From: a bacterium
GTDB lineage: Bacteria; CLD3; SB21
NCBI GenBank assembly: GCA_019695335.1
Contig: JAIBAF010000022.1
Location: 1-52,669, forward strand
Length of the DNA stretch: 52,669 nt
Reading direction: 5' to 3'
The translations under genes were made by a program, and so were the position numbers. Positions 1-52,669 of the stretch are shown piece after piece. Each line of letters begins with the position of its first letter. The stretch's first letter is position 1. The notes under the pieces are model-generated. The model ran no database searches. It saw only the letters and a list, made by a program, of their open reading frames with translations, and had not been told where the DNA came from.

Positions 1-431
1 AATAGCCGGCCGACCGCGGATGCGAGAGAGGCTCCCATAATAACCGTTGGGGCTTCGCGTCCGGCTCCTCCGCCCGTCGAAATGGAAAAAGCAGATGTAA
101 TAATGGCTTTGAGCGTATGCCGTCGGCGCATGATACCGTTTTCTATCGCAATCGCTTTGACAACGCCTCGAAAGCCTTCTCCTGTAATTCCCTTAAAAAT
201 TGTATGGTCCAGCAAACCAACGCTCAATCCTCCTAAAGCCGTAATAATCGGGACGAGAGGTAAAAACTCTCTCAGTTCGGCCGTTTGAAACGCAGTTATC
301 ATGTTCTCAAAAGCCTTTAGAATCCCGTGAAAAAAAACAACCGACAAACCAACCGCAATACCCGCGATAACACATGTGAGCATTAATTTGATATCACGGG
401 AATATGAATCCCATACTTTTCCAAAACGCAT
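1..431 (-). CDS. ClC-family chloride channel/transporter (N-terminal part)
   Basis: The leftward reading frame starts at ATG 431 and runs off the window edge, so only about 143 N-terminal residues are visible. An AAGGAG ribosome site lies about nine bases upstream of the ATG. After a short cytoplasmic start the protein has a hydrophobic helix (AGIAVGLSVVFFHGI), a second hydrophobic stretch (PLVPIITALGGLSVGLL), and then GGGAGREAPTVIMGAS, which matches the GREGPxV filter motif of ClC channels with its gating glutamate kept and Gly replaced by Ala. The preceding STGGGAG fits the helix before the filter. ClC proteins move chloride across the inner membrane as channels or chloride/proton exchangers. 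Which type this is, and whether CBS domains follow, cannot be judged from the visible part. Confidence 0.88.
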   Translation of the reverse strand, partial: MRFGKVWDSYSRDIKLMLTCVIAGIAVGLSVVFFHGILKAFENMITAFQTAELREFLPLVPIITALGGLSVGLLDHTIFKGITGEGFRGVVKAIAIENGIMRRRHTLKAIITSAFSISTGGGAGREAPTVIMGASLASAVGRL

Positions 432-882
432 TAACAATTACTCCTTGGAGTTAATACTGGTCGTTATGCAAAGCCGACGGATCATCCTCAAATTGGCACA
501 TAGAGGTACCAATAGCGGCAATTATATTTAATGAATCGGCCATTTTAAGTTTGCCGATAATTCATACTGAGCTGTCGGAAAATGAAGTAGAGTTGGAGGC
601 TGTTTGCTGTGCAGAAAATCAATCCTAATCCGAAAGCCTCGGAGATGGGTCTGATTGATTCCTAACGATCAAACTATGAATAATCTTAAAACGGAACAAC
701 ACATAAATATAATTGCTTAGTCAAACACTAAAGCTTGTATATAGTACTAATTTGTACTCTGTTTTTGCAAGGATAAAATGATTGGCGTAATAACCGCTAG
801 TGATGAAAATTTTTAGAAATTGATCTTAATTTCTGAAAGTATATATTTTTGTTATTAAATATTTTTTTTAGAAAGGAGCCGT
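432..882. other. Intergenic region without a gene (451 bp)
   Basis: This AT-rich gap separates the leftward ClC gene from the rightward barrel gene. I see no convincing open reading frame. It holds an 8-bp inverted repeat (AATCAATC at 617-624, GATTGATT at 653-660) enclosing a smaller CCGA/TCGG pair, a candidate promoter at 765-793, and a 7-bp inverted repeat AGAAATT/AATTTCT at 815-834. A small RNA is possible but nothing here is recognisable as a known one. Confidence 0.6.
765..793 (+). promoter_or_regulatory. Candidate sigma-70-type promoter for the barrel gene at 883
   Basis: TTGCAA at 765-770 is followed after 17 bp by TAATAA at 788-793. Start of transcription would be near 800, giving an untranslated leader of about 80 bases that contains the inverted repeat at 815-834. 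Confidence 0.4.
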
Positions 883-1614
883 ATGGTACAGATATTACTA
901 TTGTTGTTGGTCGTTACAGTTCACGCAACAATTAATGCTCAAGATCAATATCCTGAAGCAATTGCAGACAATTCATTTTTAATTGAAGAAGCTTATAATC
1001 AGGAATCACGTGTCGTCCAGCATATTTTTAACGGCGTCCGAACTCATAATAAAGATGTCGAGTTTTTGTTTACTCAGGAATGGCCACTATGGTCTCAACG
1101 CCATCAATTCAGTTACGGCATTCCTTACGTTTGGCCGGATAAGACTTCCGGATTTGGGGATGTAATGATCAATTACCGTTACCAATTGCTTGATGACAAC
1201 CATTGGGCCGTTGCTCCGAGAATTTCGCTCATTTTACCGACCGGTAAGGATGAACTAAGTGACAATCAAACAGGATATCAATTCAACCTACCGGTCAGCC
1301 GCCGGATTGCCGCTCAATGGGCCGCCCACGTCAACGCCGGGGTCACCTATTTACAAAAAGACGAACAAGCAAATTTTTTTGCGGGCGGAAGTTTGATCTG
1401 GCTGGCAACACCTACCTTGAATCTTATGGCTGAATTTTTGTCCGAATTTCCCGATGGCAGCGACAATGTTTATGTAATCAATCCCGGTTTACGTTACGCC
1501 CATAACGCAGGCAATTTGCAAATCGTTCCTGGACTGGCTGTACCAATCCAACTTAATGGATCGGATAAAGGTACTGATATATTTTTATACCTTTCCCTGG
1601 AGCATCCGTTCTAG
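883..1614 (+). CDS. Outer-membrane transporter-like barrel protein (Phenol_MetA_deg-like)
   Basis: This is a 243-residue protein with a signal peptide (hydrophobic LLLLLVVTV then cleavage near ATINAQ). The ATG has an AAAGGAG site ten bases upstream. The mature part is built of alternating polar/hydrophobic strands. It contains GFGDVMINYRY and RISLILPTGKDE, the 'GDV...LPTGK' pattern seen in the family once named for the MetA pathway of phenol degradation, and ends in a hydrophobic strand finishing with Phe, as outer-membrane barrels do. Members of this family are mostly uncharacterised outer-membrane proteins, so the substrate is unknown. It shares the GDV/LPTGK pattern with the protein at 14405. 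It stands alone, with its own candidate promoter. Confidence 0.65.
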   Translation: MVQILLLLLVVTVHATINAQDQYPEAIADNSFLIEEAYNQESRVVQHIFNGVRTHNKDVEFLFTQEWPLWSQRHQFSYGIPYVWPDKTSGFGDVMINYRYQLLDDNHWAVAPRISLILPTGKDELSDNQTGYQFNLPVSRRIAAQWAAHVNAGVTYLQKDEQANFFAGGSLIWLATPTLNLMAEFLSEFPDGSDNVYVINPGLRYAHNAGNLQIVPGLAVPIQLNGSDKGTDIFLYLSLEHPF

Positions 1615-1634
1615 TTAAAATTTTCAGGCACATT

Positions 1635-1754
1635 TTAACAAAATTTACCATTTAATATCTTTTAGATAATATTTAGATAACAATTCATTAATATAATTCT
1701 GCGTTAACATTAAGTTAACCTATCTAAAATTGCGTGTTAAAAATTTCTTAACCT
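1635..1754 (+). promoter_or_regulatory. Phased direct-repeat array and promoter of the OprP-like porin gene
   Basis: Upstream of the porin, TTTAGATAA occurs twice (1661-1669 and 1672-1680), exactly 11 bp apart. TATAAT follows at 1692-1697. Further TTAAC-type half sites lie at 1704 (TTAACAT), 1715 (TTAACCT), 1737 (TTAAAAA) and 1748 (TTAACCT), all at multiples of 11 bp, and TTAACA/TTACCA lie at 1635/1645, 10 bp apart. Direct repeats with 11-bp spacing placed just ahead of a -10 box are the layout used by OmpR/PhoB-family activators. The TTAAC core resembles Bacillus PhoP and cyanobacterial Pho boxes. Assigning PhoB is an inference. Confidence 0.5.
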
Positions 1755-1774
1755 AACAATTACAAAGGAGAATC

Positions 1775-2842
1775 ATGAGATCCTTGACACTATTCGTGTG
1801 CTTATTCCTTACAATCGGACTTTTTGCACAAGAAGAAAAGAAGGACGAATCTGTGACAACCGGCGAATCTTCCAAAGTCAGGTTCGGTACGCTGATCCAG
1901 TTATGGAATACTACCAATTTTAAAAACAAAGACAAAGGCAATGAGACCTTCAACACGTTTCGCATTCGCCGTGCTGAAATTAAATTCACCGGAGATATCA
2001 GCGAAAAAGTTGCGTTTACCGTGATGTTTGACCCGGCTAAACTTTTGGCCAATAGTTCATCCAAACCCGATACCAACACCGTTGTTGACAAAGCCAAAAC
2101 AAAACAATCCGATTTTGCCATTCTCCAAGACGTTTTCATCACCTATCATCTCAATAAACAGTATAAACTCGATCTTCAGGTCGGACAATTCAAATATCCA
2201 CTCACATATGAAGGCCTTCAATCGAGTGCTAAACTTAATTTTATCGAACGTGCTGAATCGGTTCGCTCTTTCGGAGACAAACGCGACCTTGGTCTTCAAA
2301 TCAGCGCCAAACCCAATCAATTTGTAGAAGGCGCCTTGATGATCATCCAAGGTAACAGCCAAAATAAAACGGATGGTAATCAGCAAAAAGATTTTGCCGG
2401 ACGCGTGGTCGTCAAACCGATGGACGGATTGTCAATAGGTGGATCTTTTTACAAAGGCCATAACGGTAACGACGGCAAAACCCCGCAAAACAGGTTTGGC
2501 GGCGAAGCGGCTTATGTTAAAAATGCCATTACAACTTACGGCGAAGTAATTTTCGCCAAAGACGGAAAAGTAAAACCGCAGAAATCTCAGCCTGCAGGAT
2601 ACGTCGCAGTTTTGTATAAGCTGAACGATCAATGGCAGCCGGGCGTGCGATACGAATACGCATCAACAAATTATGAAACGGCGAGCAAAGAAGTTCCGAG
2701 AACGCGTTTAACTTTCGGAGTCAATTACTTTGTCGAAAAAAATTCTAAAATTCAGTTAAACTATATTTACGGCAAATTCTCGAAGAAAAACGGCGATTAT
2801 GCAGCGAATTTGGTCGCCGTCAATTGGCAGGTATATTTCTAA
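1775..2842 (+). CDS. Phosphate-selective porin O/P-like outer-membrane protein
   Basis: This 355-residue protein starts at an ATG with AAAGGAG nearby and has a signal peptide (LTLFVCLFLTIGLFAQ). The mature N-terminus is short and charged. It is followed by the OprO/OprP family opening: a strand (VRFGTLIQLWNTTNF), then FRIRRAEIKFTGDISEKV, in which the FRIRRA-type block is typical of the family, and FMVFDPAK-like strands. Barrel strands continue to an aromatic end, QVYF. Family members form anion channels for phosphate or pyrophosphate, but many Bacteroidota-type members are of unknown specificity. The upstream array of phased repeats would fit control by a PhoB-like regulator. A bidirectional terminator separates it from the convergent carbonic anhydrase gene. 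Confidence 0.8.
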   Translation: MRSLTLFVCLFLTIGLFAQEEKKDESVTTGESSKVRFGTLIQLWNTTNFKNKDKGNETFNTFRIRRAEIKFTGDISEKVAFTVMFDPAKLLANSSSKPDTNTVVDKAKTKQSDFAILQDVFITYHLNKQYKLDLQVGQFKYPLTYEGLQSSAKLNFIERAESVRSFGDKRDLGLQISAKPNQFVEGALMIIQGNSQNKTDGNQQKDFAGRVVVKPMDGLSIGGSFYKGHNGNDGKTPQNRFGGEAAYVKNAITTYGEVIFAKDGKVKPQKSQPAGYVAVLYKLNDQWQPGVRYEYASTNYETASKEVPRTRLTFGVNYFVEKNSKIQLNYIYGKFSKKNGDYAANLVAVNWQVYF

Positions 2843-2862
2843 GCTCTTTGGAATAGTTAGAA

Positions 2863-2897
2863 TAAAAAAGGCGGGCCTTATAGCTCGCCTTTTTTTA
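2863..2897. terminator. Bidirectional intrinsic terminator
   Basis: The sequence forms a hairpin with GGCGGGC pairing to GCTCGCC around a short loop, flanked by A6 on one side and T7 on the other. It therefore works as a terminator for both the porin gene (rightward) and the carbonic anhydrase operon (leftward). Confidence 0.85.
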
Positions 2898-2916
2898 TTG
2901 GATTTCAAAAAAATTT

Positions 2917-3537
2917 CTAAAAGCTCGAAAGCGCTTCGCCCGCACTTGTGATACACACATTCAGATCTTTTAAAAGGCCGTCTTCGATGGAGTACGCCCA
3001 TCCATGTACCGATAACTCCTGACCGCGTGACCAAGCTTTTTGAATAATCGTCGTATTGCATACGTTATTGACCTGCTCGATAACATTCAATTCGCATAAA
3101 CGGTCAAGTTTGATTTTTTCATCGGTAATAGCATCCAATTGCGTCTGATGTTTTTTATAAATATCGCGAATATGACGCAACCAATTATCGATCAATCCTA
3201 GGTGTGAATTCGCCAGCGCGGCACGAACGCCGCCGCATCCGTAATGGCCGCAGACGATCACGTCACTTACGCCAAGCACGTCAACCGCATATTCGATCAC
3301 GGACAAACAATTGAAATCCGTATGCACGACGACATTGGCAACGTTGCGGTGAACAAACAATTCGCCCGGCAAGAGTCCGACGATCTCATTGGCCGGAACG
3401 CGGCTGTCCGAACATCCGATCCAAAGATATTTTGGAGATTGTTGTTTGGACAATTCCTGGAAAAATCCGGGATGCGATTGTTTTATTTTTTCCGCCCACT
3501 TGCGATTATTGTCAAATAACGATTTTAAACGGCGCAT
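2917..3537 (-). CDS. can: Beta-class carbonic anhydrase
   Basis: This 206-residue protein interconverts carbon dioxide and bicarbonate in the cytoplasm. The zinc site of beta-class enzymes is complete: Cys42 and Asp44 in IGCSDSRVPAN, with Arg46 forming the catalytic pair with Asp44, and His98 and Cys101 in VCGHYGCGGV. The spacing is the same as in E. coli Can. HRNVANVV, another family block, follows at about residue 63. The length is typical. It is the last gene of a leftward run and starts three bases after the end of the NlpC/P60 lipoprotein gene. It probably supplies bicarbonate for carboxylation and pH balance. Nothing unusual is seen in it. Confidence 0.96.
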   Translation of the reverse strand: MRRLKSLFDNNRKWAEKIKQSHPGFFQELSKQQSPKYLWIGCSDSRVPANEIVGLLPGELFVHRNVANVVVHTDFNCLSVIEYAVDVLGVSDVIVCGHYGCGGVRAALANSHLGLIDNWLRHIRDIYKKHQTQLDAITDEKIKLDRLCELNVIEQVNNVCNTTIIQKAWSRGQELSVHGWAYSIEDGLLKDLNVCITSAGEALSSF

Positions 3538-3540
3538 AAT

Positions 3541-4119
3541 TTAATTTCCTATAACGCGTTTATAGCCGAGAAAATGTTGAGAATAATACGGTTCTGTCAA
3601 GTTGGAATACGTCACGCCAACGGTAGTACTGGCATGAGCAAATCGATCATTACCGACATAAATACCGACATGCGACGCGCCTTGCGCTCCTTTATACGTA
3701 TTCTGAAAAAACACTAAATCGCCAAACACCAGATCTGATTCTTCTACCGGTTTACCCAGCGCATACATGTCGGCCGATTGCCGCGGCAAATCAACATTTA
3801 AAACTTTTTTAAAAACCGATCCGACAAACCCCGAACAATCGGCGCCTTTGTTTTTTTCAACAACGCCAAATTTATACGGCGTCCCCAGCCACGAATCGAT
3901 TTCCCTGATCATTGCTTCCTGTTGATCTTTAGAAATGCTTCCCGCTGCTATGCTTACGGCAACACCGCCATTTAGCCCTCCATTGGGAAGCGTTGACGTG
4001 TTATCGGTCAGAACTTCTTTTTTCTTTTTGATGCGATCTTTTTTGGAAGTATAGATGGGATTGGGAATGCATCCGCCAAAAGCCAACGTTGCTATTAAAC
4101 TAACAATGATTAAACGCAC
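3541..4119 (-). CDS. NlpC/P60-family lipoprotein, probable peptidoglycan endopeptidase
   Basis: This 192-residue protein has a lipoprotein signal (LIATLAFGG-Cys17), so it should be anchored in a membrane of the cell envelope. A low-complexity basic linker follows, then an NlpC/P60 domain from about residue 72. The catalytic Cys95 lies in GADCSGFV, His150 in SHVGIYVG, and a third polar residue, His162, in FAHAS, so the Cys-His-His triad is complete. Such enzymes cut the D-gamma-glutamyl-diaminopimelate bond in stem peptides during wall remodelling. It lies between the RND exporter gene (29-base gap) and the carbonic anhydrase gene (3-base gap), implying cotranscription. No functional link between the three is obvious. 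Confidence 0.9.
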   Translation of the reverse strand: MRLIIVSLIATLAFGGCIPNPIYTSKKDRIKKKKEVLTDNTSTLPNGGLNGGVAVSIAAGSISKDQQEAMIREIDSWLGTPYKFGVVEKNKGADCSGFVGSVFKKVLNVDLPRQSADMYALGKPVEESDLVFGDLVFFQNTYKGAQGASHVGIYVGNDRFAHASTTVGVTYSNLTEPYYSQHFLGYKRVIGN

Positions 4120-4148
4120 CTGTCACTCCTTCCGTTTTTGTAGGCCTG

Positions 4149-6806
4149 CTATTTGGCCGTTTTGGTTTCAACGGTTTTTTTTGCAAGGTGGCCGTTGCCA
4201 TCAGAAATACCTGCCGCGATCTGTTCCATTTCCAGGTTCTCACGCCAAATACGTTTACCCCAAAGCCGGAGCATCGCGGGAAGAATTAACACCGACGACA
4301 CGGAACAAATGATTATGCCAAATGAACACATATAACCTAAGCTGGACAGGCCGCGGTTGTCTACAAATATAAGTGAACCGAAACCGATGACGGTAGTCAA
4401 TGCTGAAAGAAAAAGCGATTGGCCGGTCTCGTGTATCGCGGCAAAAACATCATGACGCAAATCTTCGAGATAGCGCGAAATAATATAAATTCCATAATCG
4501 ACGCCCGATCCTATTAACAGGGGGACGCAAATCATATTAACGAAATTGATTTTGATTCCCAGAAGACGCATCGTTCCCAAAATACACAAAATCGAAAAAA
4601 TCAGCGGAACCACACATACAAGGATCGCCCGCCAATTTCTGTATTTAATGATAACGAGCAGAAGTACTGTAATCATTGACGATATCACGGCGATGCCAAA
4701 ATCTTTCTTGACTAATTTTAGAAATTCCGCTGTTACGACGCGAATGCCGGTTATGATCGTATGCTCTGTATCGAGTTTTGAATCCCGATGCAACTCACGA
4801 ATGAAATCATTGACAATGTCGATTTCATAGGAGTCACCGGTTAACTCAACCTGCGTAATCACTTTTTTGACCCCGTTTTTCTCAACGTAAAAATGTTTCA
4901 TGATATCGCCGAAGCCCTCGCTCTGAAAACTATGCAAAGTGATCGGCTCCCTTACGGTCAGCATGTTGCGCAAACGGTCGAGGCGGAAATAATTCATCCG
5001 TAAACCGGTTTTGGACATTTCTAGTCGCACCTTAAAAAGAATGCTTTCAACATCGAGGTTTTTGATTTTCGCAATGTTCGCTTCCTGCTGATCAAACGAA
5101 GGAATGTAACGCAACAGAGAATTATAATCTTTGACCATACCTTTTGTGACTAACTCATCCATTTTTTGATTGAGCCTGTGCAGCCGCTCAATCAGTTCTT
5201 CGTCGGTTTGTGCAGTACAAACAACGCTGATCGGTTTGAAGTGCGTTCCGAATTTTTCCTGCAGTCGTTTGATCATTTTCAAATCGACGTCATTTTTGCT
5301 GCGAATGTTCTCGATATTTTCATCAAACGTCACGCCCAAACCTTGATCCTGACTTGGAACTACCCCAACCAAAACCAAAATCATAATTACGGCAATGGCA
5401 ATCCCGGTTGTAGTAATATATTTGGGATGGCGGAGCACAAATTTCGAAATAGCGTCCAGTAATTTACTAAGTGTCGTCTGTAGAGGTCTTCCCTTCAAAA
5501 TTTTCCGGCCACGGATACGGATTTCGGCCGGCATAAAAAATAAAACGGCGGCAAATAAAATCATAATTCCCACGCCGCCAAGAAAACCAAGTTCGTACAG
5601 GCCTTTGAATTCAGTCACCATCAGAACAGCAAATACTACGGCGGTACTGACGGCGCCGTAAAAAACACTGACGCCAGTTTCGCGAAACGTAATCACAAGA
5701 TTTTGAACTACGCTGTTGTGCCGGGTGTGCTGTTCCTGCTCGATAAAACGATTATAAATATGAATGGAATAGTCAATGCCAAGCCCCAATAACATCGCTC
5801 CGGCAGAAGCGGTGATGATATTAACTTTTTGAAACAGCAAATCGCCGAAACAAAAAACCCATGTCACACCGGCCAAAATCGGCGCCGTAATAAAAAACAA
5901 AGCGCGAAAATTACCATAGAAGAAATAAAACAGGATCAGAATCAGGATCACAACCATGAATGAACTATTGATCAATCCTTGCTCGACCGCTCGCGCATTC
6001 GTCAAAGCCGACACGTAATTACCGCCCAAAGTGATCTTGAGTCGCGACCCTTCTTCCCCCATTGTCAATAGCAGTGAATCAACCAGTACCTGATTTCGGC
6101 TGACTATTTCATGACAAAATTTGGTGTCGTTGGGTACGCCGGTCGGTTTGACAAACATAAGCAAAGTCCGGCGATCCTTAGATAAATAATAACTTTCTTT
6201 ATCCCGGATCAACGAAGCATTTTGCGGACCGAGCATTTTTTCGATGTAAGGAAGAAAAAACTCTGAAATGAGCAGCGGATCTTCGCGCAGAACTTTTTTG
6301 ATCAGCGGATCCGGCGGAACCGGAGCATTCAGAATGTTTTTACAATTCAAAATCTGGCGTTCAATCTCATGATCCTCAAACTTCGTCAATACCGTATCCA
6401 GGTCGCTTTCGGATAAATACAATAACGCGTTCTTGACAAAAAAATCTTCAATAAAAGCTTTGTCCTGATCGGTCACGGCATAATTTACCGATGCCACCAT
6501 GCCTGTTTGCATCAGCAAATCACCCATTTGCCGCGCAAAGGATTTGATGAGATCGGGTTCCGGCGGTAAAGAATCGTTCGTTTCAACAAGGATAATATGT
6601 CTCTCCGGCGCACCGAAATCTTCATTCACTTCCCAAAATTCTTTGATCAATTTCGAATCTTGCGGCAGCAAATCAAAATTATTGGTACTGATTTTAATAT
6701 CCATCATGTACCGCGTTGACACAACCGTAATGGCGATCAGTATCAGCAACACAATGCGGTAGTGCTCATAACAAAATTGAGCGACTTTCCCCAGAATGGT
6801 CTTCAT
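4149..6806 (-). CDS. RND-superfamily (MMPL/HpnN-type) membrane exporter
   Basis: This 885-residue protein has one N-terminal helix, a large periplasmic loop, five clustered helices from about residue 275, a linker, then a second helix plus loop plus helix cluster. This is the duplicated RND layout with about twelve membrane segments. The conserved helix-4 motif appears in both halves, as GLGIDYSIHIYNRF and GSGVDYGIYIISRY. The aspartates there relay protons. The single-gene form without a separate adaptor resembles MMPL and hopanoid-transporter families, which move lipids or hydrophobic compounds to the outer envelope. The substrate cannot be told from the sequence. The ATG has an AGGAG site upstream. 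It is first in the run with the NlpC/P60 and carbonic anhydrase genes. Confidence 0.87.
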   Translation of the reverse strand: MKTILGKVAQFCYEHYRIVLLILIAITVVSTRYMMDIKISTNNFDLLPQDSKLIKEFWEVNEDFGAPERHIILVETNDSLPPEPDLIKSFARQMGDLLMQTGMVASVNYAVTDQDKAFIEDFFVKNALLYLSESDLDTVLTKFEDHEIERQILNCKNILNAPVPPDPLIKKVLREDPLLISEFFLPYIEKMLGPQNASLIRDKESYYLSKDRRTLLMFVKPTGVPNDTKFCHEIVSRNQVLVDSLLLTMGEEGSRLKITLGGNYVSALTNARAVEQGLINSSFMVVILILILFYFFYGNFRALFFITAPILAGVTWVFCFGDLLFQKVNIITASAGAMLLGLGIDYSIHIYNRFIEQEQHTRHNSVVQNLVITFRETGVSVFYGAVSTAVVFAVLMVTEFKGLYELGFLGGVGIMILFAAVLFFMPAEIRIRGRKILKGRPLQTTLSKLLDAISKFVLRHPKYITTTGIAIAVIMILVLVGVVPSQDQGLGVTFDENIENIRSKNDVDLKMIKRLQEKFGTHFKPISVVCTAQTDEELIERLHRLNQKMDELVTKGMVKDYNSLLRYIPSFDQQEANIAKIKNLDVESILFKVRLEMSKTGLRMNYFRLDRLRNMLTVREPITLHSFQSEGFGDIMKHFYVEKNGVKKVITQVELTGDSYEIDIVNDFIRELHRDSKLDTEHTIITGIRVVTAEFLKLVKKDFGIAVISSMITVLLLVIIKYRNWRAILVCVVPLIFSILCILGTMRLLGIKINFVNMICVPLLIGSGVDYGIYIISRYLEDLRHDVFAAIHETGQSLFLSALTTVIGFGSLIFVDNRGLSSLGYMCSFGIIICSVSSVLILPAMLRLWGKRIWRENLEMEQIAAGISDGNGHLAKKTVETKTAK

Positions 6807-6935
6807 TGTATAGAAATTTCTCCTGCTTTAAAAAATACACGCCAAAGTAACCGATTTCATCAAAATTAGCAACGACTATCCCATGTTTTTTACATTCTAA
6901 TGGATCAAATTTATATCTCTAACCCCTAAATAACC

Positions 6936-6964
6936 TTGCGCTTTCGCGCTTCATTGCGTATTTT
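6936..6964 (+). promoter_or_regulatory. Candidate promoter for the lytic transglycosylase gene
   Basis: TTGCGC at 6936-6941 is separated by 17 bp from TATTTT at 6959-6964, in the gap between two divergent genes. The -10 match is modest. Confidence 0.35.
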
Positions 6965-7002
6965 AATTTTAATTAAGCTCTCACCAAGAAGGAGTTTTTT
7001 GA

Positions 7003-9312
7003 ATGATGGTTTTCCATCTTTTGGTTCGCTACGCCAAACTGATTCCTTTTTTTATTGTCCTCCCGGTAGCCCTTTCTTTCCATAACGATCATTCCAAACG
7101 TAATCCATTCGCTGCTTACATTGATGTCCCTTCGGATACGCCATACGCAGGTTTTATGTTACGCGCCAACCAGTTCTATGAGCAAAAAGATTACGCTCAC
7201 GCGCTAACTCATTTACTGTTTGCGAGAGACCTTGCGCCGGAATTGCAAAATGATTTCCGGCTTAATTTTAAAATCGCATTCAGTTACAAAAATTTGAACC
7301 AATCCGAGAAGGCATTACCCTATTGGCACATTGCCGCAGAAGATTCATTGATGGGCGATTACGCTCTTTACCAACTGGCTGGTACCTACACGTCTTTTCC
7401 CGACAGCACCGATCAGGCCATCGACACTTACAAACAATTGCTTCAATCTTTTCCGAATTCCGTTTTTGGAATGGAAACACGCATTACTTTGATTCAATTA
7501 CTCAATAGCCGTAAACGCTTCAATGAATCGGATGTTTTTCTGGCTTCGGCTGACAACGTAATAAAAACCGACAAATCGTATAAATTACAGTTCGAGCCTG
7601 TCGTTACGCTTCTCACCGGCTGGTCGCACTGGAATCGCGGACGCCATCAACAGGCACTCGATGAATTGCGTACCGTGATCAATAATTTTCGGTATACAGA
7701 CGAAGCCTATCAGGCCAAACAACTTATCGAGCAAATCAAAACGAAAATTGGCAGTCCGGTCACTGCCGAACAATTTATCGCCGGTAATGAAGTTTTAGTT
7801 TTGCAAGGACATTTCCAGGAAGCGCTCAATGAATTAGCCGAAGCGAAAATCCGCTATCCCGCCGATGACGACCAAAAATCCATCGATTATGCCATTGCCA
7901 AAGTGTACAACGCCCAAGGACTTTTTTCAGCTGCCGTTCCGCGGTATCAGGCATTGTGGAATAAATACCGCCATAAAGAAGCGCTTTTCAATCTCGCTAA
8001 AGCGGCGCGGTACAGCGATCAACTCGATCTGTCCATCAAAGCTTATCAAGATTATCTGAAAAATGTTGCGCTGAACAAAGCGTGGAAAAATTACATCGCG
8101 TATGAAATTGCAAATAATTATTCCGCCAAAGGCGACACGGCAAGTTTACGTGAAGCCAATCGCTGGTACCGCGATGTTCAAAAAACGGCTCAACGTTCAT
8201 CGCTCTACGGTTATCACGCCGCGTTCCGTGAAGCATTTAACTATTACAAAATGGAAGAGTACGGTGAGGCAGTCAGCAAACTCCAATTGCTGCAAAACAC
8301 GCTGCCGTTTATGGAATCGCGATGCCGCTACTGGATTGCCAAATCGTATGAAAAAATGAACCGCCCCAAAGAGGCACAAGCCCTTTATGTCCAACTCGCT
8401 ACGTCGCGTTATTCGGATTATTACGGAATGCTCGGCGCCCAGATGTTGTCCGGCCGTTCGGAAGTGAAAAATTTATTTGACGTCTTTTCACACACACAAA
8501 CTTCTCACGGCAACCTTTGGTCGGCGCTAAAAAATGAAATTAAACCGCGCATCCGGACCACTGAAAATGATCCTTTCATTGATGCGCCGGATGAAGTGCT
8601 GCAGACATTGGAACCGGAATTTACCAAGGCGTGGATCGGCTGCGATGTGCTCGATCCGACGTACGCGGAAAGAGAGCTTTTGCCACTGAAGGACAAATAC
8701 TATTCAACTTTTGAACGGACGAAATTTTTAAAAAGCTTTTCCGAATATATCGGTGGATATAACTTAGCCGTCGATGCAGCAGTCAAACTACGTACAAAAT
8801 ATAAAAAACAGATATCGGATTTTTCGGATGAGTATACTAAATTATTTTATCCGCGTTATTATATTCCCGTAATTCAGCATTATGCGCACGTACACGGATT
8901 GGATGAGAACTTACTCCTGGCATTAGTCAAATCCGAAAGCGCTTTTCGCAGCAATGCCATTTCATCGGCACGCGCAGTTGGACTGATGCAGATCATGCCT
9001 TTTACCGGCAACGAACTCGCCCGCCTGCTAAACTTGGATGATTTTCAGGTTATGCATTTACAAAACCCTGAATCAAGCATCCGCCTGGGTTCGTTTTATC
9101 TGCATCAGCAGGCACAAACTTACAAAAATTACGTCCCGGCAATTTTAGGCGCCTACAATGCCGGCCCTCACCGTGCTACGTTTTGGATGAAATATTACGA
9201 TGCCGATGAACCTGAAGAATTTCCTGAAATTGTAGAGCTGCTTGAAACGGGAAGTTACATCCGTAAGATTATGCTTGATCGATGGATTTACAGTCAATTG
9301 TATGCTTCGTAG
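7003..9312 (+). CDS. Slt70-type soluble lytic transglycosylase with TPR-like repeats
   Basis: This 769-residue envelope protein begins with a hydrophobic export segment (LIPFFIVLPVALSF). It has a long alpha-helical superhelix of TPR-like repeats (about residues 50-600) and ends in an SLT domain. The catalytic glutamate is Glu645 in VKSESAF. The domain then shows GLMQIMPFTG and AILGAYNAGPHR, both family signatures. The enzyme cleaves glycan strands of peptidoglycan to 1,6-anhydro ends, recycling wall or making space for envelope machines. The layout of a long helical ring plus C-terminal SLT domain matches Slt70, and the length is slightly above the E. coli enzyme. An AAGGAG site precedes the ATG. 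Its stop lies three bases from the end of the convergent DUF2851 gene. Confidence 0.92.
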   Translation: MMVFHLLVRYAKLIPFFIVLPVALSFHNDHSKRNPFAAYIDVPSDTPYAGFMLRANQFYEQKDYAHALTHLLFARDLAPELQNDFRLNFKIAFSYKNLNQSEKALPYWHIAAEDSLMGDYALYQLAGTYTSFPDSTDQAIDTYKQLLQSFPNSVFGMETRITLIQLLNSRKRFNESDVFLASADNVIKTDKSYKLQFEPVVTLLTGWSHWNRGRHQQALDELRTVINNFRYTDEAYQAKQLIEQIKTKIGSPVTAEQFIAGNEVLVLQGHFQEALNELAEAKIRYPADDDQKSIDYAIAKVYNAQGLFSAAVPRYQALWNKYRHKEALFNLAKAARYSDQLDLSIKAYQDYLKNVALNKAWKNYIAYEIANNYSAKGDTASLREANRWYRDVQKTAQRSSLYGYHAAFREAFNYYKMEEYGEAVSKLQLLQNTLPFMESRCRYWIAKSYEKMNRPKEAQALYVQLATSRYSDYYGMLGAQMLSGRSEVKNLFDVFSHTQTSHGNLWSALKNEIKPRIRTTENDPFIDAPDEVLQTLEPEFTKAWIGCDVLDPTYAERELLPLKDKYYSTFERTKFLKSFSEYIGGYNLAVDAAVKLRTKYKKQISDFSDEYTKLFYPRYYIPVIQHYAHVHGLDENLLLALVKSESAFRSNAISSARAVGLMQIMPFTGNELARLLNLDDFQVMHLQNPESSIRLGSFYLHQQAQTYKNYVPAILGAYNAGPHRATFWMKYYDADEPEEFPEIVELLETGSYIRKIMLDRWIYSQLYAS

Positions 9313-9315
9313 TTG

Positions 9316-10734
9316 TCAGCTCTTGCCCGCCATCAGCGTATCAAAAATCGGACACGACGAACAGTTGTATTCATTGCAGCGATGATGAAGTTGAATTAAG
9401 CCTTGCGCATATTGCATGGAATAGGGCGTCTTTTGATTTTCCCCCCAGCGGTTTTCCAATTGGCGTTTCATCGCCTGTGTAATCGTGTTTTTTTCACGGC
9501 TTACAACTTTACCATAAACTTCAATTAATTTTATAATCATACCGTTGTCTGCACTTTCTTCTGCTATCATCAATAAGATCGGCCAAATCACATTAACAAT
9601 GATTTCAAAAGCACGCTGCTCTCCAATCAAATCGGTGTGGCCTCGTTTGCCTTCATCGCCCCATGCATAGTGGGTACTCCAATATCCGTATGAAGTCGTG
9701 ATCAGGCTCTTTTCCATTTCGGCAATGATTGTGTTTGGATCCGAATGCAATTTTAAAATATTAAGAAAAATACCGGCGAGACTTTCATTTTTAAAGGTTG
9801 TAATGAATTTGGCCATACCAGCAATTCTCATGGTCGGAAAATTGGCGGGACGCAATTTAAAAAACTTCCACTCACGTTCTTGCATGGGAACGACCGAGTG
9901 TTGATTCTGAAATTCAGCCCATAAATCTTCAAGCCTTTGAATAAAAGGAACGGACGTTGCATCCGGCAGATCATGCCGCAATAATCCGGCTGCACCAAGC
10001 AAAATCGCCTGCATACGCATCAACGCTCGGCTTGGTTCATCTTCCTGAATTAATTGGACTAACAGTCGATACGGAATAATTTCGGCTAACCGCAAAAACG
10101 GTTTCCGATTCTTAGAAAACCCTAAAGCTTCCATCATTCCACGGTAAAAAATTTCATCCACGGATAATTGCGACGTATCTTTCAGTCGTTTGATCTCACC
10201 GGCTTTGAATTTTAATCGTAACAATCCGTTATGAAGAATCCAGTTTTTAACCGTTTCAGGCTGAATAGCCGGCAACTGATCATAGCAGTAGATAGAATCG
10301 TTTTTGGAATTCGCTTTTTGAATCCGCTCCGACAAGGCGATTATCGATCCGCCAAGAAAGTTCTTCAATTCAATAGTATGGAAAGATTGCGGCGATGGGT
10401 CATCGTCGATGAAAACCGCGTGCACAATAACACGGTTATATTTCTCGTCGTGCGTATGAAAGTGAAGATTCCAGTCAGATGAACGCCAATGGATTTCAAC
10501 GTCGCCTACTAAAACTTCTTCACCGATTCTGATCGTGGCGCCAATAAAATCCGGCCCCGCATCAAAATTCCATTGGCCCCGGTCGAGAATTTTGACAGAC
10601 AGGTTTTTCGTCGTCCGGATGTCATCGACCGTAAGGAATAAGTTGTCCCAAATTGCTTGGATGAGTTTTTCTGAAATTCTTTGTACGTTTTCACGTACGA
10701 TGCCCGACGGCCATCGGTTGGAATAAACAAACAT
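9316..10734 (-). CDS. DUF2851 family protein
   Basis: This 472-residue cytoplasmic protein belongs to the DUF2851 family, judged from its N-terminal block: GQWNFDAGPDFIGATIRIGE followed by VGDVEIHWRSSDWNLHFH and YNRVIVHAVF. The family is common in Bacteroidota and relatives and has no established function. The remaining two thirds are alpha-helical. The extreme C-terminus carries a cysteine cluster, Cys453, Cys458 and Cys461 (CNEYNCSSC), preceded by two histidines, which could bind zinc or an iron-sulfur cluster. The His/Asp-rich N-terminal block looks like an active or metal site, but that is only an inference. It is transcribed alone, divergently from the hydrolase operon. Confidence 0.8.
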   Translation of the reverse strand: MFVYSNRWPSGIVRENVQRISEKLIQAIWDNLFLTVDDIRTTKNLSVKILDRGQWNFDAGPDFIGATIRIGEEVLVGDVEIHWRSSDWNLHFHTHDEKYNRVIVHAVFIDDDPSPQSFHTIELKNFLGGSIIALSERIQKANSKNDSIYCYDQLPAIQPETVKNWILHNGLLRLKFKAGEIKRLKDTSQLSVDEIFYRGMMEALGFSKNRKPFLRLAEIIPYRLLVQLIQEDEPSRALMRMQAILLGAAGLLRHDLPDATSVPFIQRLEDLWAEFQNQHSVVPMQEREWKFFKLRPANFPTMRIAGMAKFITTFKNESLAGIFLNILKLHSDPNTIIAEMEKSLITTSYGYWSTHYAWGDEGKRGHTDLIGEQRAFEIIVNVIWPILLMIAEESADNGMIIKLIEVYGKVVSREKNTITQAMKRQLENRWGENQKTPYSMQYAQGLIQLHHRCNEYNCSSCPIFDTLMAGKS

Positions 10735-10830
10735 GGAATGTTCCCTCTTGTGTGCATGATAGTGCTTGAACCCAAACCAAAATAAGTGAAATTTTTTATC
10801 CCATCAAGTTTTAATCTTTTATGCTTATGC

Positions 10831-10859
10831 TTGCGAGTTATTTGGATATACCATACCTT
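10831..10859 (+). promoter_or_regulatory. Candidate promoter for the hydrolase/SnoaL/crotonase genes
   Basis: TTGCGA at 10831-10836 is followed after 17 bp by TACCTT at 10854-10859. The -10 is weak, so this is tentative. Confidence 0.3.
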
Positions 10860-10906
10860 TTCGATGTTTTCTCTATATTTTTTATTTTACCTAACGGTGC
10901 TTCATT

Positions 10907-12133
10907 ATGCCGTATCAATCTGATTATACTTTATTACAATCTTTGTATAACGACGCCCTTGACCGCGTAGAAATTCCTGACCGTAATATGGTCATCATTC
11001 ATGAAACGTTTGTGTCGGAAAATAGCGACGTACTGCCGGGAGGAATCGATTATTATTGCCGGAACCATGACATTACTTTTCATGAATCATATACAACCGG
11101 TGACGCCGATATTCCAGGACATCCGAGTTTAGATGCACCCGACTGCAGTTTTGAATGCAACCGGCGTTTTCGTTATTCGATTTTCAAATCCTCGCGTACC
11201 GTGAAAGCCGATGGCGCTATTCTTTTGCTGCATGGCCTTAATGAAAAATCATGGGACAAGTATCTGCCGTGGGCATTGACCCTAGCGGAATCCACGAACA
11301 AGGCTGTTGTGCTTTTTCCGATAGCTTTTCACATGAATCGCGCGCCGGCTGCTTGGAGCGATCCCCGAGAAATGAAATCCATTTCCGAAAAGCGGAAACA
11401 ACAATTTAATACGATTGCCCATTCTTCCTTTGTCAATGCGGCTATCAGCACACGTCTCCATAAAACGCCTCAACGTTTTTTCTGGTCCGGATTGCAAACC
11501 TATCATGACCTGATCCAACTCTTGCGGCAAATCCGTCGCAACGATCATCCTCATATTCAGGCTCATGCAATGGTCGATCTTTTCGGATATTCTATCGGCG
11601 CTTTTCTGACGGAATTAGTACTCATGAATGATCCGGGCGGTTTATTTTCCGATTCTCGCTTGTTTATATTTTGCGGAGGCCCTACGCTTGACCGGATGTA
11701 CCCAGTATCGCGTTATATTTTGGATAGCGCCGCTTCAGTGACTATTTATTCATTTTTCATGGAACATCTGGACAATGAAATGAAACGGGACGAACGATTG
11801 GGACATTATTTCAGCGAGTTGCATCCATCAGGGCTTTATTTTCGTTCAATGCTGAGCAATCCCCGTTTAAAGCGCATGCGAGAAGATCGTATGGAAAACC
11901 TGAGCCAACGTATTCAAGCCGTTACATTGGCCAAAGACGAAGTGATTCCGCCAGCGGAAGTATTGAATACATTAAAAGGAGACTACCGCAATATCCCTGT
12001 TCGCGTGGACGTTATGGATTTTGAACACGACTATACGCACGTCAATCCTTTTCCAATTCAATCGCAGCCAGTTCAATCCGTACAGGAAAGTTTTACTAAA
12101 ATTTTTAACCAAGCATCGGCCCATTTATCATAA
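10907..12133 (+). CDS. Alpha/beta-hydrolase fold protein (DUF6051-like)
   Basis: This 408-residue protein has no signal peptide. The centre has the alpha/beta-hydrolase landmarks: a beta strand leading into LLLHGLNEKSW (oxyanion-hole HG) near residue 105 and the nucleophile elbow FGYSIGAF with Ser229. Near the C-terminus DFEHDYTHVNPFP supplies a candidate histidine, and the acid may be in TLAKDEVIPP. The N-terminal hundred residues are unlike standard hydrolases, and the whole resembles the poorly studied DUF6051 group, though I am unsure of that assignment. The substrate is unknown. It is followed after 24 bases by a SnoaL-like lipoprotein gene and then a crotonase, so the three are probably cotranscribed. 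Confidence 0.65.
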   Translation: MPYQSDYTLLQSLYNDALDRVEIPDRNMVIIHETFVSENSDVLPGGIDYYCRNHDITFHESYTTGDADIPGHPSLDAPDCSFECNRRFRYSIFKSSRTVKADGAILLLHGLNEKSWDKYLPWALTLAESTNKAVVLFPIAFHMNRAPAAWSDPREMKSISEKRKQQFNTIAHSSFVNAAISTRLHKTPQRFFWSGLQTYHDLIQLLRQIRRNDHPHIQAHAMVDLFGYSIGAFLTELVLMNDPGGLFSDSRLFIFCGGPTLDRMYPVSRYILDSAASVTIYSFFMEHLDNEMKRDERLGHYFSELHPSGLYFRSMLSNPRLKRMREDRMENLSQRIQAVTLAKDEVIPPAEVLNTLKGDYRNIPVRVDVMDFEHDYTHVNPFPIQSQPVQSVQESFTKIFNQASAHLS

Positions 12134-12157
12134 CAGAATTCTAAAAGGATTAATTGT

Positions 12158-12676
12158 ATGAAACGATTGTTCATTGCAAGTTTACTCGTCATCGTCGCAT
12201 GTCAACAGACCGATCAAAAACTGGCGATGCAGGTTCGAATGCTCACCGATCAAAATGCAATTATGGACGTAATCAATGATTTGTTTGTAAGTACGGATAA
12301 CCGTGACTGGAGTAAAGTCCAGTCGTGTTTTGCCGATACGGTTTTATTTGACATGACGTCGTTGACAGGCGGTGAACCAACCCGGCTAACCCCTCAGCAA
12401 ATTACCGGCGGGTGGGAAACCGGCCTCAAAGACTTGAAAGCCATTCATCACCAGGCTGGCAATTATAAAATTGCCGTAACCGGTAACGAAGCCGATGCTT
12501 TTTGTTATGGGATTGCCAGTCATTATTTTCCAAATCCGACCGATAGGAACACGCGAACATTCGTCGGCAGTTATAATTTCCATCTTCGAAAAATCGGCGA
12601 GACATGGCGCATCGACCGGTTTAAATTTAATCTGAAATACCTGGACGGAAATTTAAACCTGACTTCTAACAAATAA
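12158..12676 (+). CDS. SnoaL-like (NTF2-fold) lipoprotein
   Basis: This 172-residue protein begins with a lipoprotein signal: MKRLFIASLLVIVA then Cys15. The mature part looks like an NTF2/SnoaL fold: a helix with NAIMDVINDLFVSTDNRDW, then SCFADTVLFDM, strands around residues 100-130 (GNEADAFCYGIASHYF) and a final strand with GETWRIDRFKFNLKY. Members act as ketosteroid-isomerase-like enzymes or simple small-molecule binding domains. The lipid anchor puts this copy in the envelope, so it probably binds a ligand instead of acting in the cytoplasmic pathway of its neighbours. It sits 24 bases after the hydrolase gene and 20 before the crotonase gene, with AAAAGGA upstream of its ATG. Confidence 0.78.
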   Translation: MKRLFIASLLVIVACQQTDQKLAMQVRMLTDQNAIMDVINDLFVSTDNRDWSKVQSCFADTVLFDMTSLTGGEPTRLTPQQITGGWETGLKDLKAIHHQAGNYKIAVTGNEADAFCYGIASHYFPNPTDRNTRTFVGSYNFHLRKIGETWRIDRFKFNLKYLDGNLNLTSNK

Positions 12677-12696
12677 AATTTGAAGAAAGAACTATC

Positions 12697-13485
12697 ATGT
12701 CCGAAAAAGTTTTAACGGAAATGCGTGATCGCATCGCGATCATTAAACTCAATCGTCCGCAAAGTTACAACGCACTCGATCTCGAAATGATTTCTGAATT
12801 GGCGCGCCATGTAGTCGCGTATGCAAAAAACGATTCAGTTCACGGCATTTTAATCACCGGTGAAGGTAAAGCATTTTGCTCGGGCGGCGATTTAAGCTGG
12901 GCACGTCAATTTGACGGCGGACTTCCAGCGGCTTTTCACGAATTATCCAGCCGGTTTCATCAAGGTATTCTTGAAATCCGGCGGATGCGCAAACCGGTTG
13001 TTGCCGCCATTAATGGCATAGCCGCCGGTGGCGGTTTTTCACTCGCTCTCGCGTGCGATTTTCGCGTCATGTCCACTACGGCTGTATTACGGCAAGGCTT
13101 TACTTCCAACGGATTGTCCATGGACGGCGGCGGTACATTTTCGCTCCCGCGCTTGATAGGATTCGCCAAAGCAATGGAAATTTTAACATTCGATAAACCC
13201 ATCTCTTCGTCGGAGGCATTGACACTCGGCCTGGCGACGCGTGTTTGTGAGCCCAATCAACTCCTCGACACTACGATGGTTTTACTCAACGATGTTCTGA
13301 AAATTTCGTTGTCATCTTTCGGATGGTCAAAACAATTGCTCACCGATTCTTTTAATACGTCTTTTGAAACGCATATTCAGAATGAACGCTTTGCGCTAGC
13401 CGCGTGTGCCGCGCATCCGGACGGTCAGGAAGGAATCGAAGCATTTCTGGCAAAAAGACCGGCTATTTATAATAAAGAAAAATAA
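12697..13485 (+). CDS. Enoyl-CoA hydratase/isomerase family protein (crotonase fold)
   Basis: This 262-residue cytoplasmic protein is a full-length crotonase. The oxyanion-hole residues are in AFCSGGDLSWA (about 59-69) and GIAAGGGFSLALACDFRV (about 107-124). The region that carries the catalytic acid reads NGLSMDGGGTFSLPRLIG, with Asp143 in place of the classic glutamate pair. This pattern is nearer to PaaG-type isomerases than to true hydratases. The likely role is isomerisation or hydration of an acyl-CoA in fatty-acid or aromatic degradation, but the substrate cannot be fixed. It is last of a three-gene run with the hydrolase and SnoaL-like lipoprotein genes. Confidence 0.9.
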   Translation: MSEKVLTEMRDRIAIIKLNRPQSYNALDLEMISELARHVVAYAKNDSVHGILITGEGKAFCSGGDLSWARQFDGGLPAAFHELSSRFHQGILEIRRMRKPVVAAINGIAAGGGFSLALACDFRVMSTTAVLRQGFTSNGLSMDGGGTFSLPRLIGFAKAMEILTFDKPISSSEALTLGLATRVCEPNQLLDTTMVLLNDVLKISLSSFGWSKQLLTDSFNTSFETHIQNERFALAACAAHPDGQEGIEAFLAKRPAIYNKEK

Positions 13486-13511
13486 ATCATCCTCTTTCTG
13501 AAACGAAACCG

Positions 13512-13540
13512 TTGACTATTTCTGAAGATTAACGTATTGT
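13512..13540 (+). promoter_or_regulatory. Promoter of the small Cys-rich/outer-membrane cassette
   Basis: TTGACT at 13512-13517, 17 bp, then TATTGT at 13535-13540. It predicts transcription from about 13547. This rules out an upstream TTG at 13537 as the start of the next gene and supports the ATG at 13570. Confidence 0.6.
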
Positions 13541-13569
13541 TTGACCGATTAACCAATTTGAATGCACTC

Positions 13570-13932
13570 ATGCGATCTTTTTTTTGCGTTTTTACGGCCA
13601 CGGTTCTTTTACTTCAGCCTTTTGGTAATCTGGCTGTTATTTTAAATTTTAAAATCAATCAGGCTGTCATTGCCAAAACAACTTGCGTGAAAAAAGACGA
13701 ACTGAATAACACGTGCCAGGGAAGATGCCAGCTTAGGAAACAGTTAGATCATCAACAAAAAAAAGATTCTGTTCCGGCGCTCAAAGAAAAATTGTTTGAA
13801 ATACTCTATTGCAGCTTGCATTCAAATTTTCTGACAATCCAGCCTGGAAAAAAGATAAAACCTTCAGGTCCTCATTTCTTACAATGGCCTTCACCCATTT
13901 ATTGCCTCGTTGATCACCCTCCCAATTCCTGA
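13570..13932 (+). CDS. Small membrane-anchored Cys-rich protein
   Basis: This 120-residue protein opens with one hydrophobic segment (FFCVFTATVLLLQPFGNLAVIL). It continues NFKINQAVIAKTTCVKKDELNNTC and QGRCQLRKQL, with cysteines spaced around a Lys/Asn-rich turn. Small proteins with the same plan, a helix then 'N-x-I-A-K-x-x-C-V-N/K ... C-x-G-x-C-x-L-x-K', are common in Bacteroidota beside TonB receptors and metal-transport genes. Their function is not established. The three-Cys block looks able to bind a metal such as copper. I chose ATG 13570 because the promoter -10 overlaps the longer frame. The next gene is a Cys-rich lipoprotein, which fits a metal-related cassette. Confidence 0.6.
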   Translation: MRSFFCVFTATVLLLQPFGNLAVILNFKINQAVIAKTTCVKKDELNNTCQGRCQLRKQLDHQQKKDSVPALKEKLFEILYCSLHSNFLTIQPGKKIKPSGPHFLQWPSPIYCLVDHPPNS

Positions 13933-14026
13933 TTCTAACATCGATATTTTGTAATACAACTTTTGCCGTCGCCCTACGTCGGCAATAACGATATTTTCCT
14001 CAATGTTACAAAAGCGGAGTAGAAAA

Positions 14027-14353
14027 ATGGAAAGCTCTAAACTTAGTTTTAGCGTACGTATAATTACAATAATGTCAATAGCCTTGATCTACGTTGCGTG
14101 CAGTAATCAACCATCACAAAAACAAAATGAAGTCGCGGACTCTGCAACGGCAGCACTTCTTGTCAGCGCAGATTCCACCGATGGCAAACAAGATCACGTT
14201 ATCGATAAATGCTTAATGTGTAAACTGACTTGCGACGGCAGCGATAATTATTCGTCGATGTACGCCGGTTATACCCTCAAATTTTGTTCAAACCTGGACA
14301 AAATGAGCTTCGATCAGGACCCCAAACAAAGTGTCCTGTCAATGAAGCTTTAG
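14027..14353 (+). CDS. Small lipoprotein with YHS-like metal-binding pattern
   Basis: This 108-residue protein starts at ATG 14027 with a GGAG site. An in-frame ATG at 14003 has none. The signal IMSIALIYVA-Cys marks a lipoprotein. A polar linker leads to DKCLMCKLTCDGSDNYS, then YAGYTLKFCSNLDKMSFDQDP. This has the order of YHS domains: Cys-x2-Cys at the front, a tyrosine-rich hairpin, 'FCS' and a short helix ending in a Phe-x-x-Asp-Pro turn. YHS domains bind copper or other heavy metals. The match is divergent and the assignment tentative. It lies between the Cys-rich membrane protein and an outer-membrane barrel gene. Confidence 0.55.
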   Translation: MESSKLSFSVRIITIMSIALIYVACSNQPSQKQNEVADSATAALLVSADSTDGKQDHVIDKCLMCKLTCDGSDNYSSMYAGYTLKFCSNLDKMSFDQDPKQSVLSMKL

Positions 14354-14404
14354 TTACATTTCAATGCTTATTTAGTCGTGTACATCATTAAAAAGGAAAA
14401 TAAA

Positions 14405-15397
14405 ATGAAATCGATTTTCGTTCTACTGATAATCCTTTCCGCTTATTCGGCCACAGCCTGTGACAATTGCCAATGCCGTATGCCTTCAGCGCAATCTAAA
14501 TTTACTTTCAGTCTCAATTTTCGTTATACCAATTTGTCAGACATTTATGGATCGGCACACGCCCATATATTAGAAGCTTCGCCATTCCGTTCTGCACTTT
14601 TAAAGGAATCGCAAGCTTTTCACGGCGGAGATGATTTGGAAAATGGAAGTTACGAACGGTATATAACAATGAATTGGTTGATTAATTATCGCTTAAGCGA
14701 GCGGTGGAGTTTGGGCGCTATAATTCCGCTCACAAAGCGTACGACAAAGGATGTGATGACAACCGGTTATGAAAAAGTATCGACGTTCGGATTAGGGGAT
14801 GTCGGCTTAATTGCAGGCTTTGATGTTTATCATAATTCACGCCCCAATTATTCTTCGCGGATCACTATTCAGGCCGGAATAAAGTTGCCAACTGGAAAAA
14901 CCAATAAACAACTTGACGACGGCGACGTGGCACACATGCATGTGCAAAGCGGAAGCGGTTCCATCGACTATATTTTTATAATCGATGCTTCTAAAGAAAT
15001 AAACCGCTGGGAAATGCTTGCTGATTTTATATATCGGTATAATACGGAAGGCGCGCACCATTTCACCTTTGGCGATTTTGTAAATTACCGGGCCGGGTTA
15101 CGATACTACGTCTACGATACCAACAAAAACATGATTTCAATCGATGAAGACCCCGATCGGTTTCGTATGGCGATGGGATTAAATCTCGACGGAGAATGGG
15201 AAGGGCATGAACTGGAATCTGATGAAATCATCGACAATAGCGGCGGACATACCGTGTTGATTTCACCCAATGTGCTTTTTGCCTGGAGTAAATTTTCGAT
15301 AGGTTTAAATTATCAATTGCCGATCATTCACCATTTAGAAGGGCGACAATTAGGCCAATCCTCCAAGATAGTCACCGAACTATCATTTACATTTTAA
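14405..15397 (+). CDS. Outer-membrane barrel protein, transporter family
   Basis: This 330-residue protein starts at ATG 14405, preceded by AAAAAGGAAAA; an upstream in-frame ATG at 14378 lacks a site. The signal peptide (FVLLIILSAYSATA) is followed by a striking CDNCQCRMP mature end with three closely spaced cysteines. The rest is barrel strands: SLNFRYTNLSDIYG, WSLGAIIPLTKR, FGLGDVGLIAGFD, and IQAGIKLPTGKTN, the 'GDV...LPTGK' pattern also found at 883. It ends ELSFTF. HMHVQSGSG is a further conserved-looking block. The family is uncharacterised. The Cys-rich N-terminus and neighbours suggest handling of a metal ion at the outer membrane, which is inference. Confidence 0.6.
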   Translation: MKSIFVLLIILSAYSATACDNCQCRMPSAQSKFTFSLNFRYTNLSDIYGSAHAHILEASPFRSALLKESQAFHGGDDLENGSYERYITMNWLINYRLSERWSLGAIIPLTKRTTKDVMTTGYEKVSTFGLGDVGLIAGFDVYHNSRPNYSSRITIQAGIKLPTGKTNKQLDDGDVAHMHVQSGSGSIDYIFIIDASKEINRWEMLADFIYRYNTEGAHHFTFGDFVNYRAGLRYYVYDTNKNMISIDEDPDRFRMAMGLNLDGEWEGHELESDEIIDNSGGHTVLISPNVLFAWSKFSIGLNYQLPIIHHLEGRQLGQSSKIVTELSFTF

Positions 15398-15441
15398 TTC
15401 GAAAAAGAATGGTTGATAATCTGACTTATCGGCGGAGGATT

Positions 15442-15692
15442 ATGAAAAATAATTTCCAATTATTAATGTTACTGGTTCTAATAGTGGCTTTATGTCCGAT
15501 AATGACGTCTCCTTTGAAGACCCATCAAACAGATATAAGACGACTGTAGTTCCTGACAATATATGTACAGAGCCTGACTCCGTCATTACTTTGTTTATTA
15601 CAATCAAAGATACTTCTGATAACCCTGTATGTGCTAATTACATAGTGACCCATGATCGCAATCAAAGATTCAGTAACAGTTTCAATTCCTGA
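15442..15692 (+). pseudogene. Frameshifted small lipoprotein gene
   Basis: A GGAGG site precedes ATG 15442, which opens a hydrophobic signal (MKNNFQLLMLLVLIVALC) but then reaches a stop at 15549 after 35 codons. Another frame, beginning at 15492 exactly where the signal ends, stays open to 15692 and reads SDNDVSFEDPSNRYKTTVVP onward, with no start site of its own. Adding one base between 15495 and 15496 (TGT CCG to TGT TCC) joins them into an 83-residue lipoprotein with Cys18 followed by SDND. The simplest explanation is a one-base deletion, real or in the assembly. Its 3' end overlaps the convergent LytTR gene. It would be the last gene of the Cys-rich cassette. Confidence 0.5.
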
Positions 15693-16435
15693 GCCCGGCC
15701 ACGGCTGACTATTTGTTCAGTTTTGGCCGGATCATTCAGGATCAACTTATACTGTCCGTTGAACCATGGAACGATTTCGGTAATGTGATGCAAATTAACA
15801 ATTGCCGACCGATGCGTTCGGAAAAAATCTTTTTGATTGAGGCGCCCCTCCAATTCATCCAATGTGTATTTCAGATCGTAGCGATGCCCGCTTACATGAG
15901 CAAACGTAATGCTGTGTTCGGTATCAAACCATAGGACATCTTTCGTTTTGATGAGTTTGATCCGTTGATTAACGCGTGTCGGTAACAATTCAATAAAAGA
16001 TTGACCCGCCGATTGCATCAGATCGGTTACGATCTTTTTGACCGTTCGTTGCAAATCCTGGCCAGGTGAAATTCGTTTGAGTTTTCCTATGGCAGCCGAC
16101 AAACGTTCTTTGTCGTATGGTTTAAGCAGATAATCCGTCGCATTGATTTCAAATGCGCGAATGGCGTATTGATCATAAGCGGTTGAAAAAATGACGGCAG
16201 GTACGTAATTCAGATTACGAATGACTTCAAATCCGCTAAGGCCCGGCATCTGAATATCGAGAAACACGACATCCGGTTTGAGCGATTCGATTTTTTCAAT
16301 AGCCTCCAGTCCATCCTTAGCTTCGCCGATCACACTTAATCCCGGATCATTCAATTCTTCTAAAAGTCGTTTGAGTTTGTCGCGCGCTAATTTTTCATCG
16401 TCGACGACTAGAGCATTTAAGACAGTTCCTTCCAT
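15662..16435 (-). CDS. LytTR-family response regulator
   Basis: This 257-residue protein has an N-terminal receiver domain with the acidic pocket (VVDDEKLARD), phosphoacceptor Asp60 in VVFLDIQMPG, the Thr/Ser switch at FSTAYD and Lys in LLKPYDK. A LytTR DNA-binding domain follows from about residue 150 (DVLWFDTEHSITFAHV, DFFRTHRSAIVNLHHI). I chose the ATG at 16435, four bases after the kinase stop, because the receiver core starts right there. LytTR regulators bind pairs of short direct repeats and usually control envelope or export functions. It is the last gene of the TPR/TonB-receptor/2TM/LytS operon and is the partner of the kinase directly upstream. Confidence 0.93.
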   Translation of the reverse strand: MEGTVLNALVVDDEKLARDKLKRLLEELNDPGLSVIGEAKDGLEAIEKIESLKPDVVFLDIQMPGLSGFEVIRNLNYVPAVIFSTAYDQYAIRAFEINATDYLLKPYDKERLSAAIGKLKRISPGQDLQRTVKKIVTDLMQSAGQSFIELLPTRVNQRIKLIKTKDVLWFDTEHSITFAHVSGHRYDLKYTLDELEGRLNQKDFFRTHRSAIVNLHHITEIVPWFNGQYKLILNDPAKTEQIVSRGRAQELKLLLNL

Positions 16436-16439
16436 AGTT

Positions 16440-17510
16440 TTAGCCCCGATGTTTCCCTGGAAGAGTGAGGCGAACATTCACACCTTTTGGTAAGTCCGAT
16501 TCAATCTGAACGCCAAATTGTTGGCCATAGGTTTTTTTCAAACGTTGATCAACGTTCGCCAAGCCGATACCCAATCCGTCAGATTTTTCTTCCCGCTCAA
16601 ATCCGTCACCATCGTCGGCCACACTTACGATCAGAAAACCGTTTTCTAACGAAGATCGCAGTGTCAGTGTACCGCCGTTAATATTTTTGCTTATGCCATG
16701 TTTAAGCGCATTTTCGACGATAGGCTGCAAAATCAAACTTGGAACGAACAGCGTCAGCGATTCTTCGGTGATATGTTTTTCGATTTTTAAAAGATCCTCA
16801 AAACGAACACGCTCTATTTCCAAATAATTTTCGATAAAACGTAATTCTTCTTCAAGAGTAACTTCTTCCTTCTCCGATGCAATCAAAACATATCTGAAAA
16901 TATCTGCAAGTTTTTGAGTGACACGATCGGCTTTTTTAGGATCAACGGCAATTAATGCGGAAATGGAATTGAGCGTATTAAATAAAAAGTGCGGGTTGAT
17001 TTGCGCACGCAATGCTTTAAGCTCCGACTGTATGGCTAATTCTTTTGCTTGTTGCACTTCGGACATTTTATGGATCATTTCACGATAGAAAATCGTTGCA
17101 TAAATACTGGTCGAAACGAGCAGGGTGATGATCAATCCGATAAAAAGTTGCGTATAAACAAGGCGTGCCGAACCCAAGAAATTTTTTCCGCTGATCAACG
17201 TCATAATCGTCAACACAATGTAGGTTCCAAGTAATCCTGACATGGCAAACACGCCTAATTCAATCGCAACCGTTTTGACTGACCGTTTAAAACCTGCCGG
17301 AACAATTTTTGATACGATCTTCGGCGCTGCATATCCCGGCAACAGGCGCATAACAATATAAAATACGGTCGCAACGAGAAATGAGAATTGATACGATTTC
17401 CACGTCCAGTTGGAAATATATAGACTTCCGAAAATGAACGCTGATGCCGAACTAATTCCAAGATACATTAGTATTTCATGAAACAGACGCCGTTCAAAGG
17501 ACTTTTTCAT
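16440..17510 (-). CDS. LytS/YehU-type sensor histidine kinase
   Basis: This 356-residue inner-membrane kinase starts at ATG 17510, two bases after the stop of the 2TM gene and with GGAG inside that gene's end. Four hydrophobic segments fill residues 15-140 (for example SSASAFIFGSLYI and GLIITLLVSTSIYATIF), with no extracytoplasmic sensor domain visible. A short coiled linker leads to the His_kinase domain, with phosphorylated His174 in RAQINPHFLFNTLNSI, and a HATPase domain with QPIVENALKHG (N box) and DDGDGF, GIGLANVDQRL. It phosphorylates the LytTR regulator encoded four bases downstream. The stimulus may be sensed through its membrane helices or through the neighbouring 2TM protein. Confidence 0.92.
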   Translation of the reverse strand: MKKSFERRLFHEILMYLGISSASAFIFGSLYISNWTWKSYQFSFLVATVFYIVMRLLPGYAAPKIVSKIVPAGFKRSVKTVAIELGVFAMSGLLGTYIVLTIMTLISGKNFLGSARLVYTQLFIGLIITLLVSTSIYATIFYREMIHKMSEVQQAKELAIQSELKALRAQINPHFLFNTLNSISALIAVDPKKADRVTQKLADIFRYVLIASEKEEVTLEEELRFIENYLEIERVRFEDLLKIEKHITEESLTLFVPSLILQPIVENALKHGISKNINGGTLTLRSSLENGFLIVSVADDGDGFEREEKSDGLGIGLANVDQRLKKTYGQQFGVQIESDLPKGVNVRLTLPGKHRG

Positions 17511-17512
17511 GA

Positions 17513-17779
17513 TTATTTCTCCATATATTCTCGGATTTTCTTTTCTTCCCATTCTCGGCCCAAACGACCGCCAATCAAAAACACGCGGGCAGCGTGCGAC
17601 AGAATTCCGAAGCCCCACCCGAATGTGACCCAATAAAACCACCAGTAATTAGGAGAAGTTATCATATTGTAAACCACCATTAAGATATTGATCAAAAGAT
17701 ACGTTATCAGATGACCATAAAAATTTTTTAACTCTGAAACGCGGCGTTGCGCTTGCTGAAATTTTTCCTGATCCGTCAT
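17513..17779 (-). CDS. 2TM-domain membrane protein
   Basis: This 88-residue protein has two helices: FYGHLITYLLINILMVVYNM and WWFYWVTFGWGFGILSHAAR. An N-terminal amphipathic charged stretch (FQQAQRRVSELK) and a charged C-terminal tail (EWEEKKIREYMEK) flank them. This matches the '2TM domain' family, small proteins commonly encoded next to or fused with LytTR and LytS proteins in Bacteroidota-type genomes. Its role is unknown, and it may help sensing or localise the kinase. It is cotranscribed with the LytS kinase, whose ribosome site lies inside its last codons. Confidence 0.85.
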   Translation of the reverse strand: MTDQEKFQQAQRRVSELKNFYGHLITYLLINILMVVYNMITSPNYWWFYWVTFGWGFGILSHAARVFLIGGRLGREWEEKKIREYMEK

Positions 17780-17827
17780 ACAAGATTCCTTTAAAATATT
17801 GAATTATCGGTTTAACTACAATCGCAT

Positions 17828-20008
17828 TTATAAACTTGCACTAAAACCGGCTACAATGGTTCGGTTACTGAAATAACTTTTCACTTCATTGCGTTGTGCA
17901 AAATCCTCCGAATAACTGTAATCGAGAATATTTTTAAACCCAAAAATATTCAGTCCTTCGATATACAATACAATGTATTTCCGTTCGCCGAAGAAAATGA
18001 GTTTTGAGAGACGTGAATCGATCCGCTTAAATGCCGGGAACCGGTCTGAATTTTTCTGAGCATAAACAGGTCTCCAGTATTGTCCGTCATACGATCCGGA
18101 TTCAATAGGCGTGAAAGGCCTGCCGCTGGCGTACCGCGCCGTTGATGACCATTCAAATCCTTTCCCTAATCGTGTTTTCTGGACAATTTTGATGTTATGC
18201 GTGACATCGTATATCGTCGGACGACGGGTAAGAACATCCAACTCCGAGCGCTGTGTCTGAATAAAACTGTACGATATCCAGCCTGATGTGCGTCCAATAC
18301 CTCCTTTGATGAAAAAATCGAGGCCCCGCGCAAAACCCTTGCCTTTACTGACATAGTTTTTTTGATCATCTTCAAGCGGCAGTTTAGTATACCATTTGTA
18401 GTATCCTTCGATTTTCAATTGTACGGCATCCATATTTTTTTCATATCCGACGACGGTATGAACGGCCTGCATAGGGTTTAAATCGGGATTTCCGGAGTTT
18501 TGATCATACATGGTTATTCCGGGATATTGATGGAACGATCCCACAGAAAATCTCAAGAATGTATTCGATGCAATTTCGTGCGCAATCGATCCACGAACAT
18601 CCGCCGTCAAAGACTGCGACAATGAATGATAATCTTCACGTATGCCTAAAGACAACGACCAAAGACGTGCCAGTTTATTTTGCAATTCGACGTAATTGCC
18701 CTGCACAAAAGAATGATCGTTACTTTGAGTGCGAACACTGTCAGCGCCGGGATAAAATTCTCCCCGTCGTTTCGGAAGCAAAAAATTCATGTCATATCGG
18801 TCGAGATACGCTTCCGAGCCGAACAGCAGTATCATTTTTGAATTGATTTCGACCGTATTGTCCCATCGCAATTTTAGATTATATTCATAATTATCGCGGT
18901 ACCAATCAAAAAACTCCCAGCGATTGCTGTAACCCGAAAAAGAAAGCGCCGTTTTCGAAAACCATGATTTTCGGATAACATCCGACCATAATAAGCTTGC
19001 GACTTGATTCGATGACGTCAAATCATACCGGCCTTGACTGGATTGAAGCGTGAGATCAAATTTCTGCGCATCATCGCTGTAGAGTCCAAACAATTGAATT
19101 AATCCTGTTTTTGAATAATTATAGTTCACAATTCCGGTAACATTCGACGATGTCGGATCTTCAACGACATCGAAAGCAGGCTTGTTCAATTTAAAAAGAA
19201 GGTCCGTACTCGTTTTTTTTCCGTAAAGTTGTACATTGACTTTATCATTCACAACCCGGAGAAGCCCGCCGCCGACCCCGACCATATTCAAATCGAGGTT
19301 AAATCGGTTTTGCTGGATCCGATTTTCGGTTTCAATATCCAATACGCCTGACAACGCATTGCCATACTTAACTGAAAAACCGCCGCTGGAAAAGTACAAC
19401 CGTTTCATGACAGCCGTTTCAACAACCGTAAAAAGCCCGTTACCTGCCGTGTTCTCACTATGATACGGATGACTCAGTGTCGCTTGATTAATCAGAATCA
19501 GATTTTCCGACGGGCTTCCGCCACGAACAGGCAAAGCAGCAGTTTCGTCCGATTGCACAACTCCCGGCAGGACTTTAATGCTCTGAAAAATATCGGCAGC
19601 GCCTCCCGGAGTAGTATAGACATCAATTTTATTCAGCGTCACTTTACCTTCACCGCCGGTGTACGCACTTGCTTCAATGGTTATTTCCTTTAAATCGAGC
19701 GATTTCTCCTCAAGCGCTATTTCAATGAAAGCTTCATGCGGAAGCTGGATCGCTTTTTGAAAAGTTTCATAACCAATTAAAGCGGCGACCAAGGTCCGAG
19801 GACCTGGAACCGAAGTTTTAATTTCAAAGTAACCGCTGTCATTGCTCACGTCGCCGGCATAATCCCCATCTTTGAAGAAGACATTTACAAAAGCCAGTTT
19901 TTCGCCTTTGTTATCTATAATGGTTCCTTTAAAAATCATTTTTTCCTGCGCTCGTGATGGTGTGACCATCACAAAGATTGTTAACCAAAGGAATACTGTT
20001 CGTGTCAT
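17828..20008 (-). CDS. TonB-dependent receptor with N-terminal carboxypeptidase-like domain
   Basis: This 726-residue outer-membrane protein has a signal peptide (FLWLTIFVMVTPSRAQ), then a CarboxypepD_reg-like beta-sandwich (about residues 24-110: KGTIIDNKGEKLAFVNVFFK, GYFEI, ALIGYETFQKAI). A plug domain follows (DIFQSIKVLPGVV, LPVRGGSPSENLILINQA), then a barrel with paired strands to the C-terminus (VAGFSASL). It is shorter than SusC-type receptors and no SusD partner is present. The TonB-driven import substrate is unknown. It sits in an operon with a periplasmic TPR protein upstream and the 2TM/LytS/LytTR genes downstream, which suggests the two-component system reads or controls this uptake. 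Confidence 0.92.
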   Translation of the reverse strand: MTRTVFLWLTIFVMVTPSRAQEKMIFKGTIIDNKGEKLAFVNVFFKDGDYAGDVSNDSGYFEIKTSVPGPRTLVAALIGYETFQKAIQLPHEAFIEIALEEKSLDLKEITIEASAYTGGEGKVTLNKIDVYTTPGGAADIFQSIKVLPGVVQSDETAALPVRGGSPSENLILINQATLSHPYHSENTAGNGLFTVVETAVMKRLYFSSGGFSVKYGNALSGVLDIETENRIQQNRFNLDLNMVGVGGGLLRVVNDKVNVQLYGKKTSTDLLFKLNKPAFDVVEDPTSSNVTGIVNYNYSKTGLIQLFGLYSDDAQKFDLTLQSSQGRYDLTSSNQVASLLWSDVIRKSWFSKTALSFSGYSNRWEFFDWYRDNYEYNLKLRWDNTVEINSKMILLFGSEAYLDRYDMNFLLPKRRGEFYPGADSVRTQSNDHSFVQGNYVELQNKLARLWSLSLGIREDYHSLSQSLTADVRGSIAHEIASNTFLRFSVGSFHQYPGITMYDQNSGNPDLNPMQAVHTVVGYEKNMDAVQLKIEGYYKWYTKLPLEDDQKNYVSKGKGFARGLDFFIKGGIGRTSGWISYSFIQTQRSELDVLTRRPTIYDVTHNIKIVQKTRLGKGFEWSSTARYASGRPFTPIESGSYDGQYWRPVYAQKNSDRFPAFKRIDSRLSKLIFFGERKYIVLYIEGLNIFGFKNILDYSYSEDFAQRNEVKSYFSNRTIVAGFSASL

Positions 20009-20049
20009 AAAGTTCTCTTTTTTTTTAAAGTCATGCCTCGAGGCAATAT

Positions 20050-20829
20050 TTACTTTGTCGCTCCCAACTTAGCCATTGCAACTTTTGCTTGCCGTGAATC
20101 GGGGTTGATAGCGAGCGCTTCTTTATAATAAGTCATGGCCTTTTCATTATCTTTCAACTCGGCATAAGCATTACCGGTGAATGTCAGGCATTCGTCATAA
20201 CCCCAACCCGGTGTTATTGACATAGAGTCCGTTACTTGTTCTTTGTAAAGCGCAATTGCTTTTTCAAATTCAGGAATGGCTTTATCCGCACCGCCGCCGA
20301 ACATTGCCGGAGTATTCAGTTTGCCAATCCCTTTCAGGTGAAAAGCACGTGGATTTTTTGGATTGGCTTTAATAGCATCGTCGTAATATCCACTCGATTT
20401 CGGACCAAGCCACATTCCCGAAATCGGATTGAATGAAATTTTCATTCCTGTCAGTGTGCCGATCAATGCAAGACACTCTGAATGGTTCGGAGATAATTTG
20501 ATTGCCGTTTCCAATGTCTGAATACCTTCTTCGACTAATTGTTCAGCCATCTGCTCATCTTTTTGAGAACCATACAAACTGCGTATGGTCAAACGATAAT
20601 CGGCATATGCTTTCCAATACAGGGCATCAACATTGTCCGGCTCGACGGCCAGTGCTCTTTCAAAAATCGCTTTCGCGCTAACCATCTCGTCACGGCTCCA
20701 TTTTTTGTAGGCCGTTTCAAATTTTACCTTGCCGTCAAGGATCATCGACTGAATTGTATTGTGATCCTGTGCCATAAGACGTGAAAAGCATAGGCTTGTC
20801 AATACGGCCATTAAGAATAGTTTTTTCAT
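20050..20829 (-). CDS. Periplasmic TPR-repeat protein
   Basis: This 259-residue protein starts at ATG 20829 with AAGGGAA upstream. The signal peptide (LFLMAVLTSLCFSRLMAQ) sends it to the periplasm. TPR motifs are recognisable: AKAIFERALAVEPDNVDALY, LETAIKLSPNHSECLALIG, YYDDAIKANPKNPRAFHL, AIPEFEKAIALYKEQ and AMTYYKEALAINPDSRQA. PAMFGGGADKA is a block also seen in related Bacteroidota proteins. TPRs scaffold protein-protein contacts, so this may partner the TonB receptor encoded 41 bases downstream. It is the first gene of that operon. No catalytic domain is visible. Confidence 0.82.
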   Translation of the reverse strand: MKKLFLMAVLTSLCFSRLMAQDHNTIQSMILDGKVKFETAYKKWSRDEMVSAKAIFERALAVEPDNVDALYWKAYADYRLTIRSLYGSQKDEQMAEQLVEEGIQTLETAIKLSPNHSECLALIGTLTGMKISFNPISGMWLGPKSSGYYDDAIKANPKNPRAFHLKGIGKLNTPAMFGGGADKAIPEFEKAIALYKEQVTDSMSITPGWGYDECLTFTGNAYAELKDNEKAMTYYKEALAINPDSRQAKVAMAKLGATK

Positions 20830-21074
20830 TGCGTTTTCCCTTTCGTTTGGTTGTTTATAAAATTGATTACGGTAACAATTCGTCGCTTCCCGTTTGGAAC
20901 GTTGCATTAAATATATAGGCCGGATATCCGATCCGTATGGCATTTCGTCTGAATGGCAATAGGTCGGTTTGAAATGCCTGATTTGAGGATTGAATTGCAG
21001 TAATTTGTATTGGATAAAATCCTGTGAAATAGTATTTTAGTTCTTTATAAATTTGACTCTTAACTGACTTCATT

Positions 21075-21527
21075 ATGATCAATCGTTTGATGGTATTTCT
21101 GATCCTGTTCACTGGAATTGGGTTTGCACAAAAACCGGGGGATGTGGTGGTGAGCTTTTTATGGGGAGTGCACGTCACCAATCCCCAAAAAGTCAGCGCA
21201 ACGATTGGTTTGATTGGCGGAAGATTCGAGACCGATGGAAATCTAAAAGCGATTAGCGGCTTTTCAATTGAAGCCGAAGCGGGCCTCGGCGGCGCACGTG
21301 GATTTATTGGACATGCGGCATACTTCCGCCCGGCCCTATTTGGATATTCTTACGGTGTTTCGGTTCTTCGAACGTGGCGCAACCCATGGTTAGCCAAACC
21401 CGAAAAATGGTTTGTAGGCATTTCCGGCGATGCCTCATTTTTTTTCGGTAACTTCAAACTTGGTCTGTACCGCCGAACTGATAAAAATAGCATCCTGATC
21501 TCGACTGGATTTGGAATTAAGTGGTGA
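21075..21527 (+). CDS. Small secreted protein of barrel type, unknown function
   Basis: This 150-residue protein has a signal peptide (MVFLILFTGIGFAQ). The remainder alternates hydrophobic and polar residues with many glycines and aromatics: VSATIGLIGGRFE, GFSIEAEAGLGGARGFIGH, GYSYGVSVLRTW, and WFVGISGDASFFFGNFKLGL. This suggests a small eight-stranded outer-membrane barrel or beta-rich periplasmic protein. I do not recognise a family. There is little ribosome-site signal before the ATG. It is transcribed alone, divergently from the TPR/TonB operon. Confidence 0.55.
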   Translation: MINRLMVFLILFTGIGFAQKPGDVVVSFLWGVHVTNPQKVSATIGLIGGRFETDGNLKAISGFSIEAEAGLGGARGFIGHAAYFRPALFGYSYGVSVLRTWRNPWLAKPEKWFVGISGDASFFFGNFKLGLYRRTDKNSILISTGFGIKW

Positions 21528-21584
21528 TATAATCAGCAAAGCCAAAAGTAAGGAATCAAATTAAAACTCATAAAAAGAGAATTT

Positions 21585-22706
21585 ATGACACCTTTCATTA
21601 TCAATATTTCTCAAGCCGTTCTCGATGATTTAAAAATGCGGATCCGAAACACGCGCTGGCCAGACACTATGGACAACTCCGGATGGACGTTCGGCGCCTC
21701 ATTGGATTACATGAAAGAGTTGGCTGTCTACTGGTCAGAAAAATTTGACTGGCGAAAAACGGAACATGAGATCAATTCGTATCCGAATTTTATCGCCGAA
21801 ATCGACGGATACAAAGTTCACTTTCTCCATATCAAAGGAAAAGGGAAAAAAACATTTCCGCTGATCATCACTCACGGTTGGCCGGGATCATTTCTGGAGA
21901 TGATGAAATTGATTCCGTTATTGACTGAAAACAAAGACTTCTCATTTGATCTTGTGATTCCGTCAATGATGGGTTATGGTTTCTCTCAGAAAATTACGGT
22001 TCCGGGTAATAACGTCGGATTGATGGCTGACGTGTGGTTTAAGCTGATGCAACAATTGGGTTATGATAAATTTGGCGCACAAGGCGGCGATTTCGGTGCC
22101 GGCGTCAGTACGGCACTCGCTTTGAAGTACCCCAATAATGTAGCCGGATTACATTTAAATTATATTCCAGGAAATTATTATCCATATTTGCCCGATGGCG
22201 AGCAATGGACCCCTGAGGAAACTCAATTCGATAAAGACGACGAGGATTGGTACCGGCGAGAGGGCGCTTATTCACACCAGCACAAAACCAAACCGTTAAC
22301 GCTGGCATACGGATTACATGATTCTCCGATTGGTATGGCTGCATGGATTGTTGAGAAATTATATGGCTGGGCCGATTGCAAAGGCAACGTCGAAAACGTT
22401 TTCACCAAAGATGAACTGTTATCACACGTCATGCTGTATTGGGTTACCGAAACGATGCATTCCTCTATCCGGCTTTACTACGAGAACAGTAAAGTACCGA
22501 TGCGGTTTGGTAAGAACGATTTTATCAATGTTCCTGTAAGTATTGCGCGATTTCCATTTGAAGAACCTTTCCCACCGCGCAAATTCATCGAAAGAGGATT
22601 CAATATTCGGCGATGGACGGACATGCCGACCGGCGGACATTTTGCCGCGATTGAACAACCACAATTGCTGGCCAACGACTTAATAGAATTCTTTCAAACA
22701 ATTTAA
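21585..22706 (+). CDS. Epoxide hydrolase, alpha/beta-hydrolase family
   Basis: This 373-residue cytoplasmic enzyme has the N-terminal epoxide-hydrolase domain (EHN; NISQAVLDDLKMRIRNTRWP, about residues 4-110). It then has an alpha/beta-hydrolase core: the HGWPGSF oxyanion loop near residue 98, nucleophile Asp169 in QGGDFGAG, and catalytic His352 in TGGHFAAIEQP. The aspartate nucleophile in place of serine separates epoxide hydrolases from esterases. It converts an epoxide to a diol. The EHN-containing branch includes fungal, microsomal and many bacterial enzymes, and the true substrate is not known. Length and motifs are intact. It lies 57 bases after the small barrel gene, perhaps cotranscribed, and ends at a bidirectional terminator. 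Confidence 0.93.
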   Translation: MTPFIINISQAVLDDLKMRIRNTRWPDTMDNSGWTFGASLDYMKELAVYWSEKFDWRKTEHEINSYPNFIAEIDGYKVHFLHIKGKGKKTFPLIITHGWPGSFLEMMKLIPLLTENKDFSFDLVIPSMMGYGFSQKITVPGNNVGLMADVWFKLMQQLGYDKFGAQGGDFGAGVSTALALKYPNNVAGLHLNYIPGNYYPYLPDGEQWTPEETQFDKDDEDWYRREGAYSHQHKTKPLTLAYGLHDSPIGMAAWIVEKLYGWADCKGNVENVFTKDELLSHVMLYWVTETMHSSIRLYYENSKVPMRFGKNDFINVPVSIARFPFEEPFPPRKFIERGFNIRRWTDMPTGGHFAAIEQPQLLANDLIEFFQTI

Positions 22707-22710
22707 AATA

Positions 22711-22742
22711 AAAAAACCTCATGAAAATCATGAGGTTTTTTA
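22711..22742. terminator. Bidirectional intrinsic terminator
   Basis: AACCTCATGA pairs with TCATGAGGTT around a short AAA loop, with A-rich and T-rich flanks on both sides. It closes both the epoxide hydrolase gene and the leftward atp operon. Confidence 0.85.
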
Positions 22743-22759
22743 TAAACGAATGTATAATT

Positions 22760-23173
22760 CTATCGTTTCAAACGTCTTTCAGCAATTCGCATTCGGTTAC
22801 GAGCTCTCGCAATCGCTTGCATAGCGCCGTTGGGTTCAAGATTGCTCCGTTCTTCAAGACGCTTCAATTCACGTTCATGAGCCAACTTGGCGCGATTGAC
22901 ATCAATCTCGGATGCTTTTTCGCATGTTTCAGCCAACACGATGACTTTATTGTCGTGCACTTCGACGAATCCTCCGCTCGTCGCGTAATAATCGTCGTAG
23001 CCGTCGGTCTGACGAACCCGCATTTCACCGATTTTAATTGACGTAATGAACGCGGCATGATTTTTCAAAATTTCAAATCCACCATTGGTTCCAGGTGCGG
23101 CAAAATCAATAACGTCGCCACTGAAAATCACGCGCTGAGGTGTAATAATTTCAAGATGAAAAGTTTTTTCCAT
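22760..23173 (-). CDS. atpC: ATP synthase epsilon subunit
   Basis: This 137-residue protein is the central-stalk epsilon subunit of F1. The N-terminal beta-sandwich (HLEIITPQRVIFSGDVIDFA, GGFEILKNHAAFITSIKIG) is followed by two C-terminal helices (about residues 90-135, rich in Arg/Glu), the form able to inhibit ATP hydrolysis by extending into F1. It is the last gene of the operon, 12 bases after atpD. Confidence 0.95.
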   Translation of the reverse strand: MEKTFHLEIITPQRVIFSGDVIDFAAPGTNGGFEILKNHAAFITSIKIGEMRVRQTDGYDDYYATSGGFVEVHDNKVIVLAETCEKASEIDVNRAKLAHERELKRLEERSNLEPNGAMQAIARARNRMRIAERRLKR

Positions 23174-23185
23174 ATGGGCTTATCC

Positions 23186-24586
<1,401 letters not shown>

Positions 24587-24615
24587 TTAGCCCTTTTATC
24601 TTATAATGTTAAATT

Positions 24616-25506
24616 TTATTCGGCCTGTTGAAGCGCATCGGCGCCGCTGACGACTTCAAGAATTTCTTTCGTAATCGCCGCCTGTCGAGCGCGGTTGTAA
24701 AACAGCGTCAGCGTTTGAATAAGCTCACCCGCGTTTTCTGTCGCAGAATCCATCGCCGTCATACGAGCGCCCATTTCTGCGGCAAAAGATTCCAACAAAA
24801 TACGCCACATCTGCACATTCAAATGTTTGGGAACAAGCGTATTGATAATTTCATATTGAGATGGTTCGTAGATATAATCGGTTTCTACGCTATGCCGGCG
24901 ATCGGCCTGAACCTTTTCCGGTTCGACCGGCAGCATTTTTTCAACGATCAGATTTTGCTGCAAAGCCGATTTGAATTCATTGTAAATCACATGTACTTCA
25001 TCGGCGCGGCCGGACGTATATTCCTCGACACACGCCGATACGATATCCTGCGCCGTTCCATATTGAAGATGATTAAAAAAATTGACGAACCGCTGAGCCA
25101 CCGGATAATGGCGTTTGGTAAAAAATTCATCGCCTTTCCTTCCGACCGTGATCAGTTTCAAACGCCCTTCGTCATGAAAGGGTTTGAATTCATTACCGAT
25201 CAATTGATTGACACGGCGAATAATGTTGCTGTTAAAAGCGCCGCACAGCGAACGGTCGGCCGTCACTACAACGAGCAAAACGTTTTTAACTTCGCGATGG
25301 TGAATGAGCGGATTTTTTTGCGCTTGAGGATCGAGCGCCAGATGTTTGATCAGAGCGCCCAATTTATACGCGTAAGGCCGGGCGGACAAAATATTTTCCT
25401 GCGCTTTGCGCAATTTTGCCGCTGCTACCATTTTCATGGCTTTCGTAATTTTTTGAGTGCTTTTGACGGTACTGATGCGTTGTCTGATTTCACGTAACGT
25501 TGCCAT
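24616..25506 (-). CDS. atpG: ATP synthase gamma subunit
   Basis: This 296-residue protein is the rotary central-stalk gamma subunit. The N-terminal helix TLREIRQRISTVKSTQKITK and the C-terminal AMDSATENAGELIQTLTLFYNRARQAAITKEI form the coiled coil that turns inside F1. The central domain carries VTADRSLCGAFNSNI, typical of gamma. It is separated from atpA by two lipoprotein genes, an arrangement I do not know from standard operons. It begins 27 bases after the second of these. Confidence 0.97.
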   Translation of the reverse strand: MATLREIRQRISTVKSTQKITKAMKMVAAAKLRKAQENILSARPYAYKLGALIKHLALDPQAQKNPLIHHREVKNVLLVVVTADRSLCGAFNSNIIRRVNQLIGNEFKPFHDEGRLKLITVGRKGDEFFTKRHYPVAQRFVNFFNHLQYGTAQDIVSACVEEYTSGRADEVHVIYNEFKSALQQNLIVEKMLPVEPEKVQADRRHSVETDYIYEPSQYEIINTLVPKHLNVQMWRILLESFAAEMGARMTAMDSATENAGELIQTLTLFYNRARQAAITKEILEVVSGADALQQAE

Positions 25507-25533
25507 GCAATTCCTTAAAAATAGCCTGTGTTT

Positions 25534-25905
25534 TTATTGCTTTTCAGTGTCAGCGCTGTCGGAAAGGGCTTTTTCGTCCAGACTTTTCATAGCCTCTTCC
25601 ATGATCGCCTGCGTCGATATATCGTTGAATTGCTTTTTCTTTTCGTCGTTTTTGTTGATCTCGGCCATCGTATGTTTAAAATCGGCGCCTGTATAGCCTA
25701 ATGGCTGAGTAAATTTTTCGATTTCATCTATTGGGGCATCTTCCGGGCGTTGATATTTTTTTATAAAAACTTCATCGCCGGCCATTTTCAGAAATATTTT
25801 CACGAACGCGTCCATTGGAATCTCTTTGGGTTTTTGTGCGCACCCGGACCAGCCGAGCGCCATGATCGTGATGATCGTTGCAATGAATCCTAGTGAACGT
25901 TTCAT
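25534..25905 (-). CDS. Small lipoprotein inside the atp operon (copy 2)
   Basis: This 123-residue protein starts at ATG 25905 with GAGG upstream; a GTG further upstream is not favoured. Its lipoprotein signal is LGFIATIITIMALGWSG-Cys. The mature part is helical and charged and shares landmarks with the preceding gene: KEIPMD right after the Cys, K-I-x-L-K, G-Y-T-G-ADFK near residue 75, a DEKK block and MEEAMKSL near the end. The two are thus diverged paralogues. Function is unknown. The small size, anchor and IPMD-plus-helices pattern faintly recall DUF4296-type lipoproteins. The C-terminal tail is acidic and polar. It ends 27 bases before atpG. Confidence 0.8.
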   Translation of the reverse strand: MKRSLGFIATIITIMALGWSGCAQKPKEIPMDAFVKIFLKMAGDEVFIKKYQRPEDAPIDEIEKFTQPLGYTGADFKHTMAEINKNDEKKKQFNDISTQAIMEEAMKSLDEKALSDSADTEKQ

Positions 25906-25997
25906 AATCAACCTCACATTTTATGGTAAATATGAACGGTATTGTTTTGCCGGCGAATGATTTCTACCAACATCCTCAGCAAGCCTCTCGGCCTATA

Positions 25998-26402
25998 TTA
26001 TTTTGCTTCTTCTTTTTTGGTTTCGCCCGTTGCGGCTGAATCCGCGGCGCCCTGCATCATTTTGCCAAGATCCGATCCGCCCAATGCTTTCATCATTTCT
26101 TCCATCATCAGTTTACCGATGACTTCTTCAAATTCTTTTTGTTTCTTTTCGTCCTTGTCGATCATATTGGCCGTAAGTTTGAAATCGGCTGCGGTGAATC
26201 CTTCTTCTTTGGCATAAGGCTCGACTACTGTATTTTCAAGATCGTTGGGGCTTTTATCTTTTTCGATTTTGCCTTCCATAACAAGTTTCAAAGTAATTTT
26301 GGCCATCTTGTCCATTGGAATTTCTTTAGCGCTGCCACCGCAGGCAACCACGATCACGGATGCGGCGAACATCATGGCTATTACATTTAACATTCTTTTC
26401 AT
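25998..26402 (-). CDS. Small lipoprotein inside the atp operon (copy 1)
   Basis: This 134-residue protein has GAGGAG just before ATG 26402. Its signal LNVIAMMFAASVIVVA-Cys marks a lipoprotein. After the Cys come GGSAKEIPMDKMAKITLKLV, a variable linker, GFTAADFKLTANMIDK, DEKKQKEFEEV and MMEEMMKAL. The last 25 residues are Ala/Gly/Lys/Glu rich and probably disordered. Landmarks are shared with the next gene, so this is a tandem duplicate pair. It lies 95 bases downstream of atpA, in the same orientation and without a visible promoter or terminator, so it is probably made from the atp transcript. No known ATP synthase subunit has this plan. Confidence 0.82.
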   Translation of the reverse strand: MKRMLNVIAMMFAASVIVVACGGSAKEIPMDKMAKITLKLVMEGKIEKDKSPNDLENTVVEPYAKEEGFTAADFKLTANMIDKDEKKQKEFEEVIGKLMMEEMMKALGGSDLGKMMQGAADSAATGETKKEEAK

Positions 26403-26497
26403 AACTCTCCTCTTTGTTTTTTGCCGCTCCGTGACGTTTGATCAGGGAGGACGTTTAGAATAACTGCTGAGGATGCCGGTAGAAAGGCACCCCGCGC

Positions 26498-28018
26498 TTA
26501 CGCGCTAACTTTAAAAGTTAATTTAAATTCGGCGATTACCGTGTTCAATTGATTACGGATTTCGTCCGTCAATTCTTTTTTCGTCGCGATAGCATCCAGC
26601 AACGATTTATAACGCAATTCCATGTATTCGAGCATTTCTTTTTCAAAGCGTCGGCAATCCTGAACTTGAATTTCGTCAAGATAACCGTTCGTCGCCGCGT
26701 AAATAATCGAAATTTGTTTTTCAAAGGAATACGGTTCGTATTGACCTTGCTTGAGAATTTCTACCAATCGTGCACCACGGCGAAGCTGTTGCTGAGTGAC
26801 TTTGTCGAGATCGGATCCGAATTTTGCAAAGGCTTCAAGGTTACGGTATTGAGCGAGATCGAGACGCAGACGGCCGGCTACTTGCTTCATCGCCTTGATC
26901 TGGGCGCTTCCACCGACGCGCGACACGGAAATACCGACGTTGATCGCAGGACGAATACCGGAATAAAACAAGTTCGATTCCAAAAAGATCTGCCCGTCGG
27001 TGATCGAAATAACGTTGGTCGGGATGTAGGCCGAGACGTCGCCTGCCTGCGTTTCAATGATCGGCAAAGCCGTCATCGAACCGCCGCCGAGTTTGTCGTT
27101 CAGTTTGGCCGCGCGCTCCAGCAACCGTGAGTGCAGATAGAATACGTCGCCCGGATACGCTTCACGACCCGGAGGACGGCGCAATAATAACGACACCTGA
27201 CGATACGCCACTGCGTGTTTCGATAGATCGTCGTACACAATCAGCGCATGACGTCCGCTATCGCGGAAAAATTCTCCCATCGCCGCACCCGTATACGGCG
27301 CAATATATTGCAACGGTGCCGGTTCCGATGCCGAAGCGGACACAACAATCGTATATTCCATCGCATTATTTTCTTCAAGTGTGCGGACGACGCGCGCTAC
27401 CGTTGATTCTTTCTGACCGATACCAACGTAGATACAATAAACGCCTTTGCCTTTCTGATTGATGATCGTATCGACCGCAACGGCAGTCTTACCCGTTTGA
27501 CGATCGCCAATGATCAATTCACGCTGGCCGCGTCCGATGGGAATCATCGCGTCGATCGCTTTGATGCCCGTTGCCAAAGGTTCTTTTACCGATTGGCGTT
27601 CGATCACGCCCAAGGCTTTACGTTCAATCAACGATGTGTGTTTGGTGTGAATCGGCCCTTTGCCGTCGATCGGCTGGCCAAGTGCATTGACCACACGACC
27701 GAGAATTTCTTCTCCGACCGGTACTTCCGCAATGCGGCCCGTACGTTTGACAATGTCGCCTTCTTTGATTTCACTTGACTCACCGAAAAGCACGGCGCCT
27801 ACGTGATCTTCTTCCAAGTTCAAAATCATACCGATCGAACCGTTGGGAAATTCGATCAATTCACTCGCCATCGCTTTGGATAAGCCGTAAATGCGCGCGA
27901 TACCGTCTCCGATCTGGAGAACCACACCTGTTTCGTACGTATCAATCTCGCGTTCAAATTCCGCAAGCTGCTTCTTCAGGATACTGGATACTTCATCCGG
28001 TCTTAATGAAACTGCCAT
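26498..28018 (-). CDS. atpA: ATP synthase alpha subunit
   Basis: This 506-residue protein is the non-catalytic alpha subunit of F1. The N-terminal part carries [17 protein letters not shown]. The nucleotide-binding site has the P-loop [13 protein letters not shown] with Lys177, and [16 protein letters not shown] as Walker [14 protein letters not shown] carries the arginine that completes the beta active site. Length and motifs are standard. The last codons form a GCGC hairpin around the stop. The gene follows atpH by 36 bases. Downstream comes the lipoprotein pair instead of atpG. Confidence 0.98.
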
Positions 28019-28054
28019 AGTTGAATTCCTTTATATTCTAAATTTCAATTGTTT

Positions 28055-28603
28055 TCAATGTGCATGTGTATTACCGAAACCTTCGCGCAATTTTTCAAGC
28101 TGCCTGCGGACGGAGCCGTCGATGACCGTATCTTCTACGCGAACTAAAAAACCACCGATGAGGCTAGGATCTTTGCGAAAAGAAAGTTGCGGCGTCTTTC
28201 CTGTCAACGATTTCAATTTGCTCTTCAGAGCTTCGATCTGATCGGCACGCAAATCAACAACGGATACGACTTCAGCGTTGACCAGGCCGAGTTGTTCATT
28301 GCGTAAATCTAAAAACGATTCGACGATTTCACCCAGAATATTTTCCCGGCGTTTCTGACACAAAACTTCCAGAAACTGGAGCGCTTCGGTTGAAACTTTT
28401 TTCTCGAACATTGATTTAATAATTTTTTTCTTTTGATCTTCCTTGATTACTGGGTTGATCAAAAAATTACGGAATTCAGGCGATTGGTCGACCGCTTCTT
28501 TCAGGCCTTGGATATCCTGCGTCAGGCGTTCCATCACTTTGGCGTCACTGGACAGTTCTAACAAAGCCTGCGCATATCGTCGTGCCGTTCGGGTACTTTT
28601 CAT
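28055..28603 (-). CDS. atpH: ATP synthase delta subunit
   Basis: This 182-residue protein is the peripheral-stalk delta (OSCP-like) subunit that links F1 to the b dimer. The N-terminal helical domain has TARRYAQALLELSSDAKV, then FRNFLINPVIKEDQKKKII. The C-terminal domain has the family block IGGFLVRVEDTVIDGSVRRQLEKLRE. It begins nine bases after atpF and has ordinary length. Confidence 0.95.
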   Translation of the reverse strand: MKSTRTARRYAQALLELSSDAKVMERLTQDIQGLKEAVDQSPEFRNFLINPVIKEDQKKKIIKSMFEKKVSTEALQFLEVLCQKRRENILGEIVESFLDLRNEQLGLVNAEVVSVVDLRADQIEALKSKLKSLTGKTPQLSFRKDPSLIGGFLVRVEDTVIDGSVRRQLEKLREGFGNTHAH

Positions 28604-28612
28604 AGATCTTTT

Positions 28613-29161
28613 TTAGTTTTTATTGACCGGTAATTCTTTAATAAAATCGTCGATCAGTTTTTTGTGTTTGTCCGCGTCGAGATTGGCGCCGATGACTTTG
28701 CCGGCGGCTTCCACCGCGATCCCGGCAATTTCGTTTTTGAGATGCATCAACGCAGTGTTTTTCTCATTCTCAATTTCTTTTTTAGCCGATGCCACCATTT
28801 TATCCGAATCTTCTTTGGCTTTGACAGCATAATCGAAACGTAATTTTTCCGCCTCTTCTTTGGCTTTTTTCATAATGTCCTGTGCTTCGCGATTGGCACG
28901 GGATAAAATTTCTTCATTTTTGGCAATTAATTGTTCGGCATCGCGGCGGGCTTTTTCAGCCTGATCGAGCGAATTTTTAATTTTTTCTTCACGTTCCTGC
29001 AGCGTCTTGATGATCGGTTTCCACGCCAATTTACCAAGCAAAATGAGAAGAAGAATGAATATAATGATCGTCCAGATCATCAATCCCGGATCAATGTCAA
29101 GCAAACCGCCTTTATGCTCTCCATCGCCAGAAAGCCAAGCCAATAGCCATAACGTCTTCAT
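28613..29161 (-). CDS. atpF: ATP synthase b subunit
   Basis: This 182-residue protein has a single membrane helix near the N-terminus (LMIWTIIIFILLLILLGKLAW) and a long charged coiled coil (about residues 50-140). It ends in a helix rich in Ala/Gly (IAGIAVEAAGKVIGANLD). The b subunit forms the peripheral stator that holds F1 against rotation. Only one b-type gene is present in the operon, so a homodimer is expected. The atpE-atpF gap contains a strong hairpin. Confidence 0.95.
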   Translation of the reverse strand: MKTLWLLAWLSGDGEHKGGLLDIDPGLMIWTIIIFILLLILLGKLAWKPIIKTLQEREEKIKNSLDQAEKARRDAEQLIAKNEEILSRANREAQDIMKKAKEEAEKLRFDYAVKAKEDSDKMVASAKKEIENEKNTALMHLKNEIAGIAVEAAGKVIGANLDADKHKKLIDDFIKELPVNKN

Positions 29162-29195
29162 AGCATCCCTGTGTTATTTTATAAATTTTGAGCCG

Positions 29196-29229
29196 GTAAA
29201 TGGCGGGAACTTTTCGTTCCCGCCTTTAC
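29196..29229 (-). promoter_or_regulatory. RNA hairpin between atpE and atpF
   Basis: On the coding strand, GTAAAGGCGGGAAC pairs with GTTCCCGCCATTTAC: nine GC-rich base pairs continued by a five-pair AT stem past a single bulge, around a GAAAA loop. No run of T follows it, so it is not a standard terminator. It sits in the 79-base gap just after the atpE stop. The likely role is to protect the upstream atpB-atpE message from 3' decay or to set the boundary of a processed RNA. Confidence 0.7.
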
Positions 29230-29240
29230 AAACGTTATTG

Positions 29241-29474
29241 TTATTTGAGAGCCAAAAGGATACAAATAACTTCCGCAAACAACGCCACACCTTCGATGAG
29301 CGCAGCGGAGATAATCATCGTTGTACGAATATCGCCGGCCGATTCCGGTTGACGCGCGCTGCCTTCGAGCGCCGACGCCGCTAACCTGCCGATACCCATA
29401 CCTGCACCGATCGTCGCCAATCCTGCGCCAATACCTGCAGCCAAAAAGCCTAATCCTAAATCACCCATGTTCAA
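29241..29474 (-). CDS. atpE: ATP synthase c subunit
   Basis: This 77-residue protein is the proteolipid that forms the rotor ring. Two helices are joined by the polar loop SARQPESAGDIR. The ion-binding carboxylate is Glu61 in SAALIEGVALFAEV, followed by Gly-Val and not the Ser-Thr pair of sodium-binding rings. A proton-type ring is therefore likely. A second carboxylate, Glu68, lies two turns further along the helix. The N-terminal helix is glycine-rich (GAGLATIGAGMGIG), as in c rings. It lies between atpB and atpF. Confidence 0.95.
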   Translation of the reverse strand: MNMGDLGLGFLAAGIGAGLATIGAGMGIGRLAASALEGSARQPESAGDIRTTMIISAALIEGVALFAEVICILLALK

Positions 29475-29525
29475 TGTCCTCCGATTAATGTTGGTTAAAG
29501 TGTTTAATGAAAATTTTAAAATAAT

Positions 29526-30416
29526 TTAATGATGCGCCGCTTCGTGACCAGCTTCATCGTGATGCGAATCGTGCGCATGATGCAACCCCATACCGATAAA
29601 TAACGCCGATAGTAATGTGAAAATATACGCCTGAAGAAATGCGACAAATAATTCAAGCACATAAATAAATAAAGCAAAGACCACTGAAATCGGAGCCACC
29701 ACAAGCGACTTCAGCACAAAGATCAATCCAATCAGGGACAAAATCACCACGTGTCCTGCCGTCATGTTAGCAAAAAGACGGACACTCAATGCAAACGGTT
29801 TAGTAAAAAGGCCGATGACCTCAACCGGCACCATGATCGGCCACAAAAGCCAATGCACGCCGGCTGTAAGGTGCTTGAGATACCCACCAATACCTTGCGC
29901 TTTGATCGCCGTAAATTGGGTCACAATAAATGTACACACCGCAAGAGTTGCGGTGACCGCGATATTGCCTGTGGCCGTTGCGCCGAAAGGGATAAGGCCA
30001 AGCAAATTCATGAATAAAATAAAGAAAAATAGTGTCAGGAAATAATTAATATAGCGATCGGTTTTGTCACCGAAATTCGGACGAACAATTTCTTCCCGAA
30101 TAAAAACAATGATGGATTCGAATAAATTGTATAATCCTTTGGGAATAAGTTTTGGACGGGCAAGCACGGTAAAAACCAGAAGCAGTAGTAAAGCGACCAG
30201 CCACATCATCACGACGTGTTTCGTCGGTGAAAGATTGATGGTCAAACCAGCAATGTGAATATCAGGAAAATGCGGTAAATTTACGTATCCTAAAAAAGGA
30301 ACTTCGATCTGATTGGAATTAGTAATATGATGGAGGATCGTCCCGCCGATATCGACCTTTTCGGGCGCATGGGCTAAAGAATCCTGAGCCGTTGATGCGG
30401 CAGTTGAAAACAGCAT
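29526..30416 (-). CDS. atpB: ATP synthase a subunit with His-rich C-terminal tail
   Basis: This 296-residue membrane protein is the stator subunit of Fo. After a secreted-like N-terminus it has membrane segments from about residue 65. The essential arginine is Arg213 in LSVRLFANMTAGH, next to the c ring. PKGLYNLFESIIVFIRE and ISVVFALFIYVLELFVAFLQ are family blocks. The last 18 residues (HHAHDSHHDEAGHEAAHH) contain eight histidines. This tail is beyond the conserved fold and could bind metal. It lies 51 bases after atpI and 51 before atpE. Confidence 0.96.
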   Translation of the reverse strand: MLFSTAASTAQDSLAHAPEKVDIGGTILHHITNSNQIEVPFLGYVNLPHFPDIHIAGLTINLSPTKHVVMMWLVALLLLLVFTVLARPKLIPKGLYNLFESIIVFIREEIVRPNFGDKTDRYINYFLTLFFFILFMNLLGLIPFGATATGNIAVTATLAVCTFIVTQFTAIKAQGIGGYLKHLTAGVHWLLWPIMVPVEVIGLFTKPFALSVRLFANMTAGHVVILSLIGLIFVLKSLVVAPISVVFALFIYVLELFVAFLQAYIFTLLSALFIGMGLHHAHDSHHDEAGHEAAHH

Positions 30417-30466
30417 GAGCGTAGTATCCTATGATTTCGAGCATTCCGGCATAACCGCCAACAATG

Positions 30467-30853
30467 CTATGAGTTCTTCATCACCTTCTTCAGTTGAAGA
30501 CCGCGATTGATAAAATAAATTTCGACGATTTGAAACAACAAATAATAAATTCCAAAAGCGACAACGAATAATTTAAGATCAATGTTCACTAACTTAGCCA
30601 TCAGCACCAAAACAATTGCCACGAGCATGAGACGAATTCCCATACCGCCCATAACGATGCTCATGAAAAGTTTTACAGGTTTGGCTAACGCCCAACGTGA
30701 CATATAAAAACCCGATAATACGTGAACCAATGCCAACCCAAGACCAGAAAGTACGATGGTCATTTCGCCGGATGTTGTCAAAAAAGAATTAAGTATCAAT
30801 AACACGACAATGGCAATTACAAAAATAGTAAATAAAAAATATTTCTGATTCAC
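30467..30853 (-). CDS. atpI: AtpI-like ATP synthase accessory membrane protein
   Basis: This 128-residue protein has four hydrophobic helices (for example LFTIFVIAIVVLLILNSFL, TIVLSGLGLALVHVLSGFY and GIRLMLVAIVLVLMAKL), matching the small membrane proteins encoded at the head of atp operons. AtpI helps assemble the c ring. The start codon overlaps the atpZ stop in ATGA, so translation is probably coupled. The sequence match is by layout and context more than by strong motifs. Confidence 0.75.
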   Translation of the reverse strand: MNQKYFLFTIFVIAIVVLLILNSFLTTSGEMTIVLSGLGLALVHVLSGFYMSRWALAKPVKLFMSIVMGGMGIRLMLVAIVLVLMAKLVNIDLKLFVVAFGIYYLLFQIVEIYFINRGLQLKKVMKNS

Positions 30854-31107
30854 GATTGTTTTTCTTTTTTTCCTGGTTTAGGCAATTCGGCGACAATCCT
30901 GAATAACCTGTAGAATCCGCCGAAAAGTCCCATAAAAATTCCAATTAAAACAAACAAAATTTTCGTCTCAAATTTTTCATCCAGCCAGTGACCAATCCAT
31001 ACCAGCGCTCCCAGCGTCAATGCAAATTGCCATCCCCATGTCAGGATGGGTCCTAATTGACTCGTTGTTTCACCAACGGACTTATGGATTTTTTTAGGAT
31101 CGCTCAC
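30850..31107 (-). CDS. atpZ: AtpZ/AtpI-family small membrane protein
   Basis: This 85-residue protein has two helices, WQFALTLGALVWIGHWLDEKF and ILFVLIGIFMGLFGGFYRLFRI, the plan of AtpZ (putative F0F1-ATPase subunit, Ca2+/Mg2+ transporter). The glycine-rich second helix with FxGxxxG spacing is typical. AtpZ and AtpI together have been linked to magnesium or calcium transport and to c-ring assembly. The gene lies nine bases after the bactofilin gene and its stop overlaps the atpI start. Confidence 0.85.
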   Translation of the reverse strand: MSDPKKIHKSVGETTSQLGPILTWGWQFALTLGALVWIGHWLDEKFETKILFVLIGIFMGLFGGFYRLFRIVAELPKPGKKEKQS

Positions 31108-31116
31108 AACCCCGGT

Positions 31117-31548
31117 TTATGCTTGACCGGTTTTCTTCAGCTTGGATTCTATCGAATCCTTATTAGGGTTCTCAGTCATGACCAGTCCATTGTCTTTCAT
31201 CGCGCATTGTCCGTCGAAAGTTGCACCTTCGTCGATCACAAGACGCCGGGCCTTGATGTCACCGGTTACAACCGATTTTGCTTCCAGCACTAACTTTTCC
31301 TGTACGACCAAATTGCCGATGACTTTACCGCCGATCACCACATTTTTGGCCGTCACATCACCTTCGATAACACCCGTTCCGCCTACGGTGACCAGATCAT
31401 GACAGATGACTTGTCCTTTGATCTCGCCTTCGATACGAATGCTCGACGCTGACTGAATCGTGCCGGTAATGGACGTACCACGGCCGATTAAATTCAATCC
31501 TGAACCGGTAGGGGTTTCTTGAGGGTTGTCTTTGTTACCAAAGGCCAT
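31117..31548 (-). CDS. Bactofilin (polymer-forming cytoskeletal protein)
   Basis: This 143-residue cytoplasmic protein has the central bactofilin beta-helix, a series of six-residue turns: ITGTIQSASSIRIEGEIKGQ, VTVGGTGVIEGDVTAKNVVI, GNLVVQEKLVLEAKSVVTGD and IKARRLVIDEGATFDGQCAM. Disordered ends flank it. Bactofilins form filaments that place wall enzymes and set cell shape. Pairing with an M23 peptidase, encoded immediately upstream here with a 12-base gap, is known from curved and helical bacteria. It lies between that peptidase and atpZ in one operon. Confidence 0.93.
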   Translation of the reverse strand: MAFGNKDNPQETPTGSGLNLIGRGTSITGTIQSASSIRIEGEIKGQVICHDLVTVGGTGVIEGDVTAKNVVIGGKVIGNLVVQEKLVLEAKSVVTGDIKARRLVIDEGATFDGQCAMKDNGLVMTENPNKDSIESKLKKTGQA

Positions 31549-31560
31549 ATAATGCCTTTA

Positions 31561-32508
31561 CTATGGTTTGATGGTTAAACTGTCTATTTGCGATGCCGCC
31601 AAAGCCTCGCGGATCTGCGGCAAAAATTCACCCGGATCTTGTGCGATACCGTCTTTCCAAATTTCAAAATGTAAATGCGTCCCAGTTGCCATTAATCCTG
31701 TTTTCCCAACCGTTCCAATCGGATCGCCTAACTTTACGGCCAATCCTTCACGGCTCAAGATATGTTCCAAATGTTTATATACAGAAAAATATCCGTAACC
31801 ATGATACATAATAATCGTGTTGCCGTAATCGGTCAACCAGTCTGCAAACATAATCCAGCCATCGGCTGTTGCTTTAACTAAAGCGCCTTCTTCGGCAACA
31901 ATATCGATTCCGTAATGTGGCGCTTTCTGGTTTTCGCTGACTTCTTTATATCCACGGGCGATGAAGTTACTATTAACCGGCATCAGCGATGGAACGACGC
32001 GAGATGAAATCATATAATCTGGAATCCACAATCTTTCCTGATCCGATGCCGCGATATTTTTCGATTCGATAGGTTCATCAGCCGGTGCGTTCATTGCTTG
32101 CATAGTACTGAACATACTATTGTCGCGCTTTTCACGCGCTGCAACGCCGCTGTCGCTTTCCAATTGACCTAACAAACCGAAAACTTTGCGGATTTTTTCA
32201 TTCTCTTGTTTAACCCGCCGGTATTCCCTTTCAATCGACTTTACGCGCAAATTATCCGCAGCCAATTGATCGTACTGCGTTTGAAGATCATCGTAATAAA
32301 AAACCTTATAGGCATGCGCATAATAATATATCAAAGAACCGATCAATACCAAGAAAACAGCTGCAAAAAAACCGGTCAGCCATTTGATCCGGTTAACCTT
32401 CATTCGAAAACTTTTAGGATTCGAACTCTGGTCGAACATCACCAATAAGGTTACGTACTTTGGCGATGATTTTTTTGCACTTTGTAGCAAGTTATGTTCA
32501 CCACTCAC
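31561..32508 (-). CDS. M23-family metallopeptidase, membrane anchored
   Basis: This 315-residue protein has a cytoplasmic N-terminus, one membrane helix (LTGFFAAVFLVLIGSLIYYY, about residues 44-63), a coiled coil (about 75-115) and a C-terminal LytM domain. The zinc ligands are complete: His198 and Asp202 in HYGIDI, and His278 and His280 in GTHLHFE. It cleaves peptide crosslinks in peptidoglycan. The N-terminal helix and coiled coil fit a partner positioned by the bactofilin encoded 12 bases downstream. It is the first gene of the long atp operon, behind a strong promoter. Confidence 0.93.
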   Translation of the reverse strand: MSGEHNLLQSAKKSSPKYVTLLVMFDQSSNPKSFRMKVNRIKWLTGFFAAVFLVLIGSLIYYYAHAYKVFYYDDLQTQYDQLAADNLRVKSIEREYRRVKQENEKIRKVFGLLGQLESDSGVAAREKRDNSMFSTMQAMNAPADEPIESKNIAASDQERLWIPDYMISSRVVPSLMPVNSNFIARGYKEVSENQKAPHYGIDIVAEEGALVKATADGWIMFADWLTDYGNTIIMYHGYGYFSVYKHLEHILSREGLAVKLGDPIGTVGKTGLMATGTHLHFEIWKDGIAQDPGEFLPQIREALAASQIDSLTIKP

Positions 32509-32608
32509 CCGGCTGGTAGTACGAGCTTATTAAAGCTTCGCCACCAGATTTTCAATCGTTTTTTTAATTAAACTCTTGAATTTACTGAATTCACAAAAAA
32601 AGCACCGA

Positions 32609-32637
32609 AATATATTGAAAAGAAGATGAATTGTCAA
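32609..32637 (-). promoter_or_regulatory. Consensus promoter of the M23-bactofilin-atp operon
   Basis: On the minus strand TTGACA (32637-32632) is separated by 17 bp from TATATT (32614-32609). Transcription should begin near 32602, giving a leader of about 95 bases ahead of the M23 gene. Confidence 0.7.
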
Positions 32638-32650
32638 ACTTTTTTTTGAT

Positions 32651-32678
32651 AAAAAACCCGTTAAAATTGCGGATTTTT
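32651..32678 (-). terminator. Intrinsic terminator of the barrel/M1/membrane-protein operon
   Basis: On the minus strand AAAAATCCG pairs with CGGGTTTTT (one G-T wobble) around a nine-base loop, and a T run follows. It lies 36 bases after the stop of the membrane-protein gene and just upstream of the next operon's promoter. Confidence 0.75.
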
Positions 32679-32714
32679 CAAGCATTTAACTCAATGAAGA
32701 ACCAGCTTGTGATT

Positions 32715-33563
32715 TTATGCACTTTCCTGAAAAGTTGTACCATTAACCGATACATTTTCAGGCTGATTGCTCTTCAGTTTATGAAAAACGGCTAGGAGAT
32801 CATAAATTTGGACTCTAACCAGAGCACGGATAATCATCAGCACTTGGTGACTACAATAAATTAAAACAATTTTCGCTGTAGAATTTGCATTAATCAGACC
32901 GTCCACCCACCTCCATAACAAAAAAATTATCAATAAGGGAATGATATTAAGAAGATACAAGCCGATTAATGGAAAAAGATTTTTTGAAACCCATCGAAAC
33001 GAATCAAAATAACTGCGCGCAAGTCCGAGATCCGACGAAGCCATTTTGACTTTGGTCATATCCGATACCATAATCAAGAAGCACCACAGCAACAGGATCA
33101 TTACAAAACCCGGAAATCCCAATGTAAGCAATAGCATAGAAGCCAGACTTGTTGCACCGGTTATCATCAACAGCAAAAAAAAGCGAGCCATGAATTTTTT
33201 TGCACTTAACCAAAAAAAGGACCATTCCATAGAATCATTAACCGAACTGCACTTTGTAACGACGCCAAGGATGCCACCTGTCAGAAAAACATTGAGCAGG
33301 GCGTACATGAAAACCAAAAGCACTATTAACACCAATAATAGCCCGAGAAATGCCGGATCATCGGAAATAAATTCTGTCAGGTAAGTAAAAACAAATGATT
33401 GAAGCCATTCGTTCGGAACATGGGTTTTATCTAAGCGTCCAAAAGACGTTTGAAGATAAATCATCACCGGTAAAGAAAATAAAATCGTCGAAATCCACAA
33501 CAATACAACCAAGCCTTTATAACGCCCGATTTTTCTCCAACTAGAACTCCACAGATCGATCAT
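32715..33563 (-). CDS. Multi-pass membrane protein of unknown function
   Basis: This 282-residue protein starts at ATG 33563, preceded by GAGGA that overlaps the end of the M1 gene. It has about six hydrophobic segments: GLVVLLWISTILFSLPVM, LGLLLVLIVLLVFMYALL, ARFFLLLMITGATSLASM and following, FVMILLLWCFLIMV, FPLIGLYLLNIIPLLIIFLLW, and a more polar last one. No recognised catalytic motif is visible and I cannot name a family. It follows the M1 metallopeptidase by 11 bases, so the two are almost certainly cotranslated. It could be a permease-like or scaffold partner of that peptidase. Confidence 0.75.
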   Translation of the reverse strand: MIDLWSSSWRKIGRYKGLVVLLWISTILFSLPVMIYLQTSFGRLDKTHVPNEWLQSFVFTYLTEFISDDPAFLGLLLVLIVLLVFMYALLNVFLTGGILGVVTKCSSVNDSMEWSFFWLSAKKFMARFFLLLMITGATSLASMLLLTLGFPGFVMILLLWCFLIMVSDMTKVKMASSDLGLARSYFDSFRWVSKNLFPLIGLYLLNIIPLLIIFLLWRWVDGLINANSTAKIVLIYCSHQVLMIIRALVRVQIYDLLAVFHKLKSNQPENVSVNGTTFQESA

Positions 33564-33574
33564 AACTTTTTTCC

Positions 33575-35470
33575 TCAAATAAACACGGACAAATTCATTA
33601 ATAAAGATTGTACCCAATTCTGAATTCTCAAAGTATATCGGGCAATGCCTTCATATGAAGATTCGACTGACAAAAAATTATTACTCCAGCGTACATCCAT
33701 TACGTTGATTTTTTCGGGATCAATCCAACATGAAACGATTTTTGAAGTGGTGTTAAATTCAAATTTTCTTTCAGTTGCTTTTCCATCCCATTCGGCCGTC
33801 AGTGAATCGCTATTTTCAAATCGAAAACAAATCGAGACCGGCATCACCGCTTCTCCATTATTTCGTATGTTCACGATGTTATGGATCAGCCCGGATGCTT
33901 CATCTGTTTCATAAGTAATATCAACTACTTCGTAGTCGACCGCTTTGGAAGTAAAAATAAATTGATCAAAAAACCATTGCATGTCGCGCCCGGAAACGTT
34001 GTTGACTACATCTATGAAATCCTGCGTTTTCGGATGTTTGAAACGCCATCGTTGATAATACGTTGATAAAATTTTATCCATTACCGAACGCCCGAGGTAA
34101 CGTTCAAGAGTCGTCAGAATTAAGACGGGTTTACTGTAAACGGCCGTCTGGTAAAAGCTTCTGGGAATCACCCACGACTTTCCGGCAACCGTACCCCTAT
34201 CAGGATGTTTGAGATAACTCGAACGATGATAATCCATTGATGTATAGGCCGCTCCACCTATATCAAACATCAAACCGACTTTACCCGGGGTATTGAAATA
34301 ACGCTCAAGAGCACGGTGTTCGGCATACGATGCGAATCCTTCATCGAGCCATGGTTCTTCAAATTCATTCGAAGCCAACATACTCTGGAAATAATTGTGT
34401 GCAAATTCGTGGAATGTCACTACTTCAAGAAATGAGTTATCGACAAACCGGTTCATCCAATATGGGCCAAAATACGATCCGGTTGTCACTAATGTAGGAT
34501 ATTCCATACCGCCCGACGCCAGTTCTTCTCCAAGCGGCACATCTACGATAGTAAAATTCGGATAAGGATATTCACCGATCCATTCGTAAAAATATTGAAA
34601 CATCGCCGGAACGCACGCCCGATAACGTTCAGCCATTTTTTCCCGACCCGGCGAAAATAAGTAAGTTACTTCGACGGAGCGTTCTCCCGATGCCACAGTT
34701 TGTTTCATCTCCGTAAAATGCGGCGATGCCGTCCACACAGCATCGATCACATTCTTTTGAAAAAAATGGTACGTTGTTGTACTATCATACGTTTCTTTCT
34801 TTTCTAACTGCGCATTGGCGCCAACAATGTACTCGGAGGGAACGGTAATGCGCATACGGTAATCTCCGAAATCAGCATAAAATTCGGAATTGGCATGAAA
34901 TTGATGACAATTCCATTGCCCGTTTTCCCATACACCAATTTTAGGATACCACTGTGCGATCATATAAAACTCATCTTCAGTGAATCCTGTTCGTTCAAAT
35001 ACCCTAGGCAATTTAGAGTAAAAACGGCCATCGATCCGTATGGAAGATTGAGGCCATACTGGGTGGGGCAACGAAATACGAATAACCGTTTGATCGTCTT
35101 CGTTTTCATCATCCATTTGTATGAATTCGTAAGGCAGTTTTGTTCCATCGATACTAAATTCAAGACTGTCAATCCATCCGCAATCTTGTTCACTCATCGC
35201 TTCGGATGACGAACGGGTCCTACCGCCCCCTTCTTTGAAAAAAGTTGATCGTTCGTTTTTGAAAGCATTAAGATAGAGATGAAATTGCATTTCTCGAACC
35301 GTATCTTTAGAAAAATTCCACCACTCCAATTTGTACGACCCCTGTACGGCTTTTTGTACAGGTAATAATCTGGCAGTCAAATCGTAATTGGCCGTACCGG
35401 ATTTGTTTGTCATTTCCTGAGCGGCCAGCGTGTTAAGTAAAAGCCCGATGATCAATAACCAACGTTTCAT
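33575..35470 (-). CDS. M1-family metallopeptidase, exported
   Basis: This 631-residue protein starts at ATG 35470 with CGGAG upstream. A signal peptide (WLLIIGLLLNTLAAQ) sends it out of the cytoplasm. The M1 catalytic signature is complete: His354, Glu355 and His358 in FHEFAHNYF, and the third zinc ligand Glu377 in LDEGFASYAEH, 19 residues on. The exopeptidase motif appears as SGGMEYPTLV, where the classic GAMEN is altered to GGMEY. M1 enzymes trim amino acids from peptide N-termini, and exported forms in this group are of unknown substrate. It is the middle gene of a three-gene run. Confidence 0.93.
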   Translation of the reverse strand: MKRWLLIIGLLLNTLAAQEMTNKSGTANYDLTARLLPVQKAVQGSYKLEWWNFSKDTVREMQFHLYLNAFKNERSTFFKEGGGRTRSSSEAMSEQDCGWIDSLEFSIDGTKLPYEFIQMDDENEDDQTVIRISLPHPVWPQSSIRIDGRFYSKLPRVFERTGFTEDEFYMIAQWYPKIGVWENGQWNCHQFHANSEFYADFGDYRMRITVPSEYIVGANAQLEKKETYDSTTTYHFFQKNVIDAVWTASPHFTEMKQTVASGERSVEVTYLFSPGREKMAERYRACVPAMFQYFYEWIGEYPYPNFTIVDVPLGEELASGGMEYPTLVTTGSYFGPYWMNRFVDNSFLEVVTFHEFAHNYFQSMLASNEFEEPWLDEGFASYAEHRALERYFNTPGKVGLMFDIGGAAYTSMDYHRSSYLKHPDRGTVAGKSWVIPRSFYQTAVYSKPVLILTTLERYLGRSVMDKILSTYYQRWRFKHPKTQDFIDVVNNVSGRDMQWFFDQFIFTSKAVDYEVVDITYETDEASGLIHNIVNIRNNGEAVMPVSICFRFENSDSLTAEWDGKATERKFEFNTTSKIVSCWIDPEKINVMDVRWSNNFLSVESSYEGIARYTLRIQNWVQSLLMNLSVFI

Positions 35471-35489
35471 CTTTGCTCCGTTTAGAAAA

Positions 35490-35960
35490 TTATTTAAACC
35501 AAAAACGTACACCAATGGCGCCGTTGAGATCAAAATCCGTACTGGGAATTAAATCAAGCACCGGCACAATTTCAAAAAATATATCAACGGGCGCATTTTG
35601 AAAATGGTAATCAAGGCCTACCGGAATACGTGCGCCGAATCCGGTTTTATCACTTAATACGATACGTGCCCCAATACCGTAATACAAAGGAAGTCTGCCT
35701 TTATCAACCGGAATCAGATTAAAATGATGAATTAAATAATCAGAATGCAGCTGTACAGCGTCTTTGTCATCGCCCTTACGGCCTCCATCGACGAACGACC
35801 AGGCTGCCGAAAAATCCAATGCCGTGTTTTGGGTTAACCAATATTTGCCATTCAAACCGGTTGGTTCCCCGATAATAACACCCAACCCAAATCCTTTGTC
35901 CTGTGCATGCACTCCAATTGCGGTAATCAGTAAAATAATTACGATACTACTATTCTTCAT
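35490..35960 (-). CDS. Small outer-membrane barrel-like protein
   Basis: This 156-residue protein starts at ATG 35960 with an AAGGC site. It has a signal peptide (SSIVIILLITAIGVHAQ) and beta-rich repeats, DKGFGLGVIIGEPTGLNGKY, ALDFSAAWSF, LPLYYGIGARIVLS, and GFGARIPVGLDYHF, ending in GAIGVRFWFK. The glycine/aromatic strand pattern and C-terminal aromatic end fit a small eight-stranded outer-membrane protein. GVIIGEPTGLNGKYWL is a block I have seen in hypothetical proteins of FCB bacteria. Function unknown. It is first in the operon, 19 bases ahead of the M1 peptidase gene. Confidence 0.65.
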   Translation of the reverse strand: MKNSSIVIILLITAIGVHAQDKGFGLGVIIGEPTGLNGKYWLTQNTALDFSAAWSFVDGGRKGDDKDAVQLHSDYLIHHFNLIPVDKGRLPLYYGIGARIVLSDKTGFGARIPVGLDYHFQNAPVDIFFEIVPVLDLIPSTDFDLNGAIGVRFWFK

Positions 35961-36121
35961 AGTATGCCTTTCGACATTAAGATTACAAAACGTTAAAACT
36001 CCATTCAATAGTTACGACATTTTTCCCAAAAAAATGTGACCGCCGTCAATGTTCTGTTAGATAGAGAATTGTAAGTTGCATGTGACCCGCCTTGACCTCA
36101 TAACAACCAAAGGAGGTCTTT

Positions 36122-36493
36122 GTGAAATCTTTAAAGTATCTTTATCATATCGACAGTGGCCGTAATTTTCTGCTTGAAGAAGACATCGAGTTAACCATTG
36201 GGCGTGCATTTGACAATCGTATCGTCATCGATGCGCCGTTCGTTTCCAGACATCATGCGGCAATTGGCTGGAAAAATAAGCGCTTGTATATTCGTGATCT
36301 GCATAGCACCAATGGGACTATCATTAACGGTATCCCGGTATTTGACGCGTATGCTTATGAGGTGAATGATTCCGATGAGATACGAATAGGGAATGAACGT
36401 TTTGTGGTATTGGATCAAAACGCAGTCATTTCACATAATTTCTCGAATCAGAAAATGCCGGGAGACACAGCAATTATGTATGCGGGATTTTAA
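36122..36493 (+). CDS. Stand-alone FHA-domain protein
   Basis: This 123-residue protein starts with GTG 36122. The GTG is fixed by a near-perfect AAAGGAGG ribosome site six bases upstream. One FHA domain fills the protein: the phosphothreonine-binding residues are in TIGRAFDNRIVID, SRHHAAIGWKNKRLYIRD, and STNGTIINGIPV (Gly-Arg, Ser-Arg-His and Asn-Gly). It should dock onto a phosphorylated threonine of a Ser/Thr-kinase target; no such kinase gene is in the window. The last ten residues, after the domain, include DTAIMYAGF. It overlaps the convergent AlkD-like gene by four bases. Confidence 0.9.
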   Translation: MKSLKYLYHIDSGRNFLLEEDIELTIGRAFDNRIVIDAPFVSRHHAAIGWKNKRLYIRDLHSTNGTIINGIPVFDAYAYEVNDSDEIRIGNERFVVLDQNAVISHNFSNQKMPGDTAIMYAGF

Positions 36494-37179
36494 GAAGATT
36501 GAAGAGGTTGGAGCCGATGAAGTAACTTAGCATCGGTTAATTCACGCAATGCTTCCTGGCCTATTGAGCGAACAGGTTTAAGTTCGGAAGTATTAAGTAA
36601 TGTAGCTATTTGTATAGCATGAGCATTCAGGCACGCATTGCGTTTTCCAATCTGACGCAAGGCTAACCCCATTGATTTTTTTACAAGACTGCGGTCGTCG
36701 GACGCTTCGCGCTTAATGATTTCCAATAACGCTGTGAATTCTTCGTTGGCCGTTTTTTTGTCATGAACAGCCAGTTCCGCCATTAACATAAATCCTGATC
36801 GTTTGGTCAGTTCTTCACTCTTACCGGACCATTCGACAGCTTTTTGATATGCCCACGGAGTTTTATCAAATAAATTACCGCAACATAGATCACAAAGCTC
36901 TGACGATTCTGATTCCCGAATCCAGCGGTCCATTTGTCTTTCCGTAACTTTATCAGGCTCGTCTATAAAAGCCGCGAGCACACGGGTTTCATAGAAACCG
37001 GCATTCCACAATTGTTGAGCTAAATTATGATTTTTTTCGATCTTTTTGGAAAATCGTCTCAAAGCGGCAATGGACACGCCTAAAACATGGTCGGTAGGAA
37101 CTTCAATACGACGCATGTTTTCTACTGCTTCCAAATGCGCCAATGTCTTTAATTGGCCAATGACCTCTTCGAGAAGCAT
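36490..37179 (-). CDS. DNA alkylation repair protein (AlkD-like HEAT-repeat glycosylase)
   Basis: This 229-residue cytoplasmic protein is made of about six HEAT-like helix pairs, the AlkC/AlkD fold. The family blocks are GVSIAALRRFSKKIEKNHNLAQQLW near residue 35, YETRVLAAFIDEP, and the central WIRESESSELCDLCCGNLF, followed by KRSGFMLMAELAVHDK. AlkD removes N3- and N7-alkylated purines without flipping the base. Its catalytic residues (Trp/Asp/Trp in Bacillus cereus) cannot be matched with certainty here, so activity is likely but not proven. Some members are non-catalytic. It is transcribed alone, divergently from the tRNA-Leu promoter region. Confidence 0.82.
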   Translation of the reverse strand: MLLEEVIGQLKTLAHLEAVENMRRIEVPTDHVLGVSIAALRRFSKKIEKNHNLAQQLWNAGFYETRVLAAFIDEPDKVTERQMDRWIRESESSELCDLCCGNLFDKTPWAYQKAVEWSGKSEELTKRSGFMLMAELAVHDKKTANEEFTALLEIIKREASDDRSLVKKSMGLALRQIGKRNACLNAHAIQIATLLNTSELKPVRSIGQEALRELTDAKLLHRLQPLQSS

Positions 37180-37337
37180 GCAAGTACCAGGTTAATACAG
37201 CGAAAGATAGAAATTCGATAAAACAGGTGACTAGTGTGAACCGTGGGAAGTATAGGTTTTTTTTCTTTAAAGTAAAAGTGAAAAATATATATAATTTTTT
37301 ATGAAAGCGTTACGACGGAGAGGTCGAATAATCATTT

Positions 37338-37374
37338 GAAATTTCTTATTGAAATTTCTTATTGAAATTTCTTA
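37338..37374 (+). repeat. Three tandem 13-bp repeats upstream of tRNA-Leu
   Basis: The unit GAAATTTCTTATT occurs at 37338-37350 and 37351-37363, and its first 11 bases again at 37364-37374. Each copy creates a TTGAAA hexamer, the last of which is the -35 box of the tRNA promoter. The repeats cannot be a CRISPR array: they are too short and have no spacers. Confidence 0.9.
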
Positions 37375-37390
37375 CCTAATTTTGTATAAT
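37362..37390 (+). promoter_or_regulatory. Promoter of tRNA-Leu
   Basis: TTGAAA at 37362-37367, exactly 17 bp, then a perfect TATAAT at 37385-37390. Transcription would begin near 37397, about six bases before the mature 5' end of the tRNA. Confidence 0.75.
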
Positions 37391-37402
37391 CGCTTCGCTT
37401 TT

Positions 37403-37485
37403 GCCGAGGTGGTGAAATGGCAGACACGCTAGTTTCAGGTACTAGTGCCCGCAAGGGCGTAGGGGTTCAACTCCCCTCCTCGGCA
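37403..37485 (+). tRNA. tRNA-Leu (anticodon CAG)
   Basis: The sequence folds as a cloverleaf: acceptor GCCGAGG with CCTCGGC, D arm with GTGG and AATGGC, anticodon stem CTAGT/ACTAG, loop TTCAGGT with anticodon CAG at 37436-37438, a long variable arm (TGCCC/GGGCG), T arm AGGGG-TTCAACT-CCCCT, and discriminator A at 37485. The long variable arm is the leucine class. CCA is not encoded. It decodes CTG. Confidence 0.97.
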
Positions 37486-37488
37486 CTT

Positions 37489-38766
37489 TTATTGATCGAT
37501 TGGAAAATATAACGTAAACGTACTTCCTTTACCTACCGCACTCACCACTTCAATTTTCCCCTTATGTTTCTGCATGATTTCGTACGAAATCGTCAGACCT
37601 AACCCAGTGCCTTCCTCATCATTTTTTGTAGTAAAGCCAGCTTCGAATAAACGATTCATGTTTTCGGGAGGAATTCCTATGCCATTATCAGTTATAGAAA
37701 CTTTTGCAAAGCCGTTCGTTTCTTCCGTCTTAATTTTGACAACCCCTTTTTTATCAAAAACAGCCTGCGCGGCATTATTGACAATATTGATCATGACTTG
37801 CGAAACCGGTCCCGGCAGACCCATCACAGGAGAGATCGGCGAAAATTCTTTTACAAATTCGACCTGGTGTTTGAATTTAGGCCGCAATAATGAAAGAGCA
37901 CGTTCAATCGCACCGTGAAGATCCATGCGTGCAAATTCCGCGTCATCCAACCGTGAAAACCCCCGGAGATCTTCGATAATTTCCGTAACCAACTCGCACG
38001 AGTGACCGATAATCTGCAAAGCCGCATCGAAATCATTGACGGAATTGCGGATATTGAATTTTTCAACAAGTGAGGCAAAGATTTTTTTAATTTCAGGATA
38101 TTTTTGTGAAGCATTGTCGATGGCAAGCAAAATATCTTTGACGACATCCCAGTCAAATCGAATGAGGCGTACGGAGTTGCCGATATTATTGATCGGGTTA
38201 CGAATCTCATGCGAAATACTGCCCATCAATTGACCGAGCATCGACATCTTCTCCGTGCGCGCCAATTGCTCTTTGGCATTCTTAAGATTATCATAAGCAG
38301 ATTTGAGTTCCGCATGAGCAATTTCTAACTCTTTGCTCTTGATATAATAGTCGACGCCGCGTTTAACGGCAATACGCAGGTCATCCGGTTCGAAAGGTTT
38401 GGTTAAATATTGAAAAACACGCCCGGCATTGATCGATTCGATGAGGTCTTTAACATCCGTATACCCGGTAAGTATGATCCGGACGCAATCCGGTTTGATG
38501 TCGATTGAACGGTTGAGAAATTCCGTTCCCGACATGTTCGGCATTCTTTGATCCGATAGAATCAATGCAATATTGGGATTTTGCTTCAATACCTTCAGGC
38601 CGTCTTGTCCGTTCGTCGCTGTATAAATGACGTACGTTTCTTCCAACACCCGTTTTAGGACATGCAACACATTTTCTTCATCATCGACAACTAAAATTTC
38701 AGTTGAAATTTTTGTAGAAGATGGGAGCGTTTCCGTGTCGGTATTTTGTAACCTTTTCAAAATCAT
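37489..38766 (-). CDS. Receiver-histidine kinase hybrid signalling protein
   Basis: This 425-residue soluble protein starts at ATG 38766; a TTG 15 bases upstream is an alternative. The N-terminal receiver domain has LVVDDEENV, phosphoacceptor Asp72 in LILSDQRMPNMSG, and a conserved Lys in YLTKPFEPDDL. A coiled coil (about residues 140-175) leads to a HisKA domain with His186 in SISHEIRNPINN, then a HATPase domain with MINIVNNAAQAVF, DNGIGIP and GTGLGLTISYEI. It has no membrane helix. The arrangement, receiver first and kinase after, suggests it receives phosphate from another kinase or phosphorelay and modulates a further partner. The neighbouring genes give no pathway. It ends three bases from the tRNA-Leu gene. 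Confidence 0.93.
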   Translation of the reverse strand: MILKRLQNTDTETLPSSTKISTEILVVDDEENVLHVLKRVLEETYVIYTATNGQDGLKVLKQNPNIALILSDQRMPNMSGTEFLNRSIDIKPDCVRIILTGYTDVKDLIESINAGRVFQYLTKPFEPDDLRIAVKRGVDYYIKSKELEIAHAELKSAYDNLKNAKEQLARTEKMSMLGQLMGSISHEIRNPINNIGNSVRLIRFDWDVVKDILLAIDNASQKYPEIKKIFASLVEKFNIRNSVNDFDAALQIIGHSCELVTEIIEDLRGFSRLDDAEFARMDLHGAIERALSLLRPKFKHQVEFVKEFSPISPVMGLPGPVSQVMINIVNNAAQAVFDKKGVVKIKTEETNGFAKVSITDNGIGIPPENMNRLFEAGFTTKNDEEGTGLGLTISYEIMQKHKGKIEVVSAVGKGSTFTLYFPIDQ

Positions 38767-38828
38767 ACTGTATAGGGTCAATTCAGGAAGGCAGTACTAG
38801 ACTATTTTAGCGAAACAGTTTTTTTAAA

Positions 38829-39662
38829 TCAAGGCCGTTCTTTCCAGCGTTTGTGCGCCCAAAGCCATTGTTCAGGCATTTCCCGAACTGCAGCCTCGAT
38901 TTTGGATGTATATGTTTGTGTAAAATTTTGGACCATTTGCAGTTGTTCAACTTTAAAAATGTGTCGATTTTTATCAACGCGTTGCGCCAGGCACATAAAA
39001 ACCGGCAACCGATATTTAGCAGTAAGGAATTCCGGTCCGCTTGGCGCAAAACATTTTCGACCGAAAAATTCAACCTGAACGGTATTACTTCCGAAATCCT
39101 GATCTGATAATAAGCCAATACAATAATGCTCGTCGATCAATTGGCGGATTTTGAGCGGTTCGTCATCAAAAACGACTTTCATACCACAAGCCTCACGTTC
39201 ATGGTTGACCAATCGATCGATAAACGGATTGGTCTGCTTCCTCACGACTACTGCCAACCGGATTCCGCGTTGAACGAGCTTCTTGCCCAGCAACTCCCAA
39301 TTGCCTATATGGGCCGAAATAAATATGGCGCCGTTTTTAATCGCTTCTTCGAATCCGTCCGGAATTTCCAAACAAAAAAAAGTTTCGTCTGAAACATCAA
39401 TCTCTCGTAAAATCAGTAATTCAAAAAAAGTCCGGCCCAGATTCTGATAGACTTTCCTTCCGAGTCGCTTTGCCGCAACTTCTTCAGTTACTATTCCTGC
39501 AGCCAATAAATTTGCTATCGTAACTTTTTTTCTGATGCCAAGTTTGTAGAAAAGCCGTCCGCACCAGGCCCCTGCGTTGGATGCTCGATCGGCAGAAGTA
39601 TGTTTCAAGGTTTTTTGAAAACACCGAAGCAGTACCCATTCAATTCGATGCGCCCATTTCAT
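38829..39662 (-). CDS. LpxL/HtrB-like lysophospholipid acyltransferase
   Basis: This 277-residue protein belongs to the late lipid A acyltransferase family. The catalytic HX4E motif is His118-Glu123 in SAHIGNWELLG. Further family blocks are RIRLAVVVRKQTNPFID and a GLLSDQDFGSNTVQVEFFG, then FAPSGPEFLTAKYRLPVFM. These enzymes add an acyl chain to lipid A precursor in the inner membrane. Only one such gene is in the window, without neighbours of lipid A synthesis. Its ATG overlaps the RNase HI stop by four bases (ATGA), showing translational coupling. Confidence 0.88.
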   Translation of the reverse strand: MKWAHRIEWVLLRCFQKTLKHTSADRASNAGAWCGRLFYKLGIRKKVTIANLLAAGIVTEEVAAKRLGRKVYQNLGRTFFELLILREIDVSDETFFCLEIPDGFEEAIKNGAIFISAHIGNWELLGKKLVQRGIRLAVVVRKQTNPFIDRLVNHEREACGMKVVFDDEPLKIRQLIDEHYCIGLLSDQDFGSNTVQVEFFGRKCFAPSGPEFLTAKYRLPVFMCLAQRVDKNRHIFKVEQLQMVQNFTQTYTSKIEAAVREMPEQWLWAHKRWKERP

Positions 39663-40108
39663 TGTTCTAATGCCAGGTTGGCCAATTGATCGACACGTTC
39701 ATTGTAATGAACGCCGGCATGACCTTTAACTTTTTCGAATCGGATATGATGTTGTGAACAATAATCGATAATGGCTTCCCAAAGTTCACGGTTTTTGACC
39801 GGCGATTTATCCGCCGTTTTCCAACCGTTGCGCTGCCAATTGGTCACCCAATTTTGCCGAAACGCATTTACGATGTACGCGCTGTCGGAGTAAATGGTCA
39901 CATTACATTTTTTCTTTAAGTTTTTCAGCGCTTCGACAACGGCGGTCAATTCCATCCGGTTATTGGTCGTTTGTTCAAACACTCCGGAAATTTCTTTGAT
40001 AACGGTTTCGCCGTTATTCCAAATCAAAATGGCCGCCCACGAGCCGCGTCCGGGATTTCCTTTGCAAGCACCGTCGGTATAAATCGTCACGTTCGGAAGA
40101 TCGTTCAT
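39659..40108 (-). CDS. rnhA: Ribonuclease HI
   Basis: This 149-residue protein is a complete RNase HI. The catalytic carboxylates are Asp12 (YTDGACKGNPG), Glu53 (NNRMELTAVVEAL), Asp75 (IYSDSAYIVNAF) and Asp140 (NERVDQLAN), with the active-site His130 in KVKGHAGVHYN. It includes the basic protrusion region (NWQRNGWKTADKSPVKN). It digests RNA in RNA-DNA hybrids, removing R-loops and primers. AGGAAA precedes the ATG. It is coupled to the downstream acyltransferase gene. Confidence 0.96.
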   Translation of the reverse strand: MNDLPNVTIYTDGACKGNPGRGSWAAILIWNNGETVIKEISGVFEQTTNNRMELTAVVEALKNLKKKCNVTIYSDSAYIVNAFRQNWVTNWQRNGWKTADKSPVKNRELWEAIIDYCSQHHIRFEKVKGHAGVHYNERVDQLANLALEQ

Positions 40109-40163
40109 ACTTTTCCTAAAAATCTAATTGAACTTCAAAAGGATTACGCTTATTCTTGCCTGT

Positions 40164-40883
40164 ATGGAAATTTTGTTCGAAGATGACGATTGTATTTTGA
40201 TTAATAAACCCGCCGGCGTTTTATCTATTCCCGACCGTTTTGATCGTACTATTTCCAATGTTCTTGGCTTGCTGCAAAAACAGTATGAAAAAATTTGGAT
40301 CGTTCACCGTATTGATAAACAAACAAGCGGCGTAATGATCGTCGCCAAAAATGCGGAATCGCATCAGGTATTGAACCGTCAATTTGAAACACATTCCATT
40401 AGAAAAATATACCTCACTCTAGTAAGCGGTATTGTATCATCGTCGAGTGGTACGATTGATCTACCCATTGCCGAACATCCTTCCAATCCCGGAACCGTTT
40501 GTATTGATTCCAAAGGTAAACCATCGATCACGCACTATAAAGTTTTGGAAACGTTTCGATCCTACACATTGGTGGAAGCGGCTCCTGAAACCGGACGTCT
40601 CCATCAGATTCGCATTCATTTCAAAGCAATCGGCCATCCGTTGGCCGTCGATGAAATTTATGGAGAACAGAATGAAATTTATCTTTCTACACTGAAGAAA
40701 GATTATAAAACCAAAATCGGTGAAATCGAAAAGCCGCTTATGTCCCGACTGACCCTTCACGCTCAATCCATAACATTTGAGCATCCACGCCGACACAGTA
40801 TGCAAACTATCGATGCGCCATTGCCTAAAGATTTTAACAGTTTATTAAAGCAATTGCGCAAACACGGAAGTTCATCAAGCTGA
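40164..40883 (+). CDS. RluA-family pseudouridine synthase
   Basis: This 239-residue protein starts most likely at ATG 40164, where the family's usual opening DCILINKPAGVLSIPD begins; the longer frame from 40128 would start with TTG. Motif II, HRIDKQTSGVMIVAKN, carries the catalytic Asp51. Motif III is YLTLVSGIV, and ETGRLHQIRIHFKAIGHPLAVD completes the family signature. No S4 domain is present, so it is nearer to RluA/TruC than RluC/RluD. It converts uridine in rRNA or tRNA to pseudouridine. It overlaps the convergent octanoyltransferase gene by nine bases. Confidence 0.92.
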   Translation: MEILFEDDDCILINKPAGVLSIPDRFDRTISNVLGLLQKQYEKIWIVHRIDKQTSGVMIVAKNAESHQVLNRQFETHSIRKIYLTLVSGIVSSSSGTIDLPIAEHPSNPGTVCIDSKGKPSITHYKVLETFRSYTLVEAAPETGRLHQIRIHFKAIGHPLAVDEIYGEQNEIYLSTLKKDYKTKIGEIEKPLMSRLTLHAQSITFEHPRRHSMQTIDAPLPKDFNSLLKQLRKHGSSSS

Positions 40884-41621
40884 AATACAATCTTCAAGCT
40901 GTTCATCCATAAATTCAATGTTAAAAAGCTTCTGAAATGCCGTTCGAATCGACTGCTTGAGTTCGCCCAAATCGACATTTTTGATTTGACTAATGTCGAT
41001 GGTTTTTTCGTTCATCATTGTTTCGGCCATTTGACGGTCCTGATCGTTTAATCGAAGAAATTCAATTAACCTCCGATGATACGGTCCGGTGAGAATGGAT
41101 CCGTGTTGGAGTACGGCACCTGCTAAACGACGTTGCGCGCTGCCGACGAGTTTGTGGCCATCGACTTGTATTTCATATCGAGCGGAACTTGAAAAACAAG
41201 ACATTGATTGCGTTTGACGATACAGGGATTTAAAATCCGGTTGCGTCATCACCATCGCCGCCGGAATTCCAACTTCCCGTAAGCCCGTCACGAGCGCTTC
41301 ACTGATTTGACGATACGTTTCTTCAATTCCCCCTGCGTTACGTTCGCTGAAAATGACGCTGTAAGTCAATTCTTCCGCATGCAGAATAGCACGGCCTCCG
41401 GTCGGGCGATACACCACGTCAATGTTTTCGGATGTACATTTTTCCATGTCAATATCATCGATCTTCTGATGTTTACCGAGCGAAATGCAATAAGGCTGCC
41501 ATTGAAAAAAACGTAAAGTCGGTGGACGCAAACCGTTTCCAAGTTCCTTCGCCAGTTTTTGATCCTGATGCATGTTCCATTGACCGGGATGGACGCCGCT
41601 ATCGATGTAGTGCCAGATCAT
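40875..41621 (-). CDS. LipM-like octanoyltransferase (BPL/LplA fold)
   Basis: This 248-residue protein starts at ATG 41621; the upstream GTG is less likely. It belongs to the biotin/lipoate A/B ligase fold: FQWQPYCISLGKHQ, VYRPTGGRAILHAEELTYSV and ARYEIQVDGHKLVGSAQRR. The last block carries Lys157, and Cys142 in SMSCFSSSARYE is at the position of the catalytic cysteine of LipM. GAVLQHGSIL follows. LipM moves octanoyl from acyl carrier protein to GcvH in lipoate assembly. A lipoate-protein ligase is the alternative, but the Cys favours LipM. Confidence 0.82.
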   Translation of the reverse strand: MIWHYIDSGVHPGQWNMHQDQKLAKELGNGLRPPTLRFFQWQPYCISLGKHQKIDDIDMEKCTSENIDVVYRPTGGRAILHAEELTYSVIFSERNAGGIEETYRQISEALVTGLREVGIPAAMVMTQPDFKSLYRQTQSMSCFSSSARYEIQVDGHKLVGSAQRRLAGAVLQHGSILTGPYHRRLIEFLRLNDQDRQMAETMMNEKTIDISQIKNVDLGELKQSIRTAFQKLFNIEFMDEQLEDCISA

Positions 41622-41662
41622 CGCGAAATACCGTATTAACACATTGGTAATTAAGAAAAAAC

Positions 41663-41691
41663 TTGCCTTAAAACATCAATTCTGATACATT
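41663..41691 (+). promoter_or_regulatory. Candidate promoter of the pgsA-pgpA-sucD run
   Basis: TTGCCT at 41663-41668, 17 bp, then TACATT at 41686-41691. It would give a leader of about 78 bases before pgsA. Confidence 0.45.
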
Positions 41692-41775
41692 AGGCGTGTA
41701 AATATATTTCGCGGCTTTTTGGATTACAAGTTATTTCTTAGTCACTGTTTAAATTAATTCAATTGGGGGAAATGG

Positions 41776-42396
41776 ATGCGCAGCCTTCCCAATATTCTTA
41801 CGGTCATTCGCATTTTACTCACGCCTGTTTTTGTTTACTGTTTATTGAGCGACAGTCTGCAAATTTTCGCCGCTTTAATCTTTCTTTTTGCATCCGTAAC
41901 GGATTGGTATGACGGTTACCTTGCGCGCAAATACGGTTATACTTCGGCATGGGGAAAATTCCTTGATCCATTGGCCGATAAAGTTTTAGTGCTCTCGGCA
42001 TTTTTTTCATTGGTTTATCTCGGCGTCGTCAAATTGTGGATGGTCGTGGTGATTATGTCGCGTGATTTTGTCGTTACGACATTGCGTTCGTATACGATGA
42101 GCCATGGTCAACCGATGATGACCAATTTGTTTGCCAAGTTCAAAACCGTTTCTCAGATGATTATGATTGGTGTGATTTTGATTTTCGTTTCGTTACAATC
42201 CGGACTTACTTCGTGGCAAACCGATTATCGTGACCATATCAATACGACGGTCATGGTTATTAATGAATACAACGTCATCTATGCGGGAATGCTGTGCGTC
42301 ACCATGCTGACGGCTGCATCCGGCATTGTCTACTTATATCAAAATCGTGAAAGCCTGCGCCATCTCGCCATGTTCAGTTTCTTCAAAAATTCTTAA
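41776..42396 (+). CDS. pgsA: CDP-diacylglycerol-glycerol-3-phosphate 3-phosphatidyltransferase
   Basis: This 206-residue inner-membrane enzyme makes phosphatidylglycerophosphate. The CDP-alcohol phosphotransferase signature is complete in residues 43-68, with Asp43, Asp46, Gly47, Ala50, Arg51, Gly60, Asp64 and Asp68 in the D-x2-DG-x2-AR-x8-G-x3-D-x3-D pattern. Hydrophobic segments flank it. GGGGGAAAT precedes the start. pgpA, which makes the next step, begins six bases downstream, so the pair is an operon for phosphatidylglycerol. Confidence 0.94.
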   Translation: MRSLPNILTVIRILLTPVFVYCLLSDSLQIFAALIFLFASVTDWYDGYLARKYGYTSAWGKFLDPLADKVLVLSAFFSLVYLGVVKLWMVVVIMSRDFVVTTLRSYTMSHGQPMMTNLFAKFKTVSQMIMIGVILIFVSLQSGLTSWQTDYRDHINTTVMVINEYNVIYAGMLCVTMLTAASGIVYLYQNRESLRHLAMFSFFKNS

Positions 42397-42402
42397 TCCC
42401 TT

Positions 42403-42870
42403 ATGATGTTTTTTTCCAAGTTGATCGCCACCGGGTTCGGCGTCGGTTATTTTCCTAAAGCGCCAGGCACGGTAGGAAGCTTGTTGGCCGTTTTTTTGTA
42501 TTATATTTTTTTCCCAAATGAGCCTTCGGTATTGATTCATGCGGTTTTTTTCATTATACTTGCGCTGTTTTTCAGCCTAGGCGTGTGGACAGCCACACGC
42601 GTTGAAACGATCTACGGACACGACCCTTCATGCGTTGTCATCGATGAAATTGTTGGAATGGGGTTAACGCTGTTTCTAATCCCAAAATCATGGATTTGGA
42701 TTCTGATAGGATTAATTCTATTCCGCTTGATGGATATTACGAAATGGTTGGGCGCCGATCACATGCAACAATTGAAAGGCGGCTGGGGCGTAATGATGGA
42801 TGACGTGGTTGCCGGTTTTTGGAGTTGTATTATGTTGCATACATTGATTAAAATTATAAATTTCTTTTGA
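42403..42870 (+). CDS. pgpA: Phosphatidylglycerophosphatase A
   Basis: This 155-residue membrane protein removes the phosphate from phosphatidylglycerophosphate. The family opening GFGVGYFPKAPGTVGSLLAV is present, with DPSCVVIDEIVGMGL near residue 75 and the C-terminal MDDVVAGFWS. Four hydrophobic helices are seen. The gene follows pgsA by six bases, and together they complete phosphatidylglycerol synthesis. sucD follows after 26 bases. Confidence 0.95.
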   Translation: MMFFSKLIATGFGVGYFPKAPGTVGSLLAVFLYYIFFPNEPSVLIHAVFFIILALFFSLGVWTATRVETIYGHDPSCVVIDEIVGMGLTLFLIPKSWIWILIGLILFRLMDITKWLGADHMQQLKGGWGVMMDDVVAGFWSCIMLHTLIKIINFF

Positions 42871-42896
42871 ACTTTTAACTTCTGGAGAATCATCCG

Positions 42897-43904
42897 ATGA
42901 GCGTACTGGTGGATAAGAAAACACGATTGGTGGTGCAAGGCATCACAGGCAAAGAAGGCACTTTCCACACGAGCCAAATGACGGAATACGGCCCTTATGT
43001 CGTTGCCGGTGTCACGCCGGGCAAAGGCGGTATGAAGTATAAAGGCAACGAAAAAGACAAACTCAAATATGATGTTCCGGTATTCAATACCGTTTCCGAT
43101 GCCGTTAAAATGGCTAAGGCCAATACATCGGTAATTTTCGTTCCGCCGGCATTTGCTGCGGATGCGATCATCGAAGCAGCCGAGGCCGGAATCAAAACCA
43201 TTATTTGTATTACGGAAGGCATCCCTGCATCGGATATGGCGCGCGTATATGAATACCTCAAGGGTAAAGACGTACATCTCGTTGGTCCAAATTGCCCCGG
43301 TGTGATCTCGCCCGGCAAATGTAAAGTCGGCATCATGCCTGCTTTCATTCACAAATCCGGCCGCGTTGGAGTAATCTCGCGTTCAGGGACGCTGACATAC
43401 GAGGCCGTCTATCAATTGACGCAGCTCGGTATCGGACAGTCCACGTGTATAGGCATTGGCGGCGATCCGGTAATCGGCACCCGTTTTGTCGATGCATTCA
43501 AACTGTTCGCTGAAGATAAAGATACCGATGGCATTGTCATGATCGGAGAGATCGGTGGCACGGCGGAAGAAGAAGCTGCCGCGTGGGTGAAGAAAAATTT
43601 CAAAAAACCGGTCGTAGCATTTATTGCAGGTCAGACTGCGCCTCCGGGACGCCGTATGGGCCACGCCGGCGCGATCATTAGCGGCGGTAAAGGTACCGCT
43701 GAAGAAAAAATGAAGGCTTTGAAATCGGCCGGCATCACGGTTGTCAAAAGTCCCGCAGACATCGGCATCACCATGGCGGATGCATTGGGATTAAACAAAA
43801 AGAAAAAGAAATCCAAGCCGGCGAAAAAAACAGCTAAGAAAAAAGTGAAAAAATCGGCTCCGAAGAAAAAAACTAAAAAAGCTGCCAAGAAGAAGAAAAA
43901 ATAA
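42897..43904 (+). CDS. sucD: Succinate-CoA ligase alpha subunit with lysine-rich tail
   Basis: This 335-residue protein has a CoA-binding Rossmann domain at the N-terminus ([27 protein letters not shown]), the ligase domain with [15 protein letters not shown]-type [11 protein letters not shown], and the phosphohistidine His256 in [19 protein letters not shown]. Residues 1-300 match ordinary SucD. The last 35 residues (301-335) are a run of KKKKK, KPAKK and KKKTKK-type units, 23 of them lysine. This tail is unusual for the enzyme and resembles histone H1-like extensions. No sucC is in the window. The gene follows pgpA and ends at a strong terminator. Confidence 0.93.
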
Positions 43905-43906
43905 AC

Positions 43907-43937
43907 AAAAAACCCCGAAGATATCTTCGGGGTTTTT
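43907..43937. terminator. Intrinsic terminator after sucD
   Basis: ACCCCGAAGATATCTTCGGGGT is a perfect 22-bp palindrome flanked by A6 before and T5 after it. It can end sucD transcription rightward and aroQ transcription leftward. Confidence 0.88.
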
Positions 43938-43966
43938 AATTTCAACAGTTCTAATCGTGAGTCTTA

Positions 43967-44407
43967 TCAACTCTTTTTTTGCAGATAATTTAAAATAGCC
44001 CGCACGCCCAGCTCGTAACTCCCGGAACCAAACCCAGAAATTTGTCCGATACATACAGGCGCCAAAACCGAATGATGCCGAAATGTCTCCCGGGCATAGA
44101 TATTGGAAATATGGACTTCCACAACCGGAATAGTAATCGCTTCAATGGCATCCCGTAATGCGTACGAATAATGCGTCAAAGCCGCAGCATTCAATACGAT
44201 GCCTTGAAAGGTTTTGCGCGCTTCCTGGATCCAATTAATCAACTCGCCTTCAACATTCGACTGACGCATGGTGATCTCAACGTCGGGAAAATTTCCACGC
44301 AACTTTTTCTCAATATCCGCTAAGGTTTCGTGTCCGTAAATTTCCGGTTCACGTTCGCCGAGCAGATTAAGATTGGGTCCGTTTAGAATCAAAATTTTCA
44401 TGTGCAT
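43967..44407 (-). CDS. aroQ: 3-dehydroquinate dehydratase, type II
   Basis: This 146-residue protein is the small type II enzyme of the shikimate pathway, which removes water from 3-dehydroquinate. GPNLNLLGEREPEIYG holds the catalytic Arg19 and Tyr24, and EVHISNIYARE holds His99. NAAALTHYSYALRDAI forms the substrate loop. The first codons read Met-His-Met, so the start could be two codons later. It is transcribed alone with no other shikimate genes near. Confidence 0.95.
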   Translation of the reverse strand: MHMKILILNGPNLNLLGEREPEIYGHETLADIEKKLRGNFPDVEITMRQSNVEGELINWIQEARKTFQGIVLNAAALTHYSYALRDAIEAITIPVVEVHISNIYARETFRHHSVLAPVCIGQISGFGSGSYELGVRAILNYLQKKS

Positions 44408-44462
44408 TTTCAGTTAACTAGAATTAAAAATAATTGAATTTTATCTATGATGCAACATGCGC

Positions 44463-47400
44463 TTATTTTATAAACGTCATCTTCATGACTTTGTTAAGTG
44501 AACCGGCTTGGAGACGATAAAAATAGATGCCTGACGCGACCTGATTTCCCTGATCGTTACGGCCATTCCACTCGACATCATAACGCCCGGCGACATGATC
44601 TTTTCCGGCAATCAATGTCTTCACTTCCTGCCCGAAAACATTATAAATTTTTAATGTCACTTTTGCCTTTTGGGATAATTCATAGTGTATCGAGGTCGTC
44701 GGGTTAAATGGATTTGGATAATTCTGTTCAAGAGAAAAAACTTCGGGAATTTTCGTTCGCGGCGATTTTGAAAGAATCTGCCCGTTTTCTTTGGCTGTAT
44801 AAAATTTATCGACCGCTAAATTCGTGTAAACTGTACGTGTATGATTTGTATTCGGCCAGTCAATAACAAGTGAGTCTACGGTCGTAGCATCGCCTAACCC
44901 AAAATGGATTTCAAAGCCGTCTTGCGATGCATAACCCGTCAATGACTGTACTTCACGCAATTGCCAAACCGAATGCCCGTTGATCGTCGCCTTCACACGA
45001 ATATGAGCTCCTACTCCGCTACGATTAGCCGTCTCACCGACTGCACGCACACTCATCCAATGATAAGCATTGCCGTTATTGAGGAACAACAAGTTATTGT
45101 TTGAGATTGGATTGTCGGGATCATTGTGATCGTCCGTACCTGCGGCGACGAAAAGATCCAAATCACCGTCTCGATCGACATCAACAAAGCTGCAACCGTG
45201 TCCCACGATCATTTCAGAAGTGATGACACTGCTTTCAATACGTTTAAATTGCATGCCACCTTCATTGACAAAAAAGAAACCCGGATCAGGACCGCCAACA
45301 AAATCTTTGGTGTTGGCCACATAAATATCGATATCGCCATCATTATCAAAATCGCCCGAAGTGCTTCCGATCGAGAAATACGCACGATGCTTAGCCATTT
45401 CGGCGTCAACCAATTCCGTAAACATTCCGTTACCATCGTTACGGAAAAGTTTATTGGGATTCAAACTCACTTGGGATAATCCTGTCATGAAAACATCGAG
45501 ATCGCCGTCATTATCATAATCGGCCCAGTTACTGCTCCAGTAATCATTCGGAATTCCTTGTCCGAGAAACATACGCGTAAACTGATTGGCAGAGGTTTGT
45601 GTGTATAAAATATTAGGATATGGCCAATTAGTTGTCAATACATCCGTGTCGCCATCATTGTCATAATCGACCAGTGAAACGCTATTCTCCCAAGTCGTGT
45701 CATTGGCAATCAATGGCTGAGTTGAACGTGTAAATATTCCATTTTGATTGTAATATAAAAAATTCTGCTTCCCATATCGATTGACTATAAAACCTTCATT
45801 GGCTACAAATAAATCAGCAAACCCGTCATTATTAAAATCTCCCCATGCCCCGGCAACTGAATACTGCTTTGCTGCCCCGTGATCGATCTGACCGGTGATT
45901 TTTGTAAATGTGCCATTTTGATTATTACGGTATAACGCATTATTTCCATTTTCGTCAGCATTCACTACCATCGCATCAACATATCCGTCGTTGTCATAAT
46001 CCGCCCAGCTTGCAGAATACGATCCTGCGCCGCCATCTTGTGTAATCCCGGAATTGGTTATGGATGTAAATGTTCCATCACCATTATTCTTGTACAAAAA
46101 ATCGTTTTCACCGTAGTTTACAACATGAAGATCTTGAAAACCGTCGTTGTTATAATCAATCCAATTACTCGAATACGAATTTCCTCCGCCAGTCACGATG
46201 GATCCAGTGGTGACGCGAGTAAATTGTTCAACATTTACATATGCGCCGATGCGCAATAGTACTAAATTCGGATCGTTAGTCGCAAAATCAATATTGGTAA
46301 AATGCTCATCAAAAACTTTGAGCGAGTTGGAAGAGAATTCTAAAACAACCTCTGTCGTTTGCCCGGACGGAATCGTTCCGCTCATTGGCATAATACTCAA
46401 CCATGACGGCATGGGCGAAGTAATATTCCAGTTAAGATCGCTGTTGCCCAAATTATTCAGTTTAAGCGTGTCGTATACCGTTGATTGCGAAAGCATTTGT
46501 TTTTGAAATACATCTTTTGAATAACCCACCGTCGGGAGATTATTAACGGCCGTCGCCGCGGTGACCACCGATTTAATCGTAATATCGTTTTCCTTAATCA
46601 CAACGGTTGATTCGAAATTATCGGCAACTACCGAAGAAAAAGTTAACGAAATATCAACGGCTGTATGAGGCGCCAGTTGGAAAGACATTTCAGATAGCTG
46701 AAATGCAGCCGAATTAGAACTTGCAGTAATCGTTTTGGTTTGATCAGTATAATTTTTTATGCGAATGGCTTTTTCGGATGTCAATCCCGTCAAGATCACA
46801 GGAAATGAAATCGTATCGGGATCAACAATAACTGAAGTATGAGTTTCTAAAAGCGCTTGTAATACATTGAGTCTTGCACCGGTTACGACTTTACTCTCAA
46901 GCGAGTTTAATTTATCGGCTGTTTCCAATAAAATTTCTTTAATGCGCCAATGGGGCAATTGCGGATTTTCAGACCATAATAAAGCCGCCGCGCCGGTGAC
47001 CAACGGTGTTGCCATCGACGTACCGGAATATTTGGCATATTTATTATTAGGAACAGTGCTTATAATTTCGTCCCCCGGCGCTGCAAGGTCGACAATGGTT
47101 TTTCCATAATTAGAAAAACCAGCCAGCACATCCTGCCGATTGGTCGCTGCGACGGAAATAATATTATCCAATGCGTAATTAGCCGGGAATTGACTAAATA
47201 CGGCATTGTCCCAGCCATCATTGCCGGCCGCCGCCATGAATAAACATCCGGCATGATTCGCTGCTTCAATTGCATCGTAAAGAGCGCGTGAGTAACCGCT
47301 CCCGCCCCAACTGTTATTGGTAATCTTCGCGCCCATCATCGTGGCATAGTCAATCGCTTGCACGGCGTCTGAAACTCGACCACCGCGTTTACCCAAAAAT

Positions 47401-48176
47401 TTCAATGCAATTAGCTGTGCACTCCACGCAATGCCGGCCACGCCCTTTCCATTATTGGCAACTGCAGCAATTGTTCCGGCCACGTGTGTTCCGTGGCCTA
47501 TATCGTCGTATGGTTGATTGTCATTATTAACAAAATCCCAACCCACTATATCATCGATAAAACCATTACCGTCGTCGTCGATTCCATTCTGATCGTTGGA
47601 TGTAAGTTTTCCGTCATGATCGATATCTTCGCCCGGATTGATCCAAATATTTTCTTTAAGATCCTCATGATTCCAGTCAATGCCTGTATCGATCACGCCG
47701 ATCTTGATTCGTTTACCGGTTTGAAAATTCCACGCTTCAACGGCGTCAATATCCGCATCACTTTTACCTCCGGATTGTCCAGTATTATTCATTGACCACA
47801 GATCATTGAAGAGCGGATCGCTGGCTAAAGCATCGGCTGCCGAAACACTTTCTTCCTGAATGATTTTGGGGAATGGAATCCATTCATCTAACTCCGCATA
47901 TTCGATCCAATCCTGATCGCGCAACCGAGCTACTACATTGGAGATTGAAACGGTAGAATCCTGCAACTCCCAGATTTCTCCATTCATCACATGCAAGGAA
48001 GCCACGCGCGACAATGCCATTTCTTTTCGTAATGCGGATGAGGTCGGTTCGGAAAGTTTCTGCAATGTGGCCGATTTGAATTTAACAATGACGCGCCGCG
48101 GTTGCGGAGCCTGAGCAAACACGGTTACAGGTCCGACTATGGCGAGAAGAAACATAATCAGCGATCTATTTAACAT
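44463..48176 (-). CDS. Secreted S8 protease with FG-GAP/ASPIC domains and type IX sorting domain
   Basis: This 1237-residue protein starts at ATG 48176, 11 bases before the upstream stop. Signal peptide (MFLLAIVGPVTVFAQ), an I9-like propeptide, then a subtilase domain with Asp163 (VIDTGIDWNHEDL), His228 (GHGTHVAGTIAA) and Ser387 (SGTSMATPLVTGA). A Ca-binding-type insert rich in Asp follows Asp163. Residues about 500-660 look like HYDIN/Ig-like sandwiches. Seven FG-GAP units (DYNNDGFQDLHVV, DYDNDGYVDAMVV and so on) fill about 670-1010, then an ASPIC/UnbV-like domain (GVGAHIRVKATINGHSVW). The last 85 residues are the sorting domain with QNYPNPFNPTTSI. It is an exported or cell-surface protein. 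Confidence 0.92.
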   Translation of the reverse strand: MLNRSLIMFLLAIVGPVTVFAQAPQPRRVIVKFKSATLQKLSEPTSSALRKEMALSRVASLHVMNGEIWELQDSTVSISNVVARLRDQDWIEYAELDEWIPFPKIIQEESVSAADALASDPLFNDLWSMNNTGQSGGKSDADIDAVEAWNFQTGKRIKIGVIDTGIDWNHEDLKENIWINPGEDIDHDGKLTSNDQNGIDDDGNGFIDDIVGWDFVNNDNQPYDDIGHGTHVAGTIAAVANNGKGVAGIAWSAQLIALKFLGKRGGRVSDAVQAIDYATMMGAKITNNSWGGSGYSRALYDAIEAANHAGCLFMAAAGNDGWDNAVFSQFPANYALDNIISVAATNRQDVLAGFSNYGKTIVDLAAPGDEIISTVPNNKYAKYSGTSMATPLVTGAAALLWSENPQLPHWRIKEILLETADKLNSLESKVVTGARLNVLQALLETHTSVIVDPDTISFPVILTGLTSEKAIRIKNYTDQTKTITASSNSAAFQLSEMSFQLAPHTAVDISLTFSSVVADNFESTVVIKENDITIKSVVTAATAVNNLPTVGYSKDVFQKQMLSQSTVYDTLKLNNLGNSDLNWNITSPMPSWLSIMPMSGTIPSGQTTEVVLEFSSNSLKVFDEHFTNIDFATNDPNLVLLRIGAYVNVEQFTRVTTGSIVTGGGNSYSSNWIDYNNDGFQDLHVVNYGENDFLYKNNGDGTFTSITNSGITQDGGAGSYSASWADYDNDGYVDAMVVNADENGNNALYRNNQNGTFTKITGQIDHGAAKQYSVAGAWGDFNNDGFADLFVANEGFIVNRYGKQNFLYYNQNGIFTRSTQPLIANDTTWENSVSLVDYDNDGDTDVLTTNWPYPNILYTQTSANQFTRMFLGQGIPNDYWSSNWADYDNDGDLDVFMTGLSQVSLNPNKLFRNDGNGMFTELVDAEMAKHRAYFSIGSTSGDFDNDGDIDIYVANTKDFVGGPDPGFFFVNEGGMQFKRIESSVITSEMIVGHGCSFVDVDRDGDLDLFVAAGTDDHNDPDNPISNNNLLFLNNGNAYHWMSVRAVGETANRSGVGAHIRVKATINGHSVWQLREVQSLTGYASQDGFEIHFGLGDATTVDSLVIDWPNTNHTRTVYTNLAVDKFYTAKENGQILSKSPRTKIPEVFSLEQNYPNPFNPTTSIHYELSQKAKVTLKIYNVFGQEVKTLIAGKDHVAGRYDVEWNGRNDQGNQVASGIYFYRLQAGSLNKVMKMTFIK

Positions 48177-50361
48177 ATAACATCTTTCGTGATTTAGTAA
48201 TTTTTCCTGAACGCATGACACATATATACACTCCGCTGGCAACGGTGCGACCGTTTCGATTCCTTCCGTCCCATGTAACGGTAAATTCACCGGCAGGATG
48301 TGAATGCGCGACAAGTAATGTCCGTATTTCCTGTCCCAGAACATTGTAAATCGTAATCTTGATCGGGCCGGGATTAGTCAAACCATACGGAATGCGCGTT
48401 TCAGGATTAAAAGGATTCGGATAATTTTGAGCAAGAAATATCGTTTCGGGAATCTCCGGTTCCGGTTCATGTGGAACGAATCCGGCCGGACGATAGGCAA
48501 TGATATTACCGTATTGACCGGCAGTTGTACCGGTAGTATCATTTAGAAAATCAACGGCGTAACCGTCATGAAAAAATTTGGTAGCATACGCCGTATCAAT
48601 TTGCCAAGTTTTGCCGGTATCCAGACTCCGATAGACCGAGCCGAACTCTCCAACAACTATTACCTTTGACGGCGTGATAAAATCCACGTCGTAGAAAGCA
48701 TCTTCGATCGGTATCTGTACGCCCAAACCTCCGTCACGTTTAATGACAATTTTTTCCCACGAAAATCCGCTATTGGTTGTACGAATGACCGCTCCATCGA
48801 TTCCAACCGCAATGCCGTTCATACTATCCGCAAAAACTGCCGATCGGAGATCACTTTGAATTGGAGAAGCGACGACTTGCCATGACAATCCGCTGTTGGT
48901 CGACCGTGTAATCAGCCCATGCGAGCCAACGGCTATTGCTTTTTGTTGTGTTACCCATTTAACGGACCGTAAATTGGCTATAACGTTAGAGACACACTGT
49001 GTCCACGAGCTACCACCATCCGTGGTTCGCAAAATAATACCGGATTGACCAACCGATAACCCATTGTTCGAGTTAACGAAATCCACTCCGTAAAGCGTGT
49101 TGTAATAACCCGAATGCATTGATGACCACGATATTCCGCCATCGGTTGAGCGAATCACCCATCCGCTGTCACCGACAGCGATAGCCGACTCCTCGCCGGT
49201 TAAAGACAAGGAATGAAAAGTTCTCGAAGAATTAAGCGAGGCTGTATGCCACTGTTTTCCGGAATTAGTAGTATATACGGCCGTTCCGTGATCGCCTACG
49301 CCAATACCGTGCGTAGAAGAAAATAATTTTATATCAAGTACCGGCTCGACGGCGCCTTGCATGCGTGATGTCCGATTTGCTCCCGGCGGCTTTTTATAAA
49401 CTGTGTTAAAAGCGCCTACCAACCATTCCGTTCCGTCCGTCAGAAATTGGATACTGCGAATGTCATCGTCAATGCCGATACTTTCTTCATTCCATGAAAG
49501 CCCGCCATCCGAAGTGGTAAAATATTTTCCTGCATCACCAACGGCGACTCCATTCGAAGGATCGCGAAAAGCAACATGATAAAAATCAAAAGCGATTATG
49601 TCCGTTTCTTCGCGAATTTTATTCCAAGTTTTTCCATCATCAGTCGAACGTACAATTACTCCGTTTCTTCCAACTCCAACCCAGATCGAATTATCTACGT
49701 ACGTGACGTGATTAAGCCCGATGTATTCATCGTCAGATTTATTGGTAATAGCGGGTATTGTCCACGAATCGCCGCCATCCGTCGTACGATAAATTGAATA
49801 ATTGTGTGTGGAACTTCCTGTACCAACAACGATACCAGTGTTCGAAGTACGCATCATTACGGCTGATAATTGCGGATTATCCGGCAGTGGAGGCAGTGGA
49901 GTCCATGTCGCCCCGCCATTGTTGGTTCGCAGGACTTCTCCAAGATACGCGACTGCAAATCCGGTTTGTTGATCGCCAAAGGCGATATCCAGGAAATAAT
50001 CTTCAACGGAAAATACGGTATCTTCCGAATGATACCTTTCATCCCACGTTTTGCCACCGTCAAGAGTACGATAAATTCGATTGTCACCGGCAATAAATCC
50101 GGTCGATTCATTGATAAAAGAAACCGCAGTCAGGTCGCGATTGCTGACACTATCCGGAGTCAGCCAGGTACCACCGCCATCCGTTGTTCTGGTCACGGAT
50201 CCGCGCAGGCTGATTACCACTCCATGCCCCTGACTATTAAAGTGCGCATCTGTAAAAACATTACCTGCAGGAATCGGATTTTGCCAATACCATTGCGATT
50301 GCGCCGATAAAGAATTGACAATGATGATACTTGCCAATATTGTAATGAATCTGAATATCAT
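48166..50361 (-). CDS. Secreted Ycf48/BNR-repeat protein with type IX sorting domain
   Basis: This 731-residue protein starts most likely at ATG 50361, with a signal peptide (FRFITILASIIIVNSLSAQ). About twelve repeats of the BNR/Ycf48 type follow (TRTTDGGGTW, YRTLDGGKTW, LRTNNGGATW, VRSTDDGKTW, IRSTDGGISW, YRSLDTGKTW), enough for one or two beta-propellers. The C-terminal sorting domain has AQNYPNPFNPETRI and ends MLYVK. Ycf48 itself is a photosystem assembly factor, but this group of proteins is secreted and serves unknown roles such as binding sugars or surfaces. It overlaps the downstream S8 gene, so their translation is coupled and the two may work together. Confidence 0.85.
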   Translation of the reverse strand: MIFRFITILASIIIVNSLSAQSQWYWQNPIPAGNVFTDAHFNSQGHGVVISLRGSVTRTTDGGGTWLTPDSVSNRDLTAVSFINESTGFIAGDNRIYRTLDGGKTWDERYHSEDTVFSVEDYFLDIAFGDQQTGFAVAYLGEVLRTNNGGATWTPLPPLPDNPQLSAVMMRTSNTGIVVGTGSSTHNYSIYRTTDGGDSWTIPAITNKSDDEYIGLNHVTYVDNSIWVGVGRNGVIVRSTDDGKTWNKIREETDIIAFDFYHVAFRDPSNGVAVGDAGKYFTTSDGGLSWNEESIGIDDDIRSIQFLTDGTEWLVGAFNTVYKKPPGANRTSRMQGAVEPVLDIKLFSSTHGIGVGDHGTAVYTTNSGKQWHTASLNSSRTFHSLSLTGEESAIAVGDSGWVIRSTDGGISWSSMHSGYYNTLYGVDFVNSNNGLSVGQSGIILRTTDGGSSWTQCVSNVIANLRSVKWVTQQKAIAVGSHGLITRSTNSGLSWQVVASPIQSDLRSAVFADSMNGIAVGIDGAVIRTTNSGFSWEKIVIKRDGGLGVQIPIEDAFYDVDFITPSKVIVVGEFGSVYRSLDTGKTWQIDTAYATKFFHDGYAVDFLNDTTGTTAGQYGNIIAYRPAGFVPHEPEPEIPETIFLAQNYPNPFNPETRIPYGLTNPGPIKITIYNVLGQEIRTLLVAHSHPAGEFTVTWDGRNRNGRTVASGVYICVMRSGKITKSRKMLYVK

Positions 50362-50464
50362 TAAAATTAAATGGTGATTTCGTTGTTTTTTTCGGGGCAA
50401 GGATAGGATTTCCGGATGCCAACTGCAAGAGGTTTTTAAAAAAGTTTTATATCAAACATTTTTT

Positions 50465-51019
50465 TCAATCAGCTTTCAGACTTTTAATGATATTTTTGAT
50501 CGGTTCATCATCCCCATCTTCGTAGCCTGTACGAACGTATTGGATAATGCCATCTTCGCCGATAATAACGAGAGTTGGTAATATTATGGCGCCGGTTGAA
50601 TCCGACGGGCAATATTTTTTGGCCACAACTCCATAGTGATCCAGAAGTATCGGGAGCCAATATCCTTGATCTGATGTAATTTTTTTGACGAACTCTTCTT
50701 TTTCACCGGTATTGATCAGAATTATTTCATACTCCTTACCGGGATATTGTTGCCTAAGTTTTTGTAGCTCCGGAATTTCTTTACGACATGGAGCACACCA
50801 AGATGCAAAGAAGCTTATGATCAAAACCCGGCGCGGCAATGGTTTGAGTTCACGCGGTATGCCGACATAGTCGCGCAAAAAAAATTTATCACCGTCTAGT
50901 GTGGGCAAGTAAAATGATGGCGCGGAATCGCCTTTCTGAATCGGCGTTATCTTTTTTTCCTGAGATTTCGCCGTGTTATGAAAGCATAGCAGGACCAAAC
51001 TTATAAGCAAAATATTCAT
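50465..51019 (-). CDS. TlpA-like thioredoxin-fold protein
   Basis: This 184-residue protein starts at ATG 51019 (a GTG six bases upstream is possible). The signal segment is ILLISLVLLCFHNTAKS. The thioredoxin fold has DSAPSFYLPTLDGDKFFLRDY and the active site SWCAPCRKE with Cys75 and Cys78. The next block, TLVIIGEDGIIQYVRTG, includes the cis-proline (ILPTLV). Such proteins reduce or shuffle disulfides in the periplasm, for example in cytochrome c maturation. It lies between the Ycf48-type gene and divergent sufB and has its own promoter. Confidence 0.9.
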   Translation of the reverse strand: MNILLISLVLLCFHNTAKSQEKKITPIQKGDSAPSFYLPTLDGDKFFLRDYVGIPRELKPLPRRVLIISFFASWCAPCRKEIPELQKLRQQYPGKEYEIILINTGEKEEFVKKITSDQGYWLPILLDHYGVVAKKYCPSDSTGAIILPTLVIIGEDGIIQYVRTGYEDGDDEPIKNIIKSLKAD

Positions 51020-51050
51020 CTTCACACGTCCTCTGATAAATCCGTCCGCG

Positions 51051-51080
51051 AGTGTAGTAATATTTAATCAGTACTGTCAA
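51051..51080 (-). promoter_or_regulatory. Promoter of the tlpA-like gene
   Basis: On the minus strand TTGACA (51080-51075), 18 bp, then TACACT (51056-51051). It lies back to back with the sufB promoter. Confidence 0.65.
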
Positions 51081-51116
51081 GTTATATCTTACCACCAAGA
51101 AAGTCAAAATCTAATC

Positions 51117-51145
51117 TTGACATTTTTGTATAGAATGATTATACT
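51117..51145 (+). promoter_or_regulatory. Consensus promoter of sufB
   Basis: TTGACA at 51117-51122, 17 bp, TATACT at 51140-51145. An inverted repeat GTATA-N7-TATAC at 51128-51144 overlaps the -10 box and may be an operator. The long palindrome at 51189-51205 lies in the leader. Confidence 0.75.
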
Positions 51146-51188
51146 ACAACCCGTTTGAAAATAAAATTTTCAAATGACGTTTGTTTTA

Positions 51189-51205
51189 AAATATTATTAA
51201 TATTT
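51189..51205 (+). promoter_or_regulatory. Palindrome in the sufB leader
   Basis: AAATATTA, one T, TAATATTT: a perfect 8-bp inverted repeat with one-base centre, 20 bases before the sufB ATG. It could be a binding site for an iron or Fe-S-responsive repressor or a weak RNA stem. Confidence 0.4.
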
Positions 51206-51224
51206 AATTTATATTGGAGATTTC

Positions 51225-52669
51225 ATGAGCACTGAAGTGCATGAAATTGAGCAACTAACCGGTACCGATTACAAATACGGCTTTGTTACCAATATTGAAT
51301 CCGAATCGATTCCTCCCGGGCTGAATGAGGACATCATTCGATTAATTTCGGCTAAAAAAAATGAACCTGCTTTTTTGCTCGAGTGGCGTTTAAAGGCGTA
51401 TCGCCATTGGCTCAAAATGCTGGAAGAAGGCGAGCCGTCATGGCAAAATGTTCATTACTCGAAAATCAATTATCAGGACATCGTTTATTACGCCGCTCCC
51501 AAACAGCAGAAAAAATTAAACAGTCTGGATGAAGTTGATCCTGAACTTCTAAAAACTTATGAGAAACTAGGTATTCCGCTGAAGGAACAGGAAATTCTCA
51601 GCGGTGTTGCCGTCGATGCCGTGTTCGACAGTGTGTCGGTTGCGACAACGTTCAAATCCAAACTGAAAGAACTCGGTATCATTTTCTGTTCTTTCTCCGA
51701 TGCCGTTCGAGAACATCCTGACCTGGTTCAAAAATATCTCGGGTCAGTTGTGCCCTACACCGATAATTTTTTCGCTACACTGAACTCAGCCGTATTCAGT
51801 GACGGATCATTTGTCTATATACCCAAAGGCGTGCGCTGCCCGATGGAACTTTCGACGTACTTTCGGATCAATGCAAAAAATACCGGGCAATTTGAGCGCA
51901 CGTTGATTGTTGCCGATGAAGGCAGCTACGTCAGCTATCTCGAAGGTTGTACCGCACCGGTACGTGACGAAAATCAATTGCACGCGGCGATTGTTGAATT
52001 GGTTGCTCTCGACAACGCACAAATCAAATATTCCACCGTCCAGAACTGGTATCCCGGCGATAAAGAAGGCAAAGGCGGTATTTATAATTTCGTCACCAAA
52101 CGCGGTAAATGCGCCGGTGTCAATTCTAAAATCTCATGGACACAGGTGGAAACCGGTTCGGCTATTACATGGAAATATCCGAGTTGTATTTTGATGGGTG
52201 ATAATTCGGTTGGCGAATTTTATTCCGTCGCTGTGACCAATGGCCGTCAACAAGCCGACACTGGCACTAAAATGATCCATATCGGTAAAAATACACGCAG
52301 TACGATCGTTTCAAAAGGTATTTCGGCAGGTTTCGGTCAAAACACGTATCGCGGTCTCGTCAAAGTTCAAAAAGGCGCCGCCAACGCACGCAATTTTTCA
52401 CAATGCGATTCACTTCTGCTTGGCGATAAATGTGGCGCTCACACATTTCCTTACATCGAAGTTAAAAACAATTCTGCAACGGTCGAACATGAAGCATCCA
52501 CTTCTAAAATCGGCGAAGACCAGATTTTTTATTGCAATCAGCGCGGACTCTCGACCGAAGACGCCGTCAATATGATCGTCAACGGATTCTGTAAGGAAGT
52601 CTTCCGCGAACTTCCGATGGAATTTGCCGTCGAAGCGCAGAAGTTATTGGGAGTAAGTCTGGAAGGAAG
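51225..52669 (+). CDS. sufB: Fe-S cluster assembly scaffold SufB (end cut off)
   Basis: The frame opens at ATG 51225 (GGAG upstream) and stays open for 481 codons to the window edge. It translates as Suf[21 protein letters not shown], then [81 protein letters not shown] and [17 protein letters not shown]. The last visible residues, [10 protein letters not shown], are those at which SufB normally ends, so only a few codons are missing. SufB forms the SufBCD complex that builds Fe-S clusters. sufC and sufD probably follow beyond the window. Confidence 0.97.

Follow-up and report, generated by a model that had tools for sequence, protein, structure and literature searches.

Few gene orders in bacteria are as conserved as those of ATP synthase operons. 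The locus considered here, lying in a stretch of bacterial DNA of 52,669 nucleotides (the window), raises the question of why two small lipoprotein genes should stand inside such an operon and what their products might do. A fixed and selected insertion of this kind would suggest either a periplasmic enzyme factor not yet described or an envelope-protein output tied to energy metabolism; moreover, the copies embedded in the atp operon could provide a functional handle on DUF4296, a family common in the Bacteroidota lineage.

The atp operon and its two lipoprotein genes

The operon lies on the reverse strand, in the order bactofilin, AtpZ (PF09527), AtpI-like, a, c, b, delta, alpha, lipA, lipB, gamma, beta, and epsilon. 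The upstream atp genes (delta, b, c, a, AtpI-like, and AtpZ) occupy positions 28055..31107; they are followed by the open reading frames of atpA (alpha, 26498..28018, 88% identical to that of genome G004), lipA (25998..26402), lipB (25534..25905), atpG (gamma, 24616..25506, 73-79% identical within the family of the window, f1), atpD (beta, 23186..24580), and atpC (epsilon, 22760..23173). After atpC, a 14-bp hairpin with a T tract (22711..22741, same strand) represents a likely intrinsic terminator of the operon. The preliminary description had reported two related lipoprotein genes between atpA and atpG, an otherwise standard F-type order (a-c-b-delta-alpha-gamma-beta-epsilon), and no promoter or terminator separating the lipoprotein genes from the atp genes. 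The open reading frames and the lipid cysteines agree with the first of these statements and the gene order with the second; as for the third, a consensus scan of the atpA-atpG interval revealed promoter-like and terminator-like sites no more commonly than in shuffled sequences, and the convincing terminator is the one after atpC. The lipA gene is flanked by wider gaps (95 and 92 bp) than those seen in the relatives of the window, where the spacing of the lipoprotein genes ranges from -8 to +30 bp, 4-nt overlaps included. The common strand, the lack of an internal terminator, and the overlaps in the relatives fit a single transcription unit, in which the lipoprotein genes would be expressed together with the atp genes.

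The lipA gene codes for a lipoprotein of 134 residues with the lipid cysteine at position 21 and a canonical lipobox (VVAC); it starts with ATG, with AAAGAGGAGAGTT ahead of the start as ribosome site. The lipB product is 123 residues long, with the lipid cysteine at position 22; its ribosome site is TGAGGTTGATT, and the ATG at 25905 is preferred over the GTG at 25917. In lipB, the lipobox reads WSGC, and the W at -3 is unusual; ordinary lipoboxes are found in the orthologues of G003 (LYGC) and G002 (LVSC). The two proteins share 38% identity over 109 residues (E 3e-19), which bears out the earlier view of diverged tandem copies; the KEIPMD string after the lipid cysteine, the G(F/Y)T-x-ADFK block, the DEKK stretch, and the MEE-x-MK end, on which that view was based, are all seen in the alignment, and both ribosome sites described there are present. 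The two genes are the sole copies in the 3.76-Mb genome to which the window belongs.

Each protein is predicted to consist of an N-terminal lipoprotein signal followed by a single small helical domain, the architecture expected of a DUF4296 member (see below). The AlphaFold2 models are all-helical, with a mean pLDDT of 73.5 for lipA and of 87 for lipB, the input alignment of the latter including DUF4296 members. Scans of the single proteins against Pfam and NCBIfam retrieved only noise below the cut-offs, with the lipB matches to DUF592 and selen_PSTK falling far under theirs. No notable sequence match was found in the PDB, no PDB structure matched the predicted folds with an E-value below 0.9 (Foldseek), and a viral Foldseek search gave nothing significant. 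Thus, neither Pfam, NCBIfam, nor the PDB, by sequence or by fold, revealed any likeness to a known ATP synthase subunit or assembly factor.

A feature overlooked in the preliminary description is a 21-nt inverted repeat whose arms, on the reverse strand, bracket lipA at a distance of 483 nt: the upstream arm (mRNA TTTCTACCGGCATCCTCAGCA, 26465..26485) lies between atpA and lipA, and the downstream arm (mRNA TGCTGAGGATGTTGGTAGAAA, 25961..25981) between lipA and lipB. In the mRNA, the arms can form 21 consecutive pairs (19 Watson-Crick and two G-U), and the helix is present in both the minimum free energy and the centroid folds (z -2.94). Among the widely spaced pairs of 20 nt or more listed for the window, this repeat has the highest complementarity. 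Within the whole genome, it occurs only as these two copies, both flanking lipA; the other genera do not harbor it. It might perhaps act as an RNA processing stem for an enzyme of the RNase III type. The possibility that the arms are transposon ends was discarded, since no target-site duplication was seen by eye and the lipA orthologues of other genera occupy the same place without the repeat.

Elsewhere in the window (44463-50400), two large secreted proteins with similar C-terminal NPFNP sorting-type domains are encoded, named by eye as a subtilase-like protease with FG-GAP-like repeats and a photosystem-stability-type repeat protein.

Recurrence, origin, and selection of the lipoprotein genes

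The distribution of the lipoprotein genes was analyzed in nine genomes of the phylum of the window, seven belonging to f1 and two to its sister family within the class (f2). All six informative f1 genomes, representing four genera, harbor two or three tandem copies exactly between atpA and atpG, for a total of 16 genes, in all of which the lipid cysteine is conserved; besides the window genome, the six genomes are G002, G003, G004, G005, and G006, and in all five both lipA and lipB have positional orthologues. The seventh genome (G001, same genus as the window) is uninformative, its contig ending inside atpD and atpA being unassembled. In the relatives, the lipoprotein genes often overlap their neighbors by 1-8 nt, and tight overlaps are found in three genera.

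The arrangement was absent from f2, where the atpA-atpG gap is of 48-59 bp and empty, and atpD is not the next gene after atpG. About 100 other atpA-atpG junctions also lack these lipoproteins, the gap being nearly always shorter than 350 bp; in the long-gap exceptions examined (L036, L061, and L123), the genes between atpA and atpG are unrelated to them. The suggestion that homologues recur at this position thus holds for f1 (six of six informative genomes) and not for f2 or the other lineages examined. In L061 (positions 5521-8000, a metagenome-assembled genome from Lake Pavin), the insertion consists of two long overlapping frames resembling hydrophobic membrane proteins. With the 16 copies combined into a profile (A2, f1 copies only), the recurrence search did not retrieve any further strong match across 386 genomes; a match in G014 (1e-5, within a frame of 1131 residues) failed to recur with the profile and was discarded. 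A scan of GTDB contigs with lipA only confirmed no relative, since exact peptide patterns miss diverged orthologues. A literature search on lipoproteins in atp operons found nothing relevant.

In the phylogenetic tree, the 16 atp-operon copies form one clade (100/100), within which copies 2 and 3 constitute supported subclades; therefore, the gene arrived once and was then duplicated in tandem before the genera split. The copies thus share a single origin and a conserved synteny. Moreover, all of them are under purifying selection: according to the Nei-Gojobori method, applied to the three genomes of genus g4, dN/dS amounts to 0-0.027 in copy 1, 0.10-0.15 in copy 2, and 0.13-0.21 in copy 3, the reference values being 0.015-0.022 for atpG and 0.008 for atpA.

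A separate observation concerns the enzyme itself. In the AtpA tree, f1 (L018, L019, and the window) and f2 (L225 and L226) do not group, though they belong to the same class: f1 takes a basal position in the Ignavibacteria/Bacteroidota part and f2 lies elsewhere, with a support of 83/96. A possible meaning of this split is that one of the two families had its ATP synthase replaced.

Relationship with DUF4296

DUF4296 (PF14129) comprises small lipoproteins widespread in Bacteroidota, Ignavibacteriota, and their relatives; a literature search on this family found no paper. All 16 atp-operon copies miss its Pfam gathering score (27 bits), and the family does not appear among their matches at E <= 10. 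Outside the lineage, A2 matches lipoproteins in G221 (4.9e-14), G363 (3.5e-9), G297 (1.1e-8), G158 (2.9e-8), G348 (1.4e-7), and G101 (8.8e-5). Scanned singly, five of these six (G221, G363, G297, G348, and G101) exceed the Pfam DUF4296 cut-off, with 30-44 bits; in G158, a PF14129 match over the cut-off (29.9 bits) was found at the same locus as the A2 match. Once the signal peptides and the cysteine were removed, the G221 protein was still found by both the f1 profile (2.6e-10) and the DUF4296 profile (4.4e-13). The direct comparison of the f1 profile with a profile of Bacteroidota DUF4296 proteins is modest (HHalign 72%, E 4e-6). Homology with DUF4296 therefore relies on profile transitivity, since no member reaches the Pfam cut-off, and on these grounds the atp copies are placed, as probable distant members, in the DUF4296 superfamily, outside the Pfam family proper.

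The two groups share the lipid cysteine followed by a (K)-x-I-P-x-x-x-(M/F) helix, a linker, a GIT/GYT-like turn, and then F-x-x-T/S-x-x-x-(I/Y) with a last helix, over a length of about 100 residues; the atp copies differ in having a longer middle segment and a longer, charged C-terminal helix. Furthermore, the atp copies stand in tandem in the atp operon, whereas DUF4296 genes are found as one copy at other loci: near efp, behind glnA, or in a pgk-rhomboid-X-recQ arrangement. None of the loci examined includes an atp gene. In five Ignavibacteria-like loci (L216, L218, L219, L220, and L222), the DUF4296 gene adjoins a rhomboid-protease-like gene, with pgk and/or a recQ-like gene nearby, in a conserved neighborhood. 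Within the class of the window, the PF14129 profile retrieved no convincing DUF4296 gene elsewhere in the f1 genomes G000, G003, and G004, but it did detect, in a different location, a weakly matching DUF4296-like gene in both f2 genomes; this distribution fits the movement of such a gene into the atp operon.

Possible roles of the lipoproteins

To the reading that DUF4296-type lipoproteins were captured, duplicated, and co-expressed with the ATP synthase while keeping their ancestral envelope role we assign a roughly even chance. It builds on the homology, the common origin and conserved place of the copies, the gene overlaps, the purifying selection, and the lack of an internal terminator. 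According to this scenario, one gene of the DUF4296 superfamily would have been inserted behind atpA, ahead of atpG, in the ancestor shared by the f1 members; tandem duplication to two or three copies would have followed, before the genera diverged. These copies would be transcribed with the F1 genes, their translation being closely coupled in most members, and their products, small helical domains with a lipid anchor, would be exported and face the periplasm from either the inner or the outer membrane. There, they would most likely continue the envelope job of DUF4296, with an output tied to the expression of the ATP synthase, rather than being stoichiometric enzyme components. In the species of the window, the 21-bp mRNA helix may allow the lipA message to be cut out or stabilized separately. 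Against the envelope role, the strong constraint on copy 1 and the strict retention here of the diverged copies would fit a role in the enzyme as well.

The preliminary description had indeed proposed an accessory role in the ATP synthase. In its fuller form, the lipoproteins would be lineage-specific F1FO accessory factors, derived from DUF4296, which help to assemble, anchor, or cluster FO from the periplasmic face. We regard this as possible, with the balance tilted somewhat against it: the exact family-wide position, the two or three diverged copies retained, the 1-8 nt overlaps, a copy 1 as constrained as atpG, and a window genome devoid of any other copy all argue in its favor, but a low dN/dS is expected of any highly expressed gene, the DUF4296 relatives elsewhere stand in unrelated operons, and f2 and other lineages build their ATP synthase without the lipoproteins. 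Moreover, inspection by eye of subunits a, b, and c showed nothing out of the ordinary in their conserved parts, with no clear family-specific insertion or change. Finally, a second envelope-type gene has entered the operon of G003-G006, which represent two genera of f1; it lies there between atpG and atpD. This gene (L018:8990-10096, L019:5702-6811, L020:319-1431, and L021:8703-9812) encodes an outer-membrane-barrel-like protein of about 370 residues, with no Pfam match and unrelated to the lipoproteins; its paralogues form a dispersed family, to which the window genome has seven matches, none of them in its atp operon. Thus, of the earlier proposal, the recurrent position stands within f1 and the functional part is weakened. 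A more specific version, in which the two or three DUF4296-derived paralogues form a periplasmic module that is part of the ATP synthase or assembles it, and whose dose in one species is set by the stem around the first gene, seems to us rather unlikely.

The same barrel-type gene, together with the unrelated genes between atpA and atpG in L036, L061, and L123, could instead indicate neutral hitchhiking, i.e., that genes landed in a rarely broken operon and their position is functionally meaningless; tandem duplication on the site, overlaps in three genera, and purifying selection point to selected co-expression, which makes this explanation improbable. That the arrangement is an artefact of contamination, misassembly, or chance similarity, as could be feared with multi-contig assemblies, has a negligible probability: it is refuted by its recurrence in six independent assemblies from four genera, and lipA and lipB are homologous to each other.

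As small extra genes of the atp operon, the lipoprotein genes resemble those of AtpI and AtpZ, both also present upstream in the window. AtpI and AtpZ are membrane-spanning, whereas the lipoproteins are, by prediction, secreted helical domains held by a lipid anchor, and share no similarity with either. In PMC4383579, CGL160/cyanobacterial Atp1 is described as a lineage-specific protein that supports accumulation of the enzyme and has a homologue in an operon-like array with ATP synthase genes; it is a thylakoid membrane protein and not a lipoprotein. A further trait of the enzyme in the family of the window is the His-rich C-terminal tail of the f1 a-subunits.
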